Source: Candidatus Roseilinea mizusawaensis (GTDB taxonomy: Bacteria > Chloroflexota > Anaerolineae > J036 > Brachytrichaceae). From it: a DNA stretch of 64,000 nt. A program made the translations under genes and the position numbers. The DNA is taken from contig JAEANN010000020.1 of assembly GCA_016841965.1 (NCBI GenBank), positions 1-64,000 of the forward strand, read 5' to 3'. Positions 1-64,000 of the stretch are shown here, in pieces (position 1 is the stretch's first letter; the number at the start of each line of letters is the position of its first letter). The notes below the pieces were generated by a model. It did no database searches and was not told the origin of the DNA. It worked only from the letters and a program-made list of their open reading frames with translations.

Positions 1-116
1 GCGGATCACCAACTGCTCACCGGCCTCGTCCTCGAGGCCGGCGTGCGAGAGCGGATCACCAACTGCTCACCGGCCTCGTCCTCGAGGCCGGCGTGCGAAT
101 GTCTTGGAAATCTGTC
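1..116. repeat. Dispersed palindromic repeat, tandem copies at the window edge
   Basis: A 50-bp unit is repeated twice (1-50 and 51-98). Each copy contains a hairpin: CCGGCCTCG, loop TCCT, CGAGGCCGG (20-41 and 70-91). It is followed by TGGAAATCTGTC at 105-116. The same unit, slightly diverged, and the same 12-mer recur at 22545-22630, with a second 12-mer at 22824-22835. It looks like an interspersed intergenic repeat. The left end is cut by the window. Confidence 0.75.
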
Positions 117-164
117 GGGTGGCCGGGCCAGTAGTCCGTCTTTAGTAGTCCGAGGAGCGTCACC

Positions 165-1187
165 GTGTCAACCCAAAACTCGCAACCCTCAATCTTCAGT
201 TCTGACCCTACAACCCTCAACCCTCAGCGTTTTCTTGTGACGGGCGCGCTGGGCTGTATTGGCGCGTGGGTGGTGCGCAATCTGGTGCGTGAAGGAACAC
301 CGGTAGCGGTGCTCGATCTGGCCAGCAATCCGCACCGCTTGCGCCTGATTCTGAGCGACGAGGAACTGGCGCGTGTGCAGTTCATCGCCGGCGACATCAC
401 CGATCTGGCAGCGGTCGAGGCGGCTTTTAAGGACAGCGCTGCCACGCATGTGATTCATCTGGCCGGCCTGCAAGTGCCCTTCTGCAAGGCCGACCCGCCG
501 CTGGGCGCGCGCGTCAACGTGGTGGGCACGGTCAACATCTTCGAAGCGGCCAAACGCGCCGGCTTGAAGCGCGTGGCCTACGCCAGCAGCATTGCCGTGT
601 ATGGCCTGAGCGATGAATATCCTGAAGGGCCGATTCCGCATGACGCCCCGCTCAAACCGCGCAATCACTACGGCGTGTATAAGCAAGCCAACGAAGGCAC
701 GGCCCGCGTGTACTGGCTCGACGATGGTATCAGTAGTGTGGGCCTGCGGGCGTACACCGTCTATGGCCCAGGGCGCGACCAGGGCTTGACTTCAAGCCCG
801 ACGAAGGCAATGTTGGCGGCGGCAGCCGGCCGGCCGTTCCACATCAGCTTTGGCGGGCGGTGCGCCTATCAGTTTGCAGATGATGTGGCGCGCGCCTTCA
901 TCCACGCCGCGCGCGCGCCGTTCGAGGGCGCCGATGTGTTCAATCTGCGCGGCAGCGTGGCGCACATGCGCGAGGTGGTTGCGGCGATCGAGTCTGCCGC
1001 GCCCGAAGTGAAAGACAAAATCACTTTCGACGACAAGCCTTTGCCGTTCCCCGAAGATATGGATGACGCTGCATTTACCCATGCCCTGGGGCGCATCTCC
1101 GAAACATCGCTGACCGATGGCGTGCGTCAGACAATTGACATCTTCCGTCGTGCCCTCGCCGAGGGCAAGATCAGCGCTGGGAATTGA
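165..1187 (+). CDS. NAD-dependent epimerase/dehydratase (extended SDR)
   Basis: A 340-residue extended short-chain dehydrogenase that probably acts on a nucleotide sugar in the cytoplasm. The N-terminal Rossmann glycine motif is FLVTGALGCIG (residues 24-34). The catalytic pair sits in HYGVYKQA (Tyr-x3-Lys), after the ASSIAVYG strand. The GTG start at 165 has GAGGAG about 8 nt upstream. The first ~23 residues precede the usual family start and are encoded mostly by a 7-bp repeat array (183-231). A start at the Val GTG at 237 would remove the first beta-strand, so the repeat-coded leader is probably translated. The exact substrate cannot be told from the sequence. Confidence 0.85.
   Translation: MSTQNSQPSIFSSDPTTLNPQRFLVTGALGCIGAWVVRNLVREGTPVAVLDLASNPHRLRLILSDEELARVQFIAGDITDLAAVEAAFKDSAATHVIHLAGLQVPFCKADPPLGARVNVVGTVNIFEAAKRAGLKRVAYASSIAVYGLSDEYPEGPIPHDAPLKPRNHYGVYKQANEGTARVYWLDDGISSVGLRAYTVYGPGRDQGLTSSPTKAMLAAAAGRPFHISFGGRCAYQFADDVARAFIHAARAPFEGADVFNLRGSVAHMREVVAAIESAAPEVKDKITFDDKPLPFPEDMDDAAFTHALGRISETSLTDGVRQTIDIFRRALAEGKISAGN
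183..231. repeat. Heptanucleotide array inside the epimerase start
   Basis: Seven consecutive 7-mers in perfect register, with CAACCCT three times plus CAATCTT, CAGTTCT, GACCCTA and CAGCGTT. It encodes residues ~7-23 of the epimerase. Confidence 0.8.
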
Positions 1188-1197
1188 GGGATGAAGC

Positions 1198-1218
1198 GAT
1201 TGACGATTGACGATTGAC
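1198..1218. repeat. Heptad repeat GATTGAC x3
   Basis: Three perfect GATTGAC copies lie in the spacer between two convergent genes. The reverse complement is the same heptad family as AATCGTC at 15880-15900. Confidence 0.85.
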
Positions 1219-1266
1219 AACATCACGCGACATGCTGTGATCTGCACCCGGCCATCTGACGACTCC

Positions 1267-2343
1267 CTACTGTTGCGCCGGCTCGGCTGCCGTCACGTCG
1301 CCGAAGGTGTTCACCTTCAAGGTCCACCGGCTGCCGGGCGTGAAGCGCTTGAACTCCTGTTCGCTATCGGGCCAGTACGTGTAGCGCGTGTCGTTGGACA
1401 GGAAGATCACCTGGTATTTCTCTGATGTGTTACCGGCGCGCTGGCCGGCTCCAACCGGCGCATTGGGCCATTGCGGGTTGAGGTCGCTGCCGCTGGCCAC
1501 GATCGCGTCCACTGCCTGCCATTCGTTGATGGTGTAGCGACACCAGTCGTCGAGCACCTCGAACTGACAGTCTTGCACGACGCGGCCGGCGCCTGTGCCT
1601 TCATCGATTGTGTAAGGTGTGCCGCACACCTTGCGCGAGCGGCTGGTCTCTTGATCTTGCACCGAGCGCACGCGCTCCTCGCACCCCATCAGCCGGCCCT
1701 CGACCGGAACACGGTTGCGCCAGTCCTGCTTCTCAACCGGGCGCTGTTCCAGCACCGCGATCGAGCGTTCCCATCTCACCCCTTGCACCGTGGCGGCCTG
1801 ATCGGTGGTGCGGCCGGCCAGGAAGACAAAGATCGCGCCAGCCAGACAGATCATCCCAATCAGTCCGATGGCGAAAGCGCCCAGCTTGCCGCGCTGGGCC
1901 GGCGCTCTGGTCGCCGGCGCGGGTGGGGGCGTCTTGACCAGCGCCCCGCCACAATTTTTGCACCTTGTGGCGGTTGCGGGATTTGGCGTACCGCAGAAAG
2001 GGCACTTCACATCCGCCACAGGGGCCGTGCTGAAGGCGCCGACCACGTCGCCTTTGGCGCGCGCTTCGGCGCCGGACAGGTCGCCCCCGCAATTCTTGCA
2101 GACTGTCGCGCTGGAGACGTTGCGCACGCCGCAAAATGGGCAGGTCACGTCCGGCCCCGCTTTGGCCTGCTCTAGCTTCTGCTTGTCCGTGATGAGGGTT
2201 TGCTGGGCCGGCGCCTCGAACTTCTGATCTTTGCTCATGGCCGCCCCGCAGCCAGAGCAGACTTTTTGCATGCCTGGGTTACGGGTGCCGCAGAACTGGC
2301 ATGTCCATTCCAGCTCGGTATAACCAATGGTTTCTTGGGGCAT
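1267..2343 (-). CDS. Triple zinc-ribbon membrane protein, hypothetical
   Basis: A 358-residue protein. Three short zinc ribbons each have two CxxC knuckles: Cys15/18/29/32, then the CPFCGVRN and CPFCGTPN repeats. A Pro/Ala linker and one transmembrane helix around residues 155-177 (LGAFAIGLIGMICLAG) follow. The C-terminal ~180-residue domain has several Cys and is probably extracytoplasmic. The zinc ribbons would face the cytoplasm. The start has a strong AGGAGG 9 nt upstream. It is last in the leftward gmk-rhomboid-permease operon. No function is recognised. Confidence 0.75.
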   Translation of the reverse strand: MPQETIGYTELEWTCQFCGTRNPGMQKVCSGCGAAMSKDQKFEAPAQQTLITDKQKLEQAKAGPDVTCPFCGVRNVSSATVCKNCGGDLSGAEARAKGDVVGAFSTAPVADVKCPFCGTPNPATATRCKNCGGALVKTPPPAPATRAPAQRGKLGAFAIGLIGMICLAGAIFVFLAGRTTDQAATVQGVRWERSIAVLEQRPVEKQDWRNRVPVEGRLMGCEERVRSVQDQETSRSRKVCGTPYTIDEGTGAGRVVQDCQFEVLDDWCRYTINEWQAVDAIVASGSDLNPQWPNAPVGAGQRAGNTSEKYQVIFLSNDTRYTYWPDSEQEFKRFTPGSRWTLKVNTFGDVTAAEPAQQ

Positions 2344-2418
2344 GGCGTTATTCCTCCTGTGACGCGCGACATGATTCCGGAATCTACAAGACTCCGGCAG
2401 TCTATCAAACTTGGCGCG

Positions 2419-4809
2419 TCACTCGTAGGCCAGCGCCTCGCGCACACTGACCCGCGCAGCGTTGAGGGCCGGCGCCAGACTGGCCGCGGCAGACACGGCC
2501 ACCACCACGGCCAGCCAAATCATCACCCCCAGCCACGAGAACACATAGCTCAGGGGACTGCGCACAATCAGCGTGCCAATCGTGTCGCTCAGCAAGCGGC
2601 TGATCGGCGCGGCCAGCAGCGCGCCAAGCGCCCAGCTCAGCGCGCCGATGAAGACTCCCTCGACGATAACGATGCGGATGATCGCGCCGGTCGAAGCGCC
2701 GATGGCGCGCATCACGCCGATCTCGCGCGTGCGTTCCAGCACGTTGATGCTCATCGTGCCGGTCAGCCCCAGCCCGCCCACCACGGCCAACAGCAGTGCC
2801 ATGATCAGCAGAAAAGTCACCAGCAGCCCGAACTGATACTCGATGTTGGCGCGGTCGGCCGAAGTGGTGTTGACGGATGCGACGCGCATGCCGCGCTCTG
2901 TGAAGTGATCTTCCAAAGCTTGTGCGATCTCAATTTCATAGTCTGCATCGTGCCGGTCGATCACCACGAATAGGCTGCTCGCGCGTCCCGGCTGATTGAC
3001 GACCGAGGCGTAGTAGGGGTAGTTCATGTACACCGTGCGACCGGTGAGCACTGCGCGCACAACGCCGACGACCTGCCACGCCCGTGTTCGCCCGCGCATC
3101 TTGAGCATCACTGTGCTGCCCACTGTCACGTCGGGGTGGTCGTCGAGCCATTCGGTGTTGACCACGATCTCGCTGGTGTCGCCCGGCCTGAGCCAGCGCC
3201 CCTGCAACACGTCGGGGCGCAGCAACTGCGTGCCGGCTTGCGGCGCGATCACGCTGAACCCACGACTCTCGATCTGGTTGCCTTCGCTGTCCTCCAGGAT
3301 GCGGTTGGCGCCGTCGAAGCCCCAGCTTTCGGCGTCCACCACGCCCGGCACGTTCATGGCTTCGCCGGTCAGCTTATCCACGTGATAGAAGCGCGGGAAA
3401 GACAGCGTGACGTTATAGTTCCAGTAGCGGGCTGCGTCGGCCAGCGTGCGCTGCAGCGAGTCGCGCACTGTGTAGACGGAGATGAAGATGGCGCCGCTGA
3501 GGGTGAGCGTGGCCAGCGTCAGAACCAGCCGGCCTTTGCGCCGGAAGGTGTTGCGCACCGAGAGCAACACCGGGCGCGACAGGCCGCGCACACGCTCGAT
3601 GATGTGATCGAGCAAGCCGGCGCCGGCCTGCGCGTTGTCCAGGCCATAGCTGCTGATCGCTTCGCGCACCGTGATTTTGGAGCCGCGCAGAACAGGGTAA
3701 CCAGCGGCCAGCACCGGCACCGCCAGCGCCACAGCGAATTGCACACCGTACACGCTCAAAGGCGGTGCGTAGTTCACGCCGTCGAAATTCATCAGGCCGG
3801 CTGCAAACCGGGTCAGGGCAAATGCGCCCAGTGACCCAAGCGGTAGCGCAACCAGCAACGACAGCGCGCCGAAGATCAGCACCATGCCCAGATACATGCC
3901 GGTGATCTGGCGTGTCCGCGCACCGACGGCCTTCATCACCCCAATTTGCCGGATATGCTGAGCCAGCAGCGCCGACACCATGTTGATGATGAGAAATGCG
4001 CTGGCGAACAGCGACAGCCCGCCCAGCACTCCCAGAATCAACAGCATCGACTGAATGGCATTGTCCGCTGGGTGCTTGCCGGGGTCGGGGATGTTGATGC
4101 TGCCCACCGATTTGCCATCGCGCTCCAGGCGCTCCTTGATGCGGTCGGCGACGGCCTGGATGCGCAACCTGTCTGGCGCATCGCCGGCCACTCGGATGAG
4201 CAGGCGGTTGTACGTGCGCGGCTGGCCAAGCCATTCCATCGTGTCGAAGGTGACATACCCGTTGAAGAAGGAGCCGAAGCCGGGCGGGGGCGATTGGATG
4301 TCATAGGCCGAGCCGGCCAGTCGCATCGTGCGCGTTGTGCCGTCGGGCAGTTCTATGGTGAGCAGGTCGCCCACTTTCAACCCCAGGGCAGCCAGCGCGG
4401 ATTGCTCCAGCGCCAGCTCGCGCTTGGGAGGCGGCCAGGCGCCCTGCCGCGCCTCGATCTGGCTGATCTGGATCGCATCGAAGTCTGGTATGGCCAGCAA
4501 GCGCAGGTTGTGACGCCGAGTATCCTGACGCAGCCGCACGGAGAACAGGCGGCGACCTTCGGCCTGGCTGATTTCGGGCATCAGTCGGACGGTGCGGACG
4601 AACTGCTCGTCGAAGCTGCTGCTCAGGGTGGCGTGGGCCGGATTGGTGGCCAGGTAGATGCGCGTGGCTTCGCGCGTCAGAACTGCCTGCGTGCTGTTGA
4701 TGGTGCCGAAGGCAAACAGCCCAACCGCAATCGATAACGCCACCAGCGTGGTGCGTGTCTTGTTATTCCAGACATCGCGCAGAACTTTGCGCCAGCGCGT
4801 CGAAAACAT
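2419..4809 (-). CDS. FtsX/MacB-type ABC transporter permease
   Basis: A 796-residue permease with an N-terminal transmembrane helix (residues ~20-40), a periplasmic MacB-type core domain, an FtsX domain (~260-390), a second core domain, and a second FtsX domain (~670-790). Both FtsX domains carry the typical cytoplasmic coupling segment (IGVMKAVGAR and IGVMRAIGAS). Members of this family couple ATP hydrolysis to lipoprotein or peptide export or to mechanotransmission. No cognate ATPase gene lies nearby, so the partner must be encoded elsewhere. The start codon lies 1 nt after the rhomboid stop, which implies co-transcription. Confidence 0.88.
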   Translation of the reverse strand: MFSTRWRKVLRDVWNNKTRTTLVALSIAVGLFAFGTINSTQAVLTREATRIYLATNPAHATLSSSFDEQFVRTVRLMPEISQAEGRRLFSVRLRQDTRRHNLRLLAIPDFDAIQISQIEARQGAWPPPKRELALEQSALAALGLKVGDLLTIELPDGTTRTMRLAGSAYDIQSPPPGFGSFFNGYVTFDTMEWLGQPRTYNRLLIRVAGDAPDRLRIQAVADRIKERLERDGKSVGSINIPDPGKHPADNAIQSMLLILGVLGGLSLFASAFLIINMVSALLAQHIRQIGVMKAVGARTRQITGMYLGMVLIFGALSLLVALPLGSLGAFALTRFAAGLMNFDGVNYAPPLSVYGVQFAVALAVPVLAAGYPVLRGSKITVREAISSYGLDNAQAGAGLLDHIIERVRGLSRPVLLSVRNTFRRKGRLVLTLATLTLSGAIFISVYTVRDSLQRTLADAARYWNYNVTLSFPRFYHVDKLTGEAMNVPGVVDAESWGFDGANRILEDSEGNQIESRGFSVIAPQAGTQLLRPDVLQGRWLRPGDTSEIVVNTEWLDDHPDVTVGSTVMLKMRGRTRAWQVVGVVRAVLTGRTVYMNYPYYASVVNQPGRASSLFVVIDRHDADYEIEIAQALEDHFTERGMRVASVNTTSADRANIEYQFGLLVTFLLIMALLLAVVGGLGLTGTMSINVLERTREIGVMRAIGASTGAIIRIVIVEGVFIGALSWALGALLAAPISRLLSDTIGTLIVRSPLSYVFSWLGVMIWLAVVVAVSAAASLAPALNAARVSVREALAYE

Positions 4810-4810
4810 A

Positions 4811-5629
4811 CTACCCGCGTTGTGCCATCTGGGCCAGCAAGGTCAGCGCGATCAAACCGGCCATGAACAGCGCGACGTTGAGCGACTGTTTGGAGAGGGA
4901 ATTCGTGTCCATGATTTCGCCGTTGGACAACTCTGGCTGGGGGCCGGGCATCGCCGAACTGTATAAGCGCTCGAAGGGGTTGACCAGTTTGTAGACCGGG
5001 CACAAAAACCAGCCTAGGATCGCGCCGCCGATGAACCCGCCGAGATGGCCGAAGTTGTCGATGCTGCTGCCGGGGCTGAGGCCGATGATGACATTGATCG
5101 CCAGCGTCATGCCCAGGCTGATCAGGCGCTGTTGGCCAAAGCTTCCCAGCATCTCGCGATGCTTGTAAAAGTAGACCGCCAGTGCGCCAAATGCCCCAAA
5201 CAGGGAGGTCGAAGCGCCGGCTGACAGCCCTTGCGTCAGCATGAAGCTCAACACGGCCCCGCTAATGCCGGACAACAGATACAAGGTGATGAAGCGCCGG
5301 TGGCCGAACAGCGCCTCGACTTCGCTGCCCAGCAAGTACAACGCATACGAGTTCACGCCCAGGTGCAGAATGCCGATGTGCAGGAAATTGGCCGTGAACA
5401 AGCGCCAGTATTCCCCGCTGGCCACAAGCGGCGCAAAGTTGGCGCCGAAACGCACCAGATTCGCAGCGTTCGTGCTGCCGCCCGTCAACTCCATCGCAAT
5501 GAAGACGATCACGTTGATGGCCAGGAAGACATAGGCCCAGCGTGGGCGGACTGTCGGGATTCGGATGCGCATCGGACGTGGACCGGTAGTCGGTGGTTGT
5601 GTTTGGGGTGGAGAAGGGTCTGGAATCAT
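4811..5629 (-). CDS. Rhomboid family intramembrane serine protease
   Basis: A 272-residue polytopic membrane protease. Family marks are visible in order: Trp75-Arg76, HxxxN (His89, Asn93), the nucleophile Ser140 in GASTSLFG (the more usual form is GASGAIFG), and the catalytic His195 in NFGHLGGF. The first ~30 residues are a Pro-rich cytoplasmic tail. The start at 5629 has no clear Shine-Dalgarno site; Met20 is an alternative. It lies between gmk and the permease on the same strand. Its substrate is unknown. Confidence 0.88.
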   Translation of the reverse strand: MIPDPSPPQTQPPTTGPRPMRIRIPTVRPRWAYVFLAINVIVFIAMELTGGSTNAANLVRFGANFAPLVASGEYWRLFTANFLHIGILHLGVNSYALYLLGSEVEALFGHRRFITLYLLSGISGAVLSFMLTQGLSAGASTSLFGAFGALAVYFYKHREMLGSFGQQRLISLGMTLAINVIIGLSPGSSIDNFGHLGGFIGGAILGWFLCPVYKLVNPFERLYSSAMPGPQPELSNGEIMDTNSLSKQSLNVALFMAGLIALTLLAQMAQRG

Positions 5630-5686
5630 TGCATGCTGGCTCTCACGCTTGCGCGCCGTTCGGCGCCGGCATCAGGAGCGTGGTAG

Positions 5687-6331
5687 CTATAGGATCACCG
5701 GGCTGCGCTCGACTCGGCAATGCTCGGCGGTGATGATGGCGATCACCTGGTCTGCGGCAGCGTCAATCTTGCTGTCGGCATTCACCACGACGTATTTGAA
5801 CTCGTGCAGTCGCTTCATTTCCTCGCGGGCAGTGGCAATCCGGCGCGCTAAACCATCGGTTGTTTCGGTCTTGCGGGCGAGCAGACGCTGGATCAGCTCT
5901 TCCTCAGAGGCCGGCGCAATAAAGATCGTGATGGCGTTTGGCACGATGCGACGGATTTTCTCTGCGCCCTGAACGTCGATGCGCATCAGCACGTCTTTGC
6001 CGCTGGCCAGCGCGCGCCGTACTTGCTCTTTGGGGATGCCTTTGTAATCGCCATACACCAGGCTGTGTTCGAGCAATTCGTCGGCGCGAATTAAGGCGTC
6101 GAACTGTTCGTGGGTAACGAAGAAATAGTCGCGGCCTTCGACTTCATTAGGTCGGCGGGGCCGGGTTGTCATGGTGACCACAAAAACGTAGTCCTGTCCA
6201 CGTTCTCGCAGCCGTTGCAACAGTGTGTCTTTGCCGACTCCCGAAGGGCCTGAGATGACAACGAGCAGGGGCGTAGGCCTTAAGGTGTACAGATCGACAG
6301 GGGATTCAGTCCCGTTGGGTGACGTTTGCAT
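5687..6331 (-). CDS. gmk: Guanylate kinase
   Basis: A 214-residue cytoplasmic nucleotide kinase that converts GMP to GDP with ATP. The P-loop is GPSGVGKD (residues 28-35). It is followed by TTRPRRPNEVEGRDYFF, which holds GMP-binding residues, and RIDVQGAEKIR. I chose the ATG at 6331. A GTG at 6358 is in frame, but a -10-like TACAAT (6347-6352, minus strand) lies between the two and would place the transcript start downstream of that GTG. First gene of a leftward operon, divergent from the FmdB-like gene. Confidence 0.95.
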   Translation of the reverse strand: MQTSPNGTESPVDLYTLRPTPLLVVISGPSGVGKDTLLQRLRERGQDYVFVVTMTTRPRRPNEVEGRDYFFVTHEQFDALIRADELLEHSLVYGDYKGIPKEQVRRALASGKDVLMRIDVQGAEKIRRIVPNAITIFIAPASEEELIQRLLARKTETTDGLARRIATAREEMKRLHEFKYVVVNADSKIDAAADQVIAIITAEHCRVERSPVIL

Positions 6332-6346
6332 GTCGCGCTGGAGCAC

Positions 6347-6352
6347 ATTGTA
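6347..6352 (-). promoter_or_regulatory. Candidate -10 box for gmk
   Basis: TACAAT on the minus strand, 15 nt before the gmk ATG. No good -35 is visible. It predicts a leader of only about 8 nt. Confidence 0.4.
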
Positions 6353-6380
6353 CCGCACGGGTTGCGCAGTGTGCGATTGG

Positions 6381-6386
6381 TAGAAT
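6381..6386 (+). promoter_or_regulatory. Extended -10 box, predicted leaderless start
   Basis: TAGAAT preceded by TGG (extended -10 form) ends 7 nt before the ATG at 6394. Transcription should therefore start at or next to the start codon. Confidence 0.5.
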
Positions 6387-6393
6387 CGCGGTT

Positions 6394-7014
6394 ATGCCGA
6401 TCTACGAATATCGTTGCTCCAATTGCAAACGCAAAGTGTCCATCTTTTGGCGCACCCTGTCTGCGGTGAACGAGTCGGAAGCGCGTTGCACATTCTGCGG
6501 CAGCCCGCGCCTGTCCCGGCTGGTGTCGAAGGCGCGCCTCATCCGGGGAGGTAGCGCAAGTGACGATGTGTCTTCTGGCAGCGCGGGCGCCGATGACATG
6601 GATATGCCGGGCCTGGAGGGACTGGACGAGAACGACCCCCGCGCGCTGGGGCGCTTCTTGCGCAAGATGGCCGCCGAAACCGGCGAGGACATGGGGCCGG
6701 AGTTTGACGAGGTGGTGGGCCGGCTGGAAAAAGGCGAGGATCCGGAGAAGATCGAAGAAAGCATGGGCGACGTGTTCGGCGAGCCTTCGCCCGGCATGGA
6801 TGACGACATGGGCATGGGTATGCCTAGCACTTCGTCACTTGAAGAAGATGCCGCGCCGGGCGACGCCGACAACAACGCTGACGCCAAATCCGCTAAGAAA
6901 CCTGACACGCCGCGCCGGCAGGTGGCGGTGAGCGCAAAGGCCAAGCGCGCGGCTGCGAGCAAGCCCAGGCCGGCCCGCAGTTCCCAGGGCGCCACAAAGT
7001 CGAAAAGGAAATAA
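6394..7014 (+). CDS. FmdB-type zinc-ribbon protein
   Basis: A 206-residue protein. The N-terminal zinc ribbon begins MPIYEYRC and has two CxxC pairs (YRCSNC and ARCTFCG), as in the FmdB/CxxC_CXXC_SSSS family. The family is poorly understood and was named for putative regulators of formamidase and amidase genes. The middle is acidic and Met/Asp-rich, and the tail is Lys/Ala/Arg-rich, like a nucleic-acid-binding tail. Both are longer than in typical ~70-110 residue members. The ATG at 6394 is preferred because MPIYEY is the family's normal start and a -10 box sits just before it. Confidence 0.8.
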   Translation: MPIYEYRCSNCKRKVSIFWRTLSAVNESEARCTFCGSPRLSRLVSKARLIRGGSASDDVSSGSAGADDMDMPGLEGLDENDPRALGRFLRKMAAETGEDMGPEFDEVVGRLEKGEDPEKIEESMGDVFGEPSPGMDDDMGMGMPSTSSLEEDAAPGDADNNADAKSAKKPDTPRRQVAVSAKAKRAAASKPRPARSSQGATKSKRK

Positions 7015-7056
7015 CGCCGCCTAGCATTGCCGCGCGCCGCCCGCATCTCATTTTCG

Positions 7057-7084
7057 GCGATCTCGCGGGCGCTCGCGAGATCGC
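7057..7084. terminator. Perfect 11-bp hairpin between convergent genes
   Basis: GCGATCTCGCG, loop GGCGCT, CGCGAGATCGC. It lies between the FmdB-like gene and the convergent glycosidase-like gene. There is no U-run on either side, so it may be a transcript-end stabiliser or a Rho-type end rather than an intrinsic terminator. Confidence 0.45.
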
Positions 7085-7149
7085 ATCGCCCAACTGCTCT
7101 GATCATCGACCATGATGACAATGACCTTTCACTGTGTCATCTGACTGTG

Positions 7150-8829
7150 TCATCGCGCGCCGGCCAGTTTTAACATTTCCGCCATCGCCGGATTCGGCTG
7201 CTCAATATCGCCGGCGGTGTTCACGCACACGGTCGGCATTGCGCCCAAGCTGATGTGCAGGCGCATGCGCATAGCTTCATCTTCGCTGTTGCCGGTCAAT
7301 CCCCAGTAGCCAAACGACCGGCTCCACTTGCCGAACAAGAATTCGTTAAGCGGGCAGCCGCCCGTGCGCTCCAGTCCGTCAATCGAGCGATGCGAGCTGC
7401 GAAACAAATGCACCTGTGAGAACGCCTGGCCGGTCATGGTGGTCTCGTTGCGTCCCTCGCCGCCCACAGCCAGGCCGGGGTTGGTGGCTGCCACCGCTTC
7501 GATCAACTGCTGCATGCCCTGCGTGGGCGTCATGTTTTCCACCAGGCAGTTGTGCAGGTTCCATGTGCACAAGGTCACATCGAGGAAGGCCAGCTCCAGC
7601 GCGTGCGCCTCGACGGCCTTGCGCACGTTCTCGGCCAAAATGGAGCGCCACAGGCTCAGGCCGGGGTGTATCTTGACCATCGTATTCTTGTCCTGATGGC
7701 GCAGGCGGGCGGTGTTGGATTCTTGCAACGGCATGACCTGCTGCCCGTTCCAGGCCCATCCTTGCAAGCGTTTGCTTTCCACCTCGCGAAAGCCAAAGTC
7801 GCGCAGATAGGTGTACACAGGGTGGGTGGGGTCTATGTCTGCCGCATTGAAGTGCGGCATGGCGCGGAATCCCATTGCCTGCGCTTTTGCGATGAAGGCG
7901 CGTCCTGTGTCGCTGGCGGTGTAGGTGGGGTAGTTCTGGTCGTAGCCATCGGTGCGCCAGTTTGGAATGTGCAACAGCACGTGGCGCGGGTCGAACCGGC
8001 GCGCCAGTGCGTCCAGGATGGCCGGGTCGCATGGGCACCAACTGATTGCAAAGCGCACCGTGTTGAACCAGTCTGGCCTCGGTATGCGCTCGGGTCGATA
8101 GGTGTGTTCCAGCCAGTCGCGGTAGTCTGCCGCCGGCGTCTGCCAATCGCCCGTGTAGGTGTTGATGTACCAAGTCAGCCCGCCGGCGGCCAGATTGCCG
8201 TCCAGTGGGCCATAGCTTTCTGTGTCGAAACTCAGGCGCTGCGGGTCATCTTCGTCGCCGACATGCAGCGCCTTGTAGCGGTAGTGCGCGTCCTGGCAAT
8301 GCACCCACAGGCCGCCGCCTGCATCGCTGTCCAGGATGGCCAGCCCGGCTTGCCACTCGAACGGCCAGGGGAAATGCTGTCGATGAATGATGGGATCGTT
8401 CAGCGCCAGGCGCACGCCCTGCCACAACGGGGCCGCCAGTTTTAGCGCCGGGTTGATGCCGGCCAGCGTCCAGCGACAGGCGCGCAGGCCGGGCCGCGCA
8501 GCAAAGCCGCTCGGTTCGACCATCAGCGCGCCGGTTTGCGCTTCCTCGCGCACCGAGATGACGCCGTCGCCATTCCACGCTGAAACGCGAAAGTCGGCGC
8601 GCTGCGCACCCAGCGCAACAAGCGTCACCTGGTCGCCGGTTTCTGTGCCCAGGGGCGCGCGTTCGCCGCCGGCGTAGATCAACTCCAGCGCCGGCTTGCC
8701 GTCGGCCTGTGTTTCGATCAGTCGTTGGCCGGTGGCTCTGTCGCTCAGTTCGGTCAGGACGCCGCGCTCGAAGGTGGCGCTCAACGTGCGCGTCTCGACG
8801 CGCAACGTGGTTCCATCAATCTTCAACAT
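7150..8829 (-). CDS. TIM-barrel glycoside-hydrolase-like protein (DUF6259-like)
   Basis: 559 residues. An N-terminal beta-rich domain (starting MLKIDGTTLRVE) precedes a probable (beta/alpha)8 barrel from about residue 250. The barrel contains HIPNWRTDGYDQNYPTY, a motif rich in acidic and aromatic residues, and LDVTLCTWNLHN and GGEGRNE, which place acidic residues at strand ends as in glycosidases. The ATG at 8829 has AAGGAG about 8 nt upstream. It shares one base with the stop codon of the aldose epimerase gene (TGATG), so translation is probably coupled. It likely acts on a plant or microbial glycan. The family assignment is from memory of the overall look, not from a search. Confidence 0.6.
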   Translation of the reverse strand: MLKIDGTTLRVETRTLSATFERGVLTELSDRATGQRLIETQADGKPALELIYAGGERAPLGTETGDQVTLVALGAQRADFRVSAWNGDGVISVREEAQTGALMVEPSGFAARPGLRACRWTLAGINPALKLAAPLWQGVRLALNDPIIHRQHFPWPFEWQAGLAILDSDAGGGLWVHCQDAHYRYKALHVGDEDDPQRLSFDTESYGPLDGNLAAGGLTWYINTYTGDWQTPAADYRDWLEHTYRPERIPRPDWFNTVRFAISWCPCDPAILDALARRFDPRHVLLHIPNWRTDGYDQNYPTYTASDTGRAFIAKAQAMGFRAMPHFNAADIDPTHPVYTYLRDFGFREVESKRLQGWAWNGQQVMPLQESNTARLRHQDKNTMVKIHPGLSLWRSILAENVRKAVEAHALELAFLDVTLCTWNLHNCLVENMTPTQGMQQLIEAVAATNPGLAVGGEGRNETTMTGQAFSQVHLFRSSHRSIDGLERTGGCPLNEFLFGKWSRSFGYWGLTGNSEDEAMRMRLHISLGAMPTVCVNTAGDIEQPNPAMAEMLKLAGAR

Positions 8830-9857
8830 CACCGCTCTCCTTTTAAGGATTGATTTAAGGATTGATTTAAGGATTGATTCACATCTTCTTCTCCGAGCTG
8901 TTCGACATGCACACAAAAGCAGCCGCGCAATGCTGCGCCCGGCGGCAACACCTGGGCGCCTGTGCCGGGCAGTCCGGCGGCATACAAGTTGAAACCATTG
9001 TTGGCCACTGTGACCGGCTCGACGGCAAAGAAGGGTTTGCCCGGCGGCGTGTAGATGACGACATGACCAAACACAGGGTCGCACTCAAAGTGCAAGCGCA
9101 GGCCGGCTGAGGGATACGCGATCATCGCGCGGCCATCCCATCCGCCAAAGCAGTGGTCGATGTCGCGCGCGCCGACGGGTTGCAGTGTGCTGAAATCTTG
9201 TTCGGGCAATACGGAGCGCATCGGCCCGCCCAGCGCAGTCAAGGCGTCATTGTCTGTGCCCGGCGCCGACACCGGCTGCGAGGCCATGCCCGGCAGCGGC
9301 GGGTACACTCCGCCCACCTTGATCTGCAATTGCGCTTCATCCACATGGCTGGCGCCAAAGCCGCGGTTGAAGTAGGGATGAAAACCAAAGCCGACCGGCA
9401 TCGCGCCATCGCCCACGTTTGTCACTGTCAACGTGGTGCGCAGCGCCGTCTCGCTCAAGCTGTATTCCAGCTCGGCCAGCAACGGGAACGGAAAGTTGTA
9501 GTCGGGGAAGTCGCGCGAATCGAGCGCGCAGGTGATCGCATCCTCGCGCGCCGCCATGACGCGCCAGGGGCGCTGCCGGCCATCGCCATGAATGGCGAAG
9601 CCCTGTGGCGTGTTGGCGCGCAGACTGTAGTCGCGCCCCTCGAAGGTGAAGCGCGCATTCGTGATGCGGTTGGACCACGGCAGCATGACAAACGAAGCCA
9701 TCTGTCCGCTCTCGCGGCGTGCCACCGCTTCAGGTGATGTGGGGCGCATCAACGGCACAGGCTTTTCATCGCGCAGCATCTCAAATGCAACCAGGCTGGC
9801 GCCGGCTTCGGGCGCGATCGTGGCCGACAGCCGGCCTTTGTGGATGGTGTTGGGCAT
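8829..9857 (-). CDS. Aldose 1-epimerase family protein (galactose-mutarotase-like)
   Basis: 342 residues with the beta-sandwich fold of mutarotases. The catalytic-His region is GFGFHPYFNRG, and a late acidic motif is FAVEPVT. It interconverts alpha and beta anomers of free hexoses, probably those released by its operon neighbours. The ATG at 9857 has GGAGG 7 nt upstream. The C-terminus ends with NQSL three times, encoded by a 12-bp tandem repeat that lies just before the next gene's Shine-Dalgarno sequence. Confidence 0.85.
   Translation of the reverse strand: MPNTIHKGRLSATIAPEAGASLVAFEMLRDEKPVPLMRPTSPEAVARRESGQMASFVMLPWSNRITNARFTFEGRDYSLRANTPQGFAIHGDGRQRPWRVMAAREDAITCALDSRDFPDYNFPFPLLAELEYSLSETALRTTLTVTNVGDGAMPVGFGFHPYFNRGFGASHVDEAQLQIKVGGVYPPLPGMASQPVSAPGTDNDALTALGGPMRSVLPEQDFSTLQPVGARDIDHCFGGWDGRAMIAYPSAGLRLHFECDPVFGHVVIYTPPGKPFFAVEPVTVANNGFNLYAAGLPGTGAQVLPPGAALRGCFCVHVEQLGEEDVNQSLNQSLNQSLKGER
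8845..8880. repeat. 12-bp tandem repeat x3 in coding sequence
   Basis: AAGGATTGATTT repeated three times (last base differs). Read on the minus strand it encodes NQSL-NQSL-NQSL at the aldose epimerase C-terminus. Confidence 0.9.
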
Positions 9858-9882
9858 AGGGCGCCTCCGTCTGTCAAGCCGC

Positions 9883-11844
9883 TCAATCAGACTGACGACA
9901 GACTGACGAAGCGACCAGAACACAAGCATCATTCGCCGGCAGGGTGATGTCTGCATTGTCGGCGTGTCCCGCGGCGGGTGCGCCGCGCCACACTGCGTCG
10001 ATGCGCCATCCTTCGGCCAGCTTCAGATGGGTTGAGATTGGGCGCGGGCTGTAGTTGATGAGCACCAGCGCCCGTCGGCCATCTGGCAGCGGGTGCTCGG
10101 TCAGGCCGGCGTGAGGATGGTCTTTGGTGGCGATGCGCGCAGTCAGCACAGGTTGCGCAATTTGGCGGTACACCTGCCACATGGCCGGCCCATCGGGCAG
10201 GTGAAAGCTGCCCGGTGTGTGGGCCAGCTCGCGCTCGATTGGCGCAGACAAAAACCACAGCGCGCCCTTGCCGTATGGCGCGCGGGTGAAGACCGGGTTG
10301 CCGTCCTCTTCACGCGCCAGCACCTCGACATCAGCGCGCGCCGGCCTCATGCGCAGGTGGATCGGCGCGCGGGTGGTGAAGGCCGGTCGATCGGGCAGCG
10401 TCTCGAATGTGAGGGTCGCCGGGCCATTGCGCCGCGATCGCGCCAGCACCTCGACGCCAAATGGTTCGATGAAGGGGCTGAGCATGCCGTCCTCGTGCGA
10501 GACGTAGAGCGTTGCGCCGGCCTGGACGCGCTCCAGCAGTTCCAGCCAGCGCCGGCGATAGAGGATGCGCCCGCCGCTGATGGCGGGCAGCAGATAAAGC
10601 CGCGCATCCTTCAGAGGCTGGTCGGCGTACTGAAATTCGATGTCGAAGCCGGCCTGCTTGGCGAGCACAAAGGCGCTGTAGGCGACGGCCCATTGATCTT
10701 GCCCTTCGCTGAGGATGCACACCGCGTCGATCTGGCGCGGTGGCAGGTTTTGCACAGGTAGTTCGCGTAGAAACTGCGCGAACCGAGACATCTCGGCCAG
10801 AACTGGCCGGGGGCTGCCATCGGCGCGAAACAGCCCCAGCTCTCGTTCATAGGCGTCCCAGTCGTAGGGCGCGTGTGCCAGGTGACCGAAGTCGAACGCG
10901 CACCACCACAGCAATCCGTGGCAATCATGCGCCCAGGTCGAGAACAGCGCCGCGCGGACAAAGTCGGCGGCTGTGCGTTCATCCGCCACCATCGGCCCCA
11001 GTGTGCCGATCTCCTCTACCAGACAGGGCCGCTGGCCGATATCGGCATAGAACCGCGATTCGGCGGTCGAGTGCAGAATCGTGCGCAGGGTATTGACCGG
11101 GTCCTGGTCGCAATATGGCGTGAAGTAAGGGTAGGGATGTGTGGTGAGCACATCGGTCAACTCGCCCTGATCTTGCACACGCCATGCTGCATTGGGGGCC
11201 GGCGAAAGGCTGTGCATACCAGACACGACCGGCCGGCTGTTGTCCTCGACGCGGATGGCATTGGTGATGGTCGAAGTCCACAGCCACGCCTGCTCGCGCG
11301 TGGCCGGCCCCATGCAGTTGCATTCATTGCCCAGGTCCCAGGCCAAAATGGCGGGATGTGCGCGGAAGTGGCGCACAAAATACCGCACGAAGCGCGTTTG
11401 CCACAGCAGAACGGCCGGGTCGGTGAGCACATTGCGCCCGGCGAACGCCGGCGGCGTGAACAGCCTGCCGCTCATCCAGCCGGTGAGCAAGCCCACGATC
11501 AGCTTCAGCCCGTGTTGTCCGGCCAGATCGGCAAAGATGCGAAAGCGCTCCATCGCAATGGCAGATACGCCGGCGCGGCCGGCCTCATCGTCGGGCAGCG
11601 CATCCTCGCCGTGGCGAAACTCAACCGGCCCAAAGCCAGTGCCCAGTTGCGTGAGCGGCTGGAAGTCCGGCCACAATGGAAAGACGCGCAAGACTTGAAG
11701 GCCGGCGGCGGCCAGCCGCTCCAGATCGCGCGCGACCACATCGGGCTGCCAGTCACGCCACATGGCTGCGCCGGCATGTGACGCCCAGTAATTGCAGCCG
11801 ACGACAAACGCGCCGGGGGTGGTCAATGGATGATGATCTGTCAT
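9883..11844 (-). CDS. Clan-A-like glycoside hydrolase (cellulase/beta-galactosidase-like)
   Basis: 653 residues. An N-terminal TIM barrel (~1-370) has the clan A acid/base in WDLGNECN and a likely nucleophile Glu in CLVEEIGT. A glutamine-amidotransferase-like domain (~380-540) and a beta-sandwich C-terminus follow, an arrangement seen in GH42- and GH5-related enzymes. It starts without a signal peptide (MTDHHPLTTPG), so it is probably cytoplasmic and acts on imported oligosaccharides. It is the first gene of the leftward operon with the aldose epimerase 25 nt downstream. The ATG at 11844 was chosen over the TTG at 11874; neither has a good ribosome-binding site. Confidence 0.75.
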   Translation of the reverse strand: MTDHHPLTTPGAFVVGCNYWASHAGAAMWRDWQPDVVARDLERLAAAGLQVLRVFPLWPDFQPLTQLGTGFGPVEFRHGEDALPDDEAGRAGVSAIAMERFRIFADLAGQHGLKLIVGLLTGWMSGRLFTPPAFAGRNVLTDPAVLLWQTRFVRYFVRHFRAHPAILAWDLGNECNCMGPATREQAWLWTSTITNAIRVEDNSRPVVSGMHSLSPAPNAAWRVQDQGELTDVLTTHPYPYFTPYCDQDPVNTLRTILHSTAESRFYADIGQRPCLVEEIGTLGPMVADERTAADFVRAALFSTWAHDCHGLLWWCAFDFGHLAHAPYDWDAYERELGLFRADGSPRPVLAEMSRFAQFLRELPVQNLPPRQIDAVCILSEGQDQWAVAYSAFVLAKQAGFDIEFQYADQPLKDARLYLLPAISGGRILYRRRWLELLERVQAGATLYVSHEDGMLSPFIEPFGVEVLARSRRNGPATLTFETLPDRPAFTTRAPIHLRMRPARADVEVLAREEDGNPVFTRAPYGKGALWFLSAPIERELAHTPGSFHLPDGPAMWQVYRQIAQPVLTARIATKDHPHAGLTEHPLPDGRRALVLINYSPRPISTHLKLAEGWRIDAVWRGAPAAGHADNADITLPANDACVLVASSVCRQSD

Positions 11845-12050
11845 GTCAGTAGCATGACCCGAAGTGGGCCTCAAACGCAGCGACGAGTCGCGCGCCTCAG
11901 GCCCCGGCCCGATATTGCCAGATGGGCGGGAATTTGCCGTTTGATAGCCGGGTATTCATGGCGGATTTTCTCCTGTTGTCCTGCAATCAAGATCGAGCTG
12001 GGCTATGTTGTACCCGAAATTGTGCATTCGGTGGCGGGTGACACAAATGA

Positions 12051-12083
12051 ACAGGCCCGGACAGGTTGACCATCCGGGCCTGT
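12051..12083 (-). terminator. 11-bp stem terminator-like hairpin
   Basis: ACAGGCCCGGA and TCCGGGCCTGT pair perfectly around an 11-nt loop. Read leftwards the stem is followed by TTCATTTG, a weak U-tract. It therefore fits as the end of the site-2 protease transcript. Confidence 0.5.
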
Positions 12084-12110
12084 AATGCTGCAACATCCCC
12101 TGGCAGGCGG

Positions 12111-12207
12111 GGACTGCCTTCCCACCGCATCAAACAGCAGCACGTAGGACAGGCTTTCCAGCCTGTCTGGACAACCTAGAAAAGGCTATCCCACGGAAGG
12201 CAAGTCC
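12111..12207. repeat. Nested inverted-repeat element
   Basis: The outer arms GGACTGCCTTCC (12111-12122) and GGAAGGCAAGTCC (12195-12207) are complementary apart from one bulged base. The inner hairpin is GACAGGCT, loop TTCC, AGCCTGTC (12148-12167). The inner form matches the layout of the window-edge repeat (stem, 4-nt pyrimidine loop). It is probably a mobile-style intergenic repeat. Confidence 0.55.
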
Positions 12208-12240
12208 GTCTGTTTCTTGGCGAGCGGTATGGCGCGCGTC

Positions 12241-13380
12241 TTAGCGACCGGCTCCCTGCGCCAGCCGTGCTTCCTGCTGCCGTTGCATGAACGACAGAAC
12301 GGTGAACGCTTCGCTAATATCCTCAATGCTGACCAGGCCGAGGAAACGATCGCCGTCGTACACCGCCACGACGCGCTGGCTGTGCTCGGCCATGATTTGC
12401 TGCACTTCGTCCAGCGGTTTTGTGCAGTCCACTTTCAGAAAGTCGCGCCGCATAATCTCGGTGACGTAGCCGTCATTCACGGCTTCACTCAGGTTGCGCA
12501 ACACATCGGCGCGGGTGATGATGCCGATGGGCTGGCTGCCCTGCATTACGGCAAAATCGGGCTGATAGCTGGTGAGCAGATAGTCCACCACGCGCGACAC
12601 GCGATCACCGATGCTCAGAGTCAGAGCGTGCCGGTTATAGGTGTCGCCGACCCGCCGCGTGTGCAGCACCGTCTTGGATTCGGCCATGGCCGTCTCCTGG
12701 CCGGCGCCGAAGAAGACGAACACCGCAATCAGCACCAGAATGAAGTTGCCGCTCAAGAACCCCCACAGGCCCAGACCGATGGCGATCACCTGGCCGATGG
12801 CGCTCGCAATGCGCGTGGCGCGCGGATATCCCAGTCCCATTGCCAGCAGCGCGCGCAACATGCGCCCGCCGTCCAGCGGAAAAGCCGGAATCAGGTTAAA
12901 CAGCACCAGGCTGATGTTGGCCGCCAGCAGCCAGAACAGCAATGTCTCCAACGAGGGTTGATTCAGGCCGCCCGGCAACAGGCCCTGGCCGTCCAGCATG
13001 GCGGCTGCCATTGATGCGCCCACCACGGCGAACAGAATGCCGGCGATTACCACGTTCACCAGCGGGCCGGCAGCGGCGATGATCAACTCATGAATTGGTT
13101 TCTCCGGGTTCTTGGTGATCTGCGCCACGCCGCCCAGCGGCAACAGCGTAATGTCACGCACGGGAATGCCAAACGCCCGCGCGGCAATGCTGTGCCCCAG
13201 CTCGTGCAAAGTGACGCAGGTGAACAGCAGCACCATCAACACCACACCGAATAAGGCGCCCTCGGCTGTGCCGGTGATGCCGCCCCACTGTACCGCGCCC
13301 AGCACCAGGATGAGAAAGAATGTGACATGTACACGGATTGGAATTCCGCTGACTTCCGCGATTTTGAATGACCAGCCCAT
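12241..13380 (-). CDS. Site-2-type M50 zinc metalloprotease with CBS domains
   Basis: A 379-residue polytopic membrane protease. The zinc motif HExxH is His59-Glu60-x2-His63 (LHELGH), and the third ligand is Asp170 in PAFPLDGGR. The C-terminal third (~225-365) is a pair of CBS domains, which in this family sense adenine nucleotides and may gate activity. Family members cleave membrane-anchored anti-sigma factors or other transmembrane segments. The ATG has TAGGAGC upstream. It stands alone, with an intergenic hairpin downstream. Substrate unknown. Confidence 0.92.
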   Translation of the reverse strand: MGWSFKIAEVSGIPIRVHVTFFLILVLGAVQWGGITGTAEGALFGVVLMVLLFTCVTLHELGHSIAARAFGIPVRDITLLPLGGVAQITKNPEKPIHELIIAAAGPLVNVVIAGILFAVVGASMAAAMLDGQGLLPGGLNQPSLETLLFWLLAANISLVLFNLIPAFPLDGGRMLRALLAMGLGYPRATRIASAIGQVIAIGLGLWGFLSGNFILVLIAVFVFFGAGQETAMAESKTVLHTRRVGDTYNRHALTLSIGDRVSRVVDYLLTSYQPDFAVMQGSQPIGIITRADVLRNLSEAVNDGYVTEIMRRDFLKVDCTKPLDEVQQIMAEHSQRVVAVYDGDRFLGLVSIEDISEAFTVLSFMQRQQEARLAQGAGR

Positions 13381-13461
13381 TTTGTCGTGCTCCTACTTTA
13401 CTGTGTGCACTGCACTGTGTGCGCTGCCTGGCACAGCCTATTGCACTGCTGCGACAAGCTG

Positions 13462-14895
13462 TCAGCTTTTTTCGCTGTCTACCATAAGAGAAGGGTTTGA
13501 GACATCTATGAGTTTTGTCTGAGGAGCAACCCTGTAAGGTTCAAAGGCATGGAGTAAACGGCCCGGCACGCGTCCGCTGAGCAGCATGGCATGTTCTTCG
13601 GCCACTTCCCGTGCCACCATGCCTTCGCGTCGGAAGAGTGCCATCAAGTCGCCGGCGCGATAGGGCAGCCGCACGGTGATGGGGATCAGCCGTGCGTAGA
13701 GCATGTCTTCGACTTCGCTCAGCAGCGTCTCCAGGCCTTCGCGTTTTAGCGCCGAGATGGGAATGCCCTCGTCGAGCAATGACGAGCGCCGAATGGCAAA
13801 ACTCGAGCGGCTGCTGGCAGGGCCAATGATCTGTGCCAGCGCATCGGGCGTGAGTTTGTCAGCTTTGTTGAGCGCGATCACCATCGGCTTGTTGCCGGCG
13901 TTCAATTCATCAAGCGTGTCCATCACCGTCTGGGCTTGTTCGAGCGCGTTGGGATGGGTGATATCCACTACATGCAGCAGCGCGTCGGCTTCGCTGATCT
14001 CTTCCAGCGTGGCGCGAAACGCGGCGACCAGATCGGTGGGCAGTTTCTGAATGAAGCCGACGGTGTCGGTGAATAGCACTGTGTGGCCGCCCGGCAGGCG
14101 GACACGCCGCGTGGTGGGGTCGAGTGTGGCGAACAACTTGTCTTCGGCCAGCACGTCGGCGCGGGCGACAGCGTTCAGCAGGGTGGACTTGCCGGCGTTG
14201 GTGTAGCCGACCACGGCCACCACCGGCACGGCGTTGCGCTTGCGATGCGCGCGATGTTGCGCGCGTTGGGCGCGCACGTCCTCCAGTTGTCGTTTCAGCC
14301 GGGCGATATGCTCGCGGATGCGCCGGCGATCGATTTCCAACTGGGTTTCGCCGGGGCCGCGCAGACCTACGCCGCCCGTGCCGCTGCGTCCGGCCCCGCC
14401 GCCGGCCTGGCGTGCCAGGTGGGTCCATTGCCGGGTCAGGCGTGGCAGCCGGTATTGATACTGCGCCAGTTCCACTTGCAACGCGCCTTCGCGCGTGCGG
14501 GCATGTTGGGCAAAGATGTCGAGAATCAGGCCGGTGCGATCGAGCACCATGACCTGTTCGCCCAGCGCCTCTTCCAGCTCGCGCTGGTGGCGCGGCGACA
14601 ACTCCTCGTCGAACACTACAACATCGTACTCGGTGGCGTTGCGCCAGGCGATCAGTTCTTCGACCTTGCCGGGGCCGATGAAGGTGTTGGGGTTGGGCGC
14701 ATCGAGGGTTTGCGTGGTTTCGCCTACCACGTCGAGGCCGGCCGTCTCGCACAACAGGGCTAGCTCGGCCATCGATGAATCAAGGGTGAGCCGGCTGTGC
14801 CTGGCTCTATATGCTTCGCCGGTCAGTTCGACTCCGACGAGAAAGGCGCGTTGGGCAGCCGACTTCGTCTCTACATGAATTTTGTTTTTGGGCAT
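13462..14895 (-). CDS. hflX: GTPase HflX
   Basis: 477 residues. The N-terminal HflX domain precedes a Gly-rich linker (GGGAGRSGTGG) and the GTPase domain. G1 is GYTNAGKST, G3 lies around LFTDTVGFI, and G4 is ALNKADKL. HflX binds the 50S subunit and splits stalled or hibernating 70S ribosomes under stress. The G4-G5 part carries a short Ser/Arg-rich insertion (GPASSRSSFAIRRSS). The AGGAG site overlaps the stop of the upstream gene, so the two are co-translated. Confidence 0.95.
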   Translation of the reverse strand: MPKNKIHVETKSAAQRAFLVGVELTGEAYRARHSRLTLDSSMAELALLCETAGLDVVGETTQTLDAPNPNTFIGPGKVEELIAWRNATEYDVVVFDEELSPRHQRELEEALGEQVMVLDRTGLILDIFAQHARTREGALQVELAQYQYRLPRLTRQWTHLARQAGGGAGRSGTGGVGLRGPGETQLEIDRRRIREHIARLKRQLEDVRAQRAQHRAHRKRNAVPVVAVVGYTNAGKSTLLNAVARADVLAEDKLFATLDPTTRRVRLPGGHTVLFTDTVGFIQKLPTDLVAAFRATLEEISEADALLHVVDITHPNALEQAQTVMDTLDELNAGNKPMVIALNKADKLTPDALAQIIGPASSRSSFAIRRSSLLDEGIPISALKREGLETLLSEVEDMLYARLIPITVRLPYRAGDLMALFRREGMVAREVAEEHAMLLSGRVPGRLLHAFEPYRVAPQTKLIDVSNPSLMVDSEKS

Positions 14896-14900
14896 GTCTC

Positions 14901-15845
14901 CTATTTCTTGGTCAGCCAGAGCTTAATACGGCCCTCGCCGACGACCAAGCGGTCAACAGAGATCGTTTTCGCTACTGCATCAAGCCGGCCCTGTATGAAA
15001 CGGGTTACGGGCTCGAGTATGAAATTCGGGATGGCGATCCATCCGAACAGTCCACCGGTGTTGAGCAGGCGCACGCTGGCCGCCGCTGGGCTGATTATCA
15101 CGCGGCCCTGCTCCAGGCCGATGGTGTAGGCCGCAACCACTTGCTTTTGCCCCAGCACGGGCAGGGTGACGCTCATGTTCAGCGAGGTCTCGGATGTGTC
15201 GAGCAAGCGAACATGGATGCGTTCGATGGGGCTGTCGGGGCCAGTGAGGTAGAGGTTGGCATAGGAGGTGGCCTGGATGTTGTCCACCTCAAGTTGGCGT
15301 TGCGCCCCGCTCGGCAACGACTCGATCTCTGCCAGCTCGTTGGCCAACTGCGCGCCGACGGCGGGCTGATTGGGGATCGGGTCGCCGGTGAACTGAATGA
15401 ACCGGCCGGCCACCAGTCCTCCGCTGAACCCGCACGCGATCAGCAGCATCATCAGCGCGCCCAGCACAACGCCCAGCTTCAATGCGCGGTCGGCGGGGAG
15501 ATTCAGCGCCGGGCTGCCTGCGCTATTAGTCCGTTCGACCAGCGGTTGCTGCGGCAGGAATGCTGTGGGGGTGCTGATTGCAGCGGCGCGCAACGTTTGC
15601 CAGGCCGGCTCGACAGCCGGGCGCAGTTGCGCGCACACATCGATCAGCCGCACAATCTGCTCGCTGCGTGCGCAATGCTCGATCAACTCGACCACTTTCT
15701 TCAGTTTGCCCTCTCCTGGCAAGCTGTCGTAGTCGATCCCCAGATCGAAGCAGATGGACTCGATCTCGTCGAGGTCGAAGTGCGCGACGATCAGTTGTCG
15801 AAGTTGCGCCGGGCCTGGCGTGGGCGGACTGCCGGTGGTCGTCAT
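14901..15845 (-). CDS. Effector-associated-domain membrane protein, hypothetical
   Basis: 314 residues. Residues ~13-78 form a small helical domain of the effector-associated/death-like type. Its signature is LRQLIVAHFDLDEIESICFD, followed by LGIDYDSLPGEGK. Such domains usually recruit partners in bacterial conflict and signalling systems. A linker and one transmembrane helix (~residues 128-155, LGALMMLLIACGFSGGLV) follow, then a ~150-residue beta-rich extracytoplasmic domain rich in Val/Leu/Ser. The adaptor domain is therefore cytoplasmic. It overlaps the hflX ribosome-binding site. No function is known; the domain call rests on pattern recognition. Confidence 0.65.
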   Translation of the reverse strand: MTTTGSPPTPGPAQLRQLIVAHFDLDEIESICFDLGIDYDSLPGEGKLKKVVELIEHCARSEQIVRLIDVCAQLRPAVEPAWQTLRAAAISTPTAFLPQQPLVERTNSAGSPALNLPADRALKLGVVLGALMMLLIACGFSGGLVAGRFIQFTGDPIPNQPAVGAQLANELAEIESLPSGAQRQLEVDNIQATSYANLYLTGPDSPIERIHVRLLDTSETSLNMSVTLPVLGQKQVVAAYTIGLEQGRVIISPAAASVRLLNTGGLFGWIAIPNFILEPVTRFIQGRLDAVAKTISVDRLVVGEGRIKLWLTKK

Positions 15846-15858
15846 GGGCGTGATTTGT

Positions 15859-15935
15859 GGTGCGTAGTGCGTGTTAGGTAATCGTCAATCGTCAATCGTC
15901 AATCCAAAATCTAAAATCTAAAATCCAGAATCTCC
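15859..15935. repeat. Heptad array spanning a gene end
   Basis: AATCGTC x3, then AATCCAA, AATCTAA x2, AATCCAG and AATCTCC in perfect 7-bp register (15880-15935). They are preceded by GTGCGTA/GTGCGTG heptads from about 15859. The array supplies the last codons and the stop of the leftward aminotransferase gene. Confidence 0.85.
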
Positions 15936-17087
15936 CATCATTCTATCCAGCGCCTGCTTGATGCGTTCGGTAGGCGCGCCGAGGGAGATGCGCACATAGC
16001 CTTCACCATGTTCCCCAAAGGCGGTGCCCGGCGTGACGACAATGCCTTTGTTGACCAGCAGGTGCTCGGCCCATGCGGCGCTGGTATCGAAGCCGGCCGG
16101 AATGCCGGCCCACACGTAGATCGTCGCCTGCGGCGTGTCCACCTGGCAGCCCATCGCGCGCAGCCCTTGCACTACCAGATCGCGCCGTTCGCGATAGGTT
16201 TCCTGCACGTTGTGGCGCCACGCCTGGTCGCCGGTCAGCGCGGCAATCGCGGCCTCTTGGATGCCGAGATAAGGGCCAGAGTCGGCGTTGGTTTTGAGTG
16301 TGCCGACGGTTTTGATCACATCGGCATTGCCCATCAATACACCCACGCGCATGCCGGCCATGTTGTGGCTTTTGGACAGCGACGCGAATTCCACCGCCAC
16401 GTCTTTTGCGCCCGGCGCTTGCAGCACACTGGGCGCCAGATAGCCGTCGTACCCGTTGTCGCAGTAGGGGTTGTCGTGGCATAGCAGGATGTTGTGACGC
16501 CGGCAAAAGGCCACTGCCGCTTCTAGGAACGAAAGCGGCGCAACAGCGGTGGTGGGGTTGTTGGGATAGTTCAACCACATCAGGCGCGCCTTGGCCAACA
16601 CATCGGCGGGGATGGCGTTGAAGTCGGGCAGCCAGCCGCACGTGCGCGTGAGCGGCATGGGGTAGGGGATTGCGCCGGCCAGCAGCGCGCCGCCCGTGTA
16701 GGCCGGGTAGCCAGGGTCGGGCACCAGCGCCACATCGCCCGGATTGAGATAGGCAAACGCCATGTGATAGATGCCTTCTTTCGAGCCGAGCAGGGGCAAC
16801 ACCTCTTTATCCGGGTGCAGCTCGATGTCGAAGCGGTGCGCGTAGTAGTCGGCAAATGCTTTGCGGAAGGCCGGCGTGCCGGTGAAGCCGCCATAGCCAT
16901 GCTTGTTGGGATGACGCGCGGCAGCAGTCAGCGCCTCGACGATCTCTGCGCCGGGAGGCAAATCGGGCGACCCAATATCGAGCGCGATGACATCGACGCC
17001 GGCAGCGCGCACTTCCTCTTTGCGGCGGATCAGGCCGGCGAACACATACGGTTTGATGGCAGACATGCGCTGGGCGGGCGCGATCAT
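15918..17087 (-). CDS. Class I/II PLP aminotransferase (LL-diaminopimelate aminotransferase-like)
   Basis: A 389-residue fold-type I aminotransferase. The PLP-binding Lys is in ASLSKSHNMAGMRVG, the substrate-carboxylate Arg is near VRISLG at the C-terminus, and NYPNNPT is the cofactor-contact motif. It resembles the LL-DAP/alanine/aspartate branch; the substrate is not certain. The ATG at 17087 has AAGGAG 14 nt upstream and a -10-like TATAGT at 17127-17132 (minus strand), giving a short leader. The C-terminal residues and stop lie inside a 7-bp repeat array. Confidence 0.88.
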   Translation of the reverse strand: MIAPAQRMSAIKPYVFAGLIRRKEEVRAAGVDVIALDIGSPDLPPGAEIVEALTAAARHPNKHGYGGFTGTPAFRKAFADYYAHRFDIELHPDKEVLPLLGSKEGIYHMAFAYLNPGDVALVPDPGYPAYTGGALLAGAIPYPMPLTRTCGWLPDFNAIPADVLAKARLMWLNYPNNPTTAVAPLSFLEAAVAFCRRHNILLCHDNPYCDNGYDGYLAPSVLQAPGAKDVAVEFASLSKSHNMAGMRVGVLMGNADVIKTVGTLKTNADSGPYLGIQEAAIAALTGDQAWRHNVQETYRERRDLVVQGLRAMGCQVDTPQATIYVWAGIPAGFDTSAAWAEHLLVNKGIVVTPGTAFGEHGEGYVRISLGAPTERIKQALDRMMGDSGF

Positions 17088-17168
17088 GCTGGGTTCAGGC
17101 TCTCCTTATCCATCAGGGCTGGGGCGACTATACCATCTCAACGGCCGGCCAGCCGTATCAGCCTCGGC

Positions 17169-19280
17169 CTAAAACATCACCGTGACCTGTGCAGGCTGCG
17201 GCACGCTCAGGCTAAGCGCGCCGGTCTGATCGGTGTGGCGTCTCTGTGCCGGCTCGTGTCCTACCCGCACCTGTACTGCCTGACCAACCGGCAAGTGTCC
17301 AAGCTGCAGCGTCAGGCCCTGTGAGCTTGCCATATGCACATGACAGGTCAGCCGCGTGCGCGCGCGTTGATAGCCGGTGATGATTGCCGGCTGATTGGTC
17401 GCGATGATCTGCGCGCCGTTCAGCCAGACGCGCAGTCCATCCGGCCCGCTTGCTGCGTCAAGCGCCCCTTCGCCGACGCGCACGCCACGCACGGCGGCAG
17501 GCTCGTTGTTCAGGCTGCCGAAGCGCCAGCCGGCCCACGGCTCGCAATCGATCAGCTCTTGCACCGCCACATACCCCAGCAGCGCGCCCCATGTGTACAT
17601 GGGGTCAGAGTTGGGCATGTCATCGCCGTCGCCGGTGTCGGTGTTGTAATTCTCATGCACATGTCCTTCCTCTTGCCATTCCCGAAGCAACAGGTCCAGG
17701 CTGCGGCGCGCGAACTGGTGCGCGATGTCGTCCAGCCGATAGCGCCGCAAGCCTTCGCTGACGAGGAAGTTCATCGGCCCCCAGATGCGCCCGCGCCAGT
17801 AGTCGTTGCCGGCATAGCCGGGGTCGCTGCGGGCAATGCTGGGCAGCACAAAGCGGCCCCAGAACTCGCGTTCATTCAGCAAGTGCTCGCGCACCATGCG
17901 CTCGGCGCGTTCGGCCGGCGCGATGCCGGCGATCAGCGGATAAAACAGGGTTGGCGACAGATGCGGCGACAAGCGCCCGTCCCAGTGCTTATTGAGGTAG
18001 ATGCCGGCTTCCTCACTCCACAACTCGCGGTTGATGCGCTCGGCCATTTCGGCATATTCGGCGGCGTAGTTTTGGCTGAGCGTAGGCTGGCCCAGTTCGC
18101 GCGCGATCTCGCTGAGCGCCCAGGCATCCAGCGCATACAGCGCGTTCAGTCCCACATCGGCCAGTTCCATGGTGTGCGTGTCGGGGTTGAAGACGGCCTC
18201 ATCGTACATCGGGCTGTTGTCCAGGCCGGATTCGTACATGGCGGCCTGCATGTTGTTGCACAGCCACTCTTTGTGATAGCTCGGCGTCGGGTCTGATCCC
18301 CATTCCAGCAGCCCGTCGCGATTGCCGTCGCGGTGGGGCATCCACCAGGCGTGCCAGCGGGCCAGGGTGGGAAACGCGCGCTCCAGCAAATCGGCGTTGC
18401 GCTGTGCAGTGGAGAGCGCGCCGGCCCGATACAGCTTCAGCACACAGTATGCGCCCACCGGCGGTTGTGAACGATCAACCGACGCTCCGAACTCGCTGCC
18501 GAAGTTGGGCACAAAGCCGGCTGCGGTGGCCTCTTGCACAATAGCCAGTGCGTTGGCGACGGCCAGGTTGGGGTCTTCGAGCTGCGCCATGACGGCGCAG
18601 AAAAATGTGTCCCACTCGAACAGCACATACGAGCCAAAGAACGGCCCCTTGCACCAATCGCGCGAGACCGGCGTGCACATGCGGCCCTTGAGCGGTTCCC
18701 AGATGGTGTTCCAAGCAATGACGTGGGTGATTGCATCGGCGGCGTCATTCAACCAGCCGGCCGTGCGCAGGCCGGCCTGTTGATACGCGGCGCGTCGTTG
18801 CGCCATGAAAGCCGACAGCGCAGTTTCCGAAGTCTCCAGTGCGTGGGGAGCAACCTCAATCCAGACCGGCCCGTTGTTCAGGGCCACGCGGCAAGGCAGG
18901 CTGTCGGCAGCGCGCCAGCCGACCGCAACCTGCCAGCCCTCCCATGAGGCCGGGCTGTTCCATGCGCCATCGATGCCGATCTGCAAGAGCAGGGCGCCGG
19001 CTGCCGGCCCAGGCGTTACCCGGCACACCAGCCGGTCCCCCTCGGCTGCGTACTCCAAGGCGACGACCGCCTTGTTCCATTGCAAGTCAAGCTGGCAATA
19101 CGATCCGTCGGTGGCGTGCGGACCGAGCCGGCGTACATCTCCGCGCCAGCTAAATTCATCCTTCACCTGGCCCGTGGCGGGATCGATCAGGCTGAACAGG
19201 ACGCGCCGGCGTGTGGGCAAATGCACGACAGCATTCAAATGTCGCACATCCCAGGTGTTCCATCCCTTTGGAGTAATCAT
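17169..19280 (-). CDS. GH63-like (alpha/alpha)6 glucosidase/mannosylglycerate-hydrolase-like
   Basis: 703 residues. An N-terminal beta-sandwich (~1-160) precedes an (alpha/alpha)6 barrel. Barrel motifs typical of trehalase/GH63 relatives are FEWDTFFCAVMAQLEDPNLA, LLEWGSDPTPSYHKEW (with an acidic catalytic candidate), YNTDTGDGDDMPNSDPMYTW and WRGRIWGPMNFLV. A short beta-domain ends the protein. It would hydrolyse terminal alpha-linked glucose or a related glycoside. There is no signal peptide. It precedes the aminotransferase gene on the same strand with an ~80-bp gap, so a shared transcript is possible. Confidence 0.8.
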   Translation of the reverse strand: MITPKGWNTWDVRHLNAVVHLPTRRRVLFSLIDPATGQVKDEFSWRGDVRRLGPHATDGSYCQLDLQWNKAVVALEYAAEGDRLVCRVTPGPAAGALLLQIGIDGAWNSPASWEGWQVAVGWRAADSLPCRVALNNGPVWIEVAPHALETSETALSAFMAQRRAAYQQAGLRTAGWLNDAADAITHVIAWNTIWEPLKGRMCTPVSRDWCKGPFFGSYVLFEWDTFFCAVMAQLEDPNLAVANALAIVQEATAAGFVPNFGSEFGASVDRSQPPVGAYCVLKLYRAGALSTAQRNADLLERAFPTLARWHAWWMPHRDGNRDGLLEWGSDPTPSYHKEWLCNNMQAAMYESGLDNSPMYDEAVFNPDTHTMELADVGLNALYALDAWALSEIARELGQPTLSQNYAAEYAEMAERINRELWSEEAGIYLNKHWDGRLSPHLSPTLFYPLIAGIAPAERAERMVREHLLNEREFWGRFVLPSIARSDPGYAGNDYWRGRIWGPMNFLVSEGLRRYRLDDIAHQFARRSLDLLLREWQEEGHVHENYNTDTGDGDDMPNSDPMYTWGALLGYVAVQELIDCEPWAGWRFGSLNNEPAAVRGVRVGEGALDAASGPDGLRVWLNGAQIIATNQPAIITGYQRARTRLTCHVHMASSQGLTLQLGHLPVGQAVQVRVGHEPAQRRHTDQTGALSLSVPQPAQVTVMF

Positions 19281-19310
19281 CGGAGTAATCAGCAGTCTGC
19301 TGTGCGCCGG

Positions 19311-19841
19311 CTAGTCAAATTGTTGCCCAAATTGCTCGCGGTGAGCCACTTCAGCCAGCGCTTTGCGCTTCTTTTTGCCTTGCCCGGCTGTCTGCGCCGG
19401 GTAGCCAAACGGCACGATGGCCAGCACTTCCAGCGTTTCGGGTATTCCGAGCAGCGGCCTGACTTCGCGCATACCCTCGAATCCAACCCAGTTCGATCCG
19501 ATGCCTTCTGACCACGCAGTGAGCATCATTGACTGAATGGCCCGGCTGGCGTCCGACACTGCAAAACGCGATTGCTCGATAGCTACAACGATGGCGAAAG
19601 CCGCCTCGGCGATATACGGGCCGCTGCCGGCCAGCGCGCTCAATTGCTTCAACATGTCGCGTTGCTCCACCACAATAAAGTGCCACGGCTGACGATTCAT
19701 GCTGCTGCCGGTCAGCCGGCCGGCTTCCACGATGCGGCGGATGGCGTTTGCATCGACCGGCCTGTCTTGATAGTGGCGCACCGCCAACATCGTCCGAACG
19801 GTCTCGAATACGCTCGTACTTCCTGTTTGTTGGCCTTCCAT
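19311..19841 (-). CDS. Nitroreductase family protein
   Basis: 176 residues with the FMN-dependent nitroreductase fold. AVRHYQDRPVDANAIRRIVEAG is the N-terminal FMN-phosphate motif. SSMNRQPWHFIVV and the GIGSNWVGF segment match the family's substrate side. Enzymes of this group reduce nitro compounds, quinones or flavins with NAD(P)H. The C-terminus is short and basic (GKKKRK). It is divergent from the GH16-like gene across 44 nt. Confidence 0.85.
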   Translation of the reverse strand: MEGQQTGSTSVFETVRTMLAVRHYQDRPVDANAIRRIVEAGRLTGSSMNRQPWHFIVVEQRDMLKQLSALAGSGPYIAEAAFAIVVAIEQSRFAVSDASRAIQSMMLTAWSEGIGSNWVGFEGMREVRPLLGIPETLEVLAIVPFGYPAQTAGQGKKKRKALAEVAHREQFGQQFD

Positions 19842-19873
19842 CTCGATCTCTTGAACCTTAAGTTTGCCGCGAT

Positions 19874-19879
19874 GATAAT
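19874..19879 (+). promoter_or_regulatory. -10 box, predicted leaderless start
   Basis: GATAAT, preceded by T, ends 6 nt before the GTG at 19886. There is no Shine-Dalgarno sequence between them. Confidence 0.45.
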
Positions 19880-19885
19880 CGAGAT

Positions 19886-20677
19886 GTGCAGCAGACTTGC
19901 TTTCGCCATCATTTGGTCAACGGCGGACAGGTCATACGTGAGGCAGCCGGCGCACGCTTTCGCCTGATTCTGCCCCCGACCTCTGCCGCAGCCTATGCCG
20001 ACGCCCAGATCGATGACTATGTGGACACGACGGGCGCGCGCCGCTTCGCCCATCTTCCCCCGCGCCGGCTGGAGATTCGCGCGCGCTTTTCCTCGAACGA
20101 TCTGAAAGGCACGGCCGGCTTTGGTTTCTGGAACGATCCGTTCACCCAGTCCGGCGGTGTGATCGACCCGCCGTGCAGCGTGTGGTTCTTTTACAGCTCG
20201 CCGGAATCGGATATGCGCGTGACGCGCGACACGCCTGGTCATGGCTTCAAGGCCGCCATGCTCAACAGCTATCCATCCACGCAGGGTCCTGTGGCCGGCG
20301 CGTTCGGCCTGTTGACAAAGTTGGGCAGCCCACTGTTGAACTGGATGCTGCGCCGGCGTGCGTTGGCCGGGCTGGTATTATCGGCGGCGCGCGCAACGGT
20401 TCGGGCCTGTGATGTGTTATTGAATGTGGATATGACGGCCTGGCACGACTACGCCCTCGACTGGCGCGCCGATCAGGCCGTGTTTACCGTGGATGGGGCA
20501 ATTGTGCTGCGCGCATCGCGGTCGCCAAAAGTGCGATTGGGTTTTGTGGCTTGGATCGATAACTATCGCGCTACGGCCTCGGGCAGCGCGCGGCGTGATG
20601 CAAGCGCCTACGAATTCGCTTACGTGGATGTGCAGCAGGAACAATGGATGGAACTGGAAATCCGTCAGGGGCCATAG
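19886..20677 (+). CDS. GH16/concanavalin-like beta-sandwich protein
   Basis: A 263-residue protein with a lectin/GH16-type jelly roll. LEIRARFSSNDLKGTAGFGFWND is a strand pair like that of laminarinases, and WHDYALDWRADQAVFTVDG matches the family's late strands. The catalytic ExDxE triplet of true GH16 enzymes is not evident, so it may be a binding rather than a hydrolytic protein. The GTG at 19886 is chosen because it lies in the correct frame and just after a -10 box. The 3' end overlaps the next gene by 34 nt. Confidence 0.6.
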   Translation: MQQTCFRHHLVNGGQVIREAAGARFRLILPPTSAAAYADAQIDDYVDTTGARRFAHLPPRRLEIRARFSSNDLKGTAGFGFWNDPFTQSGGVIDPPCSVWFFYSSPESDMRVTRDTPGHGFKAAMLNSYPSTQGPVAGAFGLLTKLGSPLLNWMLRRRALAGLVLSAARATVRACDVLLNVDMTAWHDYALDWRADQAVFTVDGAIVLRASRSPKVRLGFVAWIDNYRATASGSARRDASAYEFAYVDVQQEQWMELEIRQGP

Positions 20678-21516
20678 GGTCGGCGGCAGAATCTGTGCGT
20701 GATGCGCAACCGGCGTCCCAACCGGCGCCGTTGGTTGTGGCGCTGGTGGATGATGTGTTTTTTCAAGCGCCTATTGAGACTGTAGCATCAATGGCCGGCT
20801 TCGACGTGGAGTTTGCGGCGCCAACCGAAGATGTGGTGGCATACCTCGTCATGCGCCGACCCCAGTTGTTGCTGATTGATCTGAATGTGCGCTCGCTCGA
20901 TTGGAGCCGCTGGGTGTTGGAGGCAAAGACCAGCCCGGCCACGCGGCGCATTCCCATTCTGGCCTTTGGAGCGCACCAAGATGCCGCACAATTGACGCGC
21001 GCGCGTCAACTGGGCTGCGACGCGGTAATCAGCAACGGCGCGTTCAAGGCCGACATGGCCGGCTACCTGCGCAAACATATCCGACTCGACGACCCGGCAG
21101 CGTTGCTGAGTCAGTGCGACGGTCCGCTGCCGGAACTGGCCGCGCGCGGCATCATGCAATTCAACGCCGGCGCGTATTACGAACAACATGAGACGCTCGA
21201 GGCAGCCTGGCGCGCAGAGAGCGGGCCGGTGCGGCAGCTCTACCAGGGCATCTTACAGGTGGGCGTGGCGTATTACCAGATTCAGCGACGCAACTATGTT
21301 GGCGCGCGCAAGATGTTTCAACGCGCCTGGCAGTATCTGGCCGCCTTGCCCGATGGGTGCCGGGGTGTGAATGTGGCGCAATTGCGGCGTGACGCGCGCG
21401 CTGCCCAGGACGAACTGGAGCGGCTTGGTCCTGCTCGCATCGCCGAGTTTTCGCCCGCCTTCTTCAAACCCATTCTTCTGACACACCCCCGCCCTGACAT
21501 CCATACTGACTACTGA
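20644..21516 (+). CDS. Receiver-like domain fused to DUF309
   Basis: 290 residues. Residues ~28-150 look like a response-regulator receiver. The hydrophobic strand LVVALVDD, the phosphorylatable Asp in QLLLIDLN and the strand RIPILAFGA are visible, but the conserved Lys after strand 5 is replaced (ISNGAF). Residues ~170-260 match DUF309: NAGAYYEQHETLEAAWRAE (His-x-x-x-Glu), LYQGILQVGVAYYQ and NYVGARKMFQRAWQYL. DUF309 has a helical bundle fold of unknown role. The start at 20644 overlaps the upstream gene. The stop lies in a heptad array. Confidence 0.75.
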   Translation: MDGTGNPSGAIGSAAESVRDAQPASQPAPLVVALVDDVFFQAPIETVASMAGFDVEFAAPTEDVVAYLVMRRPQLLLIDLNVRSLDWSRWVLEAKTSPATRRIPILAFGAHQDAAQLTRARQLGCDAVISNGAFKADMAGYLRKHIRLDDPAALLSQCDGPLPELAARGIMQFNAGAYYEQHETLEAAWRAESGPVRQLYQGILQVGVAYYQIQRRNYVGARKMFQRAWQYLAALPDGCRGVNVAQLRRDARAAQDELERLGPARIAEFSPAFFKPILLTHPRPDIHTDY

Positions 21517-21643
21517 CTACTCACCACTCATCACTCATCACTCATTACTCATTACTCACTACTCACCACTCATCACTCATTACTCACTACTCACCACTCA
21601 TCACTCATTACTTACTACTCACTACTCACTACTCACCACTCCC
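21505..21643. repeat. 19-copy heptanucleotide array upstream of fabL
   Basis: Nineteen 7-mers in perfect register (ACTGACT x2, then ACTCACC, ACTCATC, ACTCATT, ACTCACT variants and one ACTTACT), plus ACTCCC. It begins inside the preceding gene's last codons and ends at the base before the ATG of fabL. No ribosome-binding site or promoter box fits inside it. Confidence 0.95.
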
Positions 21644-22411
21644 ATGTCATACGATTTCAGCAACAAGATCGCTCTCATCACCGGCAGTGGTCGTGGTGTG
21701 GGCAAAGCCACGGCCCTGCATCTGGCCCGTCTGGGCGCGGACATCGTCATCAACTACTTGCGCAAGCGCGCGGCTGCCGAAGAGACCGCGCGTGAGATCG
21801 AAGCGCTGGGCCGGCGTGTGCTGGTTGTCAAAGCCGATATCGGCGAGCCGGACAATATCGAACGTCTCTTTGCCGAGATCGACCAGCATTTTGGTGGCCT
21901 GGATATTCTGGTGAACAACGCCGCTTCTGGTTACGCCCGGCCCATCCTCGAGCAGAAAGTGAAAGGTTGGGACTGGACGATGAACATCAACGCGCGCGCA
22001 GCCTTGTTTGCCTCGCAACAAGCTGTGCGGCTGATGCAAAAGCGCGGTGGCGGTGTGATTGTCAACATCAGCAGCATGGGCAGTATGCGCACGCTGCCCG
22101 ACTACGCTGTGATCGGCGCGTCGAAAGCGGCGCTGGAAGCCGTTACCCGCTACTGCGCGGTCGAGTTTGCCCGTCACAACATCGTGGTGAACGCCGTCTC
22201 GCCCGGCATCATCGACACCGACGCCCTGGACTACTTCCGATTGGGCCGCGACGTGATGGTGCAGGGTGCGATCGAGCGCACGCCGGCCGGCCGCATCGTG
22301 ACGGCGCAGGATGTCGCTAATTTGGTGGCTTTTCTGTGCAGCCCAGAGGCAAACATGATTCGCGGCCAGGTCATTGTCATTGATGGTGGCTATACTATCG
22401 CCGTGACCTGA
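21644..22411 (+). CDS. fabL: Enoyl-ACP reductase FabL-type SDR
   Basis: 255 residues. The Rossmann motif is TGSGRGVG (residues 13-20). The active site reads Y154AVIGASK161, a Tyr-x6-Lys spacing that marks enoyl-ACP reductases of the FabL/FabI type, against Tyr-x3-Lys in ordinary ketoreductases. The tail TPAGRIVTAQDVANLVAFLC, followed by EANMIRGQ, closely follows Bacillus FabL as I remember it. It would carry out the last reductive step of fatty-acid elongation with NADPH. The upstream spacer is entirely heptad repeat, with no Shine-Dalgarno sequence. Confidence 0.82.
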   Translation: MSYDFSNKIALITGSGRGVGKATALHLARLGADIVINYLRKRAAAEETAREIEALGRRVLVVKADIGEPDNIERLFAEIDQHFGGLDILVNNAASGYARPILEQKVKGWDWTMNINARAALFASQQAVRLMQKRGGGVIVNISSMGSMRTLPDYAVIGASKAALEAVTRYCAVEFARHNIVVNAVSPGIIDTDALDYFRLGRDVMVQGAIERTPAGRIVTAQDVANLVAFLCSPEANMIRGQVIVIDGGYTIAVT

Positions 22412-22544
22412 CGCGCGAATGTGACCTGGCGCGCGCGGCCTTTGAGGTGCGCGGCGTGCGCGTGGCGGCCGGCTGTGTGCTGCTGCATTGGGATGTCAAT
22501 CATGTGTCCGGCGCGCGGACGCGGCGCGAGAGCGGACGCGGCGC

Positions 22545-22630
22545 GAGAGCGGACGCGGCGCGAGAGCGGATTGCCAGCGCTCGCCGGCCTCGTCCTCGAG
22601 GCCGGCGACCGGGCGTAGTGGACATCTGTC
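22545..22630. repeat. Dispersed palindromic repeat, second locus
   Basis: Aligns with 50-116. It has GAGAGCGGAT, then a 10-bp hairpin GCCGGCCTCG, TCCT, CGAGGCCGGC (22583-22606), then TGGACATCTGTC (22619-22630). Confidence 0.7.
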
Positions 22631-22735
22631 AGGTGGCGCGCAGACGCGGCGCGCAGACGCGGCGCGCGGACGTGGCGCGAGAGCAGGTGTGGCGCAAGAG
22701 CGGACGCAGACGCGGCGCGCAGACGCGCCGCGCGG

Positions 22736-22800
22736 ACGCGGCGCGAGAGCGGACGCGGCGCGAGAGCGGACGCGGCGCGAGAGCGGACGCGGCGCGAGCG
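22736..22800. repeat. 17-bp GC-rich tandem repeat
   Basis: About 3.5 copies of ACGCGGCGCGAGAGCGG. Another block of the same unit is at about 22506-22570. Confidence 0.85.
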
Positions 22801-22849
22801 CAGGTGTGGCGCACCGGGTGTAGTGGAAATCTGTCAGCCAGCTAGAGCT

Positions 22850-22929
22850 TGATTTTGGATTGTGGATCGACCGCTCGGCTCATCCAAATCCAAAACGGCA
22901 AATCCAAAATCCAAAATCGGAAAACTGCC
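22850..22929. repeat. Heptad array with inverted arms, flush with an ATG
   Basis: GATTTTG and GATTGTG heptads (about 22852-22868) face ATCCAAA-type heptads (22881-22929, seven in register) and can form a stem over a GC-rich loop. The array ends at the base before the ABC transporter ATG. Confidence 0.85.
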
Positions 22930-24774
22930 ATGATGATGGGACTGGCCTCTGAGGCCTACGACCGAACGTATAGCGATCGCCAACTGGTTAGCCGTCTGTT
23001 CGGGTATTTCCTGGTGTATCGCCGGCAGGTGTTGATTGTGGCCGGCCTGATCTTTGCCATTACGGTGTTCGGCCTGCTCGACCCGCTCATTGCATCGCGC
23101 GGCCTCGACCTGATACGCGCGCATCCCTCGCTGGAGCTGGCGCTGGCGTTGTTCGGCTATCTGCTATTTTCGGCGGTGGCAAACTTTGTAGCCGGCGTGG
23201 CGCGCCGTCGTCTGATGGCGCGGCTGGTGTCCGATGTCATCTCGCACATGCGGCATGAAGCGTTCAGCGCCTCGATCCGACATGATCTGTCTTTCTTCGA
23301 CAAGTATCAATCCGGCAAGATCATCAGCCGCATCACCAACGATACCCAAGAACTGTCGCAGGTGGTGTTGCTGGTGACGGATTTGATCAGCCAGTTCACT
23401 ACGCTCATTGCGCTGGTGGTCGTTTTGTTTGCCACGTCGTGGCAACTGACGCTGGCCCTGCTGGTCATGTCGCCGTTAGTGGCCGTGTTTGGGGCCGCCT
23501 TCCGCAACCTGGCCCGGCGCGTCACGCGCAAGGGCTTTCGCGCCATCGCAGAGGTGAATCAGTCCATTCAGGAAGCCGTAGCCGGCATTCGCGTGTCCAA
23601 AAATTTCCGCCAGGAGTCTGCCATCTATGCCGCGTTTCGCGGGGTCAACGAGCAGTCATACCGGGTGAATCTACTGCGCGGCTTTGTACTGGCGAATGTG
23701 TTCCCGACGCTCAACGCGCTGGCCGGCGTGGGCACGGCCCTGCTGTTGTACCTGGGAGGACGGGCAGCCGGCGAGGGCGCCATCACGGTCGGCGCCTGGT
23801 ATCTGTTTATCCTCAGCGTCGAGCGCTTCTGGTTCCCCATGACCAACATTGCCTCGTTCTACAGCCAGATTCAAAGCGGGCTGTCGGCGTGCGAACGGGT
23901 GTTTGCGCTGATTGATGCCGAGCATACGGTCAAGCAGACCGACGCGCGGCCAGTTCCCCCCCTGCGCGGCGACATCCGCTTCGACAAGGTCAACTTTCGC
24001 TACAACGCGCAGCAGCAAGTGCTGCAAGACTTTTCGCTGCACATCCGGCCCGGCGAGAGTGTGGCGTTTGTGGGCCACACCGGCGCCGGCAAGAGCAGCA
24101 TTGCCAAGCTGATTGCCCGTTTTTACGAGTTCCAGGGTGGCCGGATCCTGATCGATGAGCAGGACATTCGCACATTCGATCTAACCGACTACCGCCGGCA
24201 ACTGGGCCTTGTGGCCCAGACGCCGTTTCTATTCGCCGGCACGGTGGCCGACAACATCCGCTATGCCCGCCCTGAGGTGAGCGATGCCCATATCTTGTCT
24301 ATCGCTAGGCGCATCGGCGATGGCGAATGGCTGGAAGCGTTGCCGAACGGCCTGCAGACCGAAGTCGGCGAGCGCGGCAATCATCTCTCGATGGGGCAGC
24401 GCCAGCTTGTGGCGCTGATGCGTGTGCTGGTTCAGGCGCCGCCCATTTTCATCCTCGATGAGGCTACAGCCAGCGTCGACCCCTTCACCGAATCGCAAAT
24501 CCAGCGCGCGCTCGGCCTGATTCTGGCGCAGAGCACGTCCATCCTGATTGCGCACCGGCTCTTCACGGTGCGCGCTGTCGATCGCATCATCGCGCTCGAT
24601 CATGGCCGCATCATCGAGGAAGGCAGCCACGATGCCCTGCTCAAACAGGGTGGGTACTACGCCACGCTCTACCAGACCTACTTCCGCCACCAGTCGCCTG
24701 ACTATCAGGTGCAGGGCGTGGATTACTCGGCCGGCCGGGCCCGGCTGATGAGTTCGCGTGTGGCCGGCGCTTAG
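22930..24774 (+). CDS. ABC transporter, fused membrane and ATPase domains (exporter)
   Basis: A 614-residue half-transporter expected to act as a dimer. Six transmembrane helices lie in residues ~25-320, and the nucleotide-binding domain in ~365-600. Walker A is GHTGAGKSS, the signature LSMGQRQL, Walker B FILDEATASVD, and the switch His is in IAHRLF. It is of the multidrug/lipid/peptide exporter type; substrate unknown. An upstream in-frame start at 22849 would translate the heptad array into an odd leader (LIQIQNGKSKIQNRK), so the first of three ATGs at 22930 is preferred. Confidence 0.9.
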   Translation: MMMGLASEAYDRTYSDRQLVSRLFGYFLVYRRQVLIVAGLIFAITVFGLLDPLIASRGLDLIRAHPSLELALALFGYLLFSAVANFVAGVARRRLMARLVSDVISHMRHEAFSASIRHDLSFFDKYQSGKIISRITNDTQELSQVVLLVTDLISQFTTLIALVVVLFATSWQLTLALLVMSPLVAVFGAAFRNLARRVTRKGFRAIAEVNQSIQEAVAGIRVSKNFRQESAIYAAFRGVNEQSYRVNLLRGFVLANVFPTLNALAGVGTALLLYLGGRAAGEGAITVGAWYLFILSVERFWFPMTNIASFYSQIQSGLSACERVFALIDAEHTVKQTDARPVPPLRGDIRFDKVNFRYNAQQQVLQDFSLHIRPGESVAFVGHTGAGKSSIAKLIARFYEFQGGRILIDEQDIRTFDLTDYRRQLGLVAQTPFLFAGTVADNIRYARPEVSDAHILSIARRIGDGEWLEALPNGLQTEVGERGNHLSMGQRQLVALMRVLVQAPPIFILDEATASVDPFTESQIQRALGLILAQSTSILIAHRLFTVRAVDRIIALDHGRIIEEGSHDALLKQGGYYATLYQTYFRHQSPDYQVQGVDYSAGRARLMSSRVAGA

Positions 24775-24865
24775 CGGTAGGCAATCCTTGGCGCGCTATG
24801 CGCCCCCATGACATGCAAACGCGCGCCGCCGTCTGTGTCGCGCTGCCCCGCGCAGGCCGGCGTTC

Positions 24866-25552
24866 TCACGCAAGCGCGAAGCTCTCGCCCGGCTGAAGCA
24901 CGTGTGGCATGGCGCCGGTCTCGGCTTTGACCCGTGCTGCCCAGGCGTGTGCATCTTGTGCGATCAGGCCGAATGTGTTGTAGTGAACCGGGATGACATG
25001 TTTGGGCTGGATCAGCTTGACCGCGCGCAGGGCGTCGTCTGGCCCCATCGTGAAATTGTCGCCGATAGGCAGCACGGCCAGGTCGATGCCTTCTTCGCCG
25101 ATCAGGCGCATGTCGCCGAACAGGCCAGTGTCGCAGGCCAGATAAATCTTGTGGTGGTCTTTTGTGCGGAGCAGGAACCCACATGGGTTGCCGCCATAGG
25201 AGCCATCGGGCAGCGCCGAACCGTGCAGCGCCAGCGTCAGCTTCAAATGGCCGAATGGGTGCTGATAGCCGCCGCCAATGTGCTGGGCGTGCGTCTTGAC
25301 GCCCTGCTTCTCCAACCACACGCTGATTTCGTAGTTGCTGATCACAGTTGCGCCGGTTCGTTTTGCGATTGTCACGGCGTCGCCTACGTGGTCGCCGTGG
25401 CCGTGGCTGATCAGGATGAAGTCAGGCTTAAGAGATTGGGCGTCGGTGGCGGCCGCGGGGTTACCAGACAAAAACGGATCGACCAGCACGCGGTGATCGT
25501 CTGTTTCGATACTCATCGCCGCGTGCCCGTGCCAAGTGAGTTTGGTGCTCAT
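24866..25552 (-). CDS. UPF0173 metallo-beta-lactamase-fold hydrolase
   Basis: A 228-residue metal-dependent hydrolase. The zinc motif is HGHGDHVGD. Further ligand His residues are in HAQHIGGGY and in the late PVHYNTFG segment. The start MSTKLTWHGHA is typical for the family. GGAGG lies 4-5 nt before the ATG at 25552, which is why the in-frame Met four codons upstream is rejected. The physiological substrate of the family is unknown. It is convergent with the ABC exporter gene. Confidence 0.9.
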   Translation of the reverse strand: MSTKLTWHGHAAMSIETDDHRVLVDPFLSGNPAAATDAQSLKPDFILISHGHGDHVGDAVTIAKRTGATVISNYEISVWLEKQGVKTHAQHIGGGYQHPFGHLKLTLALHGSALPDGSYGGNPCGFLLRTKDHHKIYLACDTGLFGDMRLIGEEGIDLAVLPIGDNFTMGPDDALRAVKLIQPKHVIPVHYNTFGLIAQDAHAWAARVKAETGAMPHVLQPGESFALA

Positions 25553-25659
25553 GGGCGCCTCCACATGGTGATGTTACGATAAGCATACCGCATTCTTGTC
25601 GCAGGACCCTCCGCGGCTTGTCGCCTCGTGCATAATGGCCTGCACGCGAGTTGGTTTCG

Positions 25660-25688
25660 GCATGTGCGCAGTTTTAGCATGTGCGCAG
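25660..25688. promoter_or_regulatory. Direct repeat GCATGTGCGCAG x2, possible operator
   Basis: Two exact 12-mers start 17 nt apart, just downstream of a -10-like CATAAT (25631-25636) and before the C39-like gene. The spacing would put both on one DNA face only approximately. The operator role is inference. Confidence 0.3.
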
Positions 25689-25723
25689 TGCAAAGGCAAA
25701 GAAAGGCAAAGAAGGAGCATTGC

Positions 25724-28114
25724 ATGTCAACGAGAAAAGGTGGCAGCGCAACACGTACCCGGCGGCGCTCAACGCGGCGTGGTTCGTCCGACGTAAAAGC
25801 ATCACGTGCGCTGGTCAATCTGCCCATTCGTTCTGAACATGAGCGTGCTGAGCCGGCATTTGCCATTGCCAAGGTTGTCGATTTGCCCGGCGCGTCGCAG
25901 GTGTTGCCCGGCGCACAGCAGCGCCGCAATGATTGTGGGCCGGCCTGTGTGCGCATGGCCCTAGACTTCCTCGGCCTTGCGCCGGGGGTCAGTATCGACC
26001 AACTGGCAGCAGAAGCCGATCCACCCGACGACGGCACAACCGCGCAGGATTTGGTGACGCTGGCAACCTCGTATGGCGCTACAGCGTCGGCGCTGTATTT
26101 GCCCGCTGCACAACTGCCAGAGCCGCCGGCCATTTTGTTGGTGCGCTATTCCGGCTTCCGGCGCGAGAGCGTGGAGAACACCACTTACTGGGACCTGGCT
26201 GCGTCCAACCCTGGCATCTGGCATTGGATGTGGTGGTTGGGCAACGTGCAGATCGACGGCCAGTGGATGAGTGTGTGGAACGATCCTCTGTACGCTGCCG
26301 GCAGCGGCAAAAACGTGCTGCACACGCTCGAAGAATTTGCCAGCGCTTTTCAGCCCTATGGCAACACGCGCGTGGCCATCAAGTTTGCCGGCATCGACAA
26401 TCCGCCTGAGAAGGACGACGAGCAGTTGATCGTGGCGCCCTTTGACAGTGGCGGGGTCAACTTCAGGCGCGCGCCGGGCACGCAAGATACCACAACGATC
26501 ATCCGCCTGTTGCCGCAGGGCCACCGCTTGACGGTGCTGGAGAAAGCCTCCTCGGCGCGGATCAAGATGGCCGGCGGTCAGCACTGGTTGCGCGTGCGCA
26601 CCATCATCGACGGCGTCGAACGAGACGGCTATGTGGCGGCCTGGCTGGTGCGGCCGGTTGACCATGTGCCGGCTCCCACACCAACGCCGGTTGTTTCCAA
26701 CTCGTACACCTGGCAAGATGTCATCAACGCCACGGTGATTGCAGCCACACCGCTGCGCGCGGACTGGAATGCCTGGATGAACGACTCCGGTTTCTGGGCC
26801 GCCTTCACCAACGATTTGCGGCCCATGCCTTACACTGGGCCGGCCGTCGAGACCTGGCCGATCGCTCCTGACTTGCGCCGGCAGATCATAGACCTGCTCA
26901 AGCTCAGTTCTGCCGAGCTGGTCGAGCAAGTCATTGCGGTGGTGCAGCAGGCCGAGCAAGAGCAGCAACTGCCTCGTCCGCAGCAGCCTGTGCCCGGCGC
27001 AATCGTCGGCATTCACGGCCCGCCGGGTGTCGGTTGCCCGCCGCGTGCGGACTGGGAGCGCTGGATCAAAGTGCTGCATGAAATGGGCGTGATGTGGTTC
27101 AAGCAGTGTGACGACGGCGACCCCAACCGCCGCGACATTCTGGAGTGGTGCAAGCGGCTGAAAGCCGAGGGCATCGAGCCGATTGTGCGCTATTTCAAGG
27201 ATCGCCAGTTCCCCGATTCGCTGCCCGATGCCCACTTCGAGAAGATGCGCCGCTATGCCGACGCCGGCATCGTGTGGGCCGAAATCGGCAACGAGCCGAA
27301 TCTCGATCACGAGTGGCAGCAAAGCTGGTGGGGCCGGGTGGACTTCAATAACCCGGAGGTCATTCGGCTGCTGGCCGAGGGGTGGGTGCGCGACGCCCAA
27401 CGCGCCTTGCAGGCCGGCGTGCGACCGGCGTTCTATGCGATGGGGCCAACGGACTGGCGCGGCGGCGTGCATCCCACGCTCTCATCGGTGTATTTCACCA
27501 GCCGGCTGGCGCTGTATCTCGCCGAGCGCCGGCGCGCCGAGACGATCGATATCTTTCAGCGCGGCGGCTGGTTCGCAGTTCATGTCGCCACTTACGAGCA
27601 GCCCGATGATTTCGATCCATTCCGGCCGGATGGCACAATTTGGGATGTTACCTTGCGCGGCTACGAGATTGTCATCAAGTGCTTCCGCGATGCGTTTGGC
27701 TCATCGCTCGATGTCGATCACATCCCCATCATGTCCACAGAGGGCGGGGTGTTCACGCCAGAGTCCACCTCGATGGCCGGCCACATCCGGCTCAACTCCG
27801 AAGCCGAGCATGCCGAGCGCGTAGTGAACATGTTCCGCTGGCTAGAGCGCCACGCGCCCTTGCAGGCAATGTGTCCCTGGTGTTTGTCGGCCTATGGATT
27901 CGGAGCTTCGTTCGACCCACGCTTCGACGCCGATGGTTGGTTTGTGCGCGCCAATGGTGGATTGCGCGAGCGGCCGGTCGTGGAAGCGATGCGCCGGCTA
28001 CACGTCAGTCGCGCGCTCTCGAAGTCGCTGGACTTGGAGATTGGCGCACCAACCAGTCTGTCGCCGGCAGTCCGGCGCGCATTGCTGGACATCGGGGTGC
28101 CCGTTGACCACTGA
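25724..28114 (+). CDS. C39-like peptidase - SH3 - clan-A glycosidase fusion
   Basis: 796 residues. A basic N-terminus (1-25) has no signal peptide. A C39-like papain-fold domain (~45-215) has Cys71 in RRNDCGPACVRMAL and a candidate His168 (GIWHWMWW). A bacterial SH3-like domain follows (~233-312). After a Pro-rich linker comes a TIM barrel (~425-790) with acid/base Glu524 in AEIGNEPN and candidate nucleophile Glu673 in IMSTEGG. The ATG at 25724 follows AAGGAG by 7 nt. The combination suggests processing of a glycan-peptide polymer or self-maturation. That role is inference. Confidence 0.75.
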   Translation: MSTRKGGSATRTRRRSTRRGSSDVKASRALVNLPIRSEHERAEPAFAIAKVVDLPGASQVLPGAQQRRNDCGPACVRMALDFLGLAPGVSIDQLAAEADPPDDGTTAQDLVTLATSYGATASALYLPAAQLPEPPAILLVRYSGFRRESVENTTYWDLAASNPGIWHWMWWLGNVQIDGQWMSVWNDPLYAAGSGKNVLHTLEEFASAFQPYGNTRVAIKFAGIDNPPEKDDEQLIVAPFDSGGVNFRRAPGTQDTTTIIRLLPQGHRLTVLEKASSARIKMAGGQHWLRVRTIIDGVERDGYVAAWLVRPVDHVPAPTPTPVVSNSYTWQDVINATVIAATPLRADWNAWMNDSGFWAAFTNDLRPMPYTGPAVETWPIAPDLRRQIIDLLKLSSAELVEQVIAVVQQAEQEQQLPRPQQPVPGAIVGIHGPPGVGCPPRADWERWIKVLHEMGVMWFKQCDDGDPNRRDILEWCKRLKAEGIEPIVRYFKDRQFPDSLPDAHFEKMRRYADAGIVWAEIGNEPNLDHEWQQSWWGRVDFNNPEVIRLLAEGWVRDAQRALQAGVRPAFYAMGPTDWRGGVHPTLSSVYFTSRLALYLAERRRAETIDIFQRGGWFAVHVATYEQPDDFDPFRPDGTIWDVTLRGYEIVIKCFRDAFGSSLDVDHIPIMSTEGGVFTPESTSMAGHIRLNSEAEHAERVVNMFRWLERHAPLQAMCPWCLSAYGFGASFDPRFDADGWFVRANGGLRERPVVEAMRRLHVSRALSKSLDLEIGAPTSLSPAVRRALLDIGVPVDH

Positions 28115-28149
28115 CTGCTCACTACCGACGATTCCCCTGACCGATCCCC

Positions 28150-28773
28150 ATGACGATCCAGGCTGTACTGTTTGACATTGGCGGTGTGCTGTTGCGCACC
28201 GAGGATCAAGAACCGCGTCGCAAGTGGGAACGCAAACTTGGCCTCCCGGCGCGTGGGCTGGCCGAGGCAGTGTTCAACTGCGAGACGGCCCTGTTAGCCA
28301 CAGTCGGCAAGGCCACGCAACAAGACGTGTGGCGCGCAGTGGCCGAACGCTTCCGGCTGGACGATGCAAAGTTGCGCGACTTGCAGCGTGACTTTTGGGC
28401 CGGCGACCGGCTGGATGATCAGCTCCTGCGCTACCTGGCCGATCTGCGCCCGCGCTATAAGACCGGCATCCTCAGCAACGCCTGGCCGGGCATCCGCGCG
28501 CTGTACGCGCAGTGGTTTGGCCTGACCGATGATCTCGTCGATGTGATGATCTATTCCGGCGAGGTCGGGGTGATGAAGCCAGATGCGCGCATCTACCACC
28601 TGGCGCTCGACCGGCTGGGTGTGCCGGCGGCGTCTGTGGTGTTCGTCGATGACGTCATTGAGAACGTTGCCGGCGCACAGGCAGTGGGCATGCGCGCGCT
28701 GCATTTCACTTCGCCTGCGCAAGCCATGGCGGCGCTGGCTGAAATATTGGCGTCTGGGCCGGCTGTGAGGTGA
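28150..28773 (+). CDS. HAD superfamily hydrolase
   Basis: 207 residues. The HAD motifs are in order: FDIGGVLL (nucleophile Asp; the second Asp of DxD is replaced by Gly-Gly, as in some epoxide-hydrolase-like HADs), LSNAW, MKPDARIY (Lys) and FVDDVIEN. It resembles the YihX/epoxide-hydrolase N-terminal branch, a sugar-phosphate phosphatase group. It starts 35 nt after the C39 fusion gene on the same strand, with TGAC-type heptads in the gap. Confidence 0.85.
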   Translation: MTIQAVLFDIGGVLLRTEDQEPRRKWERKLGLPARGLAEAVFNCETALLATVGKATQQDVWRAVAERFRLDDAKLRDLQRDFWAGDRLDDQLLRYLADLRPRYKTGILSNAWPGIRALYAQWFGLTDDLVDVMIYSGEVGVMKPDARIYHLALDRLGVPAASVVFVDDVIENVAGAQAVGMRALHFTSPAQAMAALAEILASGPAVR

Positions 28774-29024
28774 ATGAACCACAAGCGAACCACAAAGACG
28801 CCAAGCGCGTAAAGCCTTTTGGGGTCGCTAAACAGCTTAGACAGCTTAGAATGTGCAACCAACTGCGCTCGGCGCCAGATGTCCTGGGTGCGTTGCTGCT
28901 GCCCCCCGCTTGGCATGGTCAGATTTTCTTTGCCGCGCCGCTGACGGCAATCACACTGGGCGGCCCTGGTCGCAGGCAGGATGGATAACAATAAATAAAG
29001 GGAGAGTCTTGCTGGAGAATCAAC
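28774..29024. other. Intergenic region with short direct repeats
   Basis: 251 bp without a gene. It contains GAACCACAA twice (28776-28797) and CAGCTTAGA twice (28833-28850). I found no riboswitch-like fold for the downstream cation exchanger. Confidence 0.5.
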
Positions 29025-30125
29025 ATGGATGGTATGACGCTTGTTTTGTTTGTGATCGGTTTGGTGTTGCTCATCCTTGGCGCCGAGGCGCTTGTGCGTG
29101 GGGCGTCGCGCCTGGCGGCTGCTGTAGGCGTCTCGCCGCTGGTGATCGGCCTGACAGTCGTTGCCTTCGGCACCAGCGCGCCTGAACTGGCCGTCAGCGT
29201 GGCCTCTTCGCTCTCCGGACAGGCCGATCTTGCTATGGGCAATGTGGTCGGCAGCAACATCTTTAATATCCTGTTCATTCTGGGATTGTCGGCGCTCGTG
29301 GCGCCCCTGATCGTCTCGCAGCAGTTGGTGCGGCTTGATGTGCCTCTCATGATCGGCGTGTCTGTGCTGGTGATCTTGTTTGCCCTCGATGGCAGCATTG
29401 GCCGGCTGGAAGGCGCGCTGTTGTTTGCCGGCCTGGTCGTTTACACGGCTTTTCTCATCGTTCAGAGTCGCCGAGAGTCCAACAAGGCCGTTCAGCAGGA
29501 ATATGAACAGGAGTATCATGCCGGGCCGGGCGGGCCGGCTCAGACCGCGCTGAATCTCGTGCTCATTGTTGCCGGGCTGGGCATGTTGGTTGTGGGATCG
29601 CGCTGGCTGGTGGATGGCGCGATCGCTATCGCGCGCGCGCTCGGTGTGGATGAGGTTGTCATCGGCCTGACGATCGTGGCCGGCGGCACGTCGTTGCCTG
29701 AAGTGGCCACTTCCGTGATGGCCAGCATTCGCGGCGAGCGTGATATCGCCGTCGGCAATGTAGTGGGCAGCAATATCTTCAATCTGCTGTCGGTGCTAGG
29801 CCTGGCAGCCATCGTTGCTCCCGCCGGCATTGGCGTCGCGCCATCTCTTCTGGCCTTCGATATGCCGGTCATGCTGGTCGTGGCGATTGCCTGCCTGCCC
29901 ATTTTCTTCACCGGCTACACAATTGCCCGCTGGGAAGGGCTGGTCTTTCTGGCCTATTACGTCGCCTACACGCTCTATCTGATTTTCGCCGCCACACAGC
30001 ACGCGCTGCTGCCCACTTTCAGCGGGGTCATGCTGGCGTTTGTGTTGCCGATCACTGTGTTGACCCTAGCGGTGTCAGTTTTCAGGCAAGTGCGCGCGCC
30101 GAAAATCTCAGCCGACGCGCGCTGA
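29025..30125 (+). CDS. CaCA-family Na+/Ca2+ exchanger (YrbG-like)
   Basis: A 366-residue inner-membrane antiporter with two inverted halves of five helices. The alpha-repeats carry the ion site: GTSAPELAVS with GSNIFNILFILG in half one, and GGTSLPEVATS with GSNIFNLLSVLG in half two. A hydrophilic loop separates them (~residues 148-180). It exchanges Ca2+ for Na+ or H+. It sits just before the two Mrp Na+/H+ antiporter operons, which fits a cation-homeostasis island. The ATG has TGGAGA upstream. Confidence 0.92.
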   Translation: MDGMTLVLFVIGLVLLILGAEALVRGASRLAAAVGVSPLVIGLTVVAFGTSAPELAVSVASSLSGQADLAMGNVVGSNIFNILFILGLSALVAPLIVSQQLVRLDVPLMIGVSVLVILFALDGSIGRLEGALLFAGLVVYTAFLIVQSRRESNKAVQQEYEQEYHAGPGGPAQTALNLVLIVAGLGMLVVGSRWLVDGAIAIARALGVDEVVIGLTIVAGGTSLPEVATSVMASIRGERDIAVGNVVGSNIFNLLSVLGLAAIVAPAGIGVAPSLLAFDMPVMLVVAIACLPIFFTGYTIARWEGLVFLAYYVAYTLYLIFAATQHALLPTFSGVMLAFVLPITVLTLAVSVFRQVRAPKISADAR

Positions 30126-30258
30126 GCCTGTCAAAGCGCGCGCCGAACTTCTCAAGGCACGCGCATGCAGGTGCGTGCATGAATGAACCGGCCCCTTCCC
30201 CCACGTCGCGGAGCAGGCCCGTCACGGTTGTCCCAGATACGTTGGAGTTGACATACTC

Positions 30259-33200
30259 ATGGAACTAATCGCGCTACCTCTAATTGCCTGTGCGCTTGGA
30301 TCGTTGGTGGCCGGCATTCTGGTCGCAACGCCCATCGGCCGGCGCGCGTCGGCCCGCGCGATGGGCTGGGGGTTGGCGGCTGCGCCGCTGGCGGCGTTTG
30401 TGGCGCTGGCCGTCCAGGTGCCGGCTGTCCTCAATGGACAGATGCTCACCTGGGTCATCGACTGGATGCCCACGCTGGGCATTCAGGCCACATTGCGATT
30501 GGATGGACTCAGTCTGCTGTTTGCGCTGCTGGTCAGCGGCATCGGCGTGCTGGTGGTGCTCTACGCCGGCTACTACTTCAGCCCGCACGCCGGTCAATCG
30601 TCAAACGTCGATTCCGCATCGTCAGATCTCAAATCCCAAATCCAAAATCCAAAATCGCAAGATGGCCGCTTCTTCCTGTATCTGCTGCTTTTCATGACCG
30701 CCATGCTTGGCCTGGTGATGGCCGGCGATGTCATCACCCTGTTCGTGTTTTGGGAAGGCACCAGCATCACCTCATTCCTGTTGGTGGCTTACAAGAGCAA
30801 GGATGAGGCCGCCCGGCGCGGCGCGTTTCGCGCCCTATTCATCACCGGCGGCGGCGGCGTGGCGCTGTTGGCGGGATTGGTGTTCGTGGCCGCGTTGAGT
30901 GGCAGCACGCAGTTTGATGTGATCTTGCGCAGCGGCGATGTGCTGCGCGCCAGCGATCTCTATCCCATCATGCTCGGCCTGATTGCGTTGGGCGCGCTGA
31001 CCAAGAGCGCGCAGGCCCCGGCGCATTTCTGGCTGCCCGGCGCGATGAGCGCCCCTGCGCCGGCATCGGCCTATCTGCATTCGGCCACCATGGTCAAGGC
31101 CGGCGTGTATCTGCTCGCCCGCTTCAACCCGGCCCTCGGCGAAACTGATCTGTGGTTCTGGCTCTTCAGTCTTGTGGGCGGCGCGACCATGCTGATCGGC
31201 GCCTACGTGGGCTTCAAACAGCATGACTTGAAAGCATTGCTGGCCTATTCCACTGTCAGTCAGTTGGGCGTGCTGGTGATGTTGATCGGCCAAGACACCG
31301 AAATCGCTTTCAAGGCGCTGGTGGTGAGCATTCTGGCGCATGCCATGTACAAGAGCGCCCTGTTCCTCGTCACCGGCATCGTGGATCACGAAGCCGGCAC
31401 GCGCGATCTGCGTGAGCTGGGTGGCCTGCGGCGCGCCATGCCGTTCACGTTTGTCGTCGCCACCATCGCCGGCCTGTCGATGGCCGGCCTGCCGCCGCTC
31501 TTCGGTTTCCTCGCCAAAGAAACCTTGTTGGCGACAGCCACGCATCCGTCTGTGCCGCCGGTCGTCGAGTGGATCTTCCCCGCGGCTGCGGTGCTGGCCG
31601 GCGCGCTGGTTCTGGCTCAGGCCGGGTTGATTGTGCTGGATGGTTTTCTGGGGCCATCGCGCTCGGACATTCATCCGCACGAAGCGCTGTGGCCGATGTG
31701 GTTGGCGCCGGCTATCCCTGCGCTGGCCTCGCTGGCCGTCGGCGTTTTGCCCGAGCCAGAATGGCTGGCCGGCCTCTTGGCAAGCGCAGCGACAGCAGCC
31801 TGGGGCGATAAGGTCAAGGTTTCCCTGGCGTTGTGGACCGGCATCAATGTGCCGTTGATCTTGAGCATCGTGGCGGTTACGCTGGGTGTGTTGTTACTGG
31901 GTGTGCGCCGTCGCGTGCGCCCGTTGCTCGAACGACTCACCGGTCGCCTCAGCCTCGGCCCGCTCTACGAAGGTGCGTTGTGGCTAATCGACCGCATGGC
32001 GTGGCTGGTGACGCGCGTGCAGACCGGCCGGCTGCGTCTGTATCTGGCGATCATGTTCATCAGCCTGGGGGTCATGCTGGTGATGATCGGCCGGCTGACT
32101 GTGCCCGCGATTGGGCCGGTTGGCGCCGATACGCTCGATCAGCTTGCCCCGTTGCGGATTGTGTTGCTCATCGTGATTGCGCTGGCGGCGCTGGCCAGCG
32201 TCTTGCTGCGCAACGACCTGTTTGCCATCTTTGCGCTGGGTGTGTCGGGCCTGGCCATTGCCGTGCTGATGAATCTGGAGCCGGCGCCCGATATTGCCCT
32301 GGTGCAGGTGGTGGTGGAAACATTGACCCTGGTGGTGTTGGTGCTGGCCCTGACCCGGCTGCCCCGCGAACAGCGCGCTCGCGCCGCCGAGTTCACCTAT
32401 CGCCAGTCGCGCCCCGGTCTGATCCGCGATGTGCTGATCGCGCTGGGCAGCGGCGCCGTGATGTTCGCCATCGCGCTCACGGCGCTCCTCACGCGACCGC
32501 GCGACTCGCAGCTCACCCCCTTCTTCGAGCAAAACGCCAAACCGTTGACCAGCGCCAATGACATCGTGGGCGCCATTCTGGTTGATTTCCGCGCCTTCGA
32601 CACGCTGATCGAAGTGGCGGTGTTTGCGGCGGCCGGCCTGACGATCTACACCCTGCTGCGCTATGCGTCGCGCAAAGCCGGGGACCGTGACGAGCCGGCG
32701 CCACAGCCCGATCCCACCCTGTTGCGATTTTGCGGCATCGCCGGCCCACGCGCGTCTGCGTTTGTGCGCGCGCTGGCCAGGCTGCTGTTGCCGTTCTCGA
32801 TGATTCTGGCCGCCTCGCATGTCCTGCTTGGCCACGATCGGCCCGGCGACGGCTTCACCGCCGGCGTCATCGTCAGCCTGGGCGTGGCGACCTGGTATGT
32901 CGTCTTTGGCTATGAAGCCACCCAGCGCGCGCTGAACTGGCTGCGCCCCAGAACGCTGATTGCAGCCGGCCTGGGCCTGGCGTTGTTGTCGGCTGTGGCA
33001 GCCGCGCTCATCAACGGGGCGTTTTTCTCGCCGGTCGATTTCGGCAAACTGATTGGCATTGCCCATCTCTTGCCGAGCGGCGTCTACTTCAGCACCGCGC
33101 TGTTGTTCGAGCTGGCGATTGCCCTCGCCGTCACCGGCAGCGCGGTGGTGATGCTCGATACGCTCGGCCACCCCAGAGACACCGACCGCGAGACAGAGCA

Positions 33201-33273
33201 ACAAATGGACGAGATCGCCACACTCCGACAACAAGGTGTTGTCACCCTACCAGAGGAGAACAAACCATCATGA
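30259..33273 (+). CDS. mrpA: Mrp antiporter subunit MrpA with fused MrpB domain (operon 1)
   Basis: A 1004-residue membrane protein. The N-terminal part is NuoL-like, with the proton-channel marks HSATMVKAGVY, LLAYSTVSQLG and HAMYKSALFL. An MbhD/E-like part (~630-800) contains NLEPAPDIALVQVVVE. The C-terminal MrpB domain (~830-975) contains HVLLGHDRPGDGFTAGV. It forms part of a hetero-oligomeric Na+/H+ antiporter that exports Na+ using the proton gradient. Residues ~112-133, in the loop after helix 3, are encoded by nine 7-bp repeats (30594-30656). Its TGA overlaps the mrpC ATG (ATGA). Confidence 0.95.
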   Translation: MELIALPLIACALGSLVAGILVATPIGRRASARAMGWGLAAAPLAAFVALAVQVPAVLNGQMLTWVIDWMPTLGIQATLRLDGLSLLFALLVSGIGVLVVLYAGYYFSPHAGQSSNVDSASSDLKSQIQNPKSQDGRFFLYLLLFMTAMLGLVMAGDVITLFVFWEGTSITSFLLVAYKSKDEAARRGAFRALFITGGGGVALLAGLVFVAALSGSTQFDVILRSGDVLRASDLYPIMLGLIALGALTKSAQAPAHFWLPGAMSAPAPASAYLHSATMVKAGVYLLARFNPALGETDLWFWLFSLVGGATMLIGAYVGFKQHDLKALLAYSTVSQLGVLVMLIGQDTEIAFKALVVSILAHAMYKSALFLVTGIVDHEAGTRDLRELGGLRRAMPFTFVVATIAGLSMAGLPPLFGFLAKETLLATATHPSVPPVVEWIFPAAAVLAGALVLAQAGLIVLDGFLGPSRSDIHPHEALWPMWLAPAIPALASLAVGVLPEPEWLAGLLASAATAAWGDKVKVSLALWTGINVPLILSIVAVTLGVLLLGVRRRVRPLLERLTGRLSLGPLYEGALWLIDRMAWLVTRVQTGRLRLYLAIMFISLGVMLVMIGRLTVPAIGPVGADTLDQLAPLRIVLLIVIALAALASVLLRNDLFAIFALGVSGLAIAVLMNLEPAPDIALVQVVVETLTLVVLVLALTRLPREQRARAAEFTYRQSRPGLIRDVLIALGSGAVMFAIALTALLTRPRDSQLTPFFEQNAKPLTSANDIVGAILVDFRAFDTLIEVAVFAAAGLTIYTLLRYASRKAGDRDEPAPQPDPTLLRFCGIAGPRASAFVRALARLLLPFSMILAASHVLLGHDRPGDGFTAGVIVSLGVATWYVVFGYEATQRALNWLRPRTLIAAGLGLALLSAVAAALINGAFFSPVDFGKLIGIAHLLPSGVYFSTALLFELAIALAVTGSAVVMLDTLGHPRDTDRETEQQMDEIATLRQQGVVTLPEENKPS
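30594..30656. repeat. Nine-heptad insertion inside mrpA (operon 1)
   Basis: Nine 7-mers in perfect register, from TCAATCG through TCAAATC, CCAAATC and CAAAATC x2. The length of 63 nt equals 21 codons, so the frame is kept. It encodes a hydrophilic loop ending SQIQNPKS. Confidence 0.92.
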
Positions 33274-33605
33274 TGGAAATACTCATCGCACTCACGATCA
33301 GCCTTCTGTTTGCGATAGGCGTTTTTCAGCTCTTGCGCCGCAACCTGATTCGCTCGGCAATGGGCCTGGCGATCATCACCAACGCCATCAACTTGTTTTT
33401 GCTGGCTGCCGGCGCATACCGGGGCGAAGCGCCGGCCTATGTCAACCTGGCCGGCCAGCGCAGCGACGCGCTGCCCCAAGCGCTGATCCTAACGGCCATC
33501 GTCATCGGCCTGGGCGCGTTTGCGGTGGTGCTGGCTATGGTGTATGTGCTGTCGCTGCGCTACAAGACCAGTGACTCGGATGAGGTCAAAGGTCTGAGGC
33601 ATTGA
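33270..33605 (+). CDS. mrpC: Mrp antiporter subunit MrpC (operon 1)
   Basis: 111 residues with three transmembrane helices, NuoK-like. The motif RSDALPQALILTAIVIG is diagnostic, with the helix-2 residues NAINLFLLAAG before it. It is a small integral subunit of the Mrp complex. The ATG overlaps the mrpA stop by 4 nt. Confidence 0.95.
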   Translation: MMEILIALTISLLFAIGVFQLLRRNLIRSAMGLAIITNAINLFLLAAGAYRGEAPAYVNLAGQRSDALPQALILTAIVIGLGAFAVVLAMVYVLSLRYKTSDSDEVKGLRH

Positions 33606-33623
33606 GGTTCCAAGGTGCCGTCT

Positions 33624-35111
33624 ATGAATGAATTGCTTGCGCTTTTGCCCGTACTTGTGCCATTGACGGCGGCTGTTGTGGCGGTGGCGTTGCGCCGCTG
33701 GCATCGCATCCAGTCGGCGTGGTCGTTTGGCGCGATGCTCACCTCGTTGGCGTTTGCCGTGTTGCTGCTGGCCGATGTGTGGGGCCGGGGCCGGCCCCTT
33801 GTGTTTCAGGTTGGCGCATGGCCGGCGCCCTTCGGCATCTCGCTGGTGGGTGATTTGTTGTCGGCGTTGATGGTGCTGATGTGTCAGCTTGTGCTGGCCG
33901 GCGGTTTTCTGTATGCGCTGGGCTGCCGCGATCAGTGCGCGCAATACCCGATGTTCTATCCCCTCTTCCTGCTGCTGGCGACCGGCCTGACCGGCGCGAT
34001 GCTGACCGGCGACCTGTTCAATCTGTTCGTGTTTGCCGAGCTGCTGGTCTTCTCGGGCGCAGCGCTCACGGCCATGTCCGATGACCGCTTCGGCGCAGAG
34101 GCCGCTTACAAGTACTTCTACATCAGCCTGGTGGCGTCGATTGCGCTGCTGTTGGCGTGTGGCAGCCTGTACGTGTCGTATGGCACGCTGAACATGGCTG
34201 ACCTTGCGCAACGCATCGCCGCCGACCCGTCGCCGCCGCTGGTGCTGCCGGCCATGGCGTTGCTGATGGCCTTCTTCATGGTCAAGGGCGCGGTGATGCC
34301 ATTTCATTTCTGGCAGCCCGACTTCCACACTGCCGCGCCGACACCCGTTCATGCTGTACTGTCTTCGGTGGTCGTGAAGCTCGGCATCTACGGCTTTCTA
34401 CGCATGACGACCCTGTTGTTCCCGGCGCAGGCCGATGCGATCCGTGCAATGCTGGTGGTGGCCGGCGCGATTGGGGTGTGGTTTGGTGGCCTGGGCGCAG
34501 TGGGCACCTACGACGCCAAACGCATGCTGGCGTATTCAACGCTGGGCCAGTTGGGGTTCATCCTGGTGGCAGTCGGGTGGGGCACGCCGCTGGCGCTGGC
34601 GGCTGCGATTGTGTATGCCTTTAACCACAGCCTGCTGAAGGCGGCCATGCTCATGCTGGCCGGCAGCGTTGCTAGCCGCGCGCCGGTGAAGACGGCTGCG
34701 TTCGATGTCATCACCGGCGTGGGCAAGAAAATGCCCCTGGCCGGCGTGTTGTTCCTGTTGGGCGGCATGGGACTGGCCGGCATCCCACCTCTTAACGGCT
34801 TCATCGGCAAGCTGATGTTGTTTCAAAGCGGCGTTGAGGCGCAGGCCTGGTTGCCCCTGGCCGCGATTGGCTTGGCCGGCATCATTACCCTGGTCTATGT
34901 GGTGCGCGCCTTTCAGCGCATCTGGTGGGTTCCCATGCCCGAAGGCGCAAAAACCAAACCCTATGGCGATCGCCTGATTGCGCCAACTCTTCTGATCGGG
35001 CTGAGCCTAGCGTTGGGCATCTGGGCAGAACCCTTGTTGCGCCTGGCGTATGCGACCGTGGCCTGGCTTGGCTCGCCAGAGCAATATGTGCGCGCCGTGC
35101 TGGGTGGCTAA
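33624..35111 (+). CDS. mrpD: Mrp antiporter subunit MrpD (operon 1)
   Basis: 495 residues, about 14 helices, of the NuoM/N-like proton-channel family. Conserved features include AELLVFSGAALTAMSDD, HFWQPDFHTAAPTPVHAVLSSVVVK (ion-path Lys), RMLAYSTLGQLG and FNHSLLKAAMLM. The ATG at 33624 is preferred over the GTG at 33615 because it has AAGG 8 nt upstream and gives the family start MNELLALLPVLVPL. Confidence 0.95.
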   Translation: MNELLALLPVLVPLTAAVVAVALRRWHRIQSAWSFGAMLTSLAFAVLLLADVWGRGRPLVFQVGAWPAPFGISLVGDLLSALMVLMCQLVLAGGFLYALGCRDQCAQYPMFYPLFLLLATGLTGAMLTGDLFNLFVFAELLVFSGAALTAMSDDRFGAEAAYKYFYISLVASIALLLACGSLYVSYGTLNMADLAQRIAADPSPPLVLPAMALLMAFFMVKGAVMPFHFWQPDFHTAAPTPVHAVLSSVVVKLGIYGFLRMTTLLFPAQADAIRAMLVVAGAIGVWFGGLGAVGTYDAKRMLAYSTLGQLGFILVAVGWGTPLALAAAIVYAFNHSLLKAAMLMLAGSVASRAPVKTAAFDVITGVGKKMPLAGVLFLLGGMGLAGIPPLNGFIGKLMLFQSGVEAQAWLPLAAIGLAGIITLVYVVRAFQRIWWVPMPEGAKTKPYGDRLIAPTLLIGLSLALGIWAEPLLRLAYATVAWLGSPEQYVRAVLGG

Positions 35112-35155
35112 CGCGCGCTGTGCGTGCGGTGTGCGTGATGAAAGGTGGTGATGCG

Positions 35156-35431
35156 ATGGACAACATTTTGAACGCCGCCATTGTGGCGTCTTTGATCTGG
35201 CATGTTGTGTTGCTGGGTGTGGCGCTATGGCGCATCATGCGGGGCGAAAGCCCGGTGGATCGCTTGCTGGGCGTGGAACTTGCGAGTGTTTTGATTCTAT
35301 GCGCGCTGGTGTTGATCGCCCTGTTCACCGGCCAAGACCTGTACATGGATGTCGCGCTGGTTGTGGCAGCCTTGAGCTTTATCGGCACGCTGGCGCTGGC
35401 GCGTTATCTAGCCGATCAGCGCATGTTCTGA
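35156..35431 (+). CDS. mrpF: Mrp antiporter subunit MrpF (operon 1)
   Basis: 91 residues with three helices. WRIMRGESPVDRLLGVE and the YMDVALVVAALSFIGTLALARY segment match MrpF. The ATG at 35156 follows AAAGGTGG. It comes straight after mrpD with no mrpE between them, unlike operon 2. Confidence 0.92.
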   Translation: MDNILNAAIVASLIWHVVLLGVALWRIMRGESPVDRLLGVELASVLILCALVLIALFTGQDLYMDVALVVAALSFIGTLALARYLADQRMF

Positions 35432-35443
35432 CGCGAGGACGAT

Positions 35444-35836
35444 ATGGACTTCACACTCAAACTGATCTTGCAAGCTGTTGCGCTGCTGGCGATTGTTGGC
35501 GGCAGCTTGTTTTCACTCATCGGCGTGCTGGGTTTCATCCGGCTGCCCGATGTGTACACGCGCTTGCACGCCGCCGGCAAAGTCAGCGTCTTTGGCGCGC
35601 TGCTGCTGGTTGTGGCGGCGGTGGCGCTCGAATCGCTCGGTGTGGGCAAGGCCCTGGTACTGATCGCTTTGCTCATCATCGCCGGCCCGGCGGTGTCGCA
35701 TGCGCTCGCCTCGGCTGCATATCGCACCGGCGTTCCGATGAAGCGCGTCGAGCGCGATGACCTGGCTCAAGCGCGGTCAGCGCCGCTGGGGCCTGGCCTG
35801 CACGGCGCCGATTCATCCGCTGACCTGCCTGTATAG
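35444..35836 (+). CDS. mrpG: Mrp antiporter subunit MrpG (operon 1)
   Basis: 130 residues with three helices. The motif IGVLGFIRLPDVYTRLHAAGK is diagnostic for MrpG/PhaG. The C-terminal tail is charged and Pro-rich. Its TAG stop lies within the TATAGT that may be the promoter of operon 2. Confidence 0.93.
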   Translation: MDFTLKLILQAVALLAIVGGSLFSLIGVLGFIRLPDVYTRLHAAGKVSVFGALLLVVAAVALESLGVGKALVLIALLIIAGPAVSHALASAAYRTGVPMKRVERDDLAQARSAPLGPGLHGADSSADLPV

Positions 35837-35837
35837 T
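35832..35837 (+). promoter_or_regulatory. -10 box, predicted leaderless start of Mrp operon 2
   Basis: TATAGT overlaps the mrpG stop and ends 8 nt before the mrpA2 ATG. GGGG 4 nt before the ATG could instead serve as a weak ribosome-binding site. Confidence 0.4.
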
Positions 35838-35845
35838 GGGGCCTC

Positions 35846-38800
35846 ATGTTCACGCCGACGTTGACATTGGCGATTGCATGGATTGCCTGCGCAGCCGGCT
35901 CGATCGTGGCCCTTGCGCTGGCAATCCTGCCGGCTGCGCGGCGACTACCCGCGCCGCTGCTGGGCTGGATGCTGGCGATTGCGCCGGCGACGGCATTTGT
36001 CGCGCTGGCTGCTCAACTCCCGCGTCTCTTCGCGGGCGAAGTCCTGACCTGGCGCGTGGAATGGCTGCCGGCGCTGGGGGTGAGCTTCGGCCTCTATCTC
36101 GACGGCCTCAGCGCCTTGTTTGGGCTGATTGTGACCGGCATCGGTGGGTTGGTGCTTATTTACGCCGGCTACTACTTCGCCCCGACGCATCATCACACAC
36201 CCGTTCATGCGTCAATCGCCAATCCCCAATCGCCAAATCCAGAATCCCAAATCCAAAATCCAAAATCGAATGATGCCCGCTTCTTCGTGTACACCCTGCT
36301 GTTCATGACCTCGATGCTGGGGGTAGTGCTGGCCGGCGATGCGATCACTCTGTTCGTGTTTTGGGAGGGCACCAGCGTCACCTCGTTCCTGCTGATTGCC
36401 TACAAGACCAAAGACGAAGAGGCGCGCAAAGGTGCGTTCAAAGCCTTGTTCATCACCGGCGGCGGCGGCATTGCGCTGCTGGCCGGACTGCTGATTGTGT
36501 CGGCCATCAGCGGCGGCGCTGACTGGGCAACCATATTCCGCAGCGGCGCTGCGCTGCGCGACAGCCCCTGGTATCCGGTCATGCTCGGCCTGATCGCGTT
36601 CGGCGCGTTCACCAAAAGCGCGCAGGCCCCGTTCCACTTCTGGTTGCCGACGGCGATGAGCGCGCCGACGCCGGCCTCGGCCTACCTGCACTCGGCCACC
36701 ATGGTCAAAGCCGGCGTGTACATCCTGGCGCGCATGCACCCTGCGCTGGGCAACACCGACCTGTGGTTCTGGCTGCTGGTCATCACCGGCGCCGCCACCA
36801 TGGTAATGGGGGCCATCATCGGCCTGCGCCAGGTGGACTTGAAGGCTGTGCTGGCCTATTCCACCATCAGCCAGTTGGGGGTGCTGGTGATGTTGATTGG
36901 TGAGGAAGCCACCGCCGCCTTCAAGGCGCTGGTGATTGGCGTTCTGGCGCACGCGTTGTATAAGGGCGCGCTGTTCATGATTGTCGGCGTGGTGGATCAC
37001 GCTACCGGCACGCGCGATTTGCGCCGGCTTGGGCGTATCTGGCGCGCCATGCCGTTGACGTTCGCCGTGTGTAGCGTCGCTGCGCTTTCTATGGCCGGTT
37101 TGCCGCCGTTGTTCGGCTTTCTGGCCAAGGAGGCGCTGCTGGCGGCTGAAATCGAAGCAGTGCTGCCGGCCATCATGCGCGTGATCCTGCCGGCGGCGAC
37201 CGTCTTGACCGGCGCGTTCATACTTGCTCAGGCGGGCACACTGGCGCTTGACACGTTCGTCACCCCTGCCGGCGCCGGCTTTTTCAAGACCGTGGTCGAT
37301 CTGCCCCTGACAGGCGAGGGGCGCGATGACCCTGAAGATGTGGAGACCATTGACCGGAGCAAGCCGGCGCATGCCCACATCGAACAGACACTTGCCGCTC
37401 ACGATCCGCCTCTTGCCATGCTGATCGGACCGGCGGTTCTGGCTGCTTTGTCCGTCATCATTACAGTTTTTCAGCCCCAGATGTTCACCGACCTGCTGGC
37501 CGGTGCTGCGTCGGCCGCTTATGGCGCAAAAGTCAAAGTCTCGCTCGATCTCTTTCACGGCATCAACCTGCCGCTGATATTGAGCGCGATAGCCATCGTG
37601 TTTGGCGTCGGGGTGTTCGTGTTGCGCAGCCCCATTCGTTCGGTGAACGGGCTGCCGGCGCTGTCGATGAACCGCGTCTACGAGCGCGCATTGAGCGCCA
37701 TCGACCGGCTGGCTGCGCTGGCTACGCGAACACAGGGCGGTCGCATCCGGGTGTACCTCAGCGTCATTCTGGTGGCCCTGTTTGGCATGATAGCCTTGCT
37801 TGGCAATCTGTCGCAGCTATTTGCCGGCCTGCCCCTGGCGCGCCTCGGCGAGCATTTCGTTAAAGATTTGCTCGATCCGATGGCTCTCTTGCGTGCTTTC
37901 AGTCTGTTGCTGGCGGTTGCCGCTGCCTTTGTGTCGGTGATGATGCGGCGCGACCTGCTGGCGATCATTGCCCTCGGCGCTTCAGGGCTTGCGGTGGCCG
38001 TGCTGATCGCGCTGGAGCCGTCGCCCGATGTGGCGCTTGTACAGGTAGTGGTCGATCTGCTATCCACCGTCATTCTGATTCTGGCGCTCTCGCATCTGCC
38101 GGGCGCCCAACTCAGTCGAGCCGAAGCCCTGAACCATACGGATCGCGCCGCTGCTGCGCGCAATGCGCTGTTGGCGTTCATCGGCGGCGCCATTGTGACC
38201 GTGATGTGCTTGTATGCGTTTGCATCGCGTCCACGCGAATCGGTTGTGACGCCGTATTACGAACAGAACGCCAAACCGTTGACCGGCGCCGCCGATATCG
38301 TGGGCGCGATTGTGGTGGACTTTCGCGGCTTCGACACGCTGATCGAGATCACCGTTTTCAGCATGGCCGGCATCGGCGTCTTCACCCTGCTGCGCAAGGC
38401 CCTGACACGCCGCGAAGCGCAACGCGCGTTGCCAAATGGCGAGTCGCCGGCGCGCCAAGGCCTCGATGCTTTCCGCGCCTCGCCCTTCACGCACGCCCTG
38501 ACCTATGCAGCGTTGCCGCTGGCGTTCGTGTTGGCGTCGGTGCAGATGATTCACGGCCACGACGAGCCGGGAGATGGGTTCACTGCCGGCGTCACCCTCA
38601 GCCTCGCGGTCGGTTTCTGGTACGTCATCTTCGGCTACGAGGTTGCCAAACAACGCCTGAGGGCGCTGCGCCCCGGCCTGCTGATCGGGCTTGGTCTGCT
38701 GACGGTGATCGCCGGCTCGATCGCGCCGGCCTTCCTGGGCGGAACATTCTTTTCCCCCTTCGATTTCGGCGCTGCACTGGGGCTGCCCCTGCCTGCCGGC

Positions 38801-38911
38801 TTTTACCTGAGCACATCTTTCCTGTTCGAGCTGGCGATCTGCCTGGCTGTGCTTGGGGCTGCGCTGTTCATCATTGACACACTCGGACATCCCGAAGGAG
38901 AGCTGGAGTAG
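35846..38911 (+). CDS. mrpA: Mrp antiporter subunit MrpA with fused MrpB domain (operon 2)
   Basis: A 1021-residue paralogue of the operon 1 MrpA, similar along its full length: NuoL-like channel (HSATMVKAGVYILAR, VLAYSTISQLG, HALYKGALF), MbhD/E-like part, and C-terminal MrpB domain with IHGHDEPGDGFTAGV. It has a longer acidic insertion near residues 470-515. Residues ~123-141 are encoded by eight 7-bp repeats at the same loop as in the paralogue. The Na+/H+ antiport role is inferred from the family. Confidence 0.95.
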   Translation: MFTPTLTLAIAWIACAAGSIVALALAILPAARRLPAPLLGWMLAIAPATAFVALAAQLPRLFAGEVLTWRVEWLPALGVSFGLYLDGLSALFGLIVTGIGGLVLIYAGYYFAPTHHHTPVHASIANPQSPNPESQIQNPKSNDARFFVYTLLFMTSMLGVVLAGDAITLFVFWEGTSVTSFLLIAYKTKDEEARKGAFKALFITGGGGIALLAGLLIVSAISGGADWATIFRSGAALRDSPWYPVMLGLIAFGAFTKSAQAPFHFWLPTAMSAPTPASAYLHSATMVKAGVYILARMHPALGNTDLWFWLLVITGAATMVMGAIIGLRQVDLKAVLAYSTISQLGVLVMLIGEEATAAFKALVIGVLAHALYKGALFMIVGVVDHATGTRDLRRLGRIWRAMPLTFAVCSVAALSMAGLPPLFGFLAKEALLAAEIEAVLPAIMRVILPAATVLTGAFILAQAGTLALDTFVTPAGAGFFKTVVDLPLTGEGRDDPEDVETIDRSKPAHAHIEQTLAAHDPPLAMLIGPAVLAALSVIITVFQPQMFTDLLAGAASAAYGAKVKVSLDLFHGINLPLILSAIAIVFGVGVFVLRSPIRSVNGLPALSMNRVYERALSAIDRLAALATRTQGGRIRVYLSVILVALFGMIALLGNLSQLFAGLPLARLGEHFVKDLLDPMALLRAFSLLLAVAAAFVSVMMRRDLLAIIALGASGLAVAVLIALEPSPDVALVQVVVDLLSTVILILALSHLPGAQLSRAEALNHTDRAAAARNALLAFIGGAIVTVMCLYAFASRPRESVVTPYYEQNAKPLTGAADIVGAIVVDFRGFDTLIEITVFSMAGIGVFTLLRKALTRREAQRALPNGESPARQGLDAFRASPFTHALTYAALPLAFVLASVQMIHGHDEPGDGFTAGVTLSLAVGFWYVIFGYEVAKQRLRALRPGLLIGLGLLTVIAGSIAPAFLGGTFFSPFDFGAALGLPLPAGFYLSTSFLFELAICLAVLGAALFIIDTLGHPEGELE
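36212..36267. repeat. Eight-heptad insertion inside mrpA (operon 2)
   Basis: TCAATCG, CCAATCC, CCAATCG, CCAAATC, CAGAATC, CCAAATC, CAAAATC x2 in register. It encodes a loop ending SQIQNPKS, at the homologous site to 30594-30656 but with one heptad fewer. Confidence 0.92.
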
Positions 38912-38916
38912 ACATC

Positions 38917-39249
38917 ATGGAGATTTTGCGAGCATTTGCCATTGGCGCGTTGTTCGGCATCGGCCTCTATCAATTGCTGCGCCGCAACGTCATCCGCGTG
39001 GCGATCGGGTTGGTGATCCTCAGCAATGCGGTCAACCTTTTTCTGCTCTCTGTCGGCGCGTATGATGGCATTGTCGAAGCCTATGCAAAAGCCGTTGGCC
39101 AGCGCAGCGACGCGCTCCCGCAGGCGCTGATCCTCACGGCGATTGTGATCAGCATGGGTGGTTTCTCGTTCATGTTGGCGCTGTTGTATGTCATCGCTGT
39201 GCGCTATCGCACCGGCGACAGTGACGAGGTGCGCGGTTTGAGCCACTAG
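38917..39249 (+). CDS. mrpC: Mrp antiporter subunit MrpC (operon 2)
   Basis: A 110-residue, three-helix NuoK-like subunit. RSDALPQALILTAIVISMG is conserved with the operon 1 copy. GGAG lies 9 nt before the ATG, inside the last codons of mrpA2. Confidence 0.95.
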   Translation: MEILRAFAIGALFGIGLYQLLRRNVIRVAIGLVILSNAVNLFLLSVGAYDGIVEAYAKAVGQRSDALPQALILTAIVISMGGFSFMLALLYVIAVRYRTGDSDEVRGLSH

Positions 39250-39296
39250 ATGCGCGGCCCCTCTGTTCCAGGTCGCCGGCAATATCGGAACACACG

Positions 39297-40838
39297 ATGA
39301 ACGAGATACTGGTCATTCTGCCTGTGCTCATCCCATTGACGGCTGCGGCGGTTGCCATGCTTTTGCGGCCGCTGCCGCGCGCGCAAGCGTTCTGGTCTTT
39401 TGGCGCGATGCTGACGGCGTGTGTGGCAAGCGCCTATCTGCTGTGGACGGTCGCCGGCGCCGGCCAGCCCGTGGTCTTTCAGATGGGCGGCTGGCCGGCC
39501 CCATTCGGCATCACCCTTGTCGCCGACGCGCTCTCCGCGACGTTGGCTTTCATGTCGCAACTTGTGTTCGTGTTCGGCTTCATCTACGCGCTGGGGGCCA
39601 AAGACAAGGCGGTTCATCACGACACCTTCTATCCCCTCTTTCTGGCGCTGGCTACCGGTCTGACCGGTGGGATGCTCACCGGCGACATCTTCAATCTGTT
39701 TGTCATGGTGGAGCTGGTGGTGATATCTGGCATTGCGCTCACCGCGATGAGCGATGATCGCTATGGCCCCGAAGCCGCGTTCAAGTATTTCCTCATCAGC
39801 ACGGTCGCATCGTTTTGTCTGTTGTTCGGCATTGGCTTGCTCTATGTGGGCTATGGCACACTAAACATGGCTGATCTGGCGCAGCGCATCAGCGCCGACC
39901 CCGGCCAGCCCGTGTTGCCGGCAGCGGTGGTCTTCTTGACAGTCACATTCATGATCAAGAGCGCTGCCGTCCCGTTTCATTTCTGGCAGCCCGACTTTCA
40001 CACCGCCTCACCGACGCCGGTCTCGGCCATGCTCTCGTCGGTGGTGGTCAAAATCGGCGTATACGGCTTTCTGCGACTCACTACCTTGCTCGTTCCGCAG
40101 GTAGAGTGGCTCAACGGCGCGCTGATTGTGATCGGCGTCGCCGGCGTCATCTTCGGTGGCCTAGGCGCCATCGGCACCCACAACGCCAAGCGCATGTTCG
40201 CTTACTCTACGCTGGCGCAGATCGGCTTCATCTATGTTGGTGTGGGGTGGGGCACGCCGTTGTCTCTGGCGGCGGCCGTGCTCTTCACGTTTAACCATGC
40301 GCTGATCAAGAGCGCCATGTTGATGTTGAGCGGGTATCTGGCCAGCCGCGCGCCGGTGAAGACGGCTTCGTTCAGTGTGGTGCGTGGCATGGGCAAGTAT
40401 GCGCCGGCTGCGGGCGTGTTGTTCTTCCTCGGCGGCATGGCGCTGGCCGGCGTGCCGCCGATGAACGGCTTCGTCAGCAAGCTGGCGCTGTTTCAGAGCG
40501 GCGTAGTTGCCGCGCAGGCCGGCCTGATCGAGAGCGAGGCGTTCTTCTGGGTCCCGCTGGCCTTGATCGGACTCTCCAGTGTCCTGACGCTGGTGTATGT
40601 CTTTCGCGCGCTGATGACGGTATGGTGGGAGCCATTCCAGCCCAGGTCGCCCGAGGAAAAAGTCAAGCCGCGCGGCGACAGCCTGCTGGCGCCGGCCGGC
40701 CTGGTGGCGCTGTGTGTCGCGCTTGGCGTCTGGGGGCAGCCCCTCGTCCAGTGGTCGCAGGACGTGAGCGCCTGGATGGCGCAGCCGCAGCGCTATGTGC
40801 GCGCGGTGCTGGGGCCAGAGGCAACCTGGCTTAGATGA
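39297..40838 (+). CDS. mrpD: Mrp antiporter subunit MrpD (operon 2)
   Basis: A 513-residue NuoM/N-like channel subunit. The key segments are VELVVISGIALTAMSDD, HFWQPDFHTASPTPVSAMLSSVVVK, RMFAYSTLAQIG and FNHALIKSAMLM. The family start MNEILVILPVLIPL supports the ATG at 39297. The C-terminus is slightly longer than in the operon 1 copy. Confidence 0.95.
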   Translation: MNEILVILPVLIPLTAAAVAMLLRPLPRAQAFWSFGAMLTACVASAYLLWTVAGAGQPVVFQMGGWPAPFGITLVADALSATLAFMSQLVFVFGFIYALGAKDKAVHHDTFYPLFLALATGLTGGMLTGDIFNLFVMVELVVISGIALTAMSDDRYGPEAAFKYFLISTVASFCLLFGIGLLYVGYGTLNMADLAQRISADPGQPVLPAAVVFLTVTFMIKSAAVPFHFWQPDFHTASPTPVSAMLSSVVVKIGVYGFLRLTTLLVPQVEWLNGALIVIGVAGVIFGGLGAIGTHNAKRMFAYSTLAQIGFIYVGVGWGTPLSLAAAVLFTFNHALIKSAMLMLSGYLASRAPVKTASFSVVRGMGKYAPAAGVLFFLGGMALAGVPPMNGFVSKLALFQSGVVAAQAGLIESEAFFWVPLALIGLSSVLTLVYVFRALMTVWWEPFQPRSPEEKVKPRGDSLLAPAGLVALCVALGVWGQPLVQWSQDVSAWMAQPQRYVRAVLGPEATWLR

Positions 40839-40868
40839 ATAGCGATCTTGATCGAAGGAGAGATGTAT

Positions 40869-41351
40869 ATGCTGGCCTATGCTCGTCTGGTTCTGATATG
40901 TCTCCTGCTTTTTCTGGCGCTGACAGAGAACGTGGAGCTTTCAAACATTGTTCTTGGCGCGCTGATCGGGATTCTCGTGGCTGTCATTCTGAAGCCGGCG
41001 CCTGAAAGCCTGTCGATCCGCCGGCTGCCGGTGGCGTTGTTCAACCTGGCGCGCTACACCGCCTGGCTCGCCGTTGACATCATTCGCAACGGCATTCGCG
41101 TCGCACGCATTGTGCTCGATCCAAAGCTGCCCATTCGCCCTGGCATCCTTGCCATCAAGAGCGACATGAAAACCGAGCTTGGCATTGCCCTGAACGCGCA
41201 CGCCATCACGGTGACACCTGGTGAGCAGGTGGTCGAGATCGGCGAAGATGGCACGCTGTACACCCATTGTCTGGATGTGGTTGCCAGCGCCGCCGGCGCT
41301 GAAGCAGCCCAGCGCACACGCCGGCGGCTGATGGAGGGTATCTTCGAATGA
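40869..41351 (+). CDS. mrpE: Mrp antiporter subunit MrpE (operon 2)
   Basis: 160 residues. Two or three N-terminal helices precede a soluble domain with the MrpE pattern IKSDMKTELGIALNAHAITVTPGEQVVEI. The ATG at 40869 has AAGGAG 8 nt upstream. The TTG at 40848 and ATG at 40863 lie before or too close to that site. This is the only mrpE in the window and may serve both operons. Confidence 0.93.
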   Translation: MLAYARLVLICLLLFLALTENVELSNIVLGALIGILVAVILKPAPESLSIRRLPVALFNLARYTAWLAVDIIRNGIRVARIVLDPKLPIRPGILAIKSDMKTELGIALNAHAITVTPGEQVVEIGEDGTLYTHCLDVVASAAGAEAAQRTRRRLMEGIFE

Positions 41352-41623
41352 AGGCGGTCTTCGAGAGCGTTCTGATCCTTGCCCTCGTCATCCATATCGG
41401 CCTCATCTCGGTTGCCGTCTGGCGTGTGTGGCGTGGCGAGACAGTGATGGATCGGCTTCTGGCAGCCGATGTGATCGGCACCGTCGTGCTGGCCATCTTC
41501 GTGCTGTTGGGGCTGATTCATGGAAACGAGTTGTATATCGATGTCGCGCTGGGTTTCGCGGCGCTCACATTCATCAGCACCATTGCGTTGGCGCGCTATG
41601 TCGCCCGGCGCCAGGTGTTCTGA
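41348..41623 (+). CDS. mrpF: Mrp antiporter subunit MrpF (operon 2)
   Basis: 91 residues, three helices. WRVWRGETVMDRLLAADVIG and YIDVALGFAALTFISTIALARYV match MrpF. The ATG overlaps the mrpE stop (ATGA), indicating translational coupling. Confidence 0.93.
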   Translation: MKAVFESVLILALVIHIGLISVAVWRVWRGETVMDRLLAADVIGTVVLAIFVLLGLIHGNELYIDVALGFAALTFISTIALARYVARRQVF

Positions 41624-41640
41624 AACGGCGGTATAGCCCT

Positions 41641-42018
41641 ATGCTTGAAACCATCGCATACGCAGCCGCAATACTGGCTGTTGTGGTCGGCACCCTCTTC
41701 TCGATCGTCGGTATCATCGGTCTGGTGCGGCTTCCAGATGTATATACGCGCCTGCACGCAGCCGGCAAAGTCTCCACATTCGGCGTGGCGTTGCTCGCCG
41801 TGGCGGCGGTGCTGGCCGTTCCCTACGCCTGGAGCCGTGGGCTGCTGCTGATCGTGTTGGTGTTGCTGGCCGGGCCGGTTGTGTCTCATGTCATCGGATC
41901 GGTCGCCTATCGCACAGGCGTCCCCATGCGTGGCGCCGTCCGCGATGATCTTGCCGGCCGCATCTCCCCGGCTTCGCGCGACGCTGTGCGCGCCATGCAT
42001 GAGCAAGAGCAGGTCTAG
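41641..42018 (+). CDS. mrpG: Mrp antiporter subunit MrpG (operon 2)
   Basis: 125 residues, three helices. GIIGLVRLPDVYTRLHAAGKVSTFG is near-identical to the operon 1 MrpG motif. Last gene of Mrp operon 2. An alternative start of the next gene (ATG 41999) would overlap its end. Confidence 0.93.
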   Translation: MLETIAYAAAILAVVVGTLFSIVGIIGLVRLPDVYTRLHAAGKVSTFGVALLAVAAVLAVPYAWSRGLLLIVLVLLAGPVVSHVIGSVAYRTGVPMRGAVRDDLAGRISPASRDAVRAMHEQEQV

Positions 42019-42043
42019 CCGGCTTGCCCCAAACGAGGTCGAT

Positions 42044-42886
42044 GTGCACGACAACCATGTGACGATCGACAATTGTCAGATTCACTACCATCACGCCGGC
42101 GACACTGGCAGCCCGCTCATTCTGCTGCATGGCGGCGGCCTCGACTCGGCGCGCCTGTCCTGGGCATTGGCGCTGCCGGCTCTCGCCCGATCGCATCGTG
42201 TGTTCGCGCCAGATATGCCCGGCTATGGCGACAGCGACCGCCTGCCCCAGTTCGAACACACCATCGAGTCGTACGGGCGCGTCGTCATCGCCTTCATGGA
42301 TGCACTCGGCCTCGCGCAGGCGAGTTTCTGCGGCGTGTCGATGGGGGGTGCCCTCACGCTTCACATCGGGCTGACCTATTCACAACGGGTGTTGCGCCTG
42401 GTGCCGGTGTCCAGCTATGGCCTGCAACGCAAGGCGCCGGCGCACGCTCTGTCCTACTGGTTCGTGCGAATGCCGTTTCTCACGCGGTTGACGTATGCCG
42501 CGTTGCGGCGCAACCGTGCCTGGACGCGCGCCAGCCTCGGCAGCATTTTCGCCCATCTTTCCCGCATCTCAGACGATCTGGTGAATGATGTCTTCGAGGA
42601 GATTCGCAAGCCCGCGACCGGAGAGGCATTCATAGCATTCCAACAACGCGAAGTGCTGCCGAACGGCTTGCGCACCAACTATCTGGACCGGCTGCCTGAG
42701 ATCAAATTCCCCACGCTGTTCATTCACGGCGACCGCGATAATCTCGTGCCGATTGCCTGGGTGCGCGAGGCGCACCGGCGTTTGGCCGGCTCGCAATTGC
42801 AGGTGATACCCGATTGCGACCATTGGCCACAGCGCGAGCTTCCCGAAACATTCCATGCGATCATTACAGAGTTCTTCAGGCATTGA
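42044..42886 (+). CDS. Alpha/beta hydrolase
   Basis: 280 residues. The oxyanion motif is LILLHGGGLDS, the nucleophile Ser is in FCGVSMGG (GxSxG), the catalytic Asp in IHGDRDNLVP and the His in CDHWPQRE. It resembles C-C bond hydrolases and esterases of the alpha/beta family; substrate unknown. The GTG at 42044 has GAGG 5 nt upstream. An ATG at 41999 is in frame but overlaps mrpG and has no ribosome site. Confidence 0.85.
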   Translation: MHDNHVTIDNCQIHYHHAGDTGSPLILLHGGGLDSARLSWALALPALARSHRVFAPDMPGYGDSDRLPQFEHTIESYGRVVIAFMDALGLAQASFCGVSMGGALTLHIGLTYSQRVLRLVPVSSYGLQRKAPAHALSYWFVRMPFLTRLTYAALRRNRAWTRASLGSIFAHLSRISDDLVNDVFEEIRKPATGEAFIAFQQREVLPNGLRTNYLDRLPEIKFPTLFIHGDRDNLVPIAWVREAHRRLAGSQLQVIPDCDHWPQRELPETFHAIITEFFRH

Positions 42887-42890
42887 ACCT

Positions 42891-44015
42891 GTGAGCGAGG
42901 TTGAACACACCGCCACGAATGCGGCATCGAATGCGGCATCGAATGCGGCATCCGCGCCGGGCAGTCTGATGCGGCGTGAAATCTATGAGCAGCCGGACGT
43001 GCTAAGGCGTGTGCTGCGTTCTGCCGGGCCGGTTCTGGACACTGTGGCCGCGCGCACCTCGACCTGCGCGCTGGCAATGCTGGCGGCACGGGGCAGCAGC
43101 GACAACGCCTCTACCTACGGCAAATATCTGTTGGAGAGTGTGGCCGGCCTGCCCACGTCGCTTGCGTCGCCCTCGCTGTACACACTGTACGGCGCTCCGC
43201 CGCGGCTGAACAACGCGCTAGTGGTTGGTGTGTCACAGAGCGGGGCGGCGGCCGATGTGTCGCGGGTGTTGGCCGAGGCCCGCCGGCAAGGGGCGCTGAC
43301 GCTGGGCGTTACCAACGTGGCCGGGTCGCTGCTGGCTGAAACTGCCGAGCATGTGGTGTTGTTGGATGCCGGCGTCGAGCGCGCTCTGGCTGCCACCAAG
43401 ACCGTAACTGCCCAGTGTATGGTCTACGCCATGCTTGCCACGCGCATGGCCGGGTCGGGGTTGGCATTGCCTGAATCTGCGCTGGAGGATGTGCCGGCTA
43501 TGGTTGCGGCCACCCTTGACCGCGCCGACGACATTGCCGGCCTGGCCGACCTGTGGGCGGCCCGCTCGGTTCAGCGGGTGGCCGTGCTGGGTCGTGGATT
43601 CGCCTATGGCGCAGCGCAGGAGATCGCCCTCAAGCTCAAAGAAACCTGTTTCGTCACCGCTGAGCCATATTCCCCGGCCGATTTTCAGCACGGCCCGCTG
43701 GCGATGATTGAGCCGGGCTATGCTGTGTTGCTTTTGCTCAATCACGATGCCACACTCGAAACCACGTTGGCGTTGATCGAGCCGTTGCAACAGCGCGGCG
43801 CAGATCTGATCCTCCTGGCCACGCCAGACGCTGCCGCCAGCCTGCCGGCAGATGCGGGCAGGTGCGCTGTCCTGGCTGTGGACGCCAAACACCCGTTGCT
43901 TAGCCCTATTTCATTCATTGTTGCCGGCCAGTTATTTGCGCTACACTGGTCGGTGGTTTGCGGCTATGATCCCGATCTGTCGCGCGGTCTGAACAAGATA
44001 ACGGTCACACTGTAG
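42891..44015 (+). CDS. Tandem SIS-domain sugar isomerase (GlmS C-terminal-like)
   Basis: 374 residues with two sugar-isomerase (SIS) domains. The first has ARGSSDNAS and VGVSQSGAAADV, the second LGRGFAYGAAQEIALKLKETC followed by AEPYSPADFQHGP. This matches the isomerase half of glucosamine-6-phosphate synthase and AgaS/FrlB-like deglycases, without the glutaminase domain. It acts on phosphosugars (amino sugar or fructosamine). The GTG at 42891 lies 4 nt after the upstream stop; an ATG at 42855 would overlap. An NAAS-x3 repeat follows the start. Confidence 0.85.
   Translation: MSEVEHTATNAASNAASNAASAPGSLMRREIYEQPDVLRRVLRSAGPVLDTVAARTSTCALAMLAARGSSDNASTYGKYLLESVAGLPTSLASPSLYTLYGAPPRLNNALVVGVSQSGAAADVSRVLAEARRQGALTLGVTNVAGSLLAETAEHVVLLDAGVERALAATKTVTAQCMVYAMLATRMAGSGLALPESALEDVPAMVAATLDRADDIAGLADLWAARSVQRVAVLGRGFAYGAAQEIALKLKETCFVTAEPYSPADFQHGPLAMIEPGYAVLLLLNHDATLETTLALIEPLQQRGADLILLATPDAAASLPADAGRCAVLAVDAKHPLLSPISFIVAGQLFALHWSVVCGYDPDLSRGLNKITVTL
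42917..42952. repeat. 12-bp tandem repeat x3 in coding sequence
   Basis: GAATGCGGCATC three times, perfect. It encodes NAAS-NAAS-NAAS near the SIS protein N-terminus. Confidence 0.92.
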
Positions 44016-44117
44016 GCTAGGCTGGCGCACCGAGCGCTGCCTGCGCGGACGATGTGGCGCAGCCATATTTCGCCAGTTCGAGTCATTCCACGTTTCAAAA
44101 TCGCCGCGCCAAGCAGG

Positions 44118-44123
44118 TAAACT
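44118..44123 (+). promoter_or_regulatory. -10 box, predicted leaderless start
   Basis: TAAACT ends 7 nt before the ATG at 44131. A weak -35 (TTCAAA, 44094-44099) lies 18 nt upstream. No Shine-Dalgarno sequence is present. Confidence 0.45.
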
Positions 44124-44130
44124 AAGTTCT

Positions 44131-45078
44131 ATGGGTGCTTTTCATACAGACGATGACCAACCGGTTCCGGGTTGGGCGCGTCAATTAGGCAGACAGGGCT
44201 ACGACGCCTTTCTGTCGTTGGTCCAGACTTACTTTCGCAATCGCGATATCTCAATTGAGATCGATCAAGAGGAGGGACTCGTCCGACCCGTGTCCGGTGT
44301 TGCCAACTTTATCAGCGTCTTTGGCTTGCACAACATCGTGCAGGCCTGTCGGCAGGCTGACCGTGACGAATGGCGCAATTTGATCGCAGCTCACTTCGAC
44401 TCCATCTTTGACGCTACCGGCGATGACAACGCTCTCGAAGTCGATATGTCCGATTTTGCCCGGCTGAAAAATCGCCTGCGCGCGAGACTGTATCCTGTTG
44501 ATATCACCAATCACACAGCGGAGATTGTGCAGCGCGCTGGCCCCGACGGAACGCTGGAAGTCCTGGTGCTCGATCTGCCGACTACCGTGCGTACAGTTTC
44601 CCGGGCCGAGGCTGAAGTTTGGCGGCTTGACCTGGACGACTTGCTCGATATCGGTCGCCAGAATTTGCGCGCGTCGTGTGTGCTCGCGGAAACCGTCTTC
44701 CCACTCGAACAGGGCACTCGACTCAAAGTGCTGACCGGCGATCCGTACTATGCCGCCAGTCACGCCCTTTTCCTGGAAGCATATCTGCACAGCGATCTGC
44801 CTCATGGTGTGCTGGTCGGCATCCCCAAGCGCGACATGCTGATTTTGCATGAGATTCGAGACATGGGTCTGATGGAAGCGGTCACTTCCATGCTGCAACT
44901 GATCATCGGCATGCATCGTGACGGTCCTGGTTCGCTCAGTCCGTCTTTGTACTGGTATCACGATGGCGAGTTCACAGTTATCCCATACGAGATGGATGAC
45001 GACACCTTGGTACTCGCGCCGCCCGAAGCGTTTGTTGAGCTGATGGAAGAACTGGCAGAATCTGCCGATCTATCGTAG
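44131..45078 (+). CDS. Hypothetical protein, possibly DUF1444/YtpQ-like
   Basis: A 315-residue soluble, acidic protein without membrane segments or a signal peptide. It has alternating predicted strands and helices. PHGVLVGIPKRDMLILHEI recalls the GVL-x-PxRD segment of the DUF1444 family, and LEVLVLDLPTTVRTVSR another conserved stretch. No catalytic motif stands out. It is monocistronic by spacing. The family link is weak. Confidence 0.65.
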   Translation: MGAFHTDDDQPVPGWARQLGRQGYDAFLSLVQTYFRNRDISIEIDQEEGLVRPVSGVANFISVFGLHNIVQACRQADRDEWRNLIAAHFDSIFDATGDDNALEVDMSDFARLKNRLRARLYPVDITNHTAEIVQRAGPDGTLEVLVLDLPTTVRTVSRAEAEVWRLDLDDLLDIGRQNLRASCVLAETVFPLEQGTRLKVLTGDPYYAASHALFLEAYLHSDLPHGVLVGIPKRDMLILHEIRDMGLMEAVTSMLQLIIGMHRDGPGSLSPSLYWYHDGEFTVIPYEMDDDTLVLAPPEAFVELMEELAESADLS

Positions 45079-45134
45079 CGCCATATGCAATGCTGCCGGC
45101 GTGTTTGCTTCATCCGTATGCCGGTTGTTTATCT

Positions 45135-45178
45135 TCACTCACTCAATCAATCACTCATTCATTCAATCACTCACTCAG
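45135..45178. repeat. CACT/AATC/ATTC tetramer repeat before an SDR gene
   Basis: About eleven 4-mers (CACT, CAAT, CATT variants). It ends shortly before the AAAGGA ribosome site of the SDR gene. Confidence 0.8.
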
Positions 45179-45192
45179 GCAAAGGACCCACT

Positions 45193-45981
45193 ATGGATCT
45201 TCATCTCACCAATCGTGTAGCCGTGGTCATGGCGGCAAGCAAAGGACTGGGCGCAGCGACAGCCCGTGTGTTTGCGCAGGAGGGCGCTCGTGTGGTGATC
45301 TCGGCGCGAAACGCCGAGGCGCTGCGCGACACGGCGCAGTCTATCGCGCACGACACCGGCGCAACCGTGCTGCCGGTGGTTGCCGACTCATCGCGCGCCG
45401 ATGACATCGTGCGCCTGATCGAAACCGCTCGCGCGACCTTCGGGACGATCGATGCGCTGGTGGTGAACGCCGGCGGCCCACCATCTGGGCGCTTTGTTGA
45501 CTTCGACGATGCCGTGTGGCAGTCTGCCATCGACTTGACGCTGATGAGCGCAGTGCGAGCGGCCCGCCAGGCCTATGCTGCCATGCGCGAACAGAAGTCA
45601 GGCAGCATCACGTTTATCACGTCTGTGGGTGTCAAGCACACGCTTGACAATCTCTTGCTCAGCAACAGCCTACGGCTGGCGGTCGTGGGTCTTGCCAAGA
45701 CCCTGTCGCGCGAATTCGGCCCCGATAACATCCGGGTGAACGTGATCTGCCCCGGCTACACTGCCACCGATCGAATCATCTCGCTCGCGCAGGCCAATGC
45801 GGCGCGCAATAACACCACCGTCGAGGATGAGCTGGCGAAAGTGGGGTCGAATGTGCCGCTGGGTCGCGTGGCCGATCCGATGGAGTTTGGCCGGGCGTGT
45901 GTGTTTCTTGCCTCGCCGGCTGCCGGCTACATTACCGGGGCTGCGCTCATGGTTGATGGCGGCATGAGCAGGGTCATGTGA
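45193..45981 (+). CDS. Atypical SDR lacking the YxxxK pair (ketoreductase-like)
   Basis: 262 residues with a Rossmann fold. The glycine motif is altered to MAASKGLG, where TGxxxGIG is usual. NAGGPP and the late MVDGGMSRVM are kept. At the catalytic position the sequence reads LLSNSLRLAVVGLAKTL, with Ser/Asn/Arg where Tyr-x3-Lys should be. This matches a known divergent BKR-like SDR group with an imperfect tetrad; activity is uncertain. AAAGGA precedes the ATG at 45193. Confidence 0.82.
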   Translation: MDLHLTNRVAVVMAASKGLGAATARVFAQEGARVVISARNAEALRDTAQSIAHDTGATVLPVVADSSRADDIVRLIETARATFGTIDALVVNAGGPPSGRFVDFDDAVWQSAIDLTLMSAVRAARQAYAAMREQKSGSITFITSVGVKHTLDNLLLSNSLRLAVVGLAKTLSREFGPDNIRVNVICPGYTATDRIISLAQANAARNNTTVEDELAKVGSNVPLGRVADPMEFGRACVFLASPAAGYITGAALMVDGGMSRVM

Positions 45982-46001
45982 TGTTAGATTGATATGTGGG
46001 T

Positions 46002-46493
46002 ATGCGCGTTCGTCCTGCGACTCGGTCGGATGTTCCGGCCATTCTCGACATCTACAACGAGGCGGTAATCCACACGACTGCTTCATACGACTACGAGCCA
46101 AGCAGCCTGGAGGCGCGCATGGCTTGGTTTGAGGCGCACGCCAGCGCAGGGTATCCGGTCTACGTGGCCGAAGATGGCGCACAAGGTGTGGTAGGGTGGA
46201 GTGCGCTGAGCGAATTTCGCACCCGAATCGGATATCGATTCACAGTTGAGGACTCGGTGTACATTGCTCCTAGCTGCCGGGGGCGCGGACTGGGCCGGCA
46301 ACTGTTGGCGCCGCTGATTGAACAGGCCCGTCTGAGTGGGTATCGCGCCATCATTGCCGTCATCGACGCCGAAAACATCCCCAGCATTCGCCTGCACGCC
46401 GGCTTTGGTTTCGAGCGTGTGGCCCATCTCAAACAGGTGGGTTATAAGTTTGGCCGCTGGCTGGACGTGGTTTACATGGAGCTGCTGGTCTGA
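46002..46493 (+). CDS. GNAT N-acetyltransferase (phosphinothricin-acetyltransferase-like)
   Basis: 163 residues. MRVRPATRSDVPAILDIYNEAV is the typical start of the PAT/Bar group. The acetyl-CoA loop is SCRGRGLGRQLL, and GFGFERVAHLKQVGYKFGRWLDVV is the diagnostic C-terminal part. It acetylates an amino group of a small molecule, in related enzymes phosphinothricin or methionine sulfone; the natural substrate is unknown. The GTG at 45996 is an alternative start. Confidence 0.88.
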   Translation: MRVRPATRSDVPAILDIYNEAVIHTTASYDYEPSSLEARMAWFEAHASAGYPVYVAEDGAQGVVGWSALSEFRTRIGYRFTVEDSVYIAPSCRGRGLGRQLLAPLIEQARLSGYRAIIAVIDAENIPSIRLHAGFGFERVAHLKQVGYKFGRWLDVVYMELLV

Positions 46494-46524
46494 GTTGTGG
46501 CAGCCGGGCAGACGCTCGCCAATC

Positions 46525-47211
46525 ATGCACAAAGTCATTTTCTTTGATCTCGACGACACGCTGTACCCGCGCAGCGCCCAACTCATGCGCATGATCGGTG
46601 AGCGTATCACCGACTACATCATCCATACCATTGGCATCCCCGCCGATCAGGCCGACGCTGCGCGCCGGCGCTGGCGCAGCCGGTACGGCACAGCCTTGCG
46701 TGGTTTGATTGAGGATGGCTATGCGTTTGACCTTGACGATTTCTTCCGCTATGTGCACGACATTCCGCTGGGTCATGTGATACCCGACCCAGCATTGCGG
46801 GCCATGTTGCTGCGTCTGCCGTTGCGGCGCGTGGTGCTCACCAACTCGAATATCGAACACGCCGATCGCATCCTGGCGCATTTGCAGATTGCCGATTGTT
46901 TTGAGCGGGTGATCGACATTCGCGCGCTGGGGCTGATTAATAAACCAGACCCACGCGCCTACGCGCTGGCGCTGGAAATGGTTGGCGTGTCCGCCGATGA
47001 GGCCATCCTGGTCGAGGACACGCCGGCTAATGTGACGCCGGCCCGCGCGCTGGGCATGACAACCATTCTGGTCGACTGCCCGCCGGGGCCTGCCGGCGTG
47101 ATCCGCGACGCCGATTTCTTTGCCCCAGACATTCTTGGCGTTGAGGCAATTGTGTCCGATCTTCTCAAGCAGCGGACAAGCATCGGAACTGACACAACTC
47201 AAACAGTGTAA
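46525..47211 (+). CDS. HAD-family pyrimidine 5'-nucleotidase-like hydrolase
   Basis: 228 residues. FFDLDDTLYPRS holds both catalytic Asp, VLTNSNIEH is motif II, INKPDPRAY holds the Lys, and LVEDTPANV is the metal motif. The DLDDTLYP form marks the yeast SDT1/PHM8-like pyrimidine 5'-nucleotidase group. It starts 31 nt after the acetyltransferase stop, so the two are probably co-transcribed. Confidence 0.87.
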   Translation: MHKVIFFDLDDTLYPRSAQLMRMIGERITDYIIHTIGIPADQADAARRRWRSRYGTALRGLIEDGYAFDLDDFFRYVHDIPLGHVIPDPALRAMLLRLPLRRVVLTNSNIEHADRILAHLQIADCFERVIDIRALGLINKPDPRAYALALEMVGVSADEAILVEDTPANVTPARALGMTTILVDCPPGPAGVIRDADFFAPDILGVEAIVSDLLKQRTSIGTDTTQTV

Positions 47212-47252
47212 GGCGTTCGCGGAATGGCTGGATTGCTTCGGGATTGCTGCGC

Positions 47253-48140
47253 TTACAGCAGTGCCTGCAGCGCCCGATAGCCGATCACGTGTACTCCGAT
47301 TCCCTTCAGGTAACGCGGGATTTCGGGGCGCAGGAACGTTTCGAGGTTGGCGACCCGGCTGGGCCAGTCCGGCGCAATGGCGCGCAGTTCGGGGGTGTCT
47401 TCGGCGGGATGCAAGATAAACACCGTGATGCCGGCCGGCAGCGCGTCGAACGCGCGTTTGGCGTAGTCGAGCTGGTCATGGGGATTGCTCAGCGGCATAC
47501 CGGTGGTGCGGTCGATCAACGGCACGCCGGCTGACTCCAGTTCGGCCAACAGGCGCGCTGTGTGATCGGCGTCTTCTGCGCTCATGCCGCGTTGCTGCAA
47601 TTGCGTCCTGTCCATGCGCGGCAGCATTGGCACGAGATGGTGCGCCAGCGCCAGGTCGATGTAGCCGCGCAGCAGAGCGGTGTGCATGACAGCGCCCATG
47701 TGGGTGTCGATGTGGGTGAGCGGGACGCCGGCGGCGCGTGCGCGCGCGACCTGCGCAGCCAGTTCACGGTGTGCAGCCTCCGGCGCAGCGTGACGTTGGG
47801 CGTCCTGGGTTGTGCGATAGAAGCAACCTTCATCGTCCATCAGCCCAGAGGCCGGATCACGGGTAGAGAGCGGCCCCCAGCGGTAGAGATCCCATTCGCA
47901 GGTAAGGGTGGTGTGCACACCCATGTCCACATCAGGGTGGGCGCGGCAGAAAGCGACGGCGGCCGGGAACCATGCGCAGGGGGGCATCAGCGCGGCTGAG
48001 GAGATGCTGCCGGCCTCAATTAATTTCGCATAGGCAGAGATTGTGGCCTGACACATGCCAACATCATCTGCATGAATAATCACCACACGATCAGTATCAC
48101 ACAGGCCAAGCCGGCGCAGCACTGGGTTCGGGCCAAGCAT
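47253..48140 (-). CDS. YdjC/ChbG-type carbohydrate deacetylase
   Basis: 295 residues. The metal-binding motif is VIIHADDVGM (His-x-Asp-Asp) with HIDTHMG downstream, plus GVHTTLTCEW. These are the marks of the ChbG/HpnK polysaccharide-deacetylase family, which removes N-acetyl groups from oligosaccharides. The ATG at 48140 lies 19 nt after the rhaB stop and has TTGAGG 9 nt upstream. As the last gene of the rhamnose operon it may deacetylate an acetylated rhamnoside. That substrate is inference. Confidence 0.85.
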   Translation of the reverse strand: MLGPNPVLRRLGLCDTDRVVIIHADDVGMCQATISAYAKLIEAGSISSAALMPPCAWFPAAVAFCRAHPDVDMGVHTTLTCEWDLYRWGPLSTRDPASGLMDDEGCFYRTTQDAQRHAAPEAAHRELAAQVARARAAGVPLTHIDTHMGAVMHTALLRGYIDLALAHHLVPMLPRMDRTQLQQRGMSAEDADHTARLLAELESAGVPLIDRTTGMPLSNPHDQLDYAKRAFDALPAGITVFILHPAEDTPELRAIAPDWPSRVANLETFLRPEIPRYLKGIGVHVIGYRALQALL

Positions 48141-48159
48141 CCGATAAAACCTCAAGGCA

Positions 48160-49578
48160 TCAATGCTTCGGCTCAAATCGAACGATGTCGAATGAGCGCC
48201 GCACGACCTCACGCAGTTCCGCAAGCGAGCCAATCTCGCCGGCGCCCATCGCCTGAGTCAACACATTGCCAATGGCAGTGCCCTCCACTGGCCCGGCGAT
48301 CACTGGCCGGCGGCATACGTTGGCAGTGAGCTGGTTCAAGATGTGGCTGCGCGAGCCGCCGCCGACTACGTGAATCGTCTCGATGCGCTGGCCGATCAAA
48401 CCTTCGATCTGTTCGATCACCGTGCGATAGGCCTGTGCCAGGCTGGCGTAGATCAGGCGGGCAAACTCACCAGGCGTGCTGGGTACAGGCTGGTGCGTCT
48501 GCTGACATTTCTGCACGATTGCCTTGCGCATGTCGGCCGGATGCAGAAAAGCGTCGTCGTTCGGATCCACGACCGACGGAAAGCCAGAAGCCTCGTTAGC
48601 CATTTGAGTGATCTGGTCGTAAGAGTAGTCGCGCCCCTCAGCTTTCCACTCGGCCCGGCAACGTTGAATCAGCCACAGCCCCATCACATTCTTCAGCAAA
48701 CGGATCTTGCCGCCAACCCCGCCCTCATTGGTGACGTTGGCAGCTAGCGCCTGCGCGTTGATGACCGGCTGATCAACTTCTACGCCGACTAGCGACCATG
48801 TGCCCGACGAGATGTAGGCGCGGGCGCCGCTGCCCGGCGCAAACGGCACGGCAGCTACGGCAGAAGCCGTGTCATGCGAGCCAACCAGCACGACCGCTGC
48901 ATCATTGATCCCGGCTTCGTCGCGCACGCTGGGCAAGAGTTGCCCCAGCTTTGTGCCCGGCATCACTACATCACCGAACAGCGAAGCCGGCATTCCCACC
49001 CCTTCGAGCAGCTCGTGCGACCAGGCTCGGGCGCGGGCGTCAAACGCTTGCGATGTGGTGGCGATGGTGTACTCGTTGGCCATCACGCCCGTCATCCAAT
49101 AGTGCAGCAGATCGGGCATCATCAGGCAGCGCCGGGCCAGATCGACCTTGCCGGGGTTATGCTCGCGCTCTACAGACCACTGGTAAAGGGTGTTGATGGG
49201 CATGAACTGGATGCCGGTGATCTCGAAGATACGCTCGCGCCCCAGTTTGGCGCATACCCGCTCCAGTACGCCATCGGTGCGCGCATCGCGGTAGCAGTAC
49301 GGATTGGCGAGCAGGTCGCCGTTCTGATCGACCAGTGCGTAATCCACGCCCCACGTGTCCACGCCCATGGCTGCCACATCGCCGGACTGGGCAGCGGCGC
49401 GCATGCCGTTTTTGATTTCGCGCCACAGGCCAAGGATGTCCCAGTACAGGTTGTCCTTCACCCGCACGCCGCCGTTGGGGAAGCGATGCGCTTCGCTCAG
49501 GGTCAGTTTACCGTCGCGCAGGTCGCCGATGATGGCGCGCCCGCTTTCTGCGCCGATATCGAATGCAAGATACCTCAT
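48160..49578 (-). CDS. rhaB: Rhamnulokinase
   Basis: A 472-residue FGGY-family kinase that phosphorylates L-rhamnulose at C1. MRYLAFDIGAESGRAIIGDL is the N-terminal phosphate motif, MGVDTWGVDYALVD the sugar-binding segment with catalytic Asp, VGSHDTASAV the ATPase core and HVVGGGSRSHILNQL the adenosine motif. The length is normal for RhaB. It lies in the leftward rha operon behind rhaI, separated by a heptad-repeat spacer with a 14-bp hairpin. Confidence 0.93.
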   Translation of the reverse strand: MRYLAFDIGAESGRAIIGDLRDGKLTLSEAHRFPNGGVRVKDNLYWDILGLWREIKNGMRAAAQSGDVAAMGVDTWGVDYALVDQNGDLLANPYCYRDARTDGVLERVCAKLGRERIFEITGIQFMPINTLYQWSVEREHNPGKVDLARRCLMMPDLLHYWMTGVMANEYTIATTSQAFDARARAWSHELLEGVGMPASLFGDVVMPGTKLGQLLPSVRDEAGINDAAVVLVGSHDTASAVAAVPFAPGSGARAYISSGTWSLVGVEVDQPVINAQALAANVTNEGGVGGKIRLLKNVMGLWLIQRCRAEWKAEGRDYSYDQITQMANEASGFPSVVDPNDDAFLHPADMRKAIVQKCQQTHQPVPSTPGEFARLIYASLAQAYRTVIEQIEGLIGQRIETIHVVGGGSRSHILNQLTANVCRRPVIAGPVEGTAIGNVLTQAMGAGEIGSLAELREVVRRSFDIVRFEPKH

Positions 49579-49584
49579 AATGGC

Positions 49585-49675
49585 GATTTTCGATTCTCGA
49601 TTTTGGATTTGTCAATCAGTTGTGGATTGCGAGACGGTGGGCACTCGCAATCCACAATCGCAAATCGCTAATCGG
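49585..49675. repeat. 13-heptad palindromic array between rhaB and rhaI
   Basis: Thirteen 7-mers keep register across the whole 91 bp. The left half is GATTTTC-type and the right half CAATCGC-type, i.e. inverted. The core arms TTGTGGATTGCGAG (49620-49633) and CTCGCAATCCACAA (49644-49657) pair perfectly over a 10-nt loop. The array supplies the rhaI stop codon. Confidence 0.92.
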
Positions 49676-50885
49676 CGGTGGGGTAGCCACTGCCGCCGGC
49701 GTCAGCGATGCCGCGCTGCTGAGCAATTTTGGCTTCGTACCCGCTGGCGTGCAATGCGTGAATGGGGTCGGGGTCGATGCCCATTTCGATGCGCACCTGT
49801 TCGAGCAATGGGCGCACATCGGTCTCGAAAGCTGCATTCAGTTCACGATAAGCGCCCAGCACGTCGCACTCGGCTTGCTTCTCGGCCAGCGCCTTGCGAT
49901 TGACAATCAATGCTTTGGCATAGGCGCTTTGAATGTTCATGACCGATTGAACCATGGCTTCGATCTTCGGCTCGATGTTGTGAGACTGGTCGATCATGTA
50001 GGCTACGTCTTTGGCTGCGTCGCCGGCATTCACCAATTCGTGATAGATCAAGAACAGCTCGAACGGATTGGAAGTGCCAACGATTAGGTCGTCGTCGCCG
50101 TATTTGCGAGCATTGAAGTGGAAGCCGCCTAGCCGGCCCAGGTCGAGCAGGGTCGCCACGATGTGCTCGATATTGGTGCCCTGGGGGTGATGACCGGTGT
50201 CAACCAGCACGACCGCCTGCGGGCCAAGCTGCATCGCCAGGCTGTAGGCCACACCCCAGTCGCTCAGGTCGGTGTGGTAAAACGCTGGCTCGTAGAACTT
50301 ATACTCGATCAGCATGCGCATGGAGGCCGGCATGGCCGCATACACCTCGGCCAGTGATTCAATCATGCGATGCCGGCGACCCACCAGTGAATCTTGGCCG
50401 GCGTAGTTGGTGCCGTCGGCGTACCACAGGCTCAACGCATTCGACCCCAACACTTTGGCAATCTCGATGCATTCCAGATGATGATCGACGGCTTTGCGGC
50501 GCACCTTCGGGTCTGGATGGGTGATGCTGCCAAACTTGTAGATATCATTTTGGAACGTATTCGTGTTGATTGCGCCGAGGCGAATGCCCAGATCGGTCGC
50601 TTCTTGTCGCAGTTCTTCCCAGTCTTTCACCTTATCCCACGGGATGTGCAGTGCTACGGTCGGGCACACGCCGGTTAGCTTGTTGACCATGGCGGCATCG
50701 GCGATCTTCTCGTGCACATCGCGCGCGGCGCCAGGATAGGCAAAGGTCTTGAAGCGCGTGCCGCTGTTCCCATAGCCCCACGACGGCGTCTCGATATGCT
50801 GCGTCTTGAGCTTTGACTTGACCCACTCAACATCGATGCCGCGTTCGGTCAGGTGTTCGGCCAGTATCTCGTATTGTTTGCTCAT
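49668..50885 (-). CDS. rhaI: L-rhamnose isomerase (RhaI type)
   Basis: A 405-residue xylose-isomerase-like TIM barrel that converts L-rhamnose to L-rhamnulose. [15 protein letters not shown] and [13 protein letters not shown] are the RhaI N-terminal motifs. Metal ligands lie in [23 protein letters not shown] and [18 protein letters not shown]. It resembles the Pseudomonas stutzeri/Gram-positive type rather than E. coli RhaA. It lies between rhaM and rhaB in one leftward operon. Confidence 0.93.
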
Positions 50886-50966
50886 GATGACTCCTGGTTA
50901 AGGTGGCAGATCACAGATGACAGTGCGCGGGCGCTACGCGGGCGCTAGATGAGATGATTGCGCAGC

Positions 50967-51015
50967 TTCTGATTTCTGTGTTCTGATTTCTGTGTTCTGT
51001 GTTCTCACTACTCCC
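50967..51015. repeat. Heptad array between rhaI and rhaM
   Basis: TTCTGAT, TTCTGTG, TTCTGAT, TTCTGTG x2, TTCTCAC and TACTCCC in perfect 7-bp register. It ends 2 bases from the rhaM stop codon. Confidence 0.9.
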
Positions 51016-51017
51016 GT

Positions 51018-51338
51018 TCAGTCCAGATGAAACACTTCTTCCAACACCAGCAACCCCTGGTCCGGCCGCTGGTCTCCCAGTTGCTCAAAGAAGGGGGCCA
51101 TGTCGGCTTGCCAGCGCGCATTGACTTCCTTTGCCGCCATGCCGGCCCGGGCTGCCTCGAAGTCTGGCGTCTCGAGATAGCCGAACAGGGTGCCATCCTC
51201 GCGCAGAAACAGTGAGTAATTGCGCCAGCCGGTTTCTCGCAGCGCAGCCAGCATCTCCGGCCAAACCTCACGATGGCGATGCTTGTACTCCTCGATTTTG
51301 TCCTGCTTCACTTTTAGCAGGAATGCAACTCGTTGCAT
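51018..51338 (-). CDS. rhaM: L-rhamnose mutarotase
   Basis: 106 residues, the usual RhaM length. It interconverts rhamnose anomers ahead of the isomerase. MQRVAFLLKVKQDKIEEYKHRH (catalytic His region), REVWPEMLAALRETGWRNYSLFL and LFGYLETPDFEAA match the family. The ATG at 51338 gives the family start; GAGG precedes it. It lies 38 nt downstream of the regulator gene. Confidence 0.93.
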   Translation of the reverse strand: MQRVAFLLKVKQDKIEEYKHRHREVWPEMLAALRETGWRNYSLFLREDGTLFGYLETPDFEAARAGMAAKEVNARWQADMAPFFEQLGDQRPDQGLLVLEEVFHLD

Positions 51339-51376
51339 GGGTGCCTCTTTAGTTTTATCAGATGCGGCGCAACCTT

Positions 51377-53155
51377 TTAGCGCGCCATCGCCGTGGCGCT
51401 CGATTCGACGACTTTGACCTCGCGATTTGCTGCGCACAACGGCATGTGCTCGTCATTGACAGCGTCCGCGGGGTACATTTGCCGGACATTATCAGGCGTG
51501 ATCAGCATGTGGTCGGTGAACACGGCCGGCGGTGTGCGGCGATTCATCAGGATGTCAATCGCCAGTTGGATTGCCTTTGGCCCATAGTTTTCTGGGAAGT
51601 AGTCGACTGCGCCGATGAGCATGGGGTTATGGGCGGCAAGTTCGCGGCGGATGCGCGTGCTGGCATTCTGGCTGATGACGGCGGTGTGGTGTTGCCGGTC
51701 GAGTGTTTGTGCGGCTGCCAACGCCCCAAGCGCCGAATTCGCGTTGATGCCGACGAAGAGCACGCGCTTGCCCCACGGGATATTGCGCAAGGCTTGGGTG
51801 GCTGCCAGTTGTGATCCCTCCAGGTCGCCGCGTGTCGCGTAGCGCTGGATATCGTCGCCGGCGATTGGAATGGCTGCGCGCAAGCTGTCGATCTGACCTT
51901 GAATGCGCGCGGCCGGCACCGGCCCCGACTCCGGCTGCCCCAGGCACACCACCTTGTCCACCCGCCCGTTCCAGTGCTCCTGAATCCAGCGCACGGCAGC
52001 GTCCCCGGCGATGCGCCCGGCGCGATAGTTGTCCACGCCCAAGAACGTAGCTCCCGGCGCTGGGATGTCGATGGCAATGACTGGAATCTGCGCCGAGCGG
52101 AACATATCCATCACAATGTTGTTGATGCGCTCGTCCTGCTGATACTCGATCAGCAGGTCTACTTTGGCGTCTAGTAGACGCCGCGCGTTGGTCAAGGCAA
52201 TGTCTGGATCAGCCTGGTTGTCGGCAAGCAACAACTCGATCGAGCCGCGTTGATGCGCCGCGCGCTCGATGCTTTGCCGCACCGAAACGGCAAACTCTTG
52301 CTTTTCAGTCAAGTTGGCGAAGCCGATGCGCCACTTGCGTTCCTGTGGGGCATCGGCGCACAACTGGGTGATGTGTTCGCCGCACAATGAGACTTGTACG
52401 CCGGCTGCGCGCAAGGTGTTCAGCATATCGGGTGGGGCGCTTTCGCCGGTGATCAGGTGATGGGCCTGATGCAAATTGGCAAAGCTGACGAGAGCCGACC
52501 GGCCCACTGCGTCGGCGTTGCCCAGCATGATCGCTGTTTGCGCGCTGCCCAGCATGGCTGCTTTGGTCTGTGCGCTGGCGATGTCGTCCTCGGCGAAGCC
52601 CTGTTGCTGGCTTAGGCCATCGAACGTGATGAACGCCTTTTGCGCGCGCAGGCCGGCCAGTGCTGCGGCTGCAGTTGGCCCGTCGAGGCTCACGCGGCCC
52701 TGGCGCATCTGCCCGCCGATCAAAATGACGGTGTGCCCCGGGTTACGCACCAGCGCTGTGGCGATGTGAATGCTGTTGGTGAGCACCGTCAAGGTTTTCA
52801 GGCGCAGCAAGTCGTCAACCATGGCCTGCGTGATTGGGCTGCCGGCGACCAGAATCGAGTCGCCTTCCTTCACCAATGAGGCGGCGCGCTTGGCGATTGT
52901 GAGGATTGCTTTGTAATCCGCTTGGTTGTTGGCCCCGGCGGGCGGCAATGGGCCGGCCGCCTGCCCATGCTGTATGCCGCTTAAGACTGCACCGCCGTGC
53001 GTGCGGATCACGTCGCCCTGGGCCTGTAGGGCGCGCAGGTCATTCCGCACAGTGCCCTCAGAAACCTGAAGCAACTCTACCAATTGAGTCAGGCTGACTG
53101 TTCCGTTCTGTAACAGCAGATCGATGATCGCGCGTCGGCGTTCGATGGGCTTCAT
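51377..53155 (-). CDS. DeoR regulator fused to a periplasmic-binding-type sugar domain
   Basis: 592 residues, about twice the length of a normal DeoR regulator. Residues 1-57 are the DeoR helix-turn-helix (RRRAIIDLLLQNGTVSLTQL with recognition helix VSEGTVRNDL). Residues ~78-240 are the DeoRC phosphosugar sensor (EGDSILVAGSP, LTNSIHIA, GGQMRQGRVS, EDDIASAQTKAAML). Residues ~275-570 are a LacI/RbsB-like binding domain (WRIGFANL, IPVIAIDIPAPGATFLGVDN, VLFVGINANSALG). There is no signal peptide, so both sensors are cytoplasmic. It is first in the rhamnose operon and presumably regulates it and the divergent operon. Confidence 0.87.
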   Translation of the reverse strand: MKPIERRRAIIDLLLQNGTVSLTQLVELLQVSEGTVRNDLRALQAQGDVIRTHGGAVLSGIQHGQAAGPLPPAGANNQADYKAILTIAKRAASLVKEGDSILVAGSPITQAMVDDLLRLKTLTVLTNSIHIATALVRNPGHTVILIGGQMRQGRVSLDGPTAAAALAGLRAQKAFITFDGLSQQQGFAEDDIASAQTKAAMLGSAQTAIMLGNADAVGRSALVSFANLHQAHHLITGESAPPDMLNTLRAAGVQVSLCGEHITQLCADAPQERKWRIGFANLTEKQEFAVSVRQSIERAAHQRGSIELLLADNQADPDIALTNARRLLDAKVDLLIEYQQDERINNIVMDMFRSAQIPVIAIDIPAPGATFLGVDNYRAGRIAGDAAVRWIQEHWNGRVDKVVCLGQPESGPVPAARIQGQIDSLRAAIPIAGDDIQRYATRGDLEGSQLAATQALRNIPWGKRVLFVGINANSALGALAAAQTLDRQHHTAVISQNASTRIRRELAAHNPMLIGAVDYFPENYGPKAIQLAIDILMNRRTPPAVFTDHMLITPDNVRQMYPADAVNDEHMPLCAANREVKVVESSATAMAR

Positions 53156-53185
53156 ACATGCAGCCTCATGCCTTTGTGGTTGCAG

Positions 53186-53213
53186 ATTATAGAAGCAGCA
53201 TTCGGCTTGTCAA
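53186..53213 (-). promoter_or_regulatory. Consensus sigma-70 promoter of the rha operon
   Basis: On the minus strand TTGACA (53213-53208), a 16-nt spacer and TATAAT (53191-53186). Both hexamers are perfect. The predicted leader to the regulator ATG is about 25 nt. Confidence 0.75.
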
Positions 53214-53298
53214 TCGCGCAAGGCGCCGTGCGGGAATTCTTGCCGAAACACTGGCTGGTTCGCGCAAGTTTGTGGATACAACGATCCTTGCTGCTGTG

Positions 53299-53327
53299 TT
53301 GACAACGAATTGGGCGAGGGCTATCCT
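53299..53327 (+). promoter_or_regulatory. Promoter of the divergent sugar operon
   Basis: TTGACA (53299-53304), a 17-nt spacer, TATCCT (53322-53327). The -35 is inside the small palindrome GTTGACAAC (53298-53306), a possible operator half of the DeoR-type regulator. The operator role is inference. Confidence 0.55.
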
Positions 53328-53447
53328 GTATGTGCGCCCGTTCTGCTGCACATCTTGCTTAGATTCAGTATGGAGTGCTACATTCAAAGCGTGCTGCTGC
53401 CCATAATCGGCTGCAACCTCGGCGCTACCTGCCACAGGAGATGAATC

Positions 53448-54314
53448 ATGCGCTTTGGGATGTCGGGTTGCTTTCTGCCTTCCAACATGGATGATCTCAC
53501 GCCGCAAATGTGCCGGCGTGTGCGGGCGCTGGGATTCTCCGGCATCTTCACCCGCTTCCGCGACAATCACCCGCTCGACACGCCCAAGTCGAAAGCCGAC
53601 CGCGTGCGGCAGATGATGGCCGATGAGGGCGTGCGCATGTATCAGTGCACCGGCTTTTGGCAGAATCTGGTCACGCCGGATGAGACACAGCGTCGCGAGT
53701 CAGTGCGCGTGTTGCAGGGCGCGCTGCGGCTGGCCGGCCGGCTGGGCGCGCGCGGCATCGACACCGGCCCCGGCTCGATGAATCCCGCCGGCCCCTGGTT
53801 CCCACATCCCGATAACTGGACGCCCTCGGCCCGCCGGCAACTGGTGAAGAGCCTGAAGGAGGCGGCGCCGGCCGCCGAGGACGCCGGCGTTTATCTCAGC
53901 CTCGAAGCCCATCAACTCGTCACTCTCGAAAACGCCGAGATCACCCGCGAAGTGCTGGACGAAGTTGGTTCTGCGTGGGTCAAGAACGATTACGACCCGG
54001 CCAACTGGATCACCCGCGAGATGGTCTTCAACACCACGGCGGCGATCCATCATCACTTCGATGTGCTGGGCCACCACATCATCAGTTGCCACGCCAAAGA
54101 TATCTGGATCGAAAACCGGCTGGCCTTGCATTTGCAAGATGGCTGCCCTGGCAAGGGCCTGATGGATTTCAGAACGCTGTTCCGCCGCATGGAAGCGCTG
54201 AACCCCGACTACCCGCTGATTGCCGAAGGGAACAGCACCGAGGAATTGCCCGAAGTCAGCGCCTTGTTCCACCAACTCGCCGGCGAACTTGGAATCACAG
54301 TCATTCAGGATTGA
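53448..54314 (+). CDS. TIM-barrel sugar isomerase/epimerase (xylose-isomerase-like)
   Basis: A 288-residue AP-endonuclease-2-like barrel. Metal-ligand positions are in LSLEAHQLV (Glu), VKNDYDPANW (Asp), ISCHAKDIWIE (His) and PLIAEGNST (Glu). Enzymes of this family isomerise or epimerise sugars, keto-acids or inositols. CAGGAG lies 7 nt before the ATG. It is first in a rightward operon that diverges from the rhamnose operon, so its substrate may be a rhamnose-related sugar. Confidence 0.85.
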   Translation: MRFGMSGCFLPSNMDDLTPQMCRRVRALGFSGIFTRFRDNHPLDTPKSKADRVRQMMADEGVRMYQCTGFWQNLVTPDETQRRESVRVLQGALRLAGRLGARGIDTGPGSMNPAGPWFPHPDNWTPSARRQLVKSLKEAAPAAEDAGVYLSLEAHQLVTLENAEITREVLDEVGSAWVKNDYDPANWITREMVFNTTAAIHHHFDVLGHHIISCHAKDIWIENRLALHLQDGCPGKGLMDFRTLFRRMEALNPDYPLIAEGNSTEELPEVSALFHQLAGELGITVIQD

Positions 54315-54354
54315 GCGATTGAGCAATTGAGCAATTGAGCAATTGAGCGATTGA
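54315..54354. repeat. 8-bp tandem repeat after a stop codon
   Basis: GCGATTGA, GCAATTGA x3, GCGATTGA in register, starting at the base after the TGA of the isomerase gene. Weaker AACC-rich repeats fill the rest of the spacer to about 54440. Confidence 0.9.
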
Positions 54355-54453
54355 CGCAATATGCACCATCTAACACCCAACACGTAACATGCACCAACCC
54401 TAAACCTTAAGAACCTTAGCAACTTTAACAACCTGAATACCCCCAGAGTACCC

Positions 54454-55209
54454 ATGCCCAACCTTCGTTTTGCAGCCCCACAAGAACGCCGCGTGGCCAT
54501 TGTGACCGGCGGCGCGCGCGGGATTGGCCGCGCCTGCGCCGTGCGCATCGCCGAGGAAGGCCGTGACGTGGTGATTGCTGATGTGCTCGACGCCGGCCCC
54601 GAAGTGGCCCGCGAGATCGAGACGCTTGGCCGGCGCGCGCTGTTTATCAAGACCGATGTGTCGGACGAAGCGGCCGTGCGTGGCATGGTGGCGCAGACCG
54701 TCCAGACGCTGGGCCGGCTTGACATCCTGGTGTGTTGCGCCGGCATCCTGGGCAAAGAAGCGCCCTTCCTCGAGCAGACCTCCGAGATGTTCGACCGCGT
54801 GATGAAGATCAACGTGTATGGCGTGTGGTATGCCCATCATGCGGCCATCCCACACATGCTGGAACGCGGGTGGGGCCGCTGCGTCACCATCACCTCTGGC
54901 GCGCGGCTGGGTGCCACACATGTCCCGCCCTACGGCGCATCGAAAGGCGCTGTGTGGTCGCTGGTGGCGGCGCTGGGCAACGCTTACGCCAAAGAGGGCG
55001 TGTTCGTCAACGGCGTTGAGCCGGGCCGGGCGCTTACCGAGATGGTCGTGCCGCGCTTCTCACCCGAACATCTCGCCAATCCACCCGGCGTGGCTGTAGG
55101 CCGCTACTCCGACCCGGAGGAAGTGGCCGAGGTGGTTGAGTTCCTCACCTCCGAGCGCAACACCTATACCACCGGCTCGGTGTGGAGCGTGAAGGGAGGG
55201 ACGGGGTAG
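54454..55209 (+). CDS. SDR family oxidoreductase (ketoreductase-like)
   Basis: A 251-residue classical SDR. The cofactor motif is TGGARGIGRA, the acidic ADVLD end of strand 2 suggests NAD(H) preference, and CCAGI and the active-site YGASK (Tyr-x3-Lys) are present. The context suggests oxidation of a sugar or sugar acid, as in non-phosphorylative deoxysugar routes, but this is not proved. The start is MPNLRFAAPQERRVAIVTGG; no strong ribosome site is seen. Confidence 0.85.
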   Translation: MPNLRFAAPQERRVAIVTGGARGIGRACAVRIAEEGRDVVIADVLDAGPEVAREIETLGRRALFIKTDVSDEAAVRGMVAQTVQTLGRLDILVCCAGILGKEAPFLEQTSEMFDRVMKINVYGVWYAHHAAIPHMLERGWGRCVTITSGARLGATHVPPYGASKGAVWSLVAALGNAYAKEGVFVNGVEPGRALTEMVVPRFSPEHLANPPGVAVGRYSDPEEVAEVVEFLTSERNTYTTGSVWSVKGGTG

Positions 55210-55211
55210 GC

Positions 55212-55253
55212 GATTCTGGATTGATGCGCGCCACCCAATACGCACAACCCTCA
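55212..55253. repeat. Six-heptad array bridging stop and start
   Basis: GATTCTG, GATTGAT, GCGCGCC, ACCCAAT, ACGCACA, ACCCTCA in 7-bp register, from 3 bases after the SDR stop to 4 bases before the next ATG. Confidence 0.75.
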
Positions 55254-55257
55254 ACCC

Positions 55258-56529
55258 ATGACACACCCTGCTTTCTATCTGCCGGAGAACCCGGCCTACA
55301 CGATTCTCGACAGTCTGCATGACTCGGTGCGCTTCGCCCGGCATTGCCTGACCGATTATCGCGGGCATCGCTGCGCCACCTCTTCATTTGTGGACCCCGA
55401 CGGCGCGCCCATGTTGTGGCACGACTTCGGACCGCTGGAAGGGCCGGGCTGGGCGGCCAACGCCGTGGGCGGCGCGTTTGAGTTGCACGGGTATGCGCGC
55501 GTAATGGGCCGGCCCGATGTGCGTGATGACGCCTTGGGCATCCTCGACCATGTACTGGAAGACGGTTTCATCGATTGGACGACCGGCTTCATCAAGCCGT
55601 ATCGCCACATCCCAGACGACCGGTTGTGCCTGAACTACAAGTCCAACGACGAGTGGTTTTGTCCCGGCTCGCTGGCGTGCATCGGCTCGCAGTTGCTGCG
55701 CTTCGCCGACGCGCTGCCGGCCGGCGACGCCCGCGTGCCGCGCATGCGTCAGGCGGCTATCAAACTGGCCGGCTGGCTCGATGCGCACCTACGGCCGCTG
55801 AAGAGTGGCTGGTTCCCGCGCCGGTGCTACCCCGATGGCGCGCCGTATCCCTTCACGCCGGAGGGGGGCGACGATCCCCTGTTCGAGCGCAGCGCCGACG
55901 GCCTGTTCATCCTGGAATTGTGGGAGCAGTTGACCGGGCGCGGGCTGGCCGACTATCGCAAGCCGTTGCGCAAGTTTGCCCGGCAGGTCGTGAAGCGCGG
56001 CGGCATCTTCGGCAGCATCAACCACGACACCTACGACGAACACGAGAGCGTGGCCTATGCCGTGACGTTCCGCTTGTTCCGCCGGCTGGCCGCGCTGTTG
56101 CGCGACGCCACGTTGAGCGACTTCGCCTACAGGGTAGCGTTGGGTGGGTTGCGCCAGTTCGAGATGAAGGAGGATCGCAACGGCGTGGCGACGCGGGGGC
56201 TGTTGTGGATGGAACGCTCCTGGGACACCGCCTATCTGTGGGAAAACGCCCACGCGGCCCAGGCCTACCTGGAAGCCTATATCGACACCGGCCGCAAGCC
56301 CTACCTTGCCAAGGCGCTCACCATCCTGCGCGCGATTGCCCGCCACCACCATGGCCCGCATGGCTTCCTGAGCGAGGGTGTGGACTGGAACAACCATGTG
56401 TCCGCGCAACACCACTTCGACCACGCCGAGTTCGGCGATATTCGATACACCGAGCCGCTGCTGAACAACCTGCATCTTGCCGAGCCGACCCTGTTCTTCC
56501 TGGAGCGGATCGCGTTGCCGCTGGTGTGA
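55258..56529 (+). CDS. Hypothetical alpha-toroid carbohydrate-active protein
   Basis: 423 residues, mostly helical, with repeated aromatic and acidic segments (SNDEWFCPGSLACIGSQLL, GGIFGSINHDTYDEHESVAYA, MERSWDTAYLWENAHAAQAYLEAY). These look like an (alpha/alpha)6 barrel of glycosidases, lyases or epimerases. No signal peptide. Acidic candidates at the helix ends cannot be assigned. It is third in the rightward sugar operon. I do not recognise the family. Confidence 0.6.
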   Translation: MTHPAFYLPENPAYTILDSLHDSVRFARHCLTDYRGHRCATSSFVDPDGAPMLWHDFGPLEGPGWAANAVGGAFELHGYARVMGRPDVRDDALGILDHVLEDGFIDWTTGFIKPYRHIPDDRLCLNYKSNDEWFCPGSLACIGSQLLRFADALPAGDARVPRMRQAAIKLAGWLDAHLRPLKSGWFPRRCYPDGAPYPFTPEGGDDPLFERSADGLFILELWEQLTGRGLADYRKPLRKFARQVVKRGGIFGSINHDTYDEHESVAYAVTFRLFRRLAALLRDATLSDFAYRVALGGLRQFEMKEDRNGVATRGLLWMERSWDTAYLWENAHAAQAYLEAYIDTGRKPYLAKALTILRAIARHHHGPHGFLSEGVDWNNHVSAQHHFDHAEFGDIRYTEPLLNNLHLAEPTLFFLERIALPLV

Positions 56530-56602
56530 GCGCCGGCCATGCAGGGCAAACCAGCTTCCCTGTCGTGCGTAAGCGTGACACGGATCTGGATAGTCGCTTG
56601 CC

Positions 56603-56629
56603 TGGCACTATTTCGATCTGCGGTACACT
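56603..56629 (+). promoter_or_regulatory. Promoter with -10 close to start, predicted leaderless
   Basis: A -35-like CTGGCA, a 16-nt spacer and TACACT (56624-56629). The -10 box ends 8 nt before the ATG at 56638. Confidence 0.45.
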
Positions 56630-56637
56630 TCGCGCCC

Positions 56638-57054
56638 ATGATGGATGAACATGCTACACCGCGCGCCCGTAATGTGCTGGGCGCAGACCTGAAGCCGTGC
56701 AGCCTCGATCCGCTCACCGGCTGGTACCGCGACGGCTGCTGTAACACCGGACCCGGCGATACCGGCCTGCATTTGGTGTGCGCGCAGGTCACCCAGGAAT
56801 TTCTGCGCTTTTCGCGCGCGCGCGGCAATGATTTGATCACCCCACGCCCCGAATATCATTTCCCCGGCCTGAAGCCCGGCGACCGCTGGTGTCTGTGCGT
56901 GACGCGCTGGATAGAGGCGTATGAGGCCGGCTGCGCCCCGCCCGTCGATCTGGAGGCTACGCACATTTCCGCGCTGGAGTTTGTCGATCTGGACGTGCTA
57001 AAGCAATTTGCGTTATCGCAGCCGGGGGCAGACGCGGGTCGTGTTGCCGGCTAA
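56638..57054 (+). CDS. DUF2237 family protein
   Basis: 138 residues. NVLGADLKPCSLDPLTGWYRDGCCNTGP, followed by THLVCAQVT-like and FPGLKPGDRWCLC segments, are the full DUF2237 signature with its conserved Cys. The family is small, cytoplasmic and of unknown function. The C-terminal ~20 residues extend beyond the core. The stop overlaps the convergent HAD gene by 4 nt. Confidence 0.92.
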   Translation: MMDEHATPRARNVLGADLKPCSLDPLTGWYRDGCCNTGPGDTGLHLVCAQVTQEFLRFSRARGNDLITPRPEYHFPGLKPGDRWCLCVTRWIEAYEAGCAPPVDLEATHISALEFVDLDVLKQFALSQPGADAGRVAG

Positions 57055-57752
57055 CCGGTTTCCAGAATGCGCCAGCCGCGCGCCAGCGCAATCCGGCGCA
57101 GCGCCGCGTTCGGATGCACGCACACCGGCGCGCGGCACAATTCCATCATCTGCAAGTCGCCCAGCGTGTCGCCATACATCATGTCGATGGCAGCCGTCCC
57201 GGCAGCGGCGCGCTGTAGCCACGCTTGCACGCGCGCCACTTTGGCCTGTTCCACGTTCAGCGGCCCATCCAGTGTGCCCGTGGCCAATCCATCTTTCATG
57301 GCCAGCGGGCTGGCAATGGCAACGATGGGCGCAACGATAGCCGCATTATTTCCCAGCTCGGCCACCATGCGCCGGGCGAAGGCGTCGAGAATAGGCTGAT
57401 ACGTGCCCGACACTAGCACGATCTGCGCGCCGTTGCGGGCGTGCGCCAGCAGCTCGCCGATCACGGCCTGCCGGCGCTGCGGCCACATCTCATGTTGGGC
57501 GACCCATTCGCCCATCTCGGCCAGTTGCGTGGCCGAGTAGCCCTGCAAGAGCTGGGCCATGTCGATCACCCAGCGATAGCGTTCGCGCGTGCGGTTGACG
57601 AGGCCGGCTTTGGCCAGCACAGCCGTCGGCAGGTGTGTGGCCAGATAACGCCGGTAGATCCACTTGCGCCCATGTTGCGAGACATACTTGCCCACACCTC
57701 GCCACGTCTCGCCCGTAGTCAGTGTGCCTTCCAGGTCAGATGCGATGATCAT
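57051..57752 (-). CDS. HAD-IB family phosphatase (SerB-like)
   Basis: 233 residues. Motif I is ASDLEGTLT, with Glu in place of the second Asp, as in some ThrH/HAD-IB enzymes. Motif II is LVSGTYQ, then a Lys region, and motif III is MYGDTLGDLQMM. A helical cap lies between motifs I and II. It is probably a small-molecule phosphatase such as a phosphoserine or lipid-head-group phosphatase. It overlaps the convergent DUF2237 gene end. Confidence 0.82.
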   Translation of the reverse strand: MIIASDLEGTLTTGETWRGVGKYVSQHGRKWIYRRYLATHLPTAVLAKAGLVNRTRERYRWVIDMAQLLQGYSATQLAEMGEWVAQHEMWPQRRQAVIGELLAHARNGAQIVLVSGTYQPILDAFARRMVAELGNNAAIVAPIVAIASPLAMKDGLATGTLDGPLNVEQAKVARVQAWLQRAAAGTAAIDMMYGDTLGDLQMMELCRAPVCVHPNAALRRIALARGWRILETG

Positions 57753-57847
57753 AGGTTGGCGGCTATTTTCTCATGCCTCTCCAATCTGGCGTGCGTATCT
57801 TGTGACAGATTTCACAATTGGGTTGTTTGCAAAAGGATGGGTGTGCG

Positions 57848-59275
57848 ATGGAAAGGAAGCCTCGTGTCGTGATCGTGGGGGCCGGCTTCGGTGGATTGCG
57901 TCTGGCGCGCGCATTGCGCCGCGCGCCGGTCGAGGTCGTGCTGGTCGATCAACACAACTACCACGTCTTTCAGCCGCTGCTCTACCAGGTGGCGACAGCG
58001 GCGCTCGATCCCGAAGAGATCGCCCACAACGTGCGCGGTTTGTTTCATCAGCAGTGCAACTTCACCTTCCGGCTGGGCCGGGTGGTAGGCGCAGACTGGC
58101 AGAACAACCACCTGCTGATGGCCGAGGGCCAGCCGATCCCCTTTGACTATCTGGTTCTGGCCGCCGGCGCTGTGACCAACGACTTTGGTATTCCCGGCGT
58201 TGCGCAGCATGCCTTCCCGCTCAAGAGCATCGACGAGGCGGTGCAGCTTCGCAGCCACATCATGCGTCAGTTCGAGCGGGCCGATGCCGATCCATCATTG
58301 ATCGAGCAGGGTGCGTTGAACTTTGTGGTGGTCGGCGGCGGTCCGACCGGCGTGGAAATGGCCGGCGCGCTGGTCGAGTGGTTCCAGATGGTGCTGCGCA
58401 AGGACTATCCGCAGCTCGACGTGTCACGCGCGCGCGTCATTCTGATCGAGGCGCTGGATCGCTTGCTGGCCCCATTAGACGCGCCGCTGCGTGAGAATGC
58501 CCGGCGCACATTGGCAGCGCGCGGTGTGGAAGTGATGCTGGGCGAAGCCGTGGCCGAAGTGCAGCCCGATGCAGTGACGTTGAAAAGTGGCCGCGTGATC
58601 CCGACCCGCACCGTGATCTGGGGCGCGGGTGTGAAGGGCAGCCCGCTGGCTGCGGCGATGGGTCTGGAACTGACGCGCGGCGGGCGAGTGGTAGTCAATC
58701 CGGATCTGAGTGTGCCGGGCCGGCCGGATGTGTATGTGATCGGCGACCTGGCCGCCAGCAGGGATGTGCAGGGCAACCTGCATCCGCAACTGGCGCAGGT
58801 GGCCCTGCAAGGCGCGGTGTATGTGGCGCGCCAGATCGAGCGCCGACTCGGCGAGCGCCGACTCGGCGAGCGCCGGGTGGGCGCGGGCCGGTCGGCGCAG
58901 CCCGATCAGAGCGCCGGCGCGCCGTTTGTGTATCGCGACCCCGGCACGATGGCGACGATTGGCCGGCATGCTGCTGTGGCGCAATTCCCCATCGGTTGGC
59001 GTTTCACCGGCTTTGCTGCTTGGCTGATGTGGCTCTTCTTGCACCTGGTCTTTTTGATCGGCTTTCGCAATCGCATGAACGTGCTGATCAACTGGGTGTG
59101 GAACTACTTCACCTATGACCGCAGCTCGCGCCTGATTCTGGAGAGCGGGGCAGCACAGCGCGCCGCCGGCGACCGTTTGTGGCCGGCGTGGTCTGCCGGA
59201 AAAGATGGTTGTCCACCGTGTGAAAAACCGCACACCGACCCCGCCAAAACCCACGATCGTATAATCGCTGTGTGA
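57848..59275 (+). CDS. Type II NADH dehydrogenase (NDH-2-like)
   Basis: A 475-residue membrane-associated flavoprotein that oxidises NADH and reduces quinone without proton pumping. The FAD motif is VIVGAGFGGLRLA, the NADH motif FVVVGGGPTGVEMAG, and the second FAD contact VYVIGDLAA. The C-terminus has the membrane-anchoring helices typical of NDH-2 (AAWLMWLFLHLVFLIGF). AAAGGA lies 9-10 nt before the ATG at 57848. An internal 15-bp duplication (58844-58873) adds RLGER repeats. Its last bases overlap the start of selD (GTGA). Confidence 0.92.
   Translation: MERKPRVVIVGAGFGGLRLARALRRAPVEVVLVDQHNYHVFQPLLYQVATAALDPEEIAHNVRGLFHQQCNFTFRLGRVVGADWQNNHLLMAEGQPIPFDYLVLAAGAVTNDFGIPGVAQHAFPLKSIDEAVQLRSHIMRQFERADADPSLIEQGALNFVVVGGGPTGVEMAGALVEWFQMVLRKDYPQLDVSRARVILIEALDRLLAPLDAPLRENARRTLAARGVEVMLGEAVAEVQPDAVTLKSGRVIPTRTVIWGAGVKGSPLAAAMGLELTRGGRVVVNPDLSVPGRPDVYVIGDLAASRDVQGNLHPQLAQVALQGAVYVARQIERRLGERRLGERRVGAGRSAQPDQSAGAPFVYRDPGTMATIGRHAAVAQFPIGWRFTGFAAWLMWLFLHLVFLIGFRNRMNVLINWVWNYFTYDRSSRLILESGAAQRAAGDRLWPAWSAGKDGCPPCEKPHTDPAKTHDRIIAV
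58844..58873. repeat. 15-bp tandem duplication in coding sequence
   Basis: CGACTCGGCGAGCGC twice, perfect and in frame. It encodes repeated RLGER in a surface segment of the NADH dehydrogenase. Confidence 0.85.
59260..59265 (+). promoter_or_regulatory. Consensus -10 box at the selD start
   Basis: A perfect TATAAT inside the 3' end of the NADH dehydrogenase gene, 6 nt before the selD GTG. It predicts a leaderless selD transcript in addition to read-through. No good -35 is visible. Confidence 0.55.
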
Positions 59276-60324
59276 CCACCGCTAGACAAATACGGTTGAC
59301 TTCACTGGCCTCGTGCGCGGGTTGAGCGAGTAAGCTCGGCCCCGACGCCCTGGCGCACGTGTTGCGACCCCTTCAGGAACGATTCACACCCGGCCTGTTC
59401 CCCAACCTGATCGTAGGACTGGGGCAGCCGGACGACGCAGCCGTTTACCGGCTGTCGGACGAGCTGGCCGTGGTGCAGACGGTAGATTTCTTTCCGCCCG
59501 TTGTGGACGACGCCTATCACTTTGGCGCTATTGCAGCGGCGAATGCCATGAGTGACGTGTACGCCATGGGGGGCGAGGTAGCGTTTGCACTCAACCTGTG
59601 CGCTTTTCCGGAGAATCTGCCGGAGGAGATTATTGGCGACATCTTGCGCGGCGGGGCAGACAAAGTGTTGGAGGCCGGCGCAGCCATTGCCGGCGGCCAT
59701 TCGGTGCGCGACAAGGAGCCGAAGTATGGTCTGTGCGTCACCGGTTTCGTGCACCCTGTCCACATGCTGACCAAAGGCGGCGCCCGCCCAGGCGATGTGC
59801 TGGTGCTCACCAAGCCGCTCGGCAGCGGTGTGATCACCACTGCCCTCAAGCGTGAGCAGGCCGATCCGGCCCATGTTGCCGAGGCAGTTGATGTGATGAG
59901 CGCGTTGAACCGCGCCGCCGGCCGCTGCGCGCGCGAGGCCGGCGCTCATGCGGCTACCGACATCACCGGATTCGGCCTGATCGGCCATGCCTTGGAAATG
60001 GCCAACCAGAGCGGCACAGCTTTTTGCTTCGACTGGCCAGCCCTGCCGTTTATGGCCGGCGCGCTCGACTATGCCGAACGGTGGATCTTTGCCGGCGGCG
60101 CAGAAACCAACCAGCGCGCCTACCAGGCATCGGTTGTGTTCGATCCTGTGCTGACGGATTGGCAGCGCATGATATTGTTCGATCCACAGACCAGCGGCGG
60201 CCTGCTGGTGGCGCTGCATCCCGGCGCTGTCGATGGGTTCATAGCCGGCTGCCGGGCGCAGGGCGCGCGCGCGTGGGTGGTTGGAGAAGTCATCGCCGGC
60301 CAGGGCATCCAGATTCGCGCATAA
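59272..60324 (+). CDS. selD: Selenophosphate synthase SelD, selenocysteine-containing (in-frame TGA)
   Basis: 350 residues if the TGA at 59323-59325 is read as selenocysteine (residue 18). It makes selenophosphate from selenide and ATP for selenocysteine and selenouridine synthesis. The N-terminus reads RLTSLASCAG-U-ASKLGP. Thus Sec takes the catalytic Sec/Cys position and Lys21 the catalytic Lys, as in family Sec-SelDs. Downstream are GQPDDAAVY, QTVDFFPPVVDD, FGAIAAANAMSDVYAMGG and TDITGFGLIGHALEM. A start at the GTG at 59359 would remove the catalytic loop. The GTG at 59272 overlaps the upstream TGA. Confidence 0.9.
59352..59369 (+). other. Candidate bacterial SECIS hairpin
   Basis: GG-CGCA, loop CGTGT, TGCG-(bulged A)-CC. 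The loop G lies 33 nt after the UGA and is followed by U, within the usual distance for a bacterial SECIS. The stem is only six pairs with one bulge, so this is tentative. Confidence 0.35.
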
Positions 60325-60420
60325 TGGTGCGTGATGCGTGGTGCGTATTGCCCGGTGCGTATTGCGGCACTGTCAATCGCTCAATCGTCAACCCTAAGCC
60401 CTCAATCCCTCAACCTGACC
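60325..60420. repeat. Heptad array after selD
   Basis: TGGTGCG, TGATGCG, TGGTGCG, TATTGCC, CGGTGCG, TATTGCG in register directly after the selD TAA, then CAATCGC/CAACCCT-type heptads with two 1-nt phase slips. It ends near the ribosome site of the next gene. Confidence 0.85.
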
Positions 60421-60442
60421 CAACCATACAAGGAGTGCCCCA

Positions 60443-61801
60443 ATGTCCCTGCCTCGCATTCAAGTGAGTTCCAACCGGCGCTTTCTGGTTACCGAGACCG
60501 GCGAACCGTTCTTCTGGCTAGGTGACACAGCTTGGGAGTTGTTTCATCGCCTGACGCTGGCCGAGGCCGGCCGTTATCTGGAGACGCGCCGGCGGCAGGG
60601 ATTCAATGTCGTTCAGGCGGTGATCCTTGCCGAGCTGGACGGCCTGCACACGCCAAATGCCAACGGCCACGTGCCGCTGTGTGGAGATGACCCCACCCGC
60701 CCCAACGAGTTCTACTTCCGCCATGTAGACAGCGTGATTCGGCTGGCAGCCGAAAAGGGCATCTACATTGGCCTGCTGCCCACCTGGGGCGACAAGGTGC
60801 ACGCCGGCCTGTGGGGCATTGGGCCGGTCATCTTTAGCGTCGAGAATGCTCGCATCTATGGCCGCTTTCTGGGCGAGCGCTATCGCGCCGACACGAACAT
60901 TCTCTGGATTCTGGGCGGCGACCGGCCGGCCGAGGGCTATGAGCCTGTGTGGGCTGCGATGGCCGCCGGCGTCACCGAAGGGCTGGGCTATAAGCCGCTT
61001 TTCACCTATCACCCGCGTGGCGGCGCCAGTTCATCGGCCTGCCTACACCAGGCCGACTGGCTGGACATGAACATGATTCAGTCGGGCCATTGCCTGGTTG
61101 ATGCGCCGAACTGGGAGATGATCCGCGCCGACTACGCGCGCGCGCCGGCCAAGCCGGTGTTGGACGGCGAGCCGAACTACGAGCATCATCCCATCGACCC
61201 CTATCTGCGCACATGGCAGCCAGAGTATGGCCGCTTCACCGATTACGATGTCCGCAAGCAGGCCTATCGCGCTGTGTTTGCCGGCGCGTGCGGCCACACC
61301 TATGGCAGCCATTCCGTCTGGCAGATGTATGCGCGGGGGCGCGAGCCGGTAACGTTTGCCAGCCCGACCTGGGAGGAGGCGCTGTATGGTCCCGGCGCGC
61401 AACAGATGATTCATTTGAAAAATCTCATGTTGTCGCACCCCTATCTCAGCCGTATCCCGGCTCAGGATATGTTGCCAGCAGTTGCCCGCGTGTCGCCCGG
61501 CGTGGATGTGGTGGATGTGAATGATCGCCTGAACTCGATCCGCGCGGCCTACCCAGTTGCCACGCGCGACGCCGAAGGTCGCTATGCGCTGGTGTATTTT
61601 CCGCTGGCCGGCCAGACCTTGCAGGTGGACATGCGCGTGTTGGGCGGGCCGGCGCACACCGGGCAGATTCACGTCAGTTGGTATGACCCGCGCAGCGGTC
61701 AAAGCCATCCGGCCGGCGTGTACCCTGCCGACGCCGGCATTCTCTCCTTTACCTCACCCCTCGGCGGGCCGGACTGGGTGTGGATCGCAACACAGGCCTG
61801 A
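60443..61801 (+). CDS. GH140 apiosidase-like protein (DUF4038)
   Basis: 452 residues. A TIM barrel (~1-350) starts with [25 protein letters not shown], the classic DUF4038 opening. The catalytic candidates are Asp in [11 protein letters not shown] and Glu in [13 protein letters not shown]-terminal beta-sandwich of the collagen-binding-like type ends the protein. GH140 enzymes release apiose-linked rhamnogalacturonan-II side chains. No signal peptide. AAGGAG lies 7 nt before the ATG. Confidence 0.85.
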
Positions 61802-61913
61802 TCCTGGTGTAACGCCCTATCCGACGACATGCCGGCGGCAGGGTCAGTCCTAAGTCGCATCTTGTTTAATTGCCATGCGCCACAGGCGCGCCGGGTGTTA
61901 CCCGCCTGGGATT

Positions 61914-61919
61914 TATAGT
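61914..61919 (+). promoter_or_regulatory. -10 box, predicted leaderless start of priA
   Basis: TATAGT ends 6 nt before the priA ATG at 61926. No Shine-Dalgarno sequence is visible in the gap. Confidence 0.45.
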
Positions 61920-61925
61920 AGGCGC

Positions 61926-64000
61926 ATGTCGCCCGATATCCCTTCCTGCTTGATCGCCGAGGTAGCGTTGTTCAACGATGCGCTGCCGGGAGCTTTGAGC
62001 TATCGTGTCCCGCACGCCTTGCGCGGACAGGTGATGCCCGGCGCGCTGGTGGTGGCCCCCTTGCGCAAGCGCCTGGTGGCAGGGGTGGTGGTCGCCGTAT
62101 CTGATGCGTGCACTACGGGCGACGCAGCGGCGGGATATGCGTTGCGCGATCTGCACACGGTGGTGGCGGTAGATGACCAGTCTCATCTCCCGGCGCTCAC
62201 CCCGGTTCAGATGCGCCTGGCCGAGTGGATGCGCGCCGAGTATCATGCCCCGGCCGGCCGCTGCTATGCGCTGATGGTGCCGCCCGGCCTGACCCCTAGA
62301 TCGACGACGGTCTATGCGCTGGCCGAGCCGGCGCCCCCAAGCACGCCCGGCTCAGGCCGGCCAACTCTACAAGCCGACATGGCCGGCTTCATCCTGGCTA
62401 CTCTGGCGCGGCGCGGCCCGCTGGTGGCATCCAAACTGCGCGCAGCCGTGCGGGCTGCCATGCAGCGCAGCCGGCCTGGTGATTTCGACAGCCCAACCTG
62501 GCGCGCAACATTGAAGCACTTGCTCTCGTCCGGCCAGGTTGTGGCGCAGCAGATCGCCGGCGTGCAATCTGGGCCTGGCCGTCCACTGCGCACCACGCTG
62601 GTACATCTGGCCATTTCGCCCGACACGCTGGAGATTGTGCTGAACAAGCTGGACACTGAGGCCTCCCACCAACCTTGGCGCGCCGAGGCCATGCGCCGCC
62701 GCGCCGATGCCCTACGTTACCTGCTGGCGCGTAACGGCTTTGCCTGGGCAGACTGGATCGGCGCAGAAACCGGCGCCAAACGGGCCGACCTGGTGTGGCT
62801 GGCCGAGCGCAACTATGTCTTGCTAGGCGATGCCGAGCGATGGCGTGATCCGCTGGCCGACATCGACTATGTGGTAAAGTCGCCGCCGCCATTGACCGAT
62901 GATCAGCAACGCGCCTGGGATGCCATCCGTGCCGCCATGCTGGCGACGCTCTCGCGGCCTGCCACGACCCTGGCTGCTTATCCTCCCGCGCCGCCGCTCT
63001 TCCTGCTGCGTGGGGTCACCGGCTCTGGCAAGACAGAGATTTACATGCGGGCGGTGGAGCTGGCGCTGGCGCAAGGGTATGGCGCGATCGTGCTCGTCCC
63101 AGAGATTAGCCTCACCCCCCAGACAGCGCGCCGTTTTCTGGAGCGTTTTCCGGGTCGCGTGGCGCTGGTGCACAGCCGGCTGAAACCCGGTGAGCGTTAT
63201 GATACGTGGCGGCGCATCCGAGCCGGCGACTTGCCGGTGGTGGTGGGCGCGCGCTCGGCCCTGTTTGCTCCGTTGCCGGCTGTGGGCGTCATCGTCATCG
63301 ATGAGGAACACGATGCTTCTTACAAGCAGGGCGCTTCACCTTATTATCACACCCGCGATGTGGCGATGGCTTATGCGCGCCTCGCCGGCGCCACGCTGAT
63401 TGTGGGCAGCGCCACGCCCTCGCTGGAGATGTGGCACGCCGTCATGCAACCGCCTTCTAGTCCCGACCGGCCAGCGGTGCGCCTGCTGGAGTTGCCCAAC
63501 CGTGTGCGCGGCCATGTCAAGCGGGTGGGGGATCAGCAGGCCCGCCTGGGGGTGCGCTCGGCGGCGCAGCGCGAGACAGAGACCGTGGTGTATCAGCCAT
63601 TGCCAGAGGTGCAGGTGGTGGACATGCGCGCCGAGTTGCGCGCCGGTAATTTCAGCATGTTCAGCGGGGCGTTGCAGGTCGCGCTGGGCGAGACGTTGCA
63701 GCGCGGCGAGCAGGCTATCTTGTTTTTGAACCGGCGCGGCGCGGCATCGTGTGTGATCTGTCGCGATTGCGGTCATGTGATGCGCTGTCCCAACGACGAC
63801 GCCCCCTTGACCTGGCATTACTCGGCTGCTGCACCCAGTGGCCAACCGTCCATTGCTCAATCCTCTCTGAAGTGTCACCAGTGCGACCACGCCGAGCCGG
63901 CCCCGGTGGTGTGCCCATCGTGCGGCGGGCCGCGCATTCGCTATGTGGGCATTGGCACGCAGAAGGTCGAGTCGGCGATTCTCGAGCAGTTCCCGCAGGC
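61926..64000 (+). CDS. priA: Primosomal protein N' (replication restart helicase PriA), partial
   Basis: About 691 codons are present, open at the window end. It is a 3'-to-5' superfamily 2 helicase that reloads the replisome at stalled forks. The N-terminal 3'-DNA-binding domain starts VALFNDALPGALSYRVP. Walker A is GVTGSGKTEIY (residue ~365), Walker B IDEEHDASYKQ, and motif III VGSATPSLE. The zinc region starts CVICRDCGHVMRCP. There the usual CPxC reads CPND, so one Cys ligand is replaced by Asp. Insertions lie after SLEMWHAV (~40 residues) and inside the zinc region (~15 residues). It is missing the C-terminal helicase lobe because of the window edge. Confidence 0.93.
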   Translation, partial: MSPDIPSCLIAEVALFNDALPGALSYRVPHALRGQVMPGALVVAPLRKRLVAGVVVAVSDACTTGDAAAGYALRDLHTVVAVDDQSHLPALTPVQMRLAEWMRAEYHAPAGRCYALMVPPGLTPRSTTVYALAEPAPPSTPGSGRPTLQADMAGFILATLARRGPLVASKLRAAVRAAMQRSRPGDFDSPTWRATLKHLLSSGQVVAQQIAGVQSGPGRPLRTTLVHLAISPDTLEIVLNKLDTEASHQPWRAEAMRRRADALRYLLARNGFAWADWIGAETGAKRADLVWLAERNYVLLGDAERWRDPLADIDYVVKSPPPLTDDQQRAWDAIRAAMLATLSRPATTLAAYPPAPPLFLLRGVTGSGKTEIYMRAVELALAQGYGAIVLVPEISLTPQTARRFLERFPGRVALVHSRLKPGERYDTWRRIRAGDLPVVVGARSALFAPLPAVGVIVIDEEHDASYKQGASPYYHTRDVAMAYARLAGATLIVGSATPSLEMWHAVMQPPSSPDRPAVRLLELPNRVRGHVKRVGDQQARLGVRSAAQRETETVVYQPLPEVQVVDMRAELRAGNFSMFSGALQVALGETLQRGEQAILFLNRRGAASCVICRDCGHVMRCPNDDAPLTWHYSAAAPSGQPSIAQSSLKCHQCDHAEPAPVVCPSCGGPRIRYVGIGTQKVESAILEQFPQ

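Follow-up and report, generated by a model that had tools for sequence, protein, structure and literature searches.

Which of two putative sensor domains does a sugar-operon regulator use when a DeoR-type repressor and a sugar-binding protein are joined in a single chain? This question is raised by a gene situated at positions 51377-53155 on the reverse strand of a 64,000-nucleotide stretch of Candidatus Roseilinea mizusawaensis DNA (hereafter "the window", meaning the whole stretch that was analysed). The gene is one unbroken open reading frame of 592 amino acids, and all its domains lie in the same frame: an HTH_DeoR DNA-binding domain (residues 6-58, 52982..53140, reverse strand; PF08220, 1.4e-17), a DeoRC domain (residues 86-237, 52445..52900, reverse strand; PF00455, 1.6e-32) and an RbsB-like Peripla_BP_4 domain (residues 277-537, 51545..52327, reverse strand; PF13407, 2.6e-20), with all three Pfam matches exceeding the curated cut-offs. 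The three-part chain that a previous sequence-only reading had described is therefore real at the level of domain assignment. That reading had called the third domain "LacI/RbsB-type", of which the RbsB likeness holds and "LacI-type" is imprecise, the domain grouping with the binding proteins of CUT2 ABC transporters. In NCBIfam, residues 1-260 match DeoR repressors such as AgaR and SrlR, and a portion of the remaining protein matches RbsB, in all cases below the equivalog cut-offs. The protein has the N-terminal HTH_DeoR and the (ISOCOT-type) DeoRC domain of the DeoR/GlpR family, but not the size typical of it (around 250 aa, with no extra domain); it also has the periplasmic-binding-protein-like sensor domain of the LacI/GalR family without the LacI-type helix-turn-helix, its own being of the DeoR type. 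An AlphaFold model computed with the window protein and one relative (L005) as input was too poor (pLDDT 37) and was set aside. A literature search, with most subscription journals outside its scope, found no described fusion of a DeoR regulator and a binding protein, and no ligand, footprint or structure for a fused member came to light.

Such a chain could be produced by an assembly or sequencing error merging two genes, and the mark named for it beforehand was that relatives would have a stop near residue 265. In relatives with 34-89% identity no stop was found at the junction, and these proteins are full length. Gene calling on the fetched loci gave 54 full-length fusions in Chloroflexota, the window protein counted, with the same order of parts, in about 50 assemblies and without a stop at the junction. 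On this comparison the merging-error explanation of the window frame is refuted by its relatives; nothing was found in its favour, and we give it practically no credence. Within the family of the window organism there are 12 full-length copies (53-100% identity) in 11 of 28 genomes, and two other families of the phylum contain one full-length fusion each. A class-wide profile search of 396 genomes, in which three candidates were scored per genome, found matches at E <= 1e-70 in 50 of them, from 34 genera, and nearly all of these matches are full length; a plasmid search returned no site covering 80% of the query. Long open frames at DeoR matches in L016, L018 and L028 were considered as additional fusions and are actually plain DeoRs. 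Among close pairs, the HTH has a dN/dS of 0.02-0.06, DeoRC one of 0.03-0.12 and the binding-protein domain one of 0.04-0.09, against values of 0.2-1 in the linker (pairs whose dS was undefined were omitted, and some other pairs are near saturation). Purifying selection thus acts on all three domains, and is absent on the linker and the tail.

The position of the gene at the head of a rhamnose operon, also proposed from the letters alone, is confirmed by the genes directly downstream on the same strand: rhaM, of the L-rhamnose mutarotase family (51018..51338; TIGR02625, 3.4e-20, 72 bits, below the curated cut-off of 99.6), rhaI, the L-rhamnose isomerase gene (49668..50885; TIGR02635 equivalog, above cut-off), and rhaB, coding for rhamnulokinase (48160..49578; TIGR02627, 1.7e-150, 501.6 bits, slightly below the curated cut-off of 527.95). 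The run ends, still on the reverse strand, with a YdjC-family carbohydrate deacetylase-like gene (47253..48140; PF04794), whose position is kept in L037 and L038. Linkage to rhamnose catabolic genes, a trait of DeoR-type RhaR repressors, is thus present for the window regulator. The window genome contains no close RhaEW aldolase, the matches covering the dehydrogenase part alone at about 30% identity. A sigma70-type promoter, TTGACA-N16-TATAAT (53186..53213, reverse strand), is found 30 bases 5' of the regulator start codon; this perfect match occurs once in the window and never in shuffles. In five relatives (L037, which is the same locus as L005, and L038, L039, L009 and L040) the regulator gene is likewise preceded by this element, with TTC ahead of the -10 box. 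A simple scan for tandem repeats with 10-11 bp spacing found nothing above shuffles upstream of the window gene, and tandem hexamers reaching p <= 0.01 (approximate values, from dinucleotide shuffles) in 12 of 57 regulator upstream regions, where about one would be expected. The known operator of Chloroflexus aurantiacus RhaR ranks only 9 in 100 shuffles in the same scan, and a degenerate operator upstream of the window gene could therefore escape it.

Other genes in the window can be mentioned here. TIM-barrel sugar isomerase-like and SDR genes (53448-55209, forward strand) are divergent from the regulator; at L045, where rha genes are absent, their homologues directly adjoin the fused regulator, which makes them possible members of its regulon. 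Also divergent beside the regulator is a gene for a 423-aa protein (55258-56529, forward strand), kept in L037 and L038, with no Pfam or NCBIfam match at 1e-5. Farther away, two consecutive and similar gene sets (30259-42018, forward strand) resemble Mrp-type antiporter operons in gene order and size only.

Six positions of the DeoRC domain were compared: three in the D-x-S/G-T-T motif (Asp, Thr and Thr), one Glu, and two in D-x-S-K (Asp and Lys). According to PMC10991401, LacR and UlaR need this Asp/Lys pair to bind their effectors. None of the six canonical residues is present in the window protein (which has A104, P107, I108, S194, N213 and A216), and 0-1 are found in all 12 proteins of its clade, with the Asp of the Asp/Lys pair missing in every one. 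On the other hand, 5-6 residues are retained in 19 of 19 plain DeoRs, three Chloroflexales RhaR among them, and 4-6 in 37 of the 38 members of the large Anaerolineae fused clade (the exception, L078, has two). Three Chloroflexales fusions retain 1-2, and their nearest relative, L047, all six. The cut-off for loss (two residues or fewer) was set after the data had been seen, the distribution being strongly two-peaked. In a tree of the binding-protein domain, from which the site columns were excluded, loss of the site amounts to three changes, occurring only among fusions. Thus, the "complete" DeoRC domain of the sequence-only reading stands as a fold match and fails as a canonical sensor, its effector-binding residues being substituted.

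These substitutions also bear on the suggested AND/OR gate of two working sugar sensors, in which the binding-protein domain would sense free rhamnose, DeoRC would sense rhamnulose or its phosphate, and both would set DNA binding. Although both sensor domains are present and under purifying selection, plain RhaR senses L-rhamnulose, and the site is largely kept in the main Anaerolineae clade, the gate is unsupported for the window protein, because all six positions are substituted and the clade as a whole retains at most one; we consider it unlikely here. Both sites look intact in most relatives outside the window clade, so that dual sensing can fairly be hypothesised for those, and relatives with intact DeoRC sites are more plausible candidates for a two-sensor gate than the window protein. 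A different possibility is that DeoRC has been remodelled rather than lost, binding another metabolite while the binding-protein domain serves as the sugar sensor. The motif [AC]GSPIT, or a close form of it, replaces DxSTT in 10 of the 12 window-clade members, across diverged genera, and this conservation suggests that the domain may bind something new, not nothing; the low dN/dS of the domain points the same way. Nonetheless, positions 194, 213 and 216 differ among clade members; this variation agrees better with loss than with a new site common to all of them, and the remodelled site seems to us quite improbable.

The binding-protein domain is the most conserved part of the protein within the clade, with 34% invariant columns vs 18% in DeoRC. 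Among solved structures it is closest to binding proteins of the ribose type (it was aligned to 2ioy, 2gx6 and others). Residues F288, D363 and N471, the equivalents of F15, D89 and N190 of RbsB, are retained in nearly all fusions, while R90 of RbsB is replaced by I364, D215 by N497 and Q235 by an aromatic residue; with these three changed, a sugar other than ribose is the likely ligand. The RbsB residue letters used here match the 2gx6 alignment from the PDB over the part that it displays. The counterpart of R141 is uncertain, being Q419 in the multiple alignment and R417 in the pairwise one. Eight fused regulators adjoin a binding protein (PBP) 41-45% identical to their own domain, and the window domain shows 40-44% identity to these eight; between regulator domain and adjacent PBP, 13-16 of 24 pocket positions are identical, a raw count that exceeds the overall identity. 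No close second copy of the domain was found in the window genome.

Broadly, the window protein is probably an autoregulated RhaR-type repressor of the rhamnose operon, with the sensing role transferred from DeoRC to the added ribose-binding-protein-like domain, the proposed working sensor. The DeoR winged helix would bind near the promoter at 53186-53213 and repress rhaR-rhaM-rhaI-rhaB; L-rhamnose or L-rhamnulose would enter the cleft of the C-terminal domain, which would close upon it, and the closure would be relayed through DeoRC, acting as a scaffold that joins the subunits, so that DNA is released.

The neighbourhoods of the relatives bear on the ligand. A rhamnose-gene homologue is found within 10 kb of 28 of the 54 fusions, and two or more lie near 16; the remaining 26, some of them on short contigs, have none within that distance. 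These counts are approximate, because a few of the rhamnose-gene matches show only 23-30% identity and many contigs are short. An ABC ATPase homologue is present near 38 fusions and a paralogous binding protein near 11. In the adjoining operons of L041-L046, members of the window clade, there is no clear rhamnose pathway, and some clade members may therefore respond to a ligand other than rhamnose. It could be argued that the regulator senses another deoxy sugar or a glycoside, and lies near rha genes in some lineages only: nearly half of the fusions lack a rhamnose-gene homologue nearby, as counted above, and paralogous PBPs adjoin arabinose/fucose-isomerase-like genes. We find this doubtful, given that the regulator directly precedes rhaM-rhaI in both the window's genus and a second genus, and that a GH106 alpha-L-rhamnosidase gene (L085:10543-13578) directly adjoins the fused regulator of another member. 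As a separate observation, RhaF, the binding protein for rhamnose transport in Chloroflexus (L118:10837-12963, about 708 aa), matches RhaS and Peripla_BP_4 twice, and for that reason looks like a tandem duplication; comparably long proteins occur in several Anaerolineae loci.

Regarding origin, a single branch separates the fusions from all other sequences in the trees of both parts (SH-aLRT 88 for the DeoR part and 93 for the binding-protein part; quick, unrooted trees without bootstrap). This fits a single fusion event behind all the fusions, while falling short of proof. Separate capture by each regulator of the PBP of a neighbouring transporter was also considered, and was rejected because the adjacent binding proteins form their own clade (together with two Rhizobium transporter proteins) and the fusions fall on one side of a single branch. 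It is nearly as likely as not that one ancient fusion, in which the repressor of a sugar operon acquired a sugar-binding protein of the transporter type, freed the DeoRC sensor, whose effector site would then have been lost three times while DeoRC was kept as a scaffold. The family would accordingly comprise two-sensor and sensor-swapped forms, with the unfused one-sensor RhaR available for comparison. The unfused repressor, whose ligand is known, the fusions in which both sensor sites are intact and those that have lost the old site make up a natural series for how a gene switch may change what is sensed while its job stays the same, so that sensor replacement becomes directly testable through binding assays on a handful of proteins. 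A match to the DeoRC domain alone should not be equated with phosphosugar sensing.

Among known systems, the RhaR of C. aurantiacus (Caur_2209) shares with the fusions the DeoR helix-turn-helix and DeoRC, heads a rhamnose operon, and has the same operon position as the fused members that precede a rhamnose transporter. It is a repressor that binds TCGAAA-type repeats arranged in tandem; L-rhamnulose releases it, whereas L-rhamnose and glucose do not (PMC3870299), and release from DNA by L-rhamnulose has been demonstrated for this unfused protein only. In the presumed C. aurantiacus genome of our set (G144), the nine-gene rhamnose operon starts with a plain 274-aa DeoR; unlike the fusions, this RhaR has no binding-protein domain and, unlike the window protein, it retains the canonical residues of the DeoRC site. 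The Chloroflexales RhaR, a candidate for the direct unfused orthologue of the fusions, falls among the remaining plain DeoRs of the unrooted tree. AraR of Bacillus subtilis combines a GntR helix-turn-helix with a GalR/LacI-type sugar domain (PMC4218819), and thus resembles the window protein in placing the DNA-binding part of another family before a sugar-binding-protein-like sensor at a sugar operon; it differs in having a GntR instead of a DeoR helix-turn-helix, and no DeoRC in between. The effector domain of Escherichia coli DeoR (PDB 7l6l), the best solved match to the DeoRC profile of the family, has the same fold and retains DCGTT, the Glu and DHSK, none of which is found in the window protein. 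Finally, the closest relatives of the C-terminal domain are RbsB-type binding proteins of CUT2 ABC transporters (including the eight adjacent PBPs and the two from Rhizobium), which, unlike the fusions, are transport proteins with no attached DNA-binding domain.
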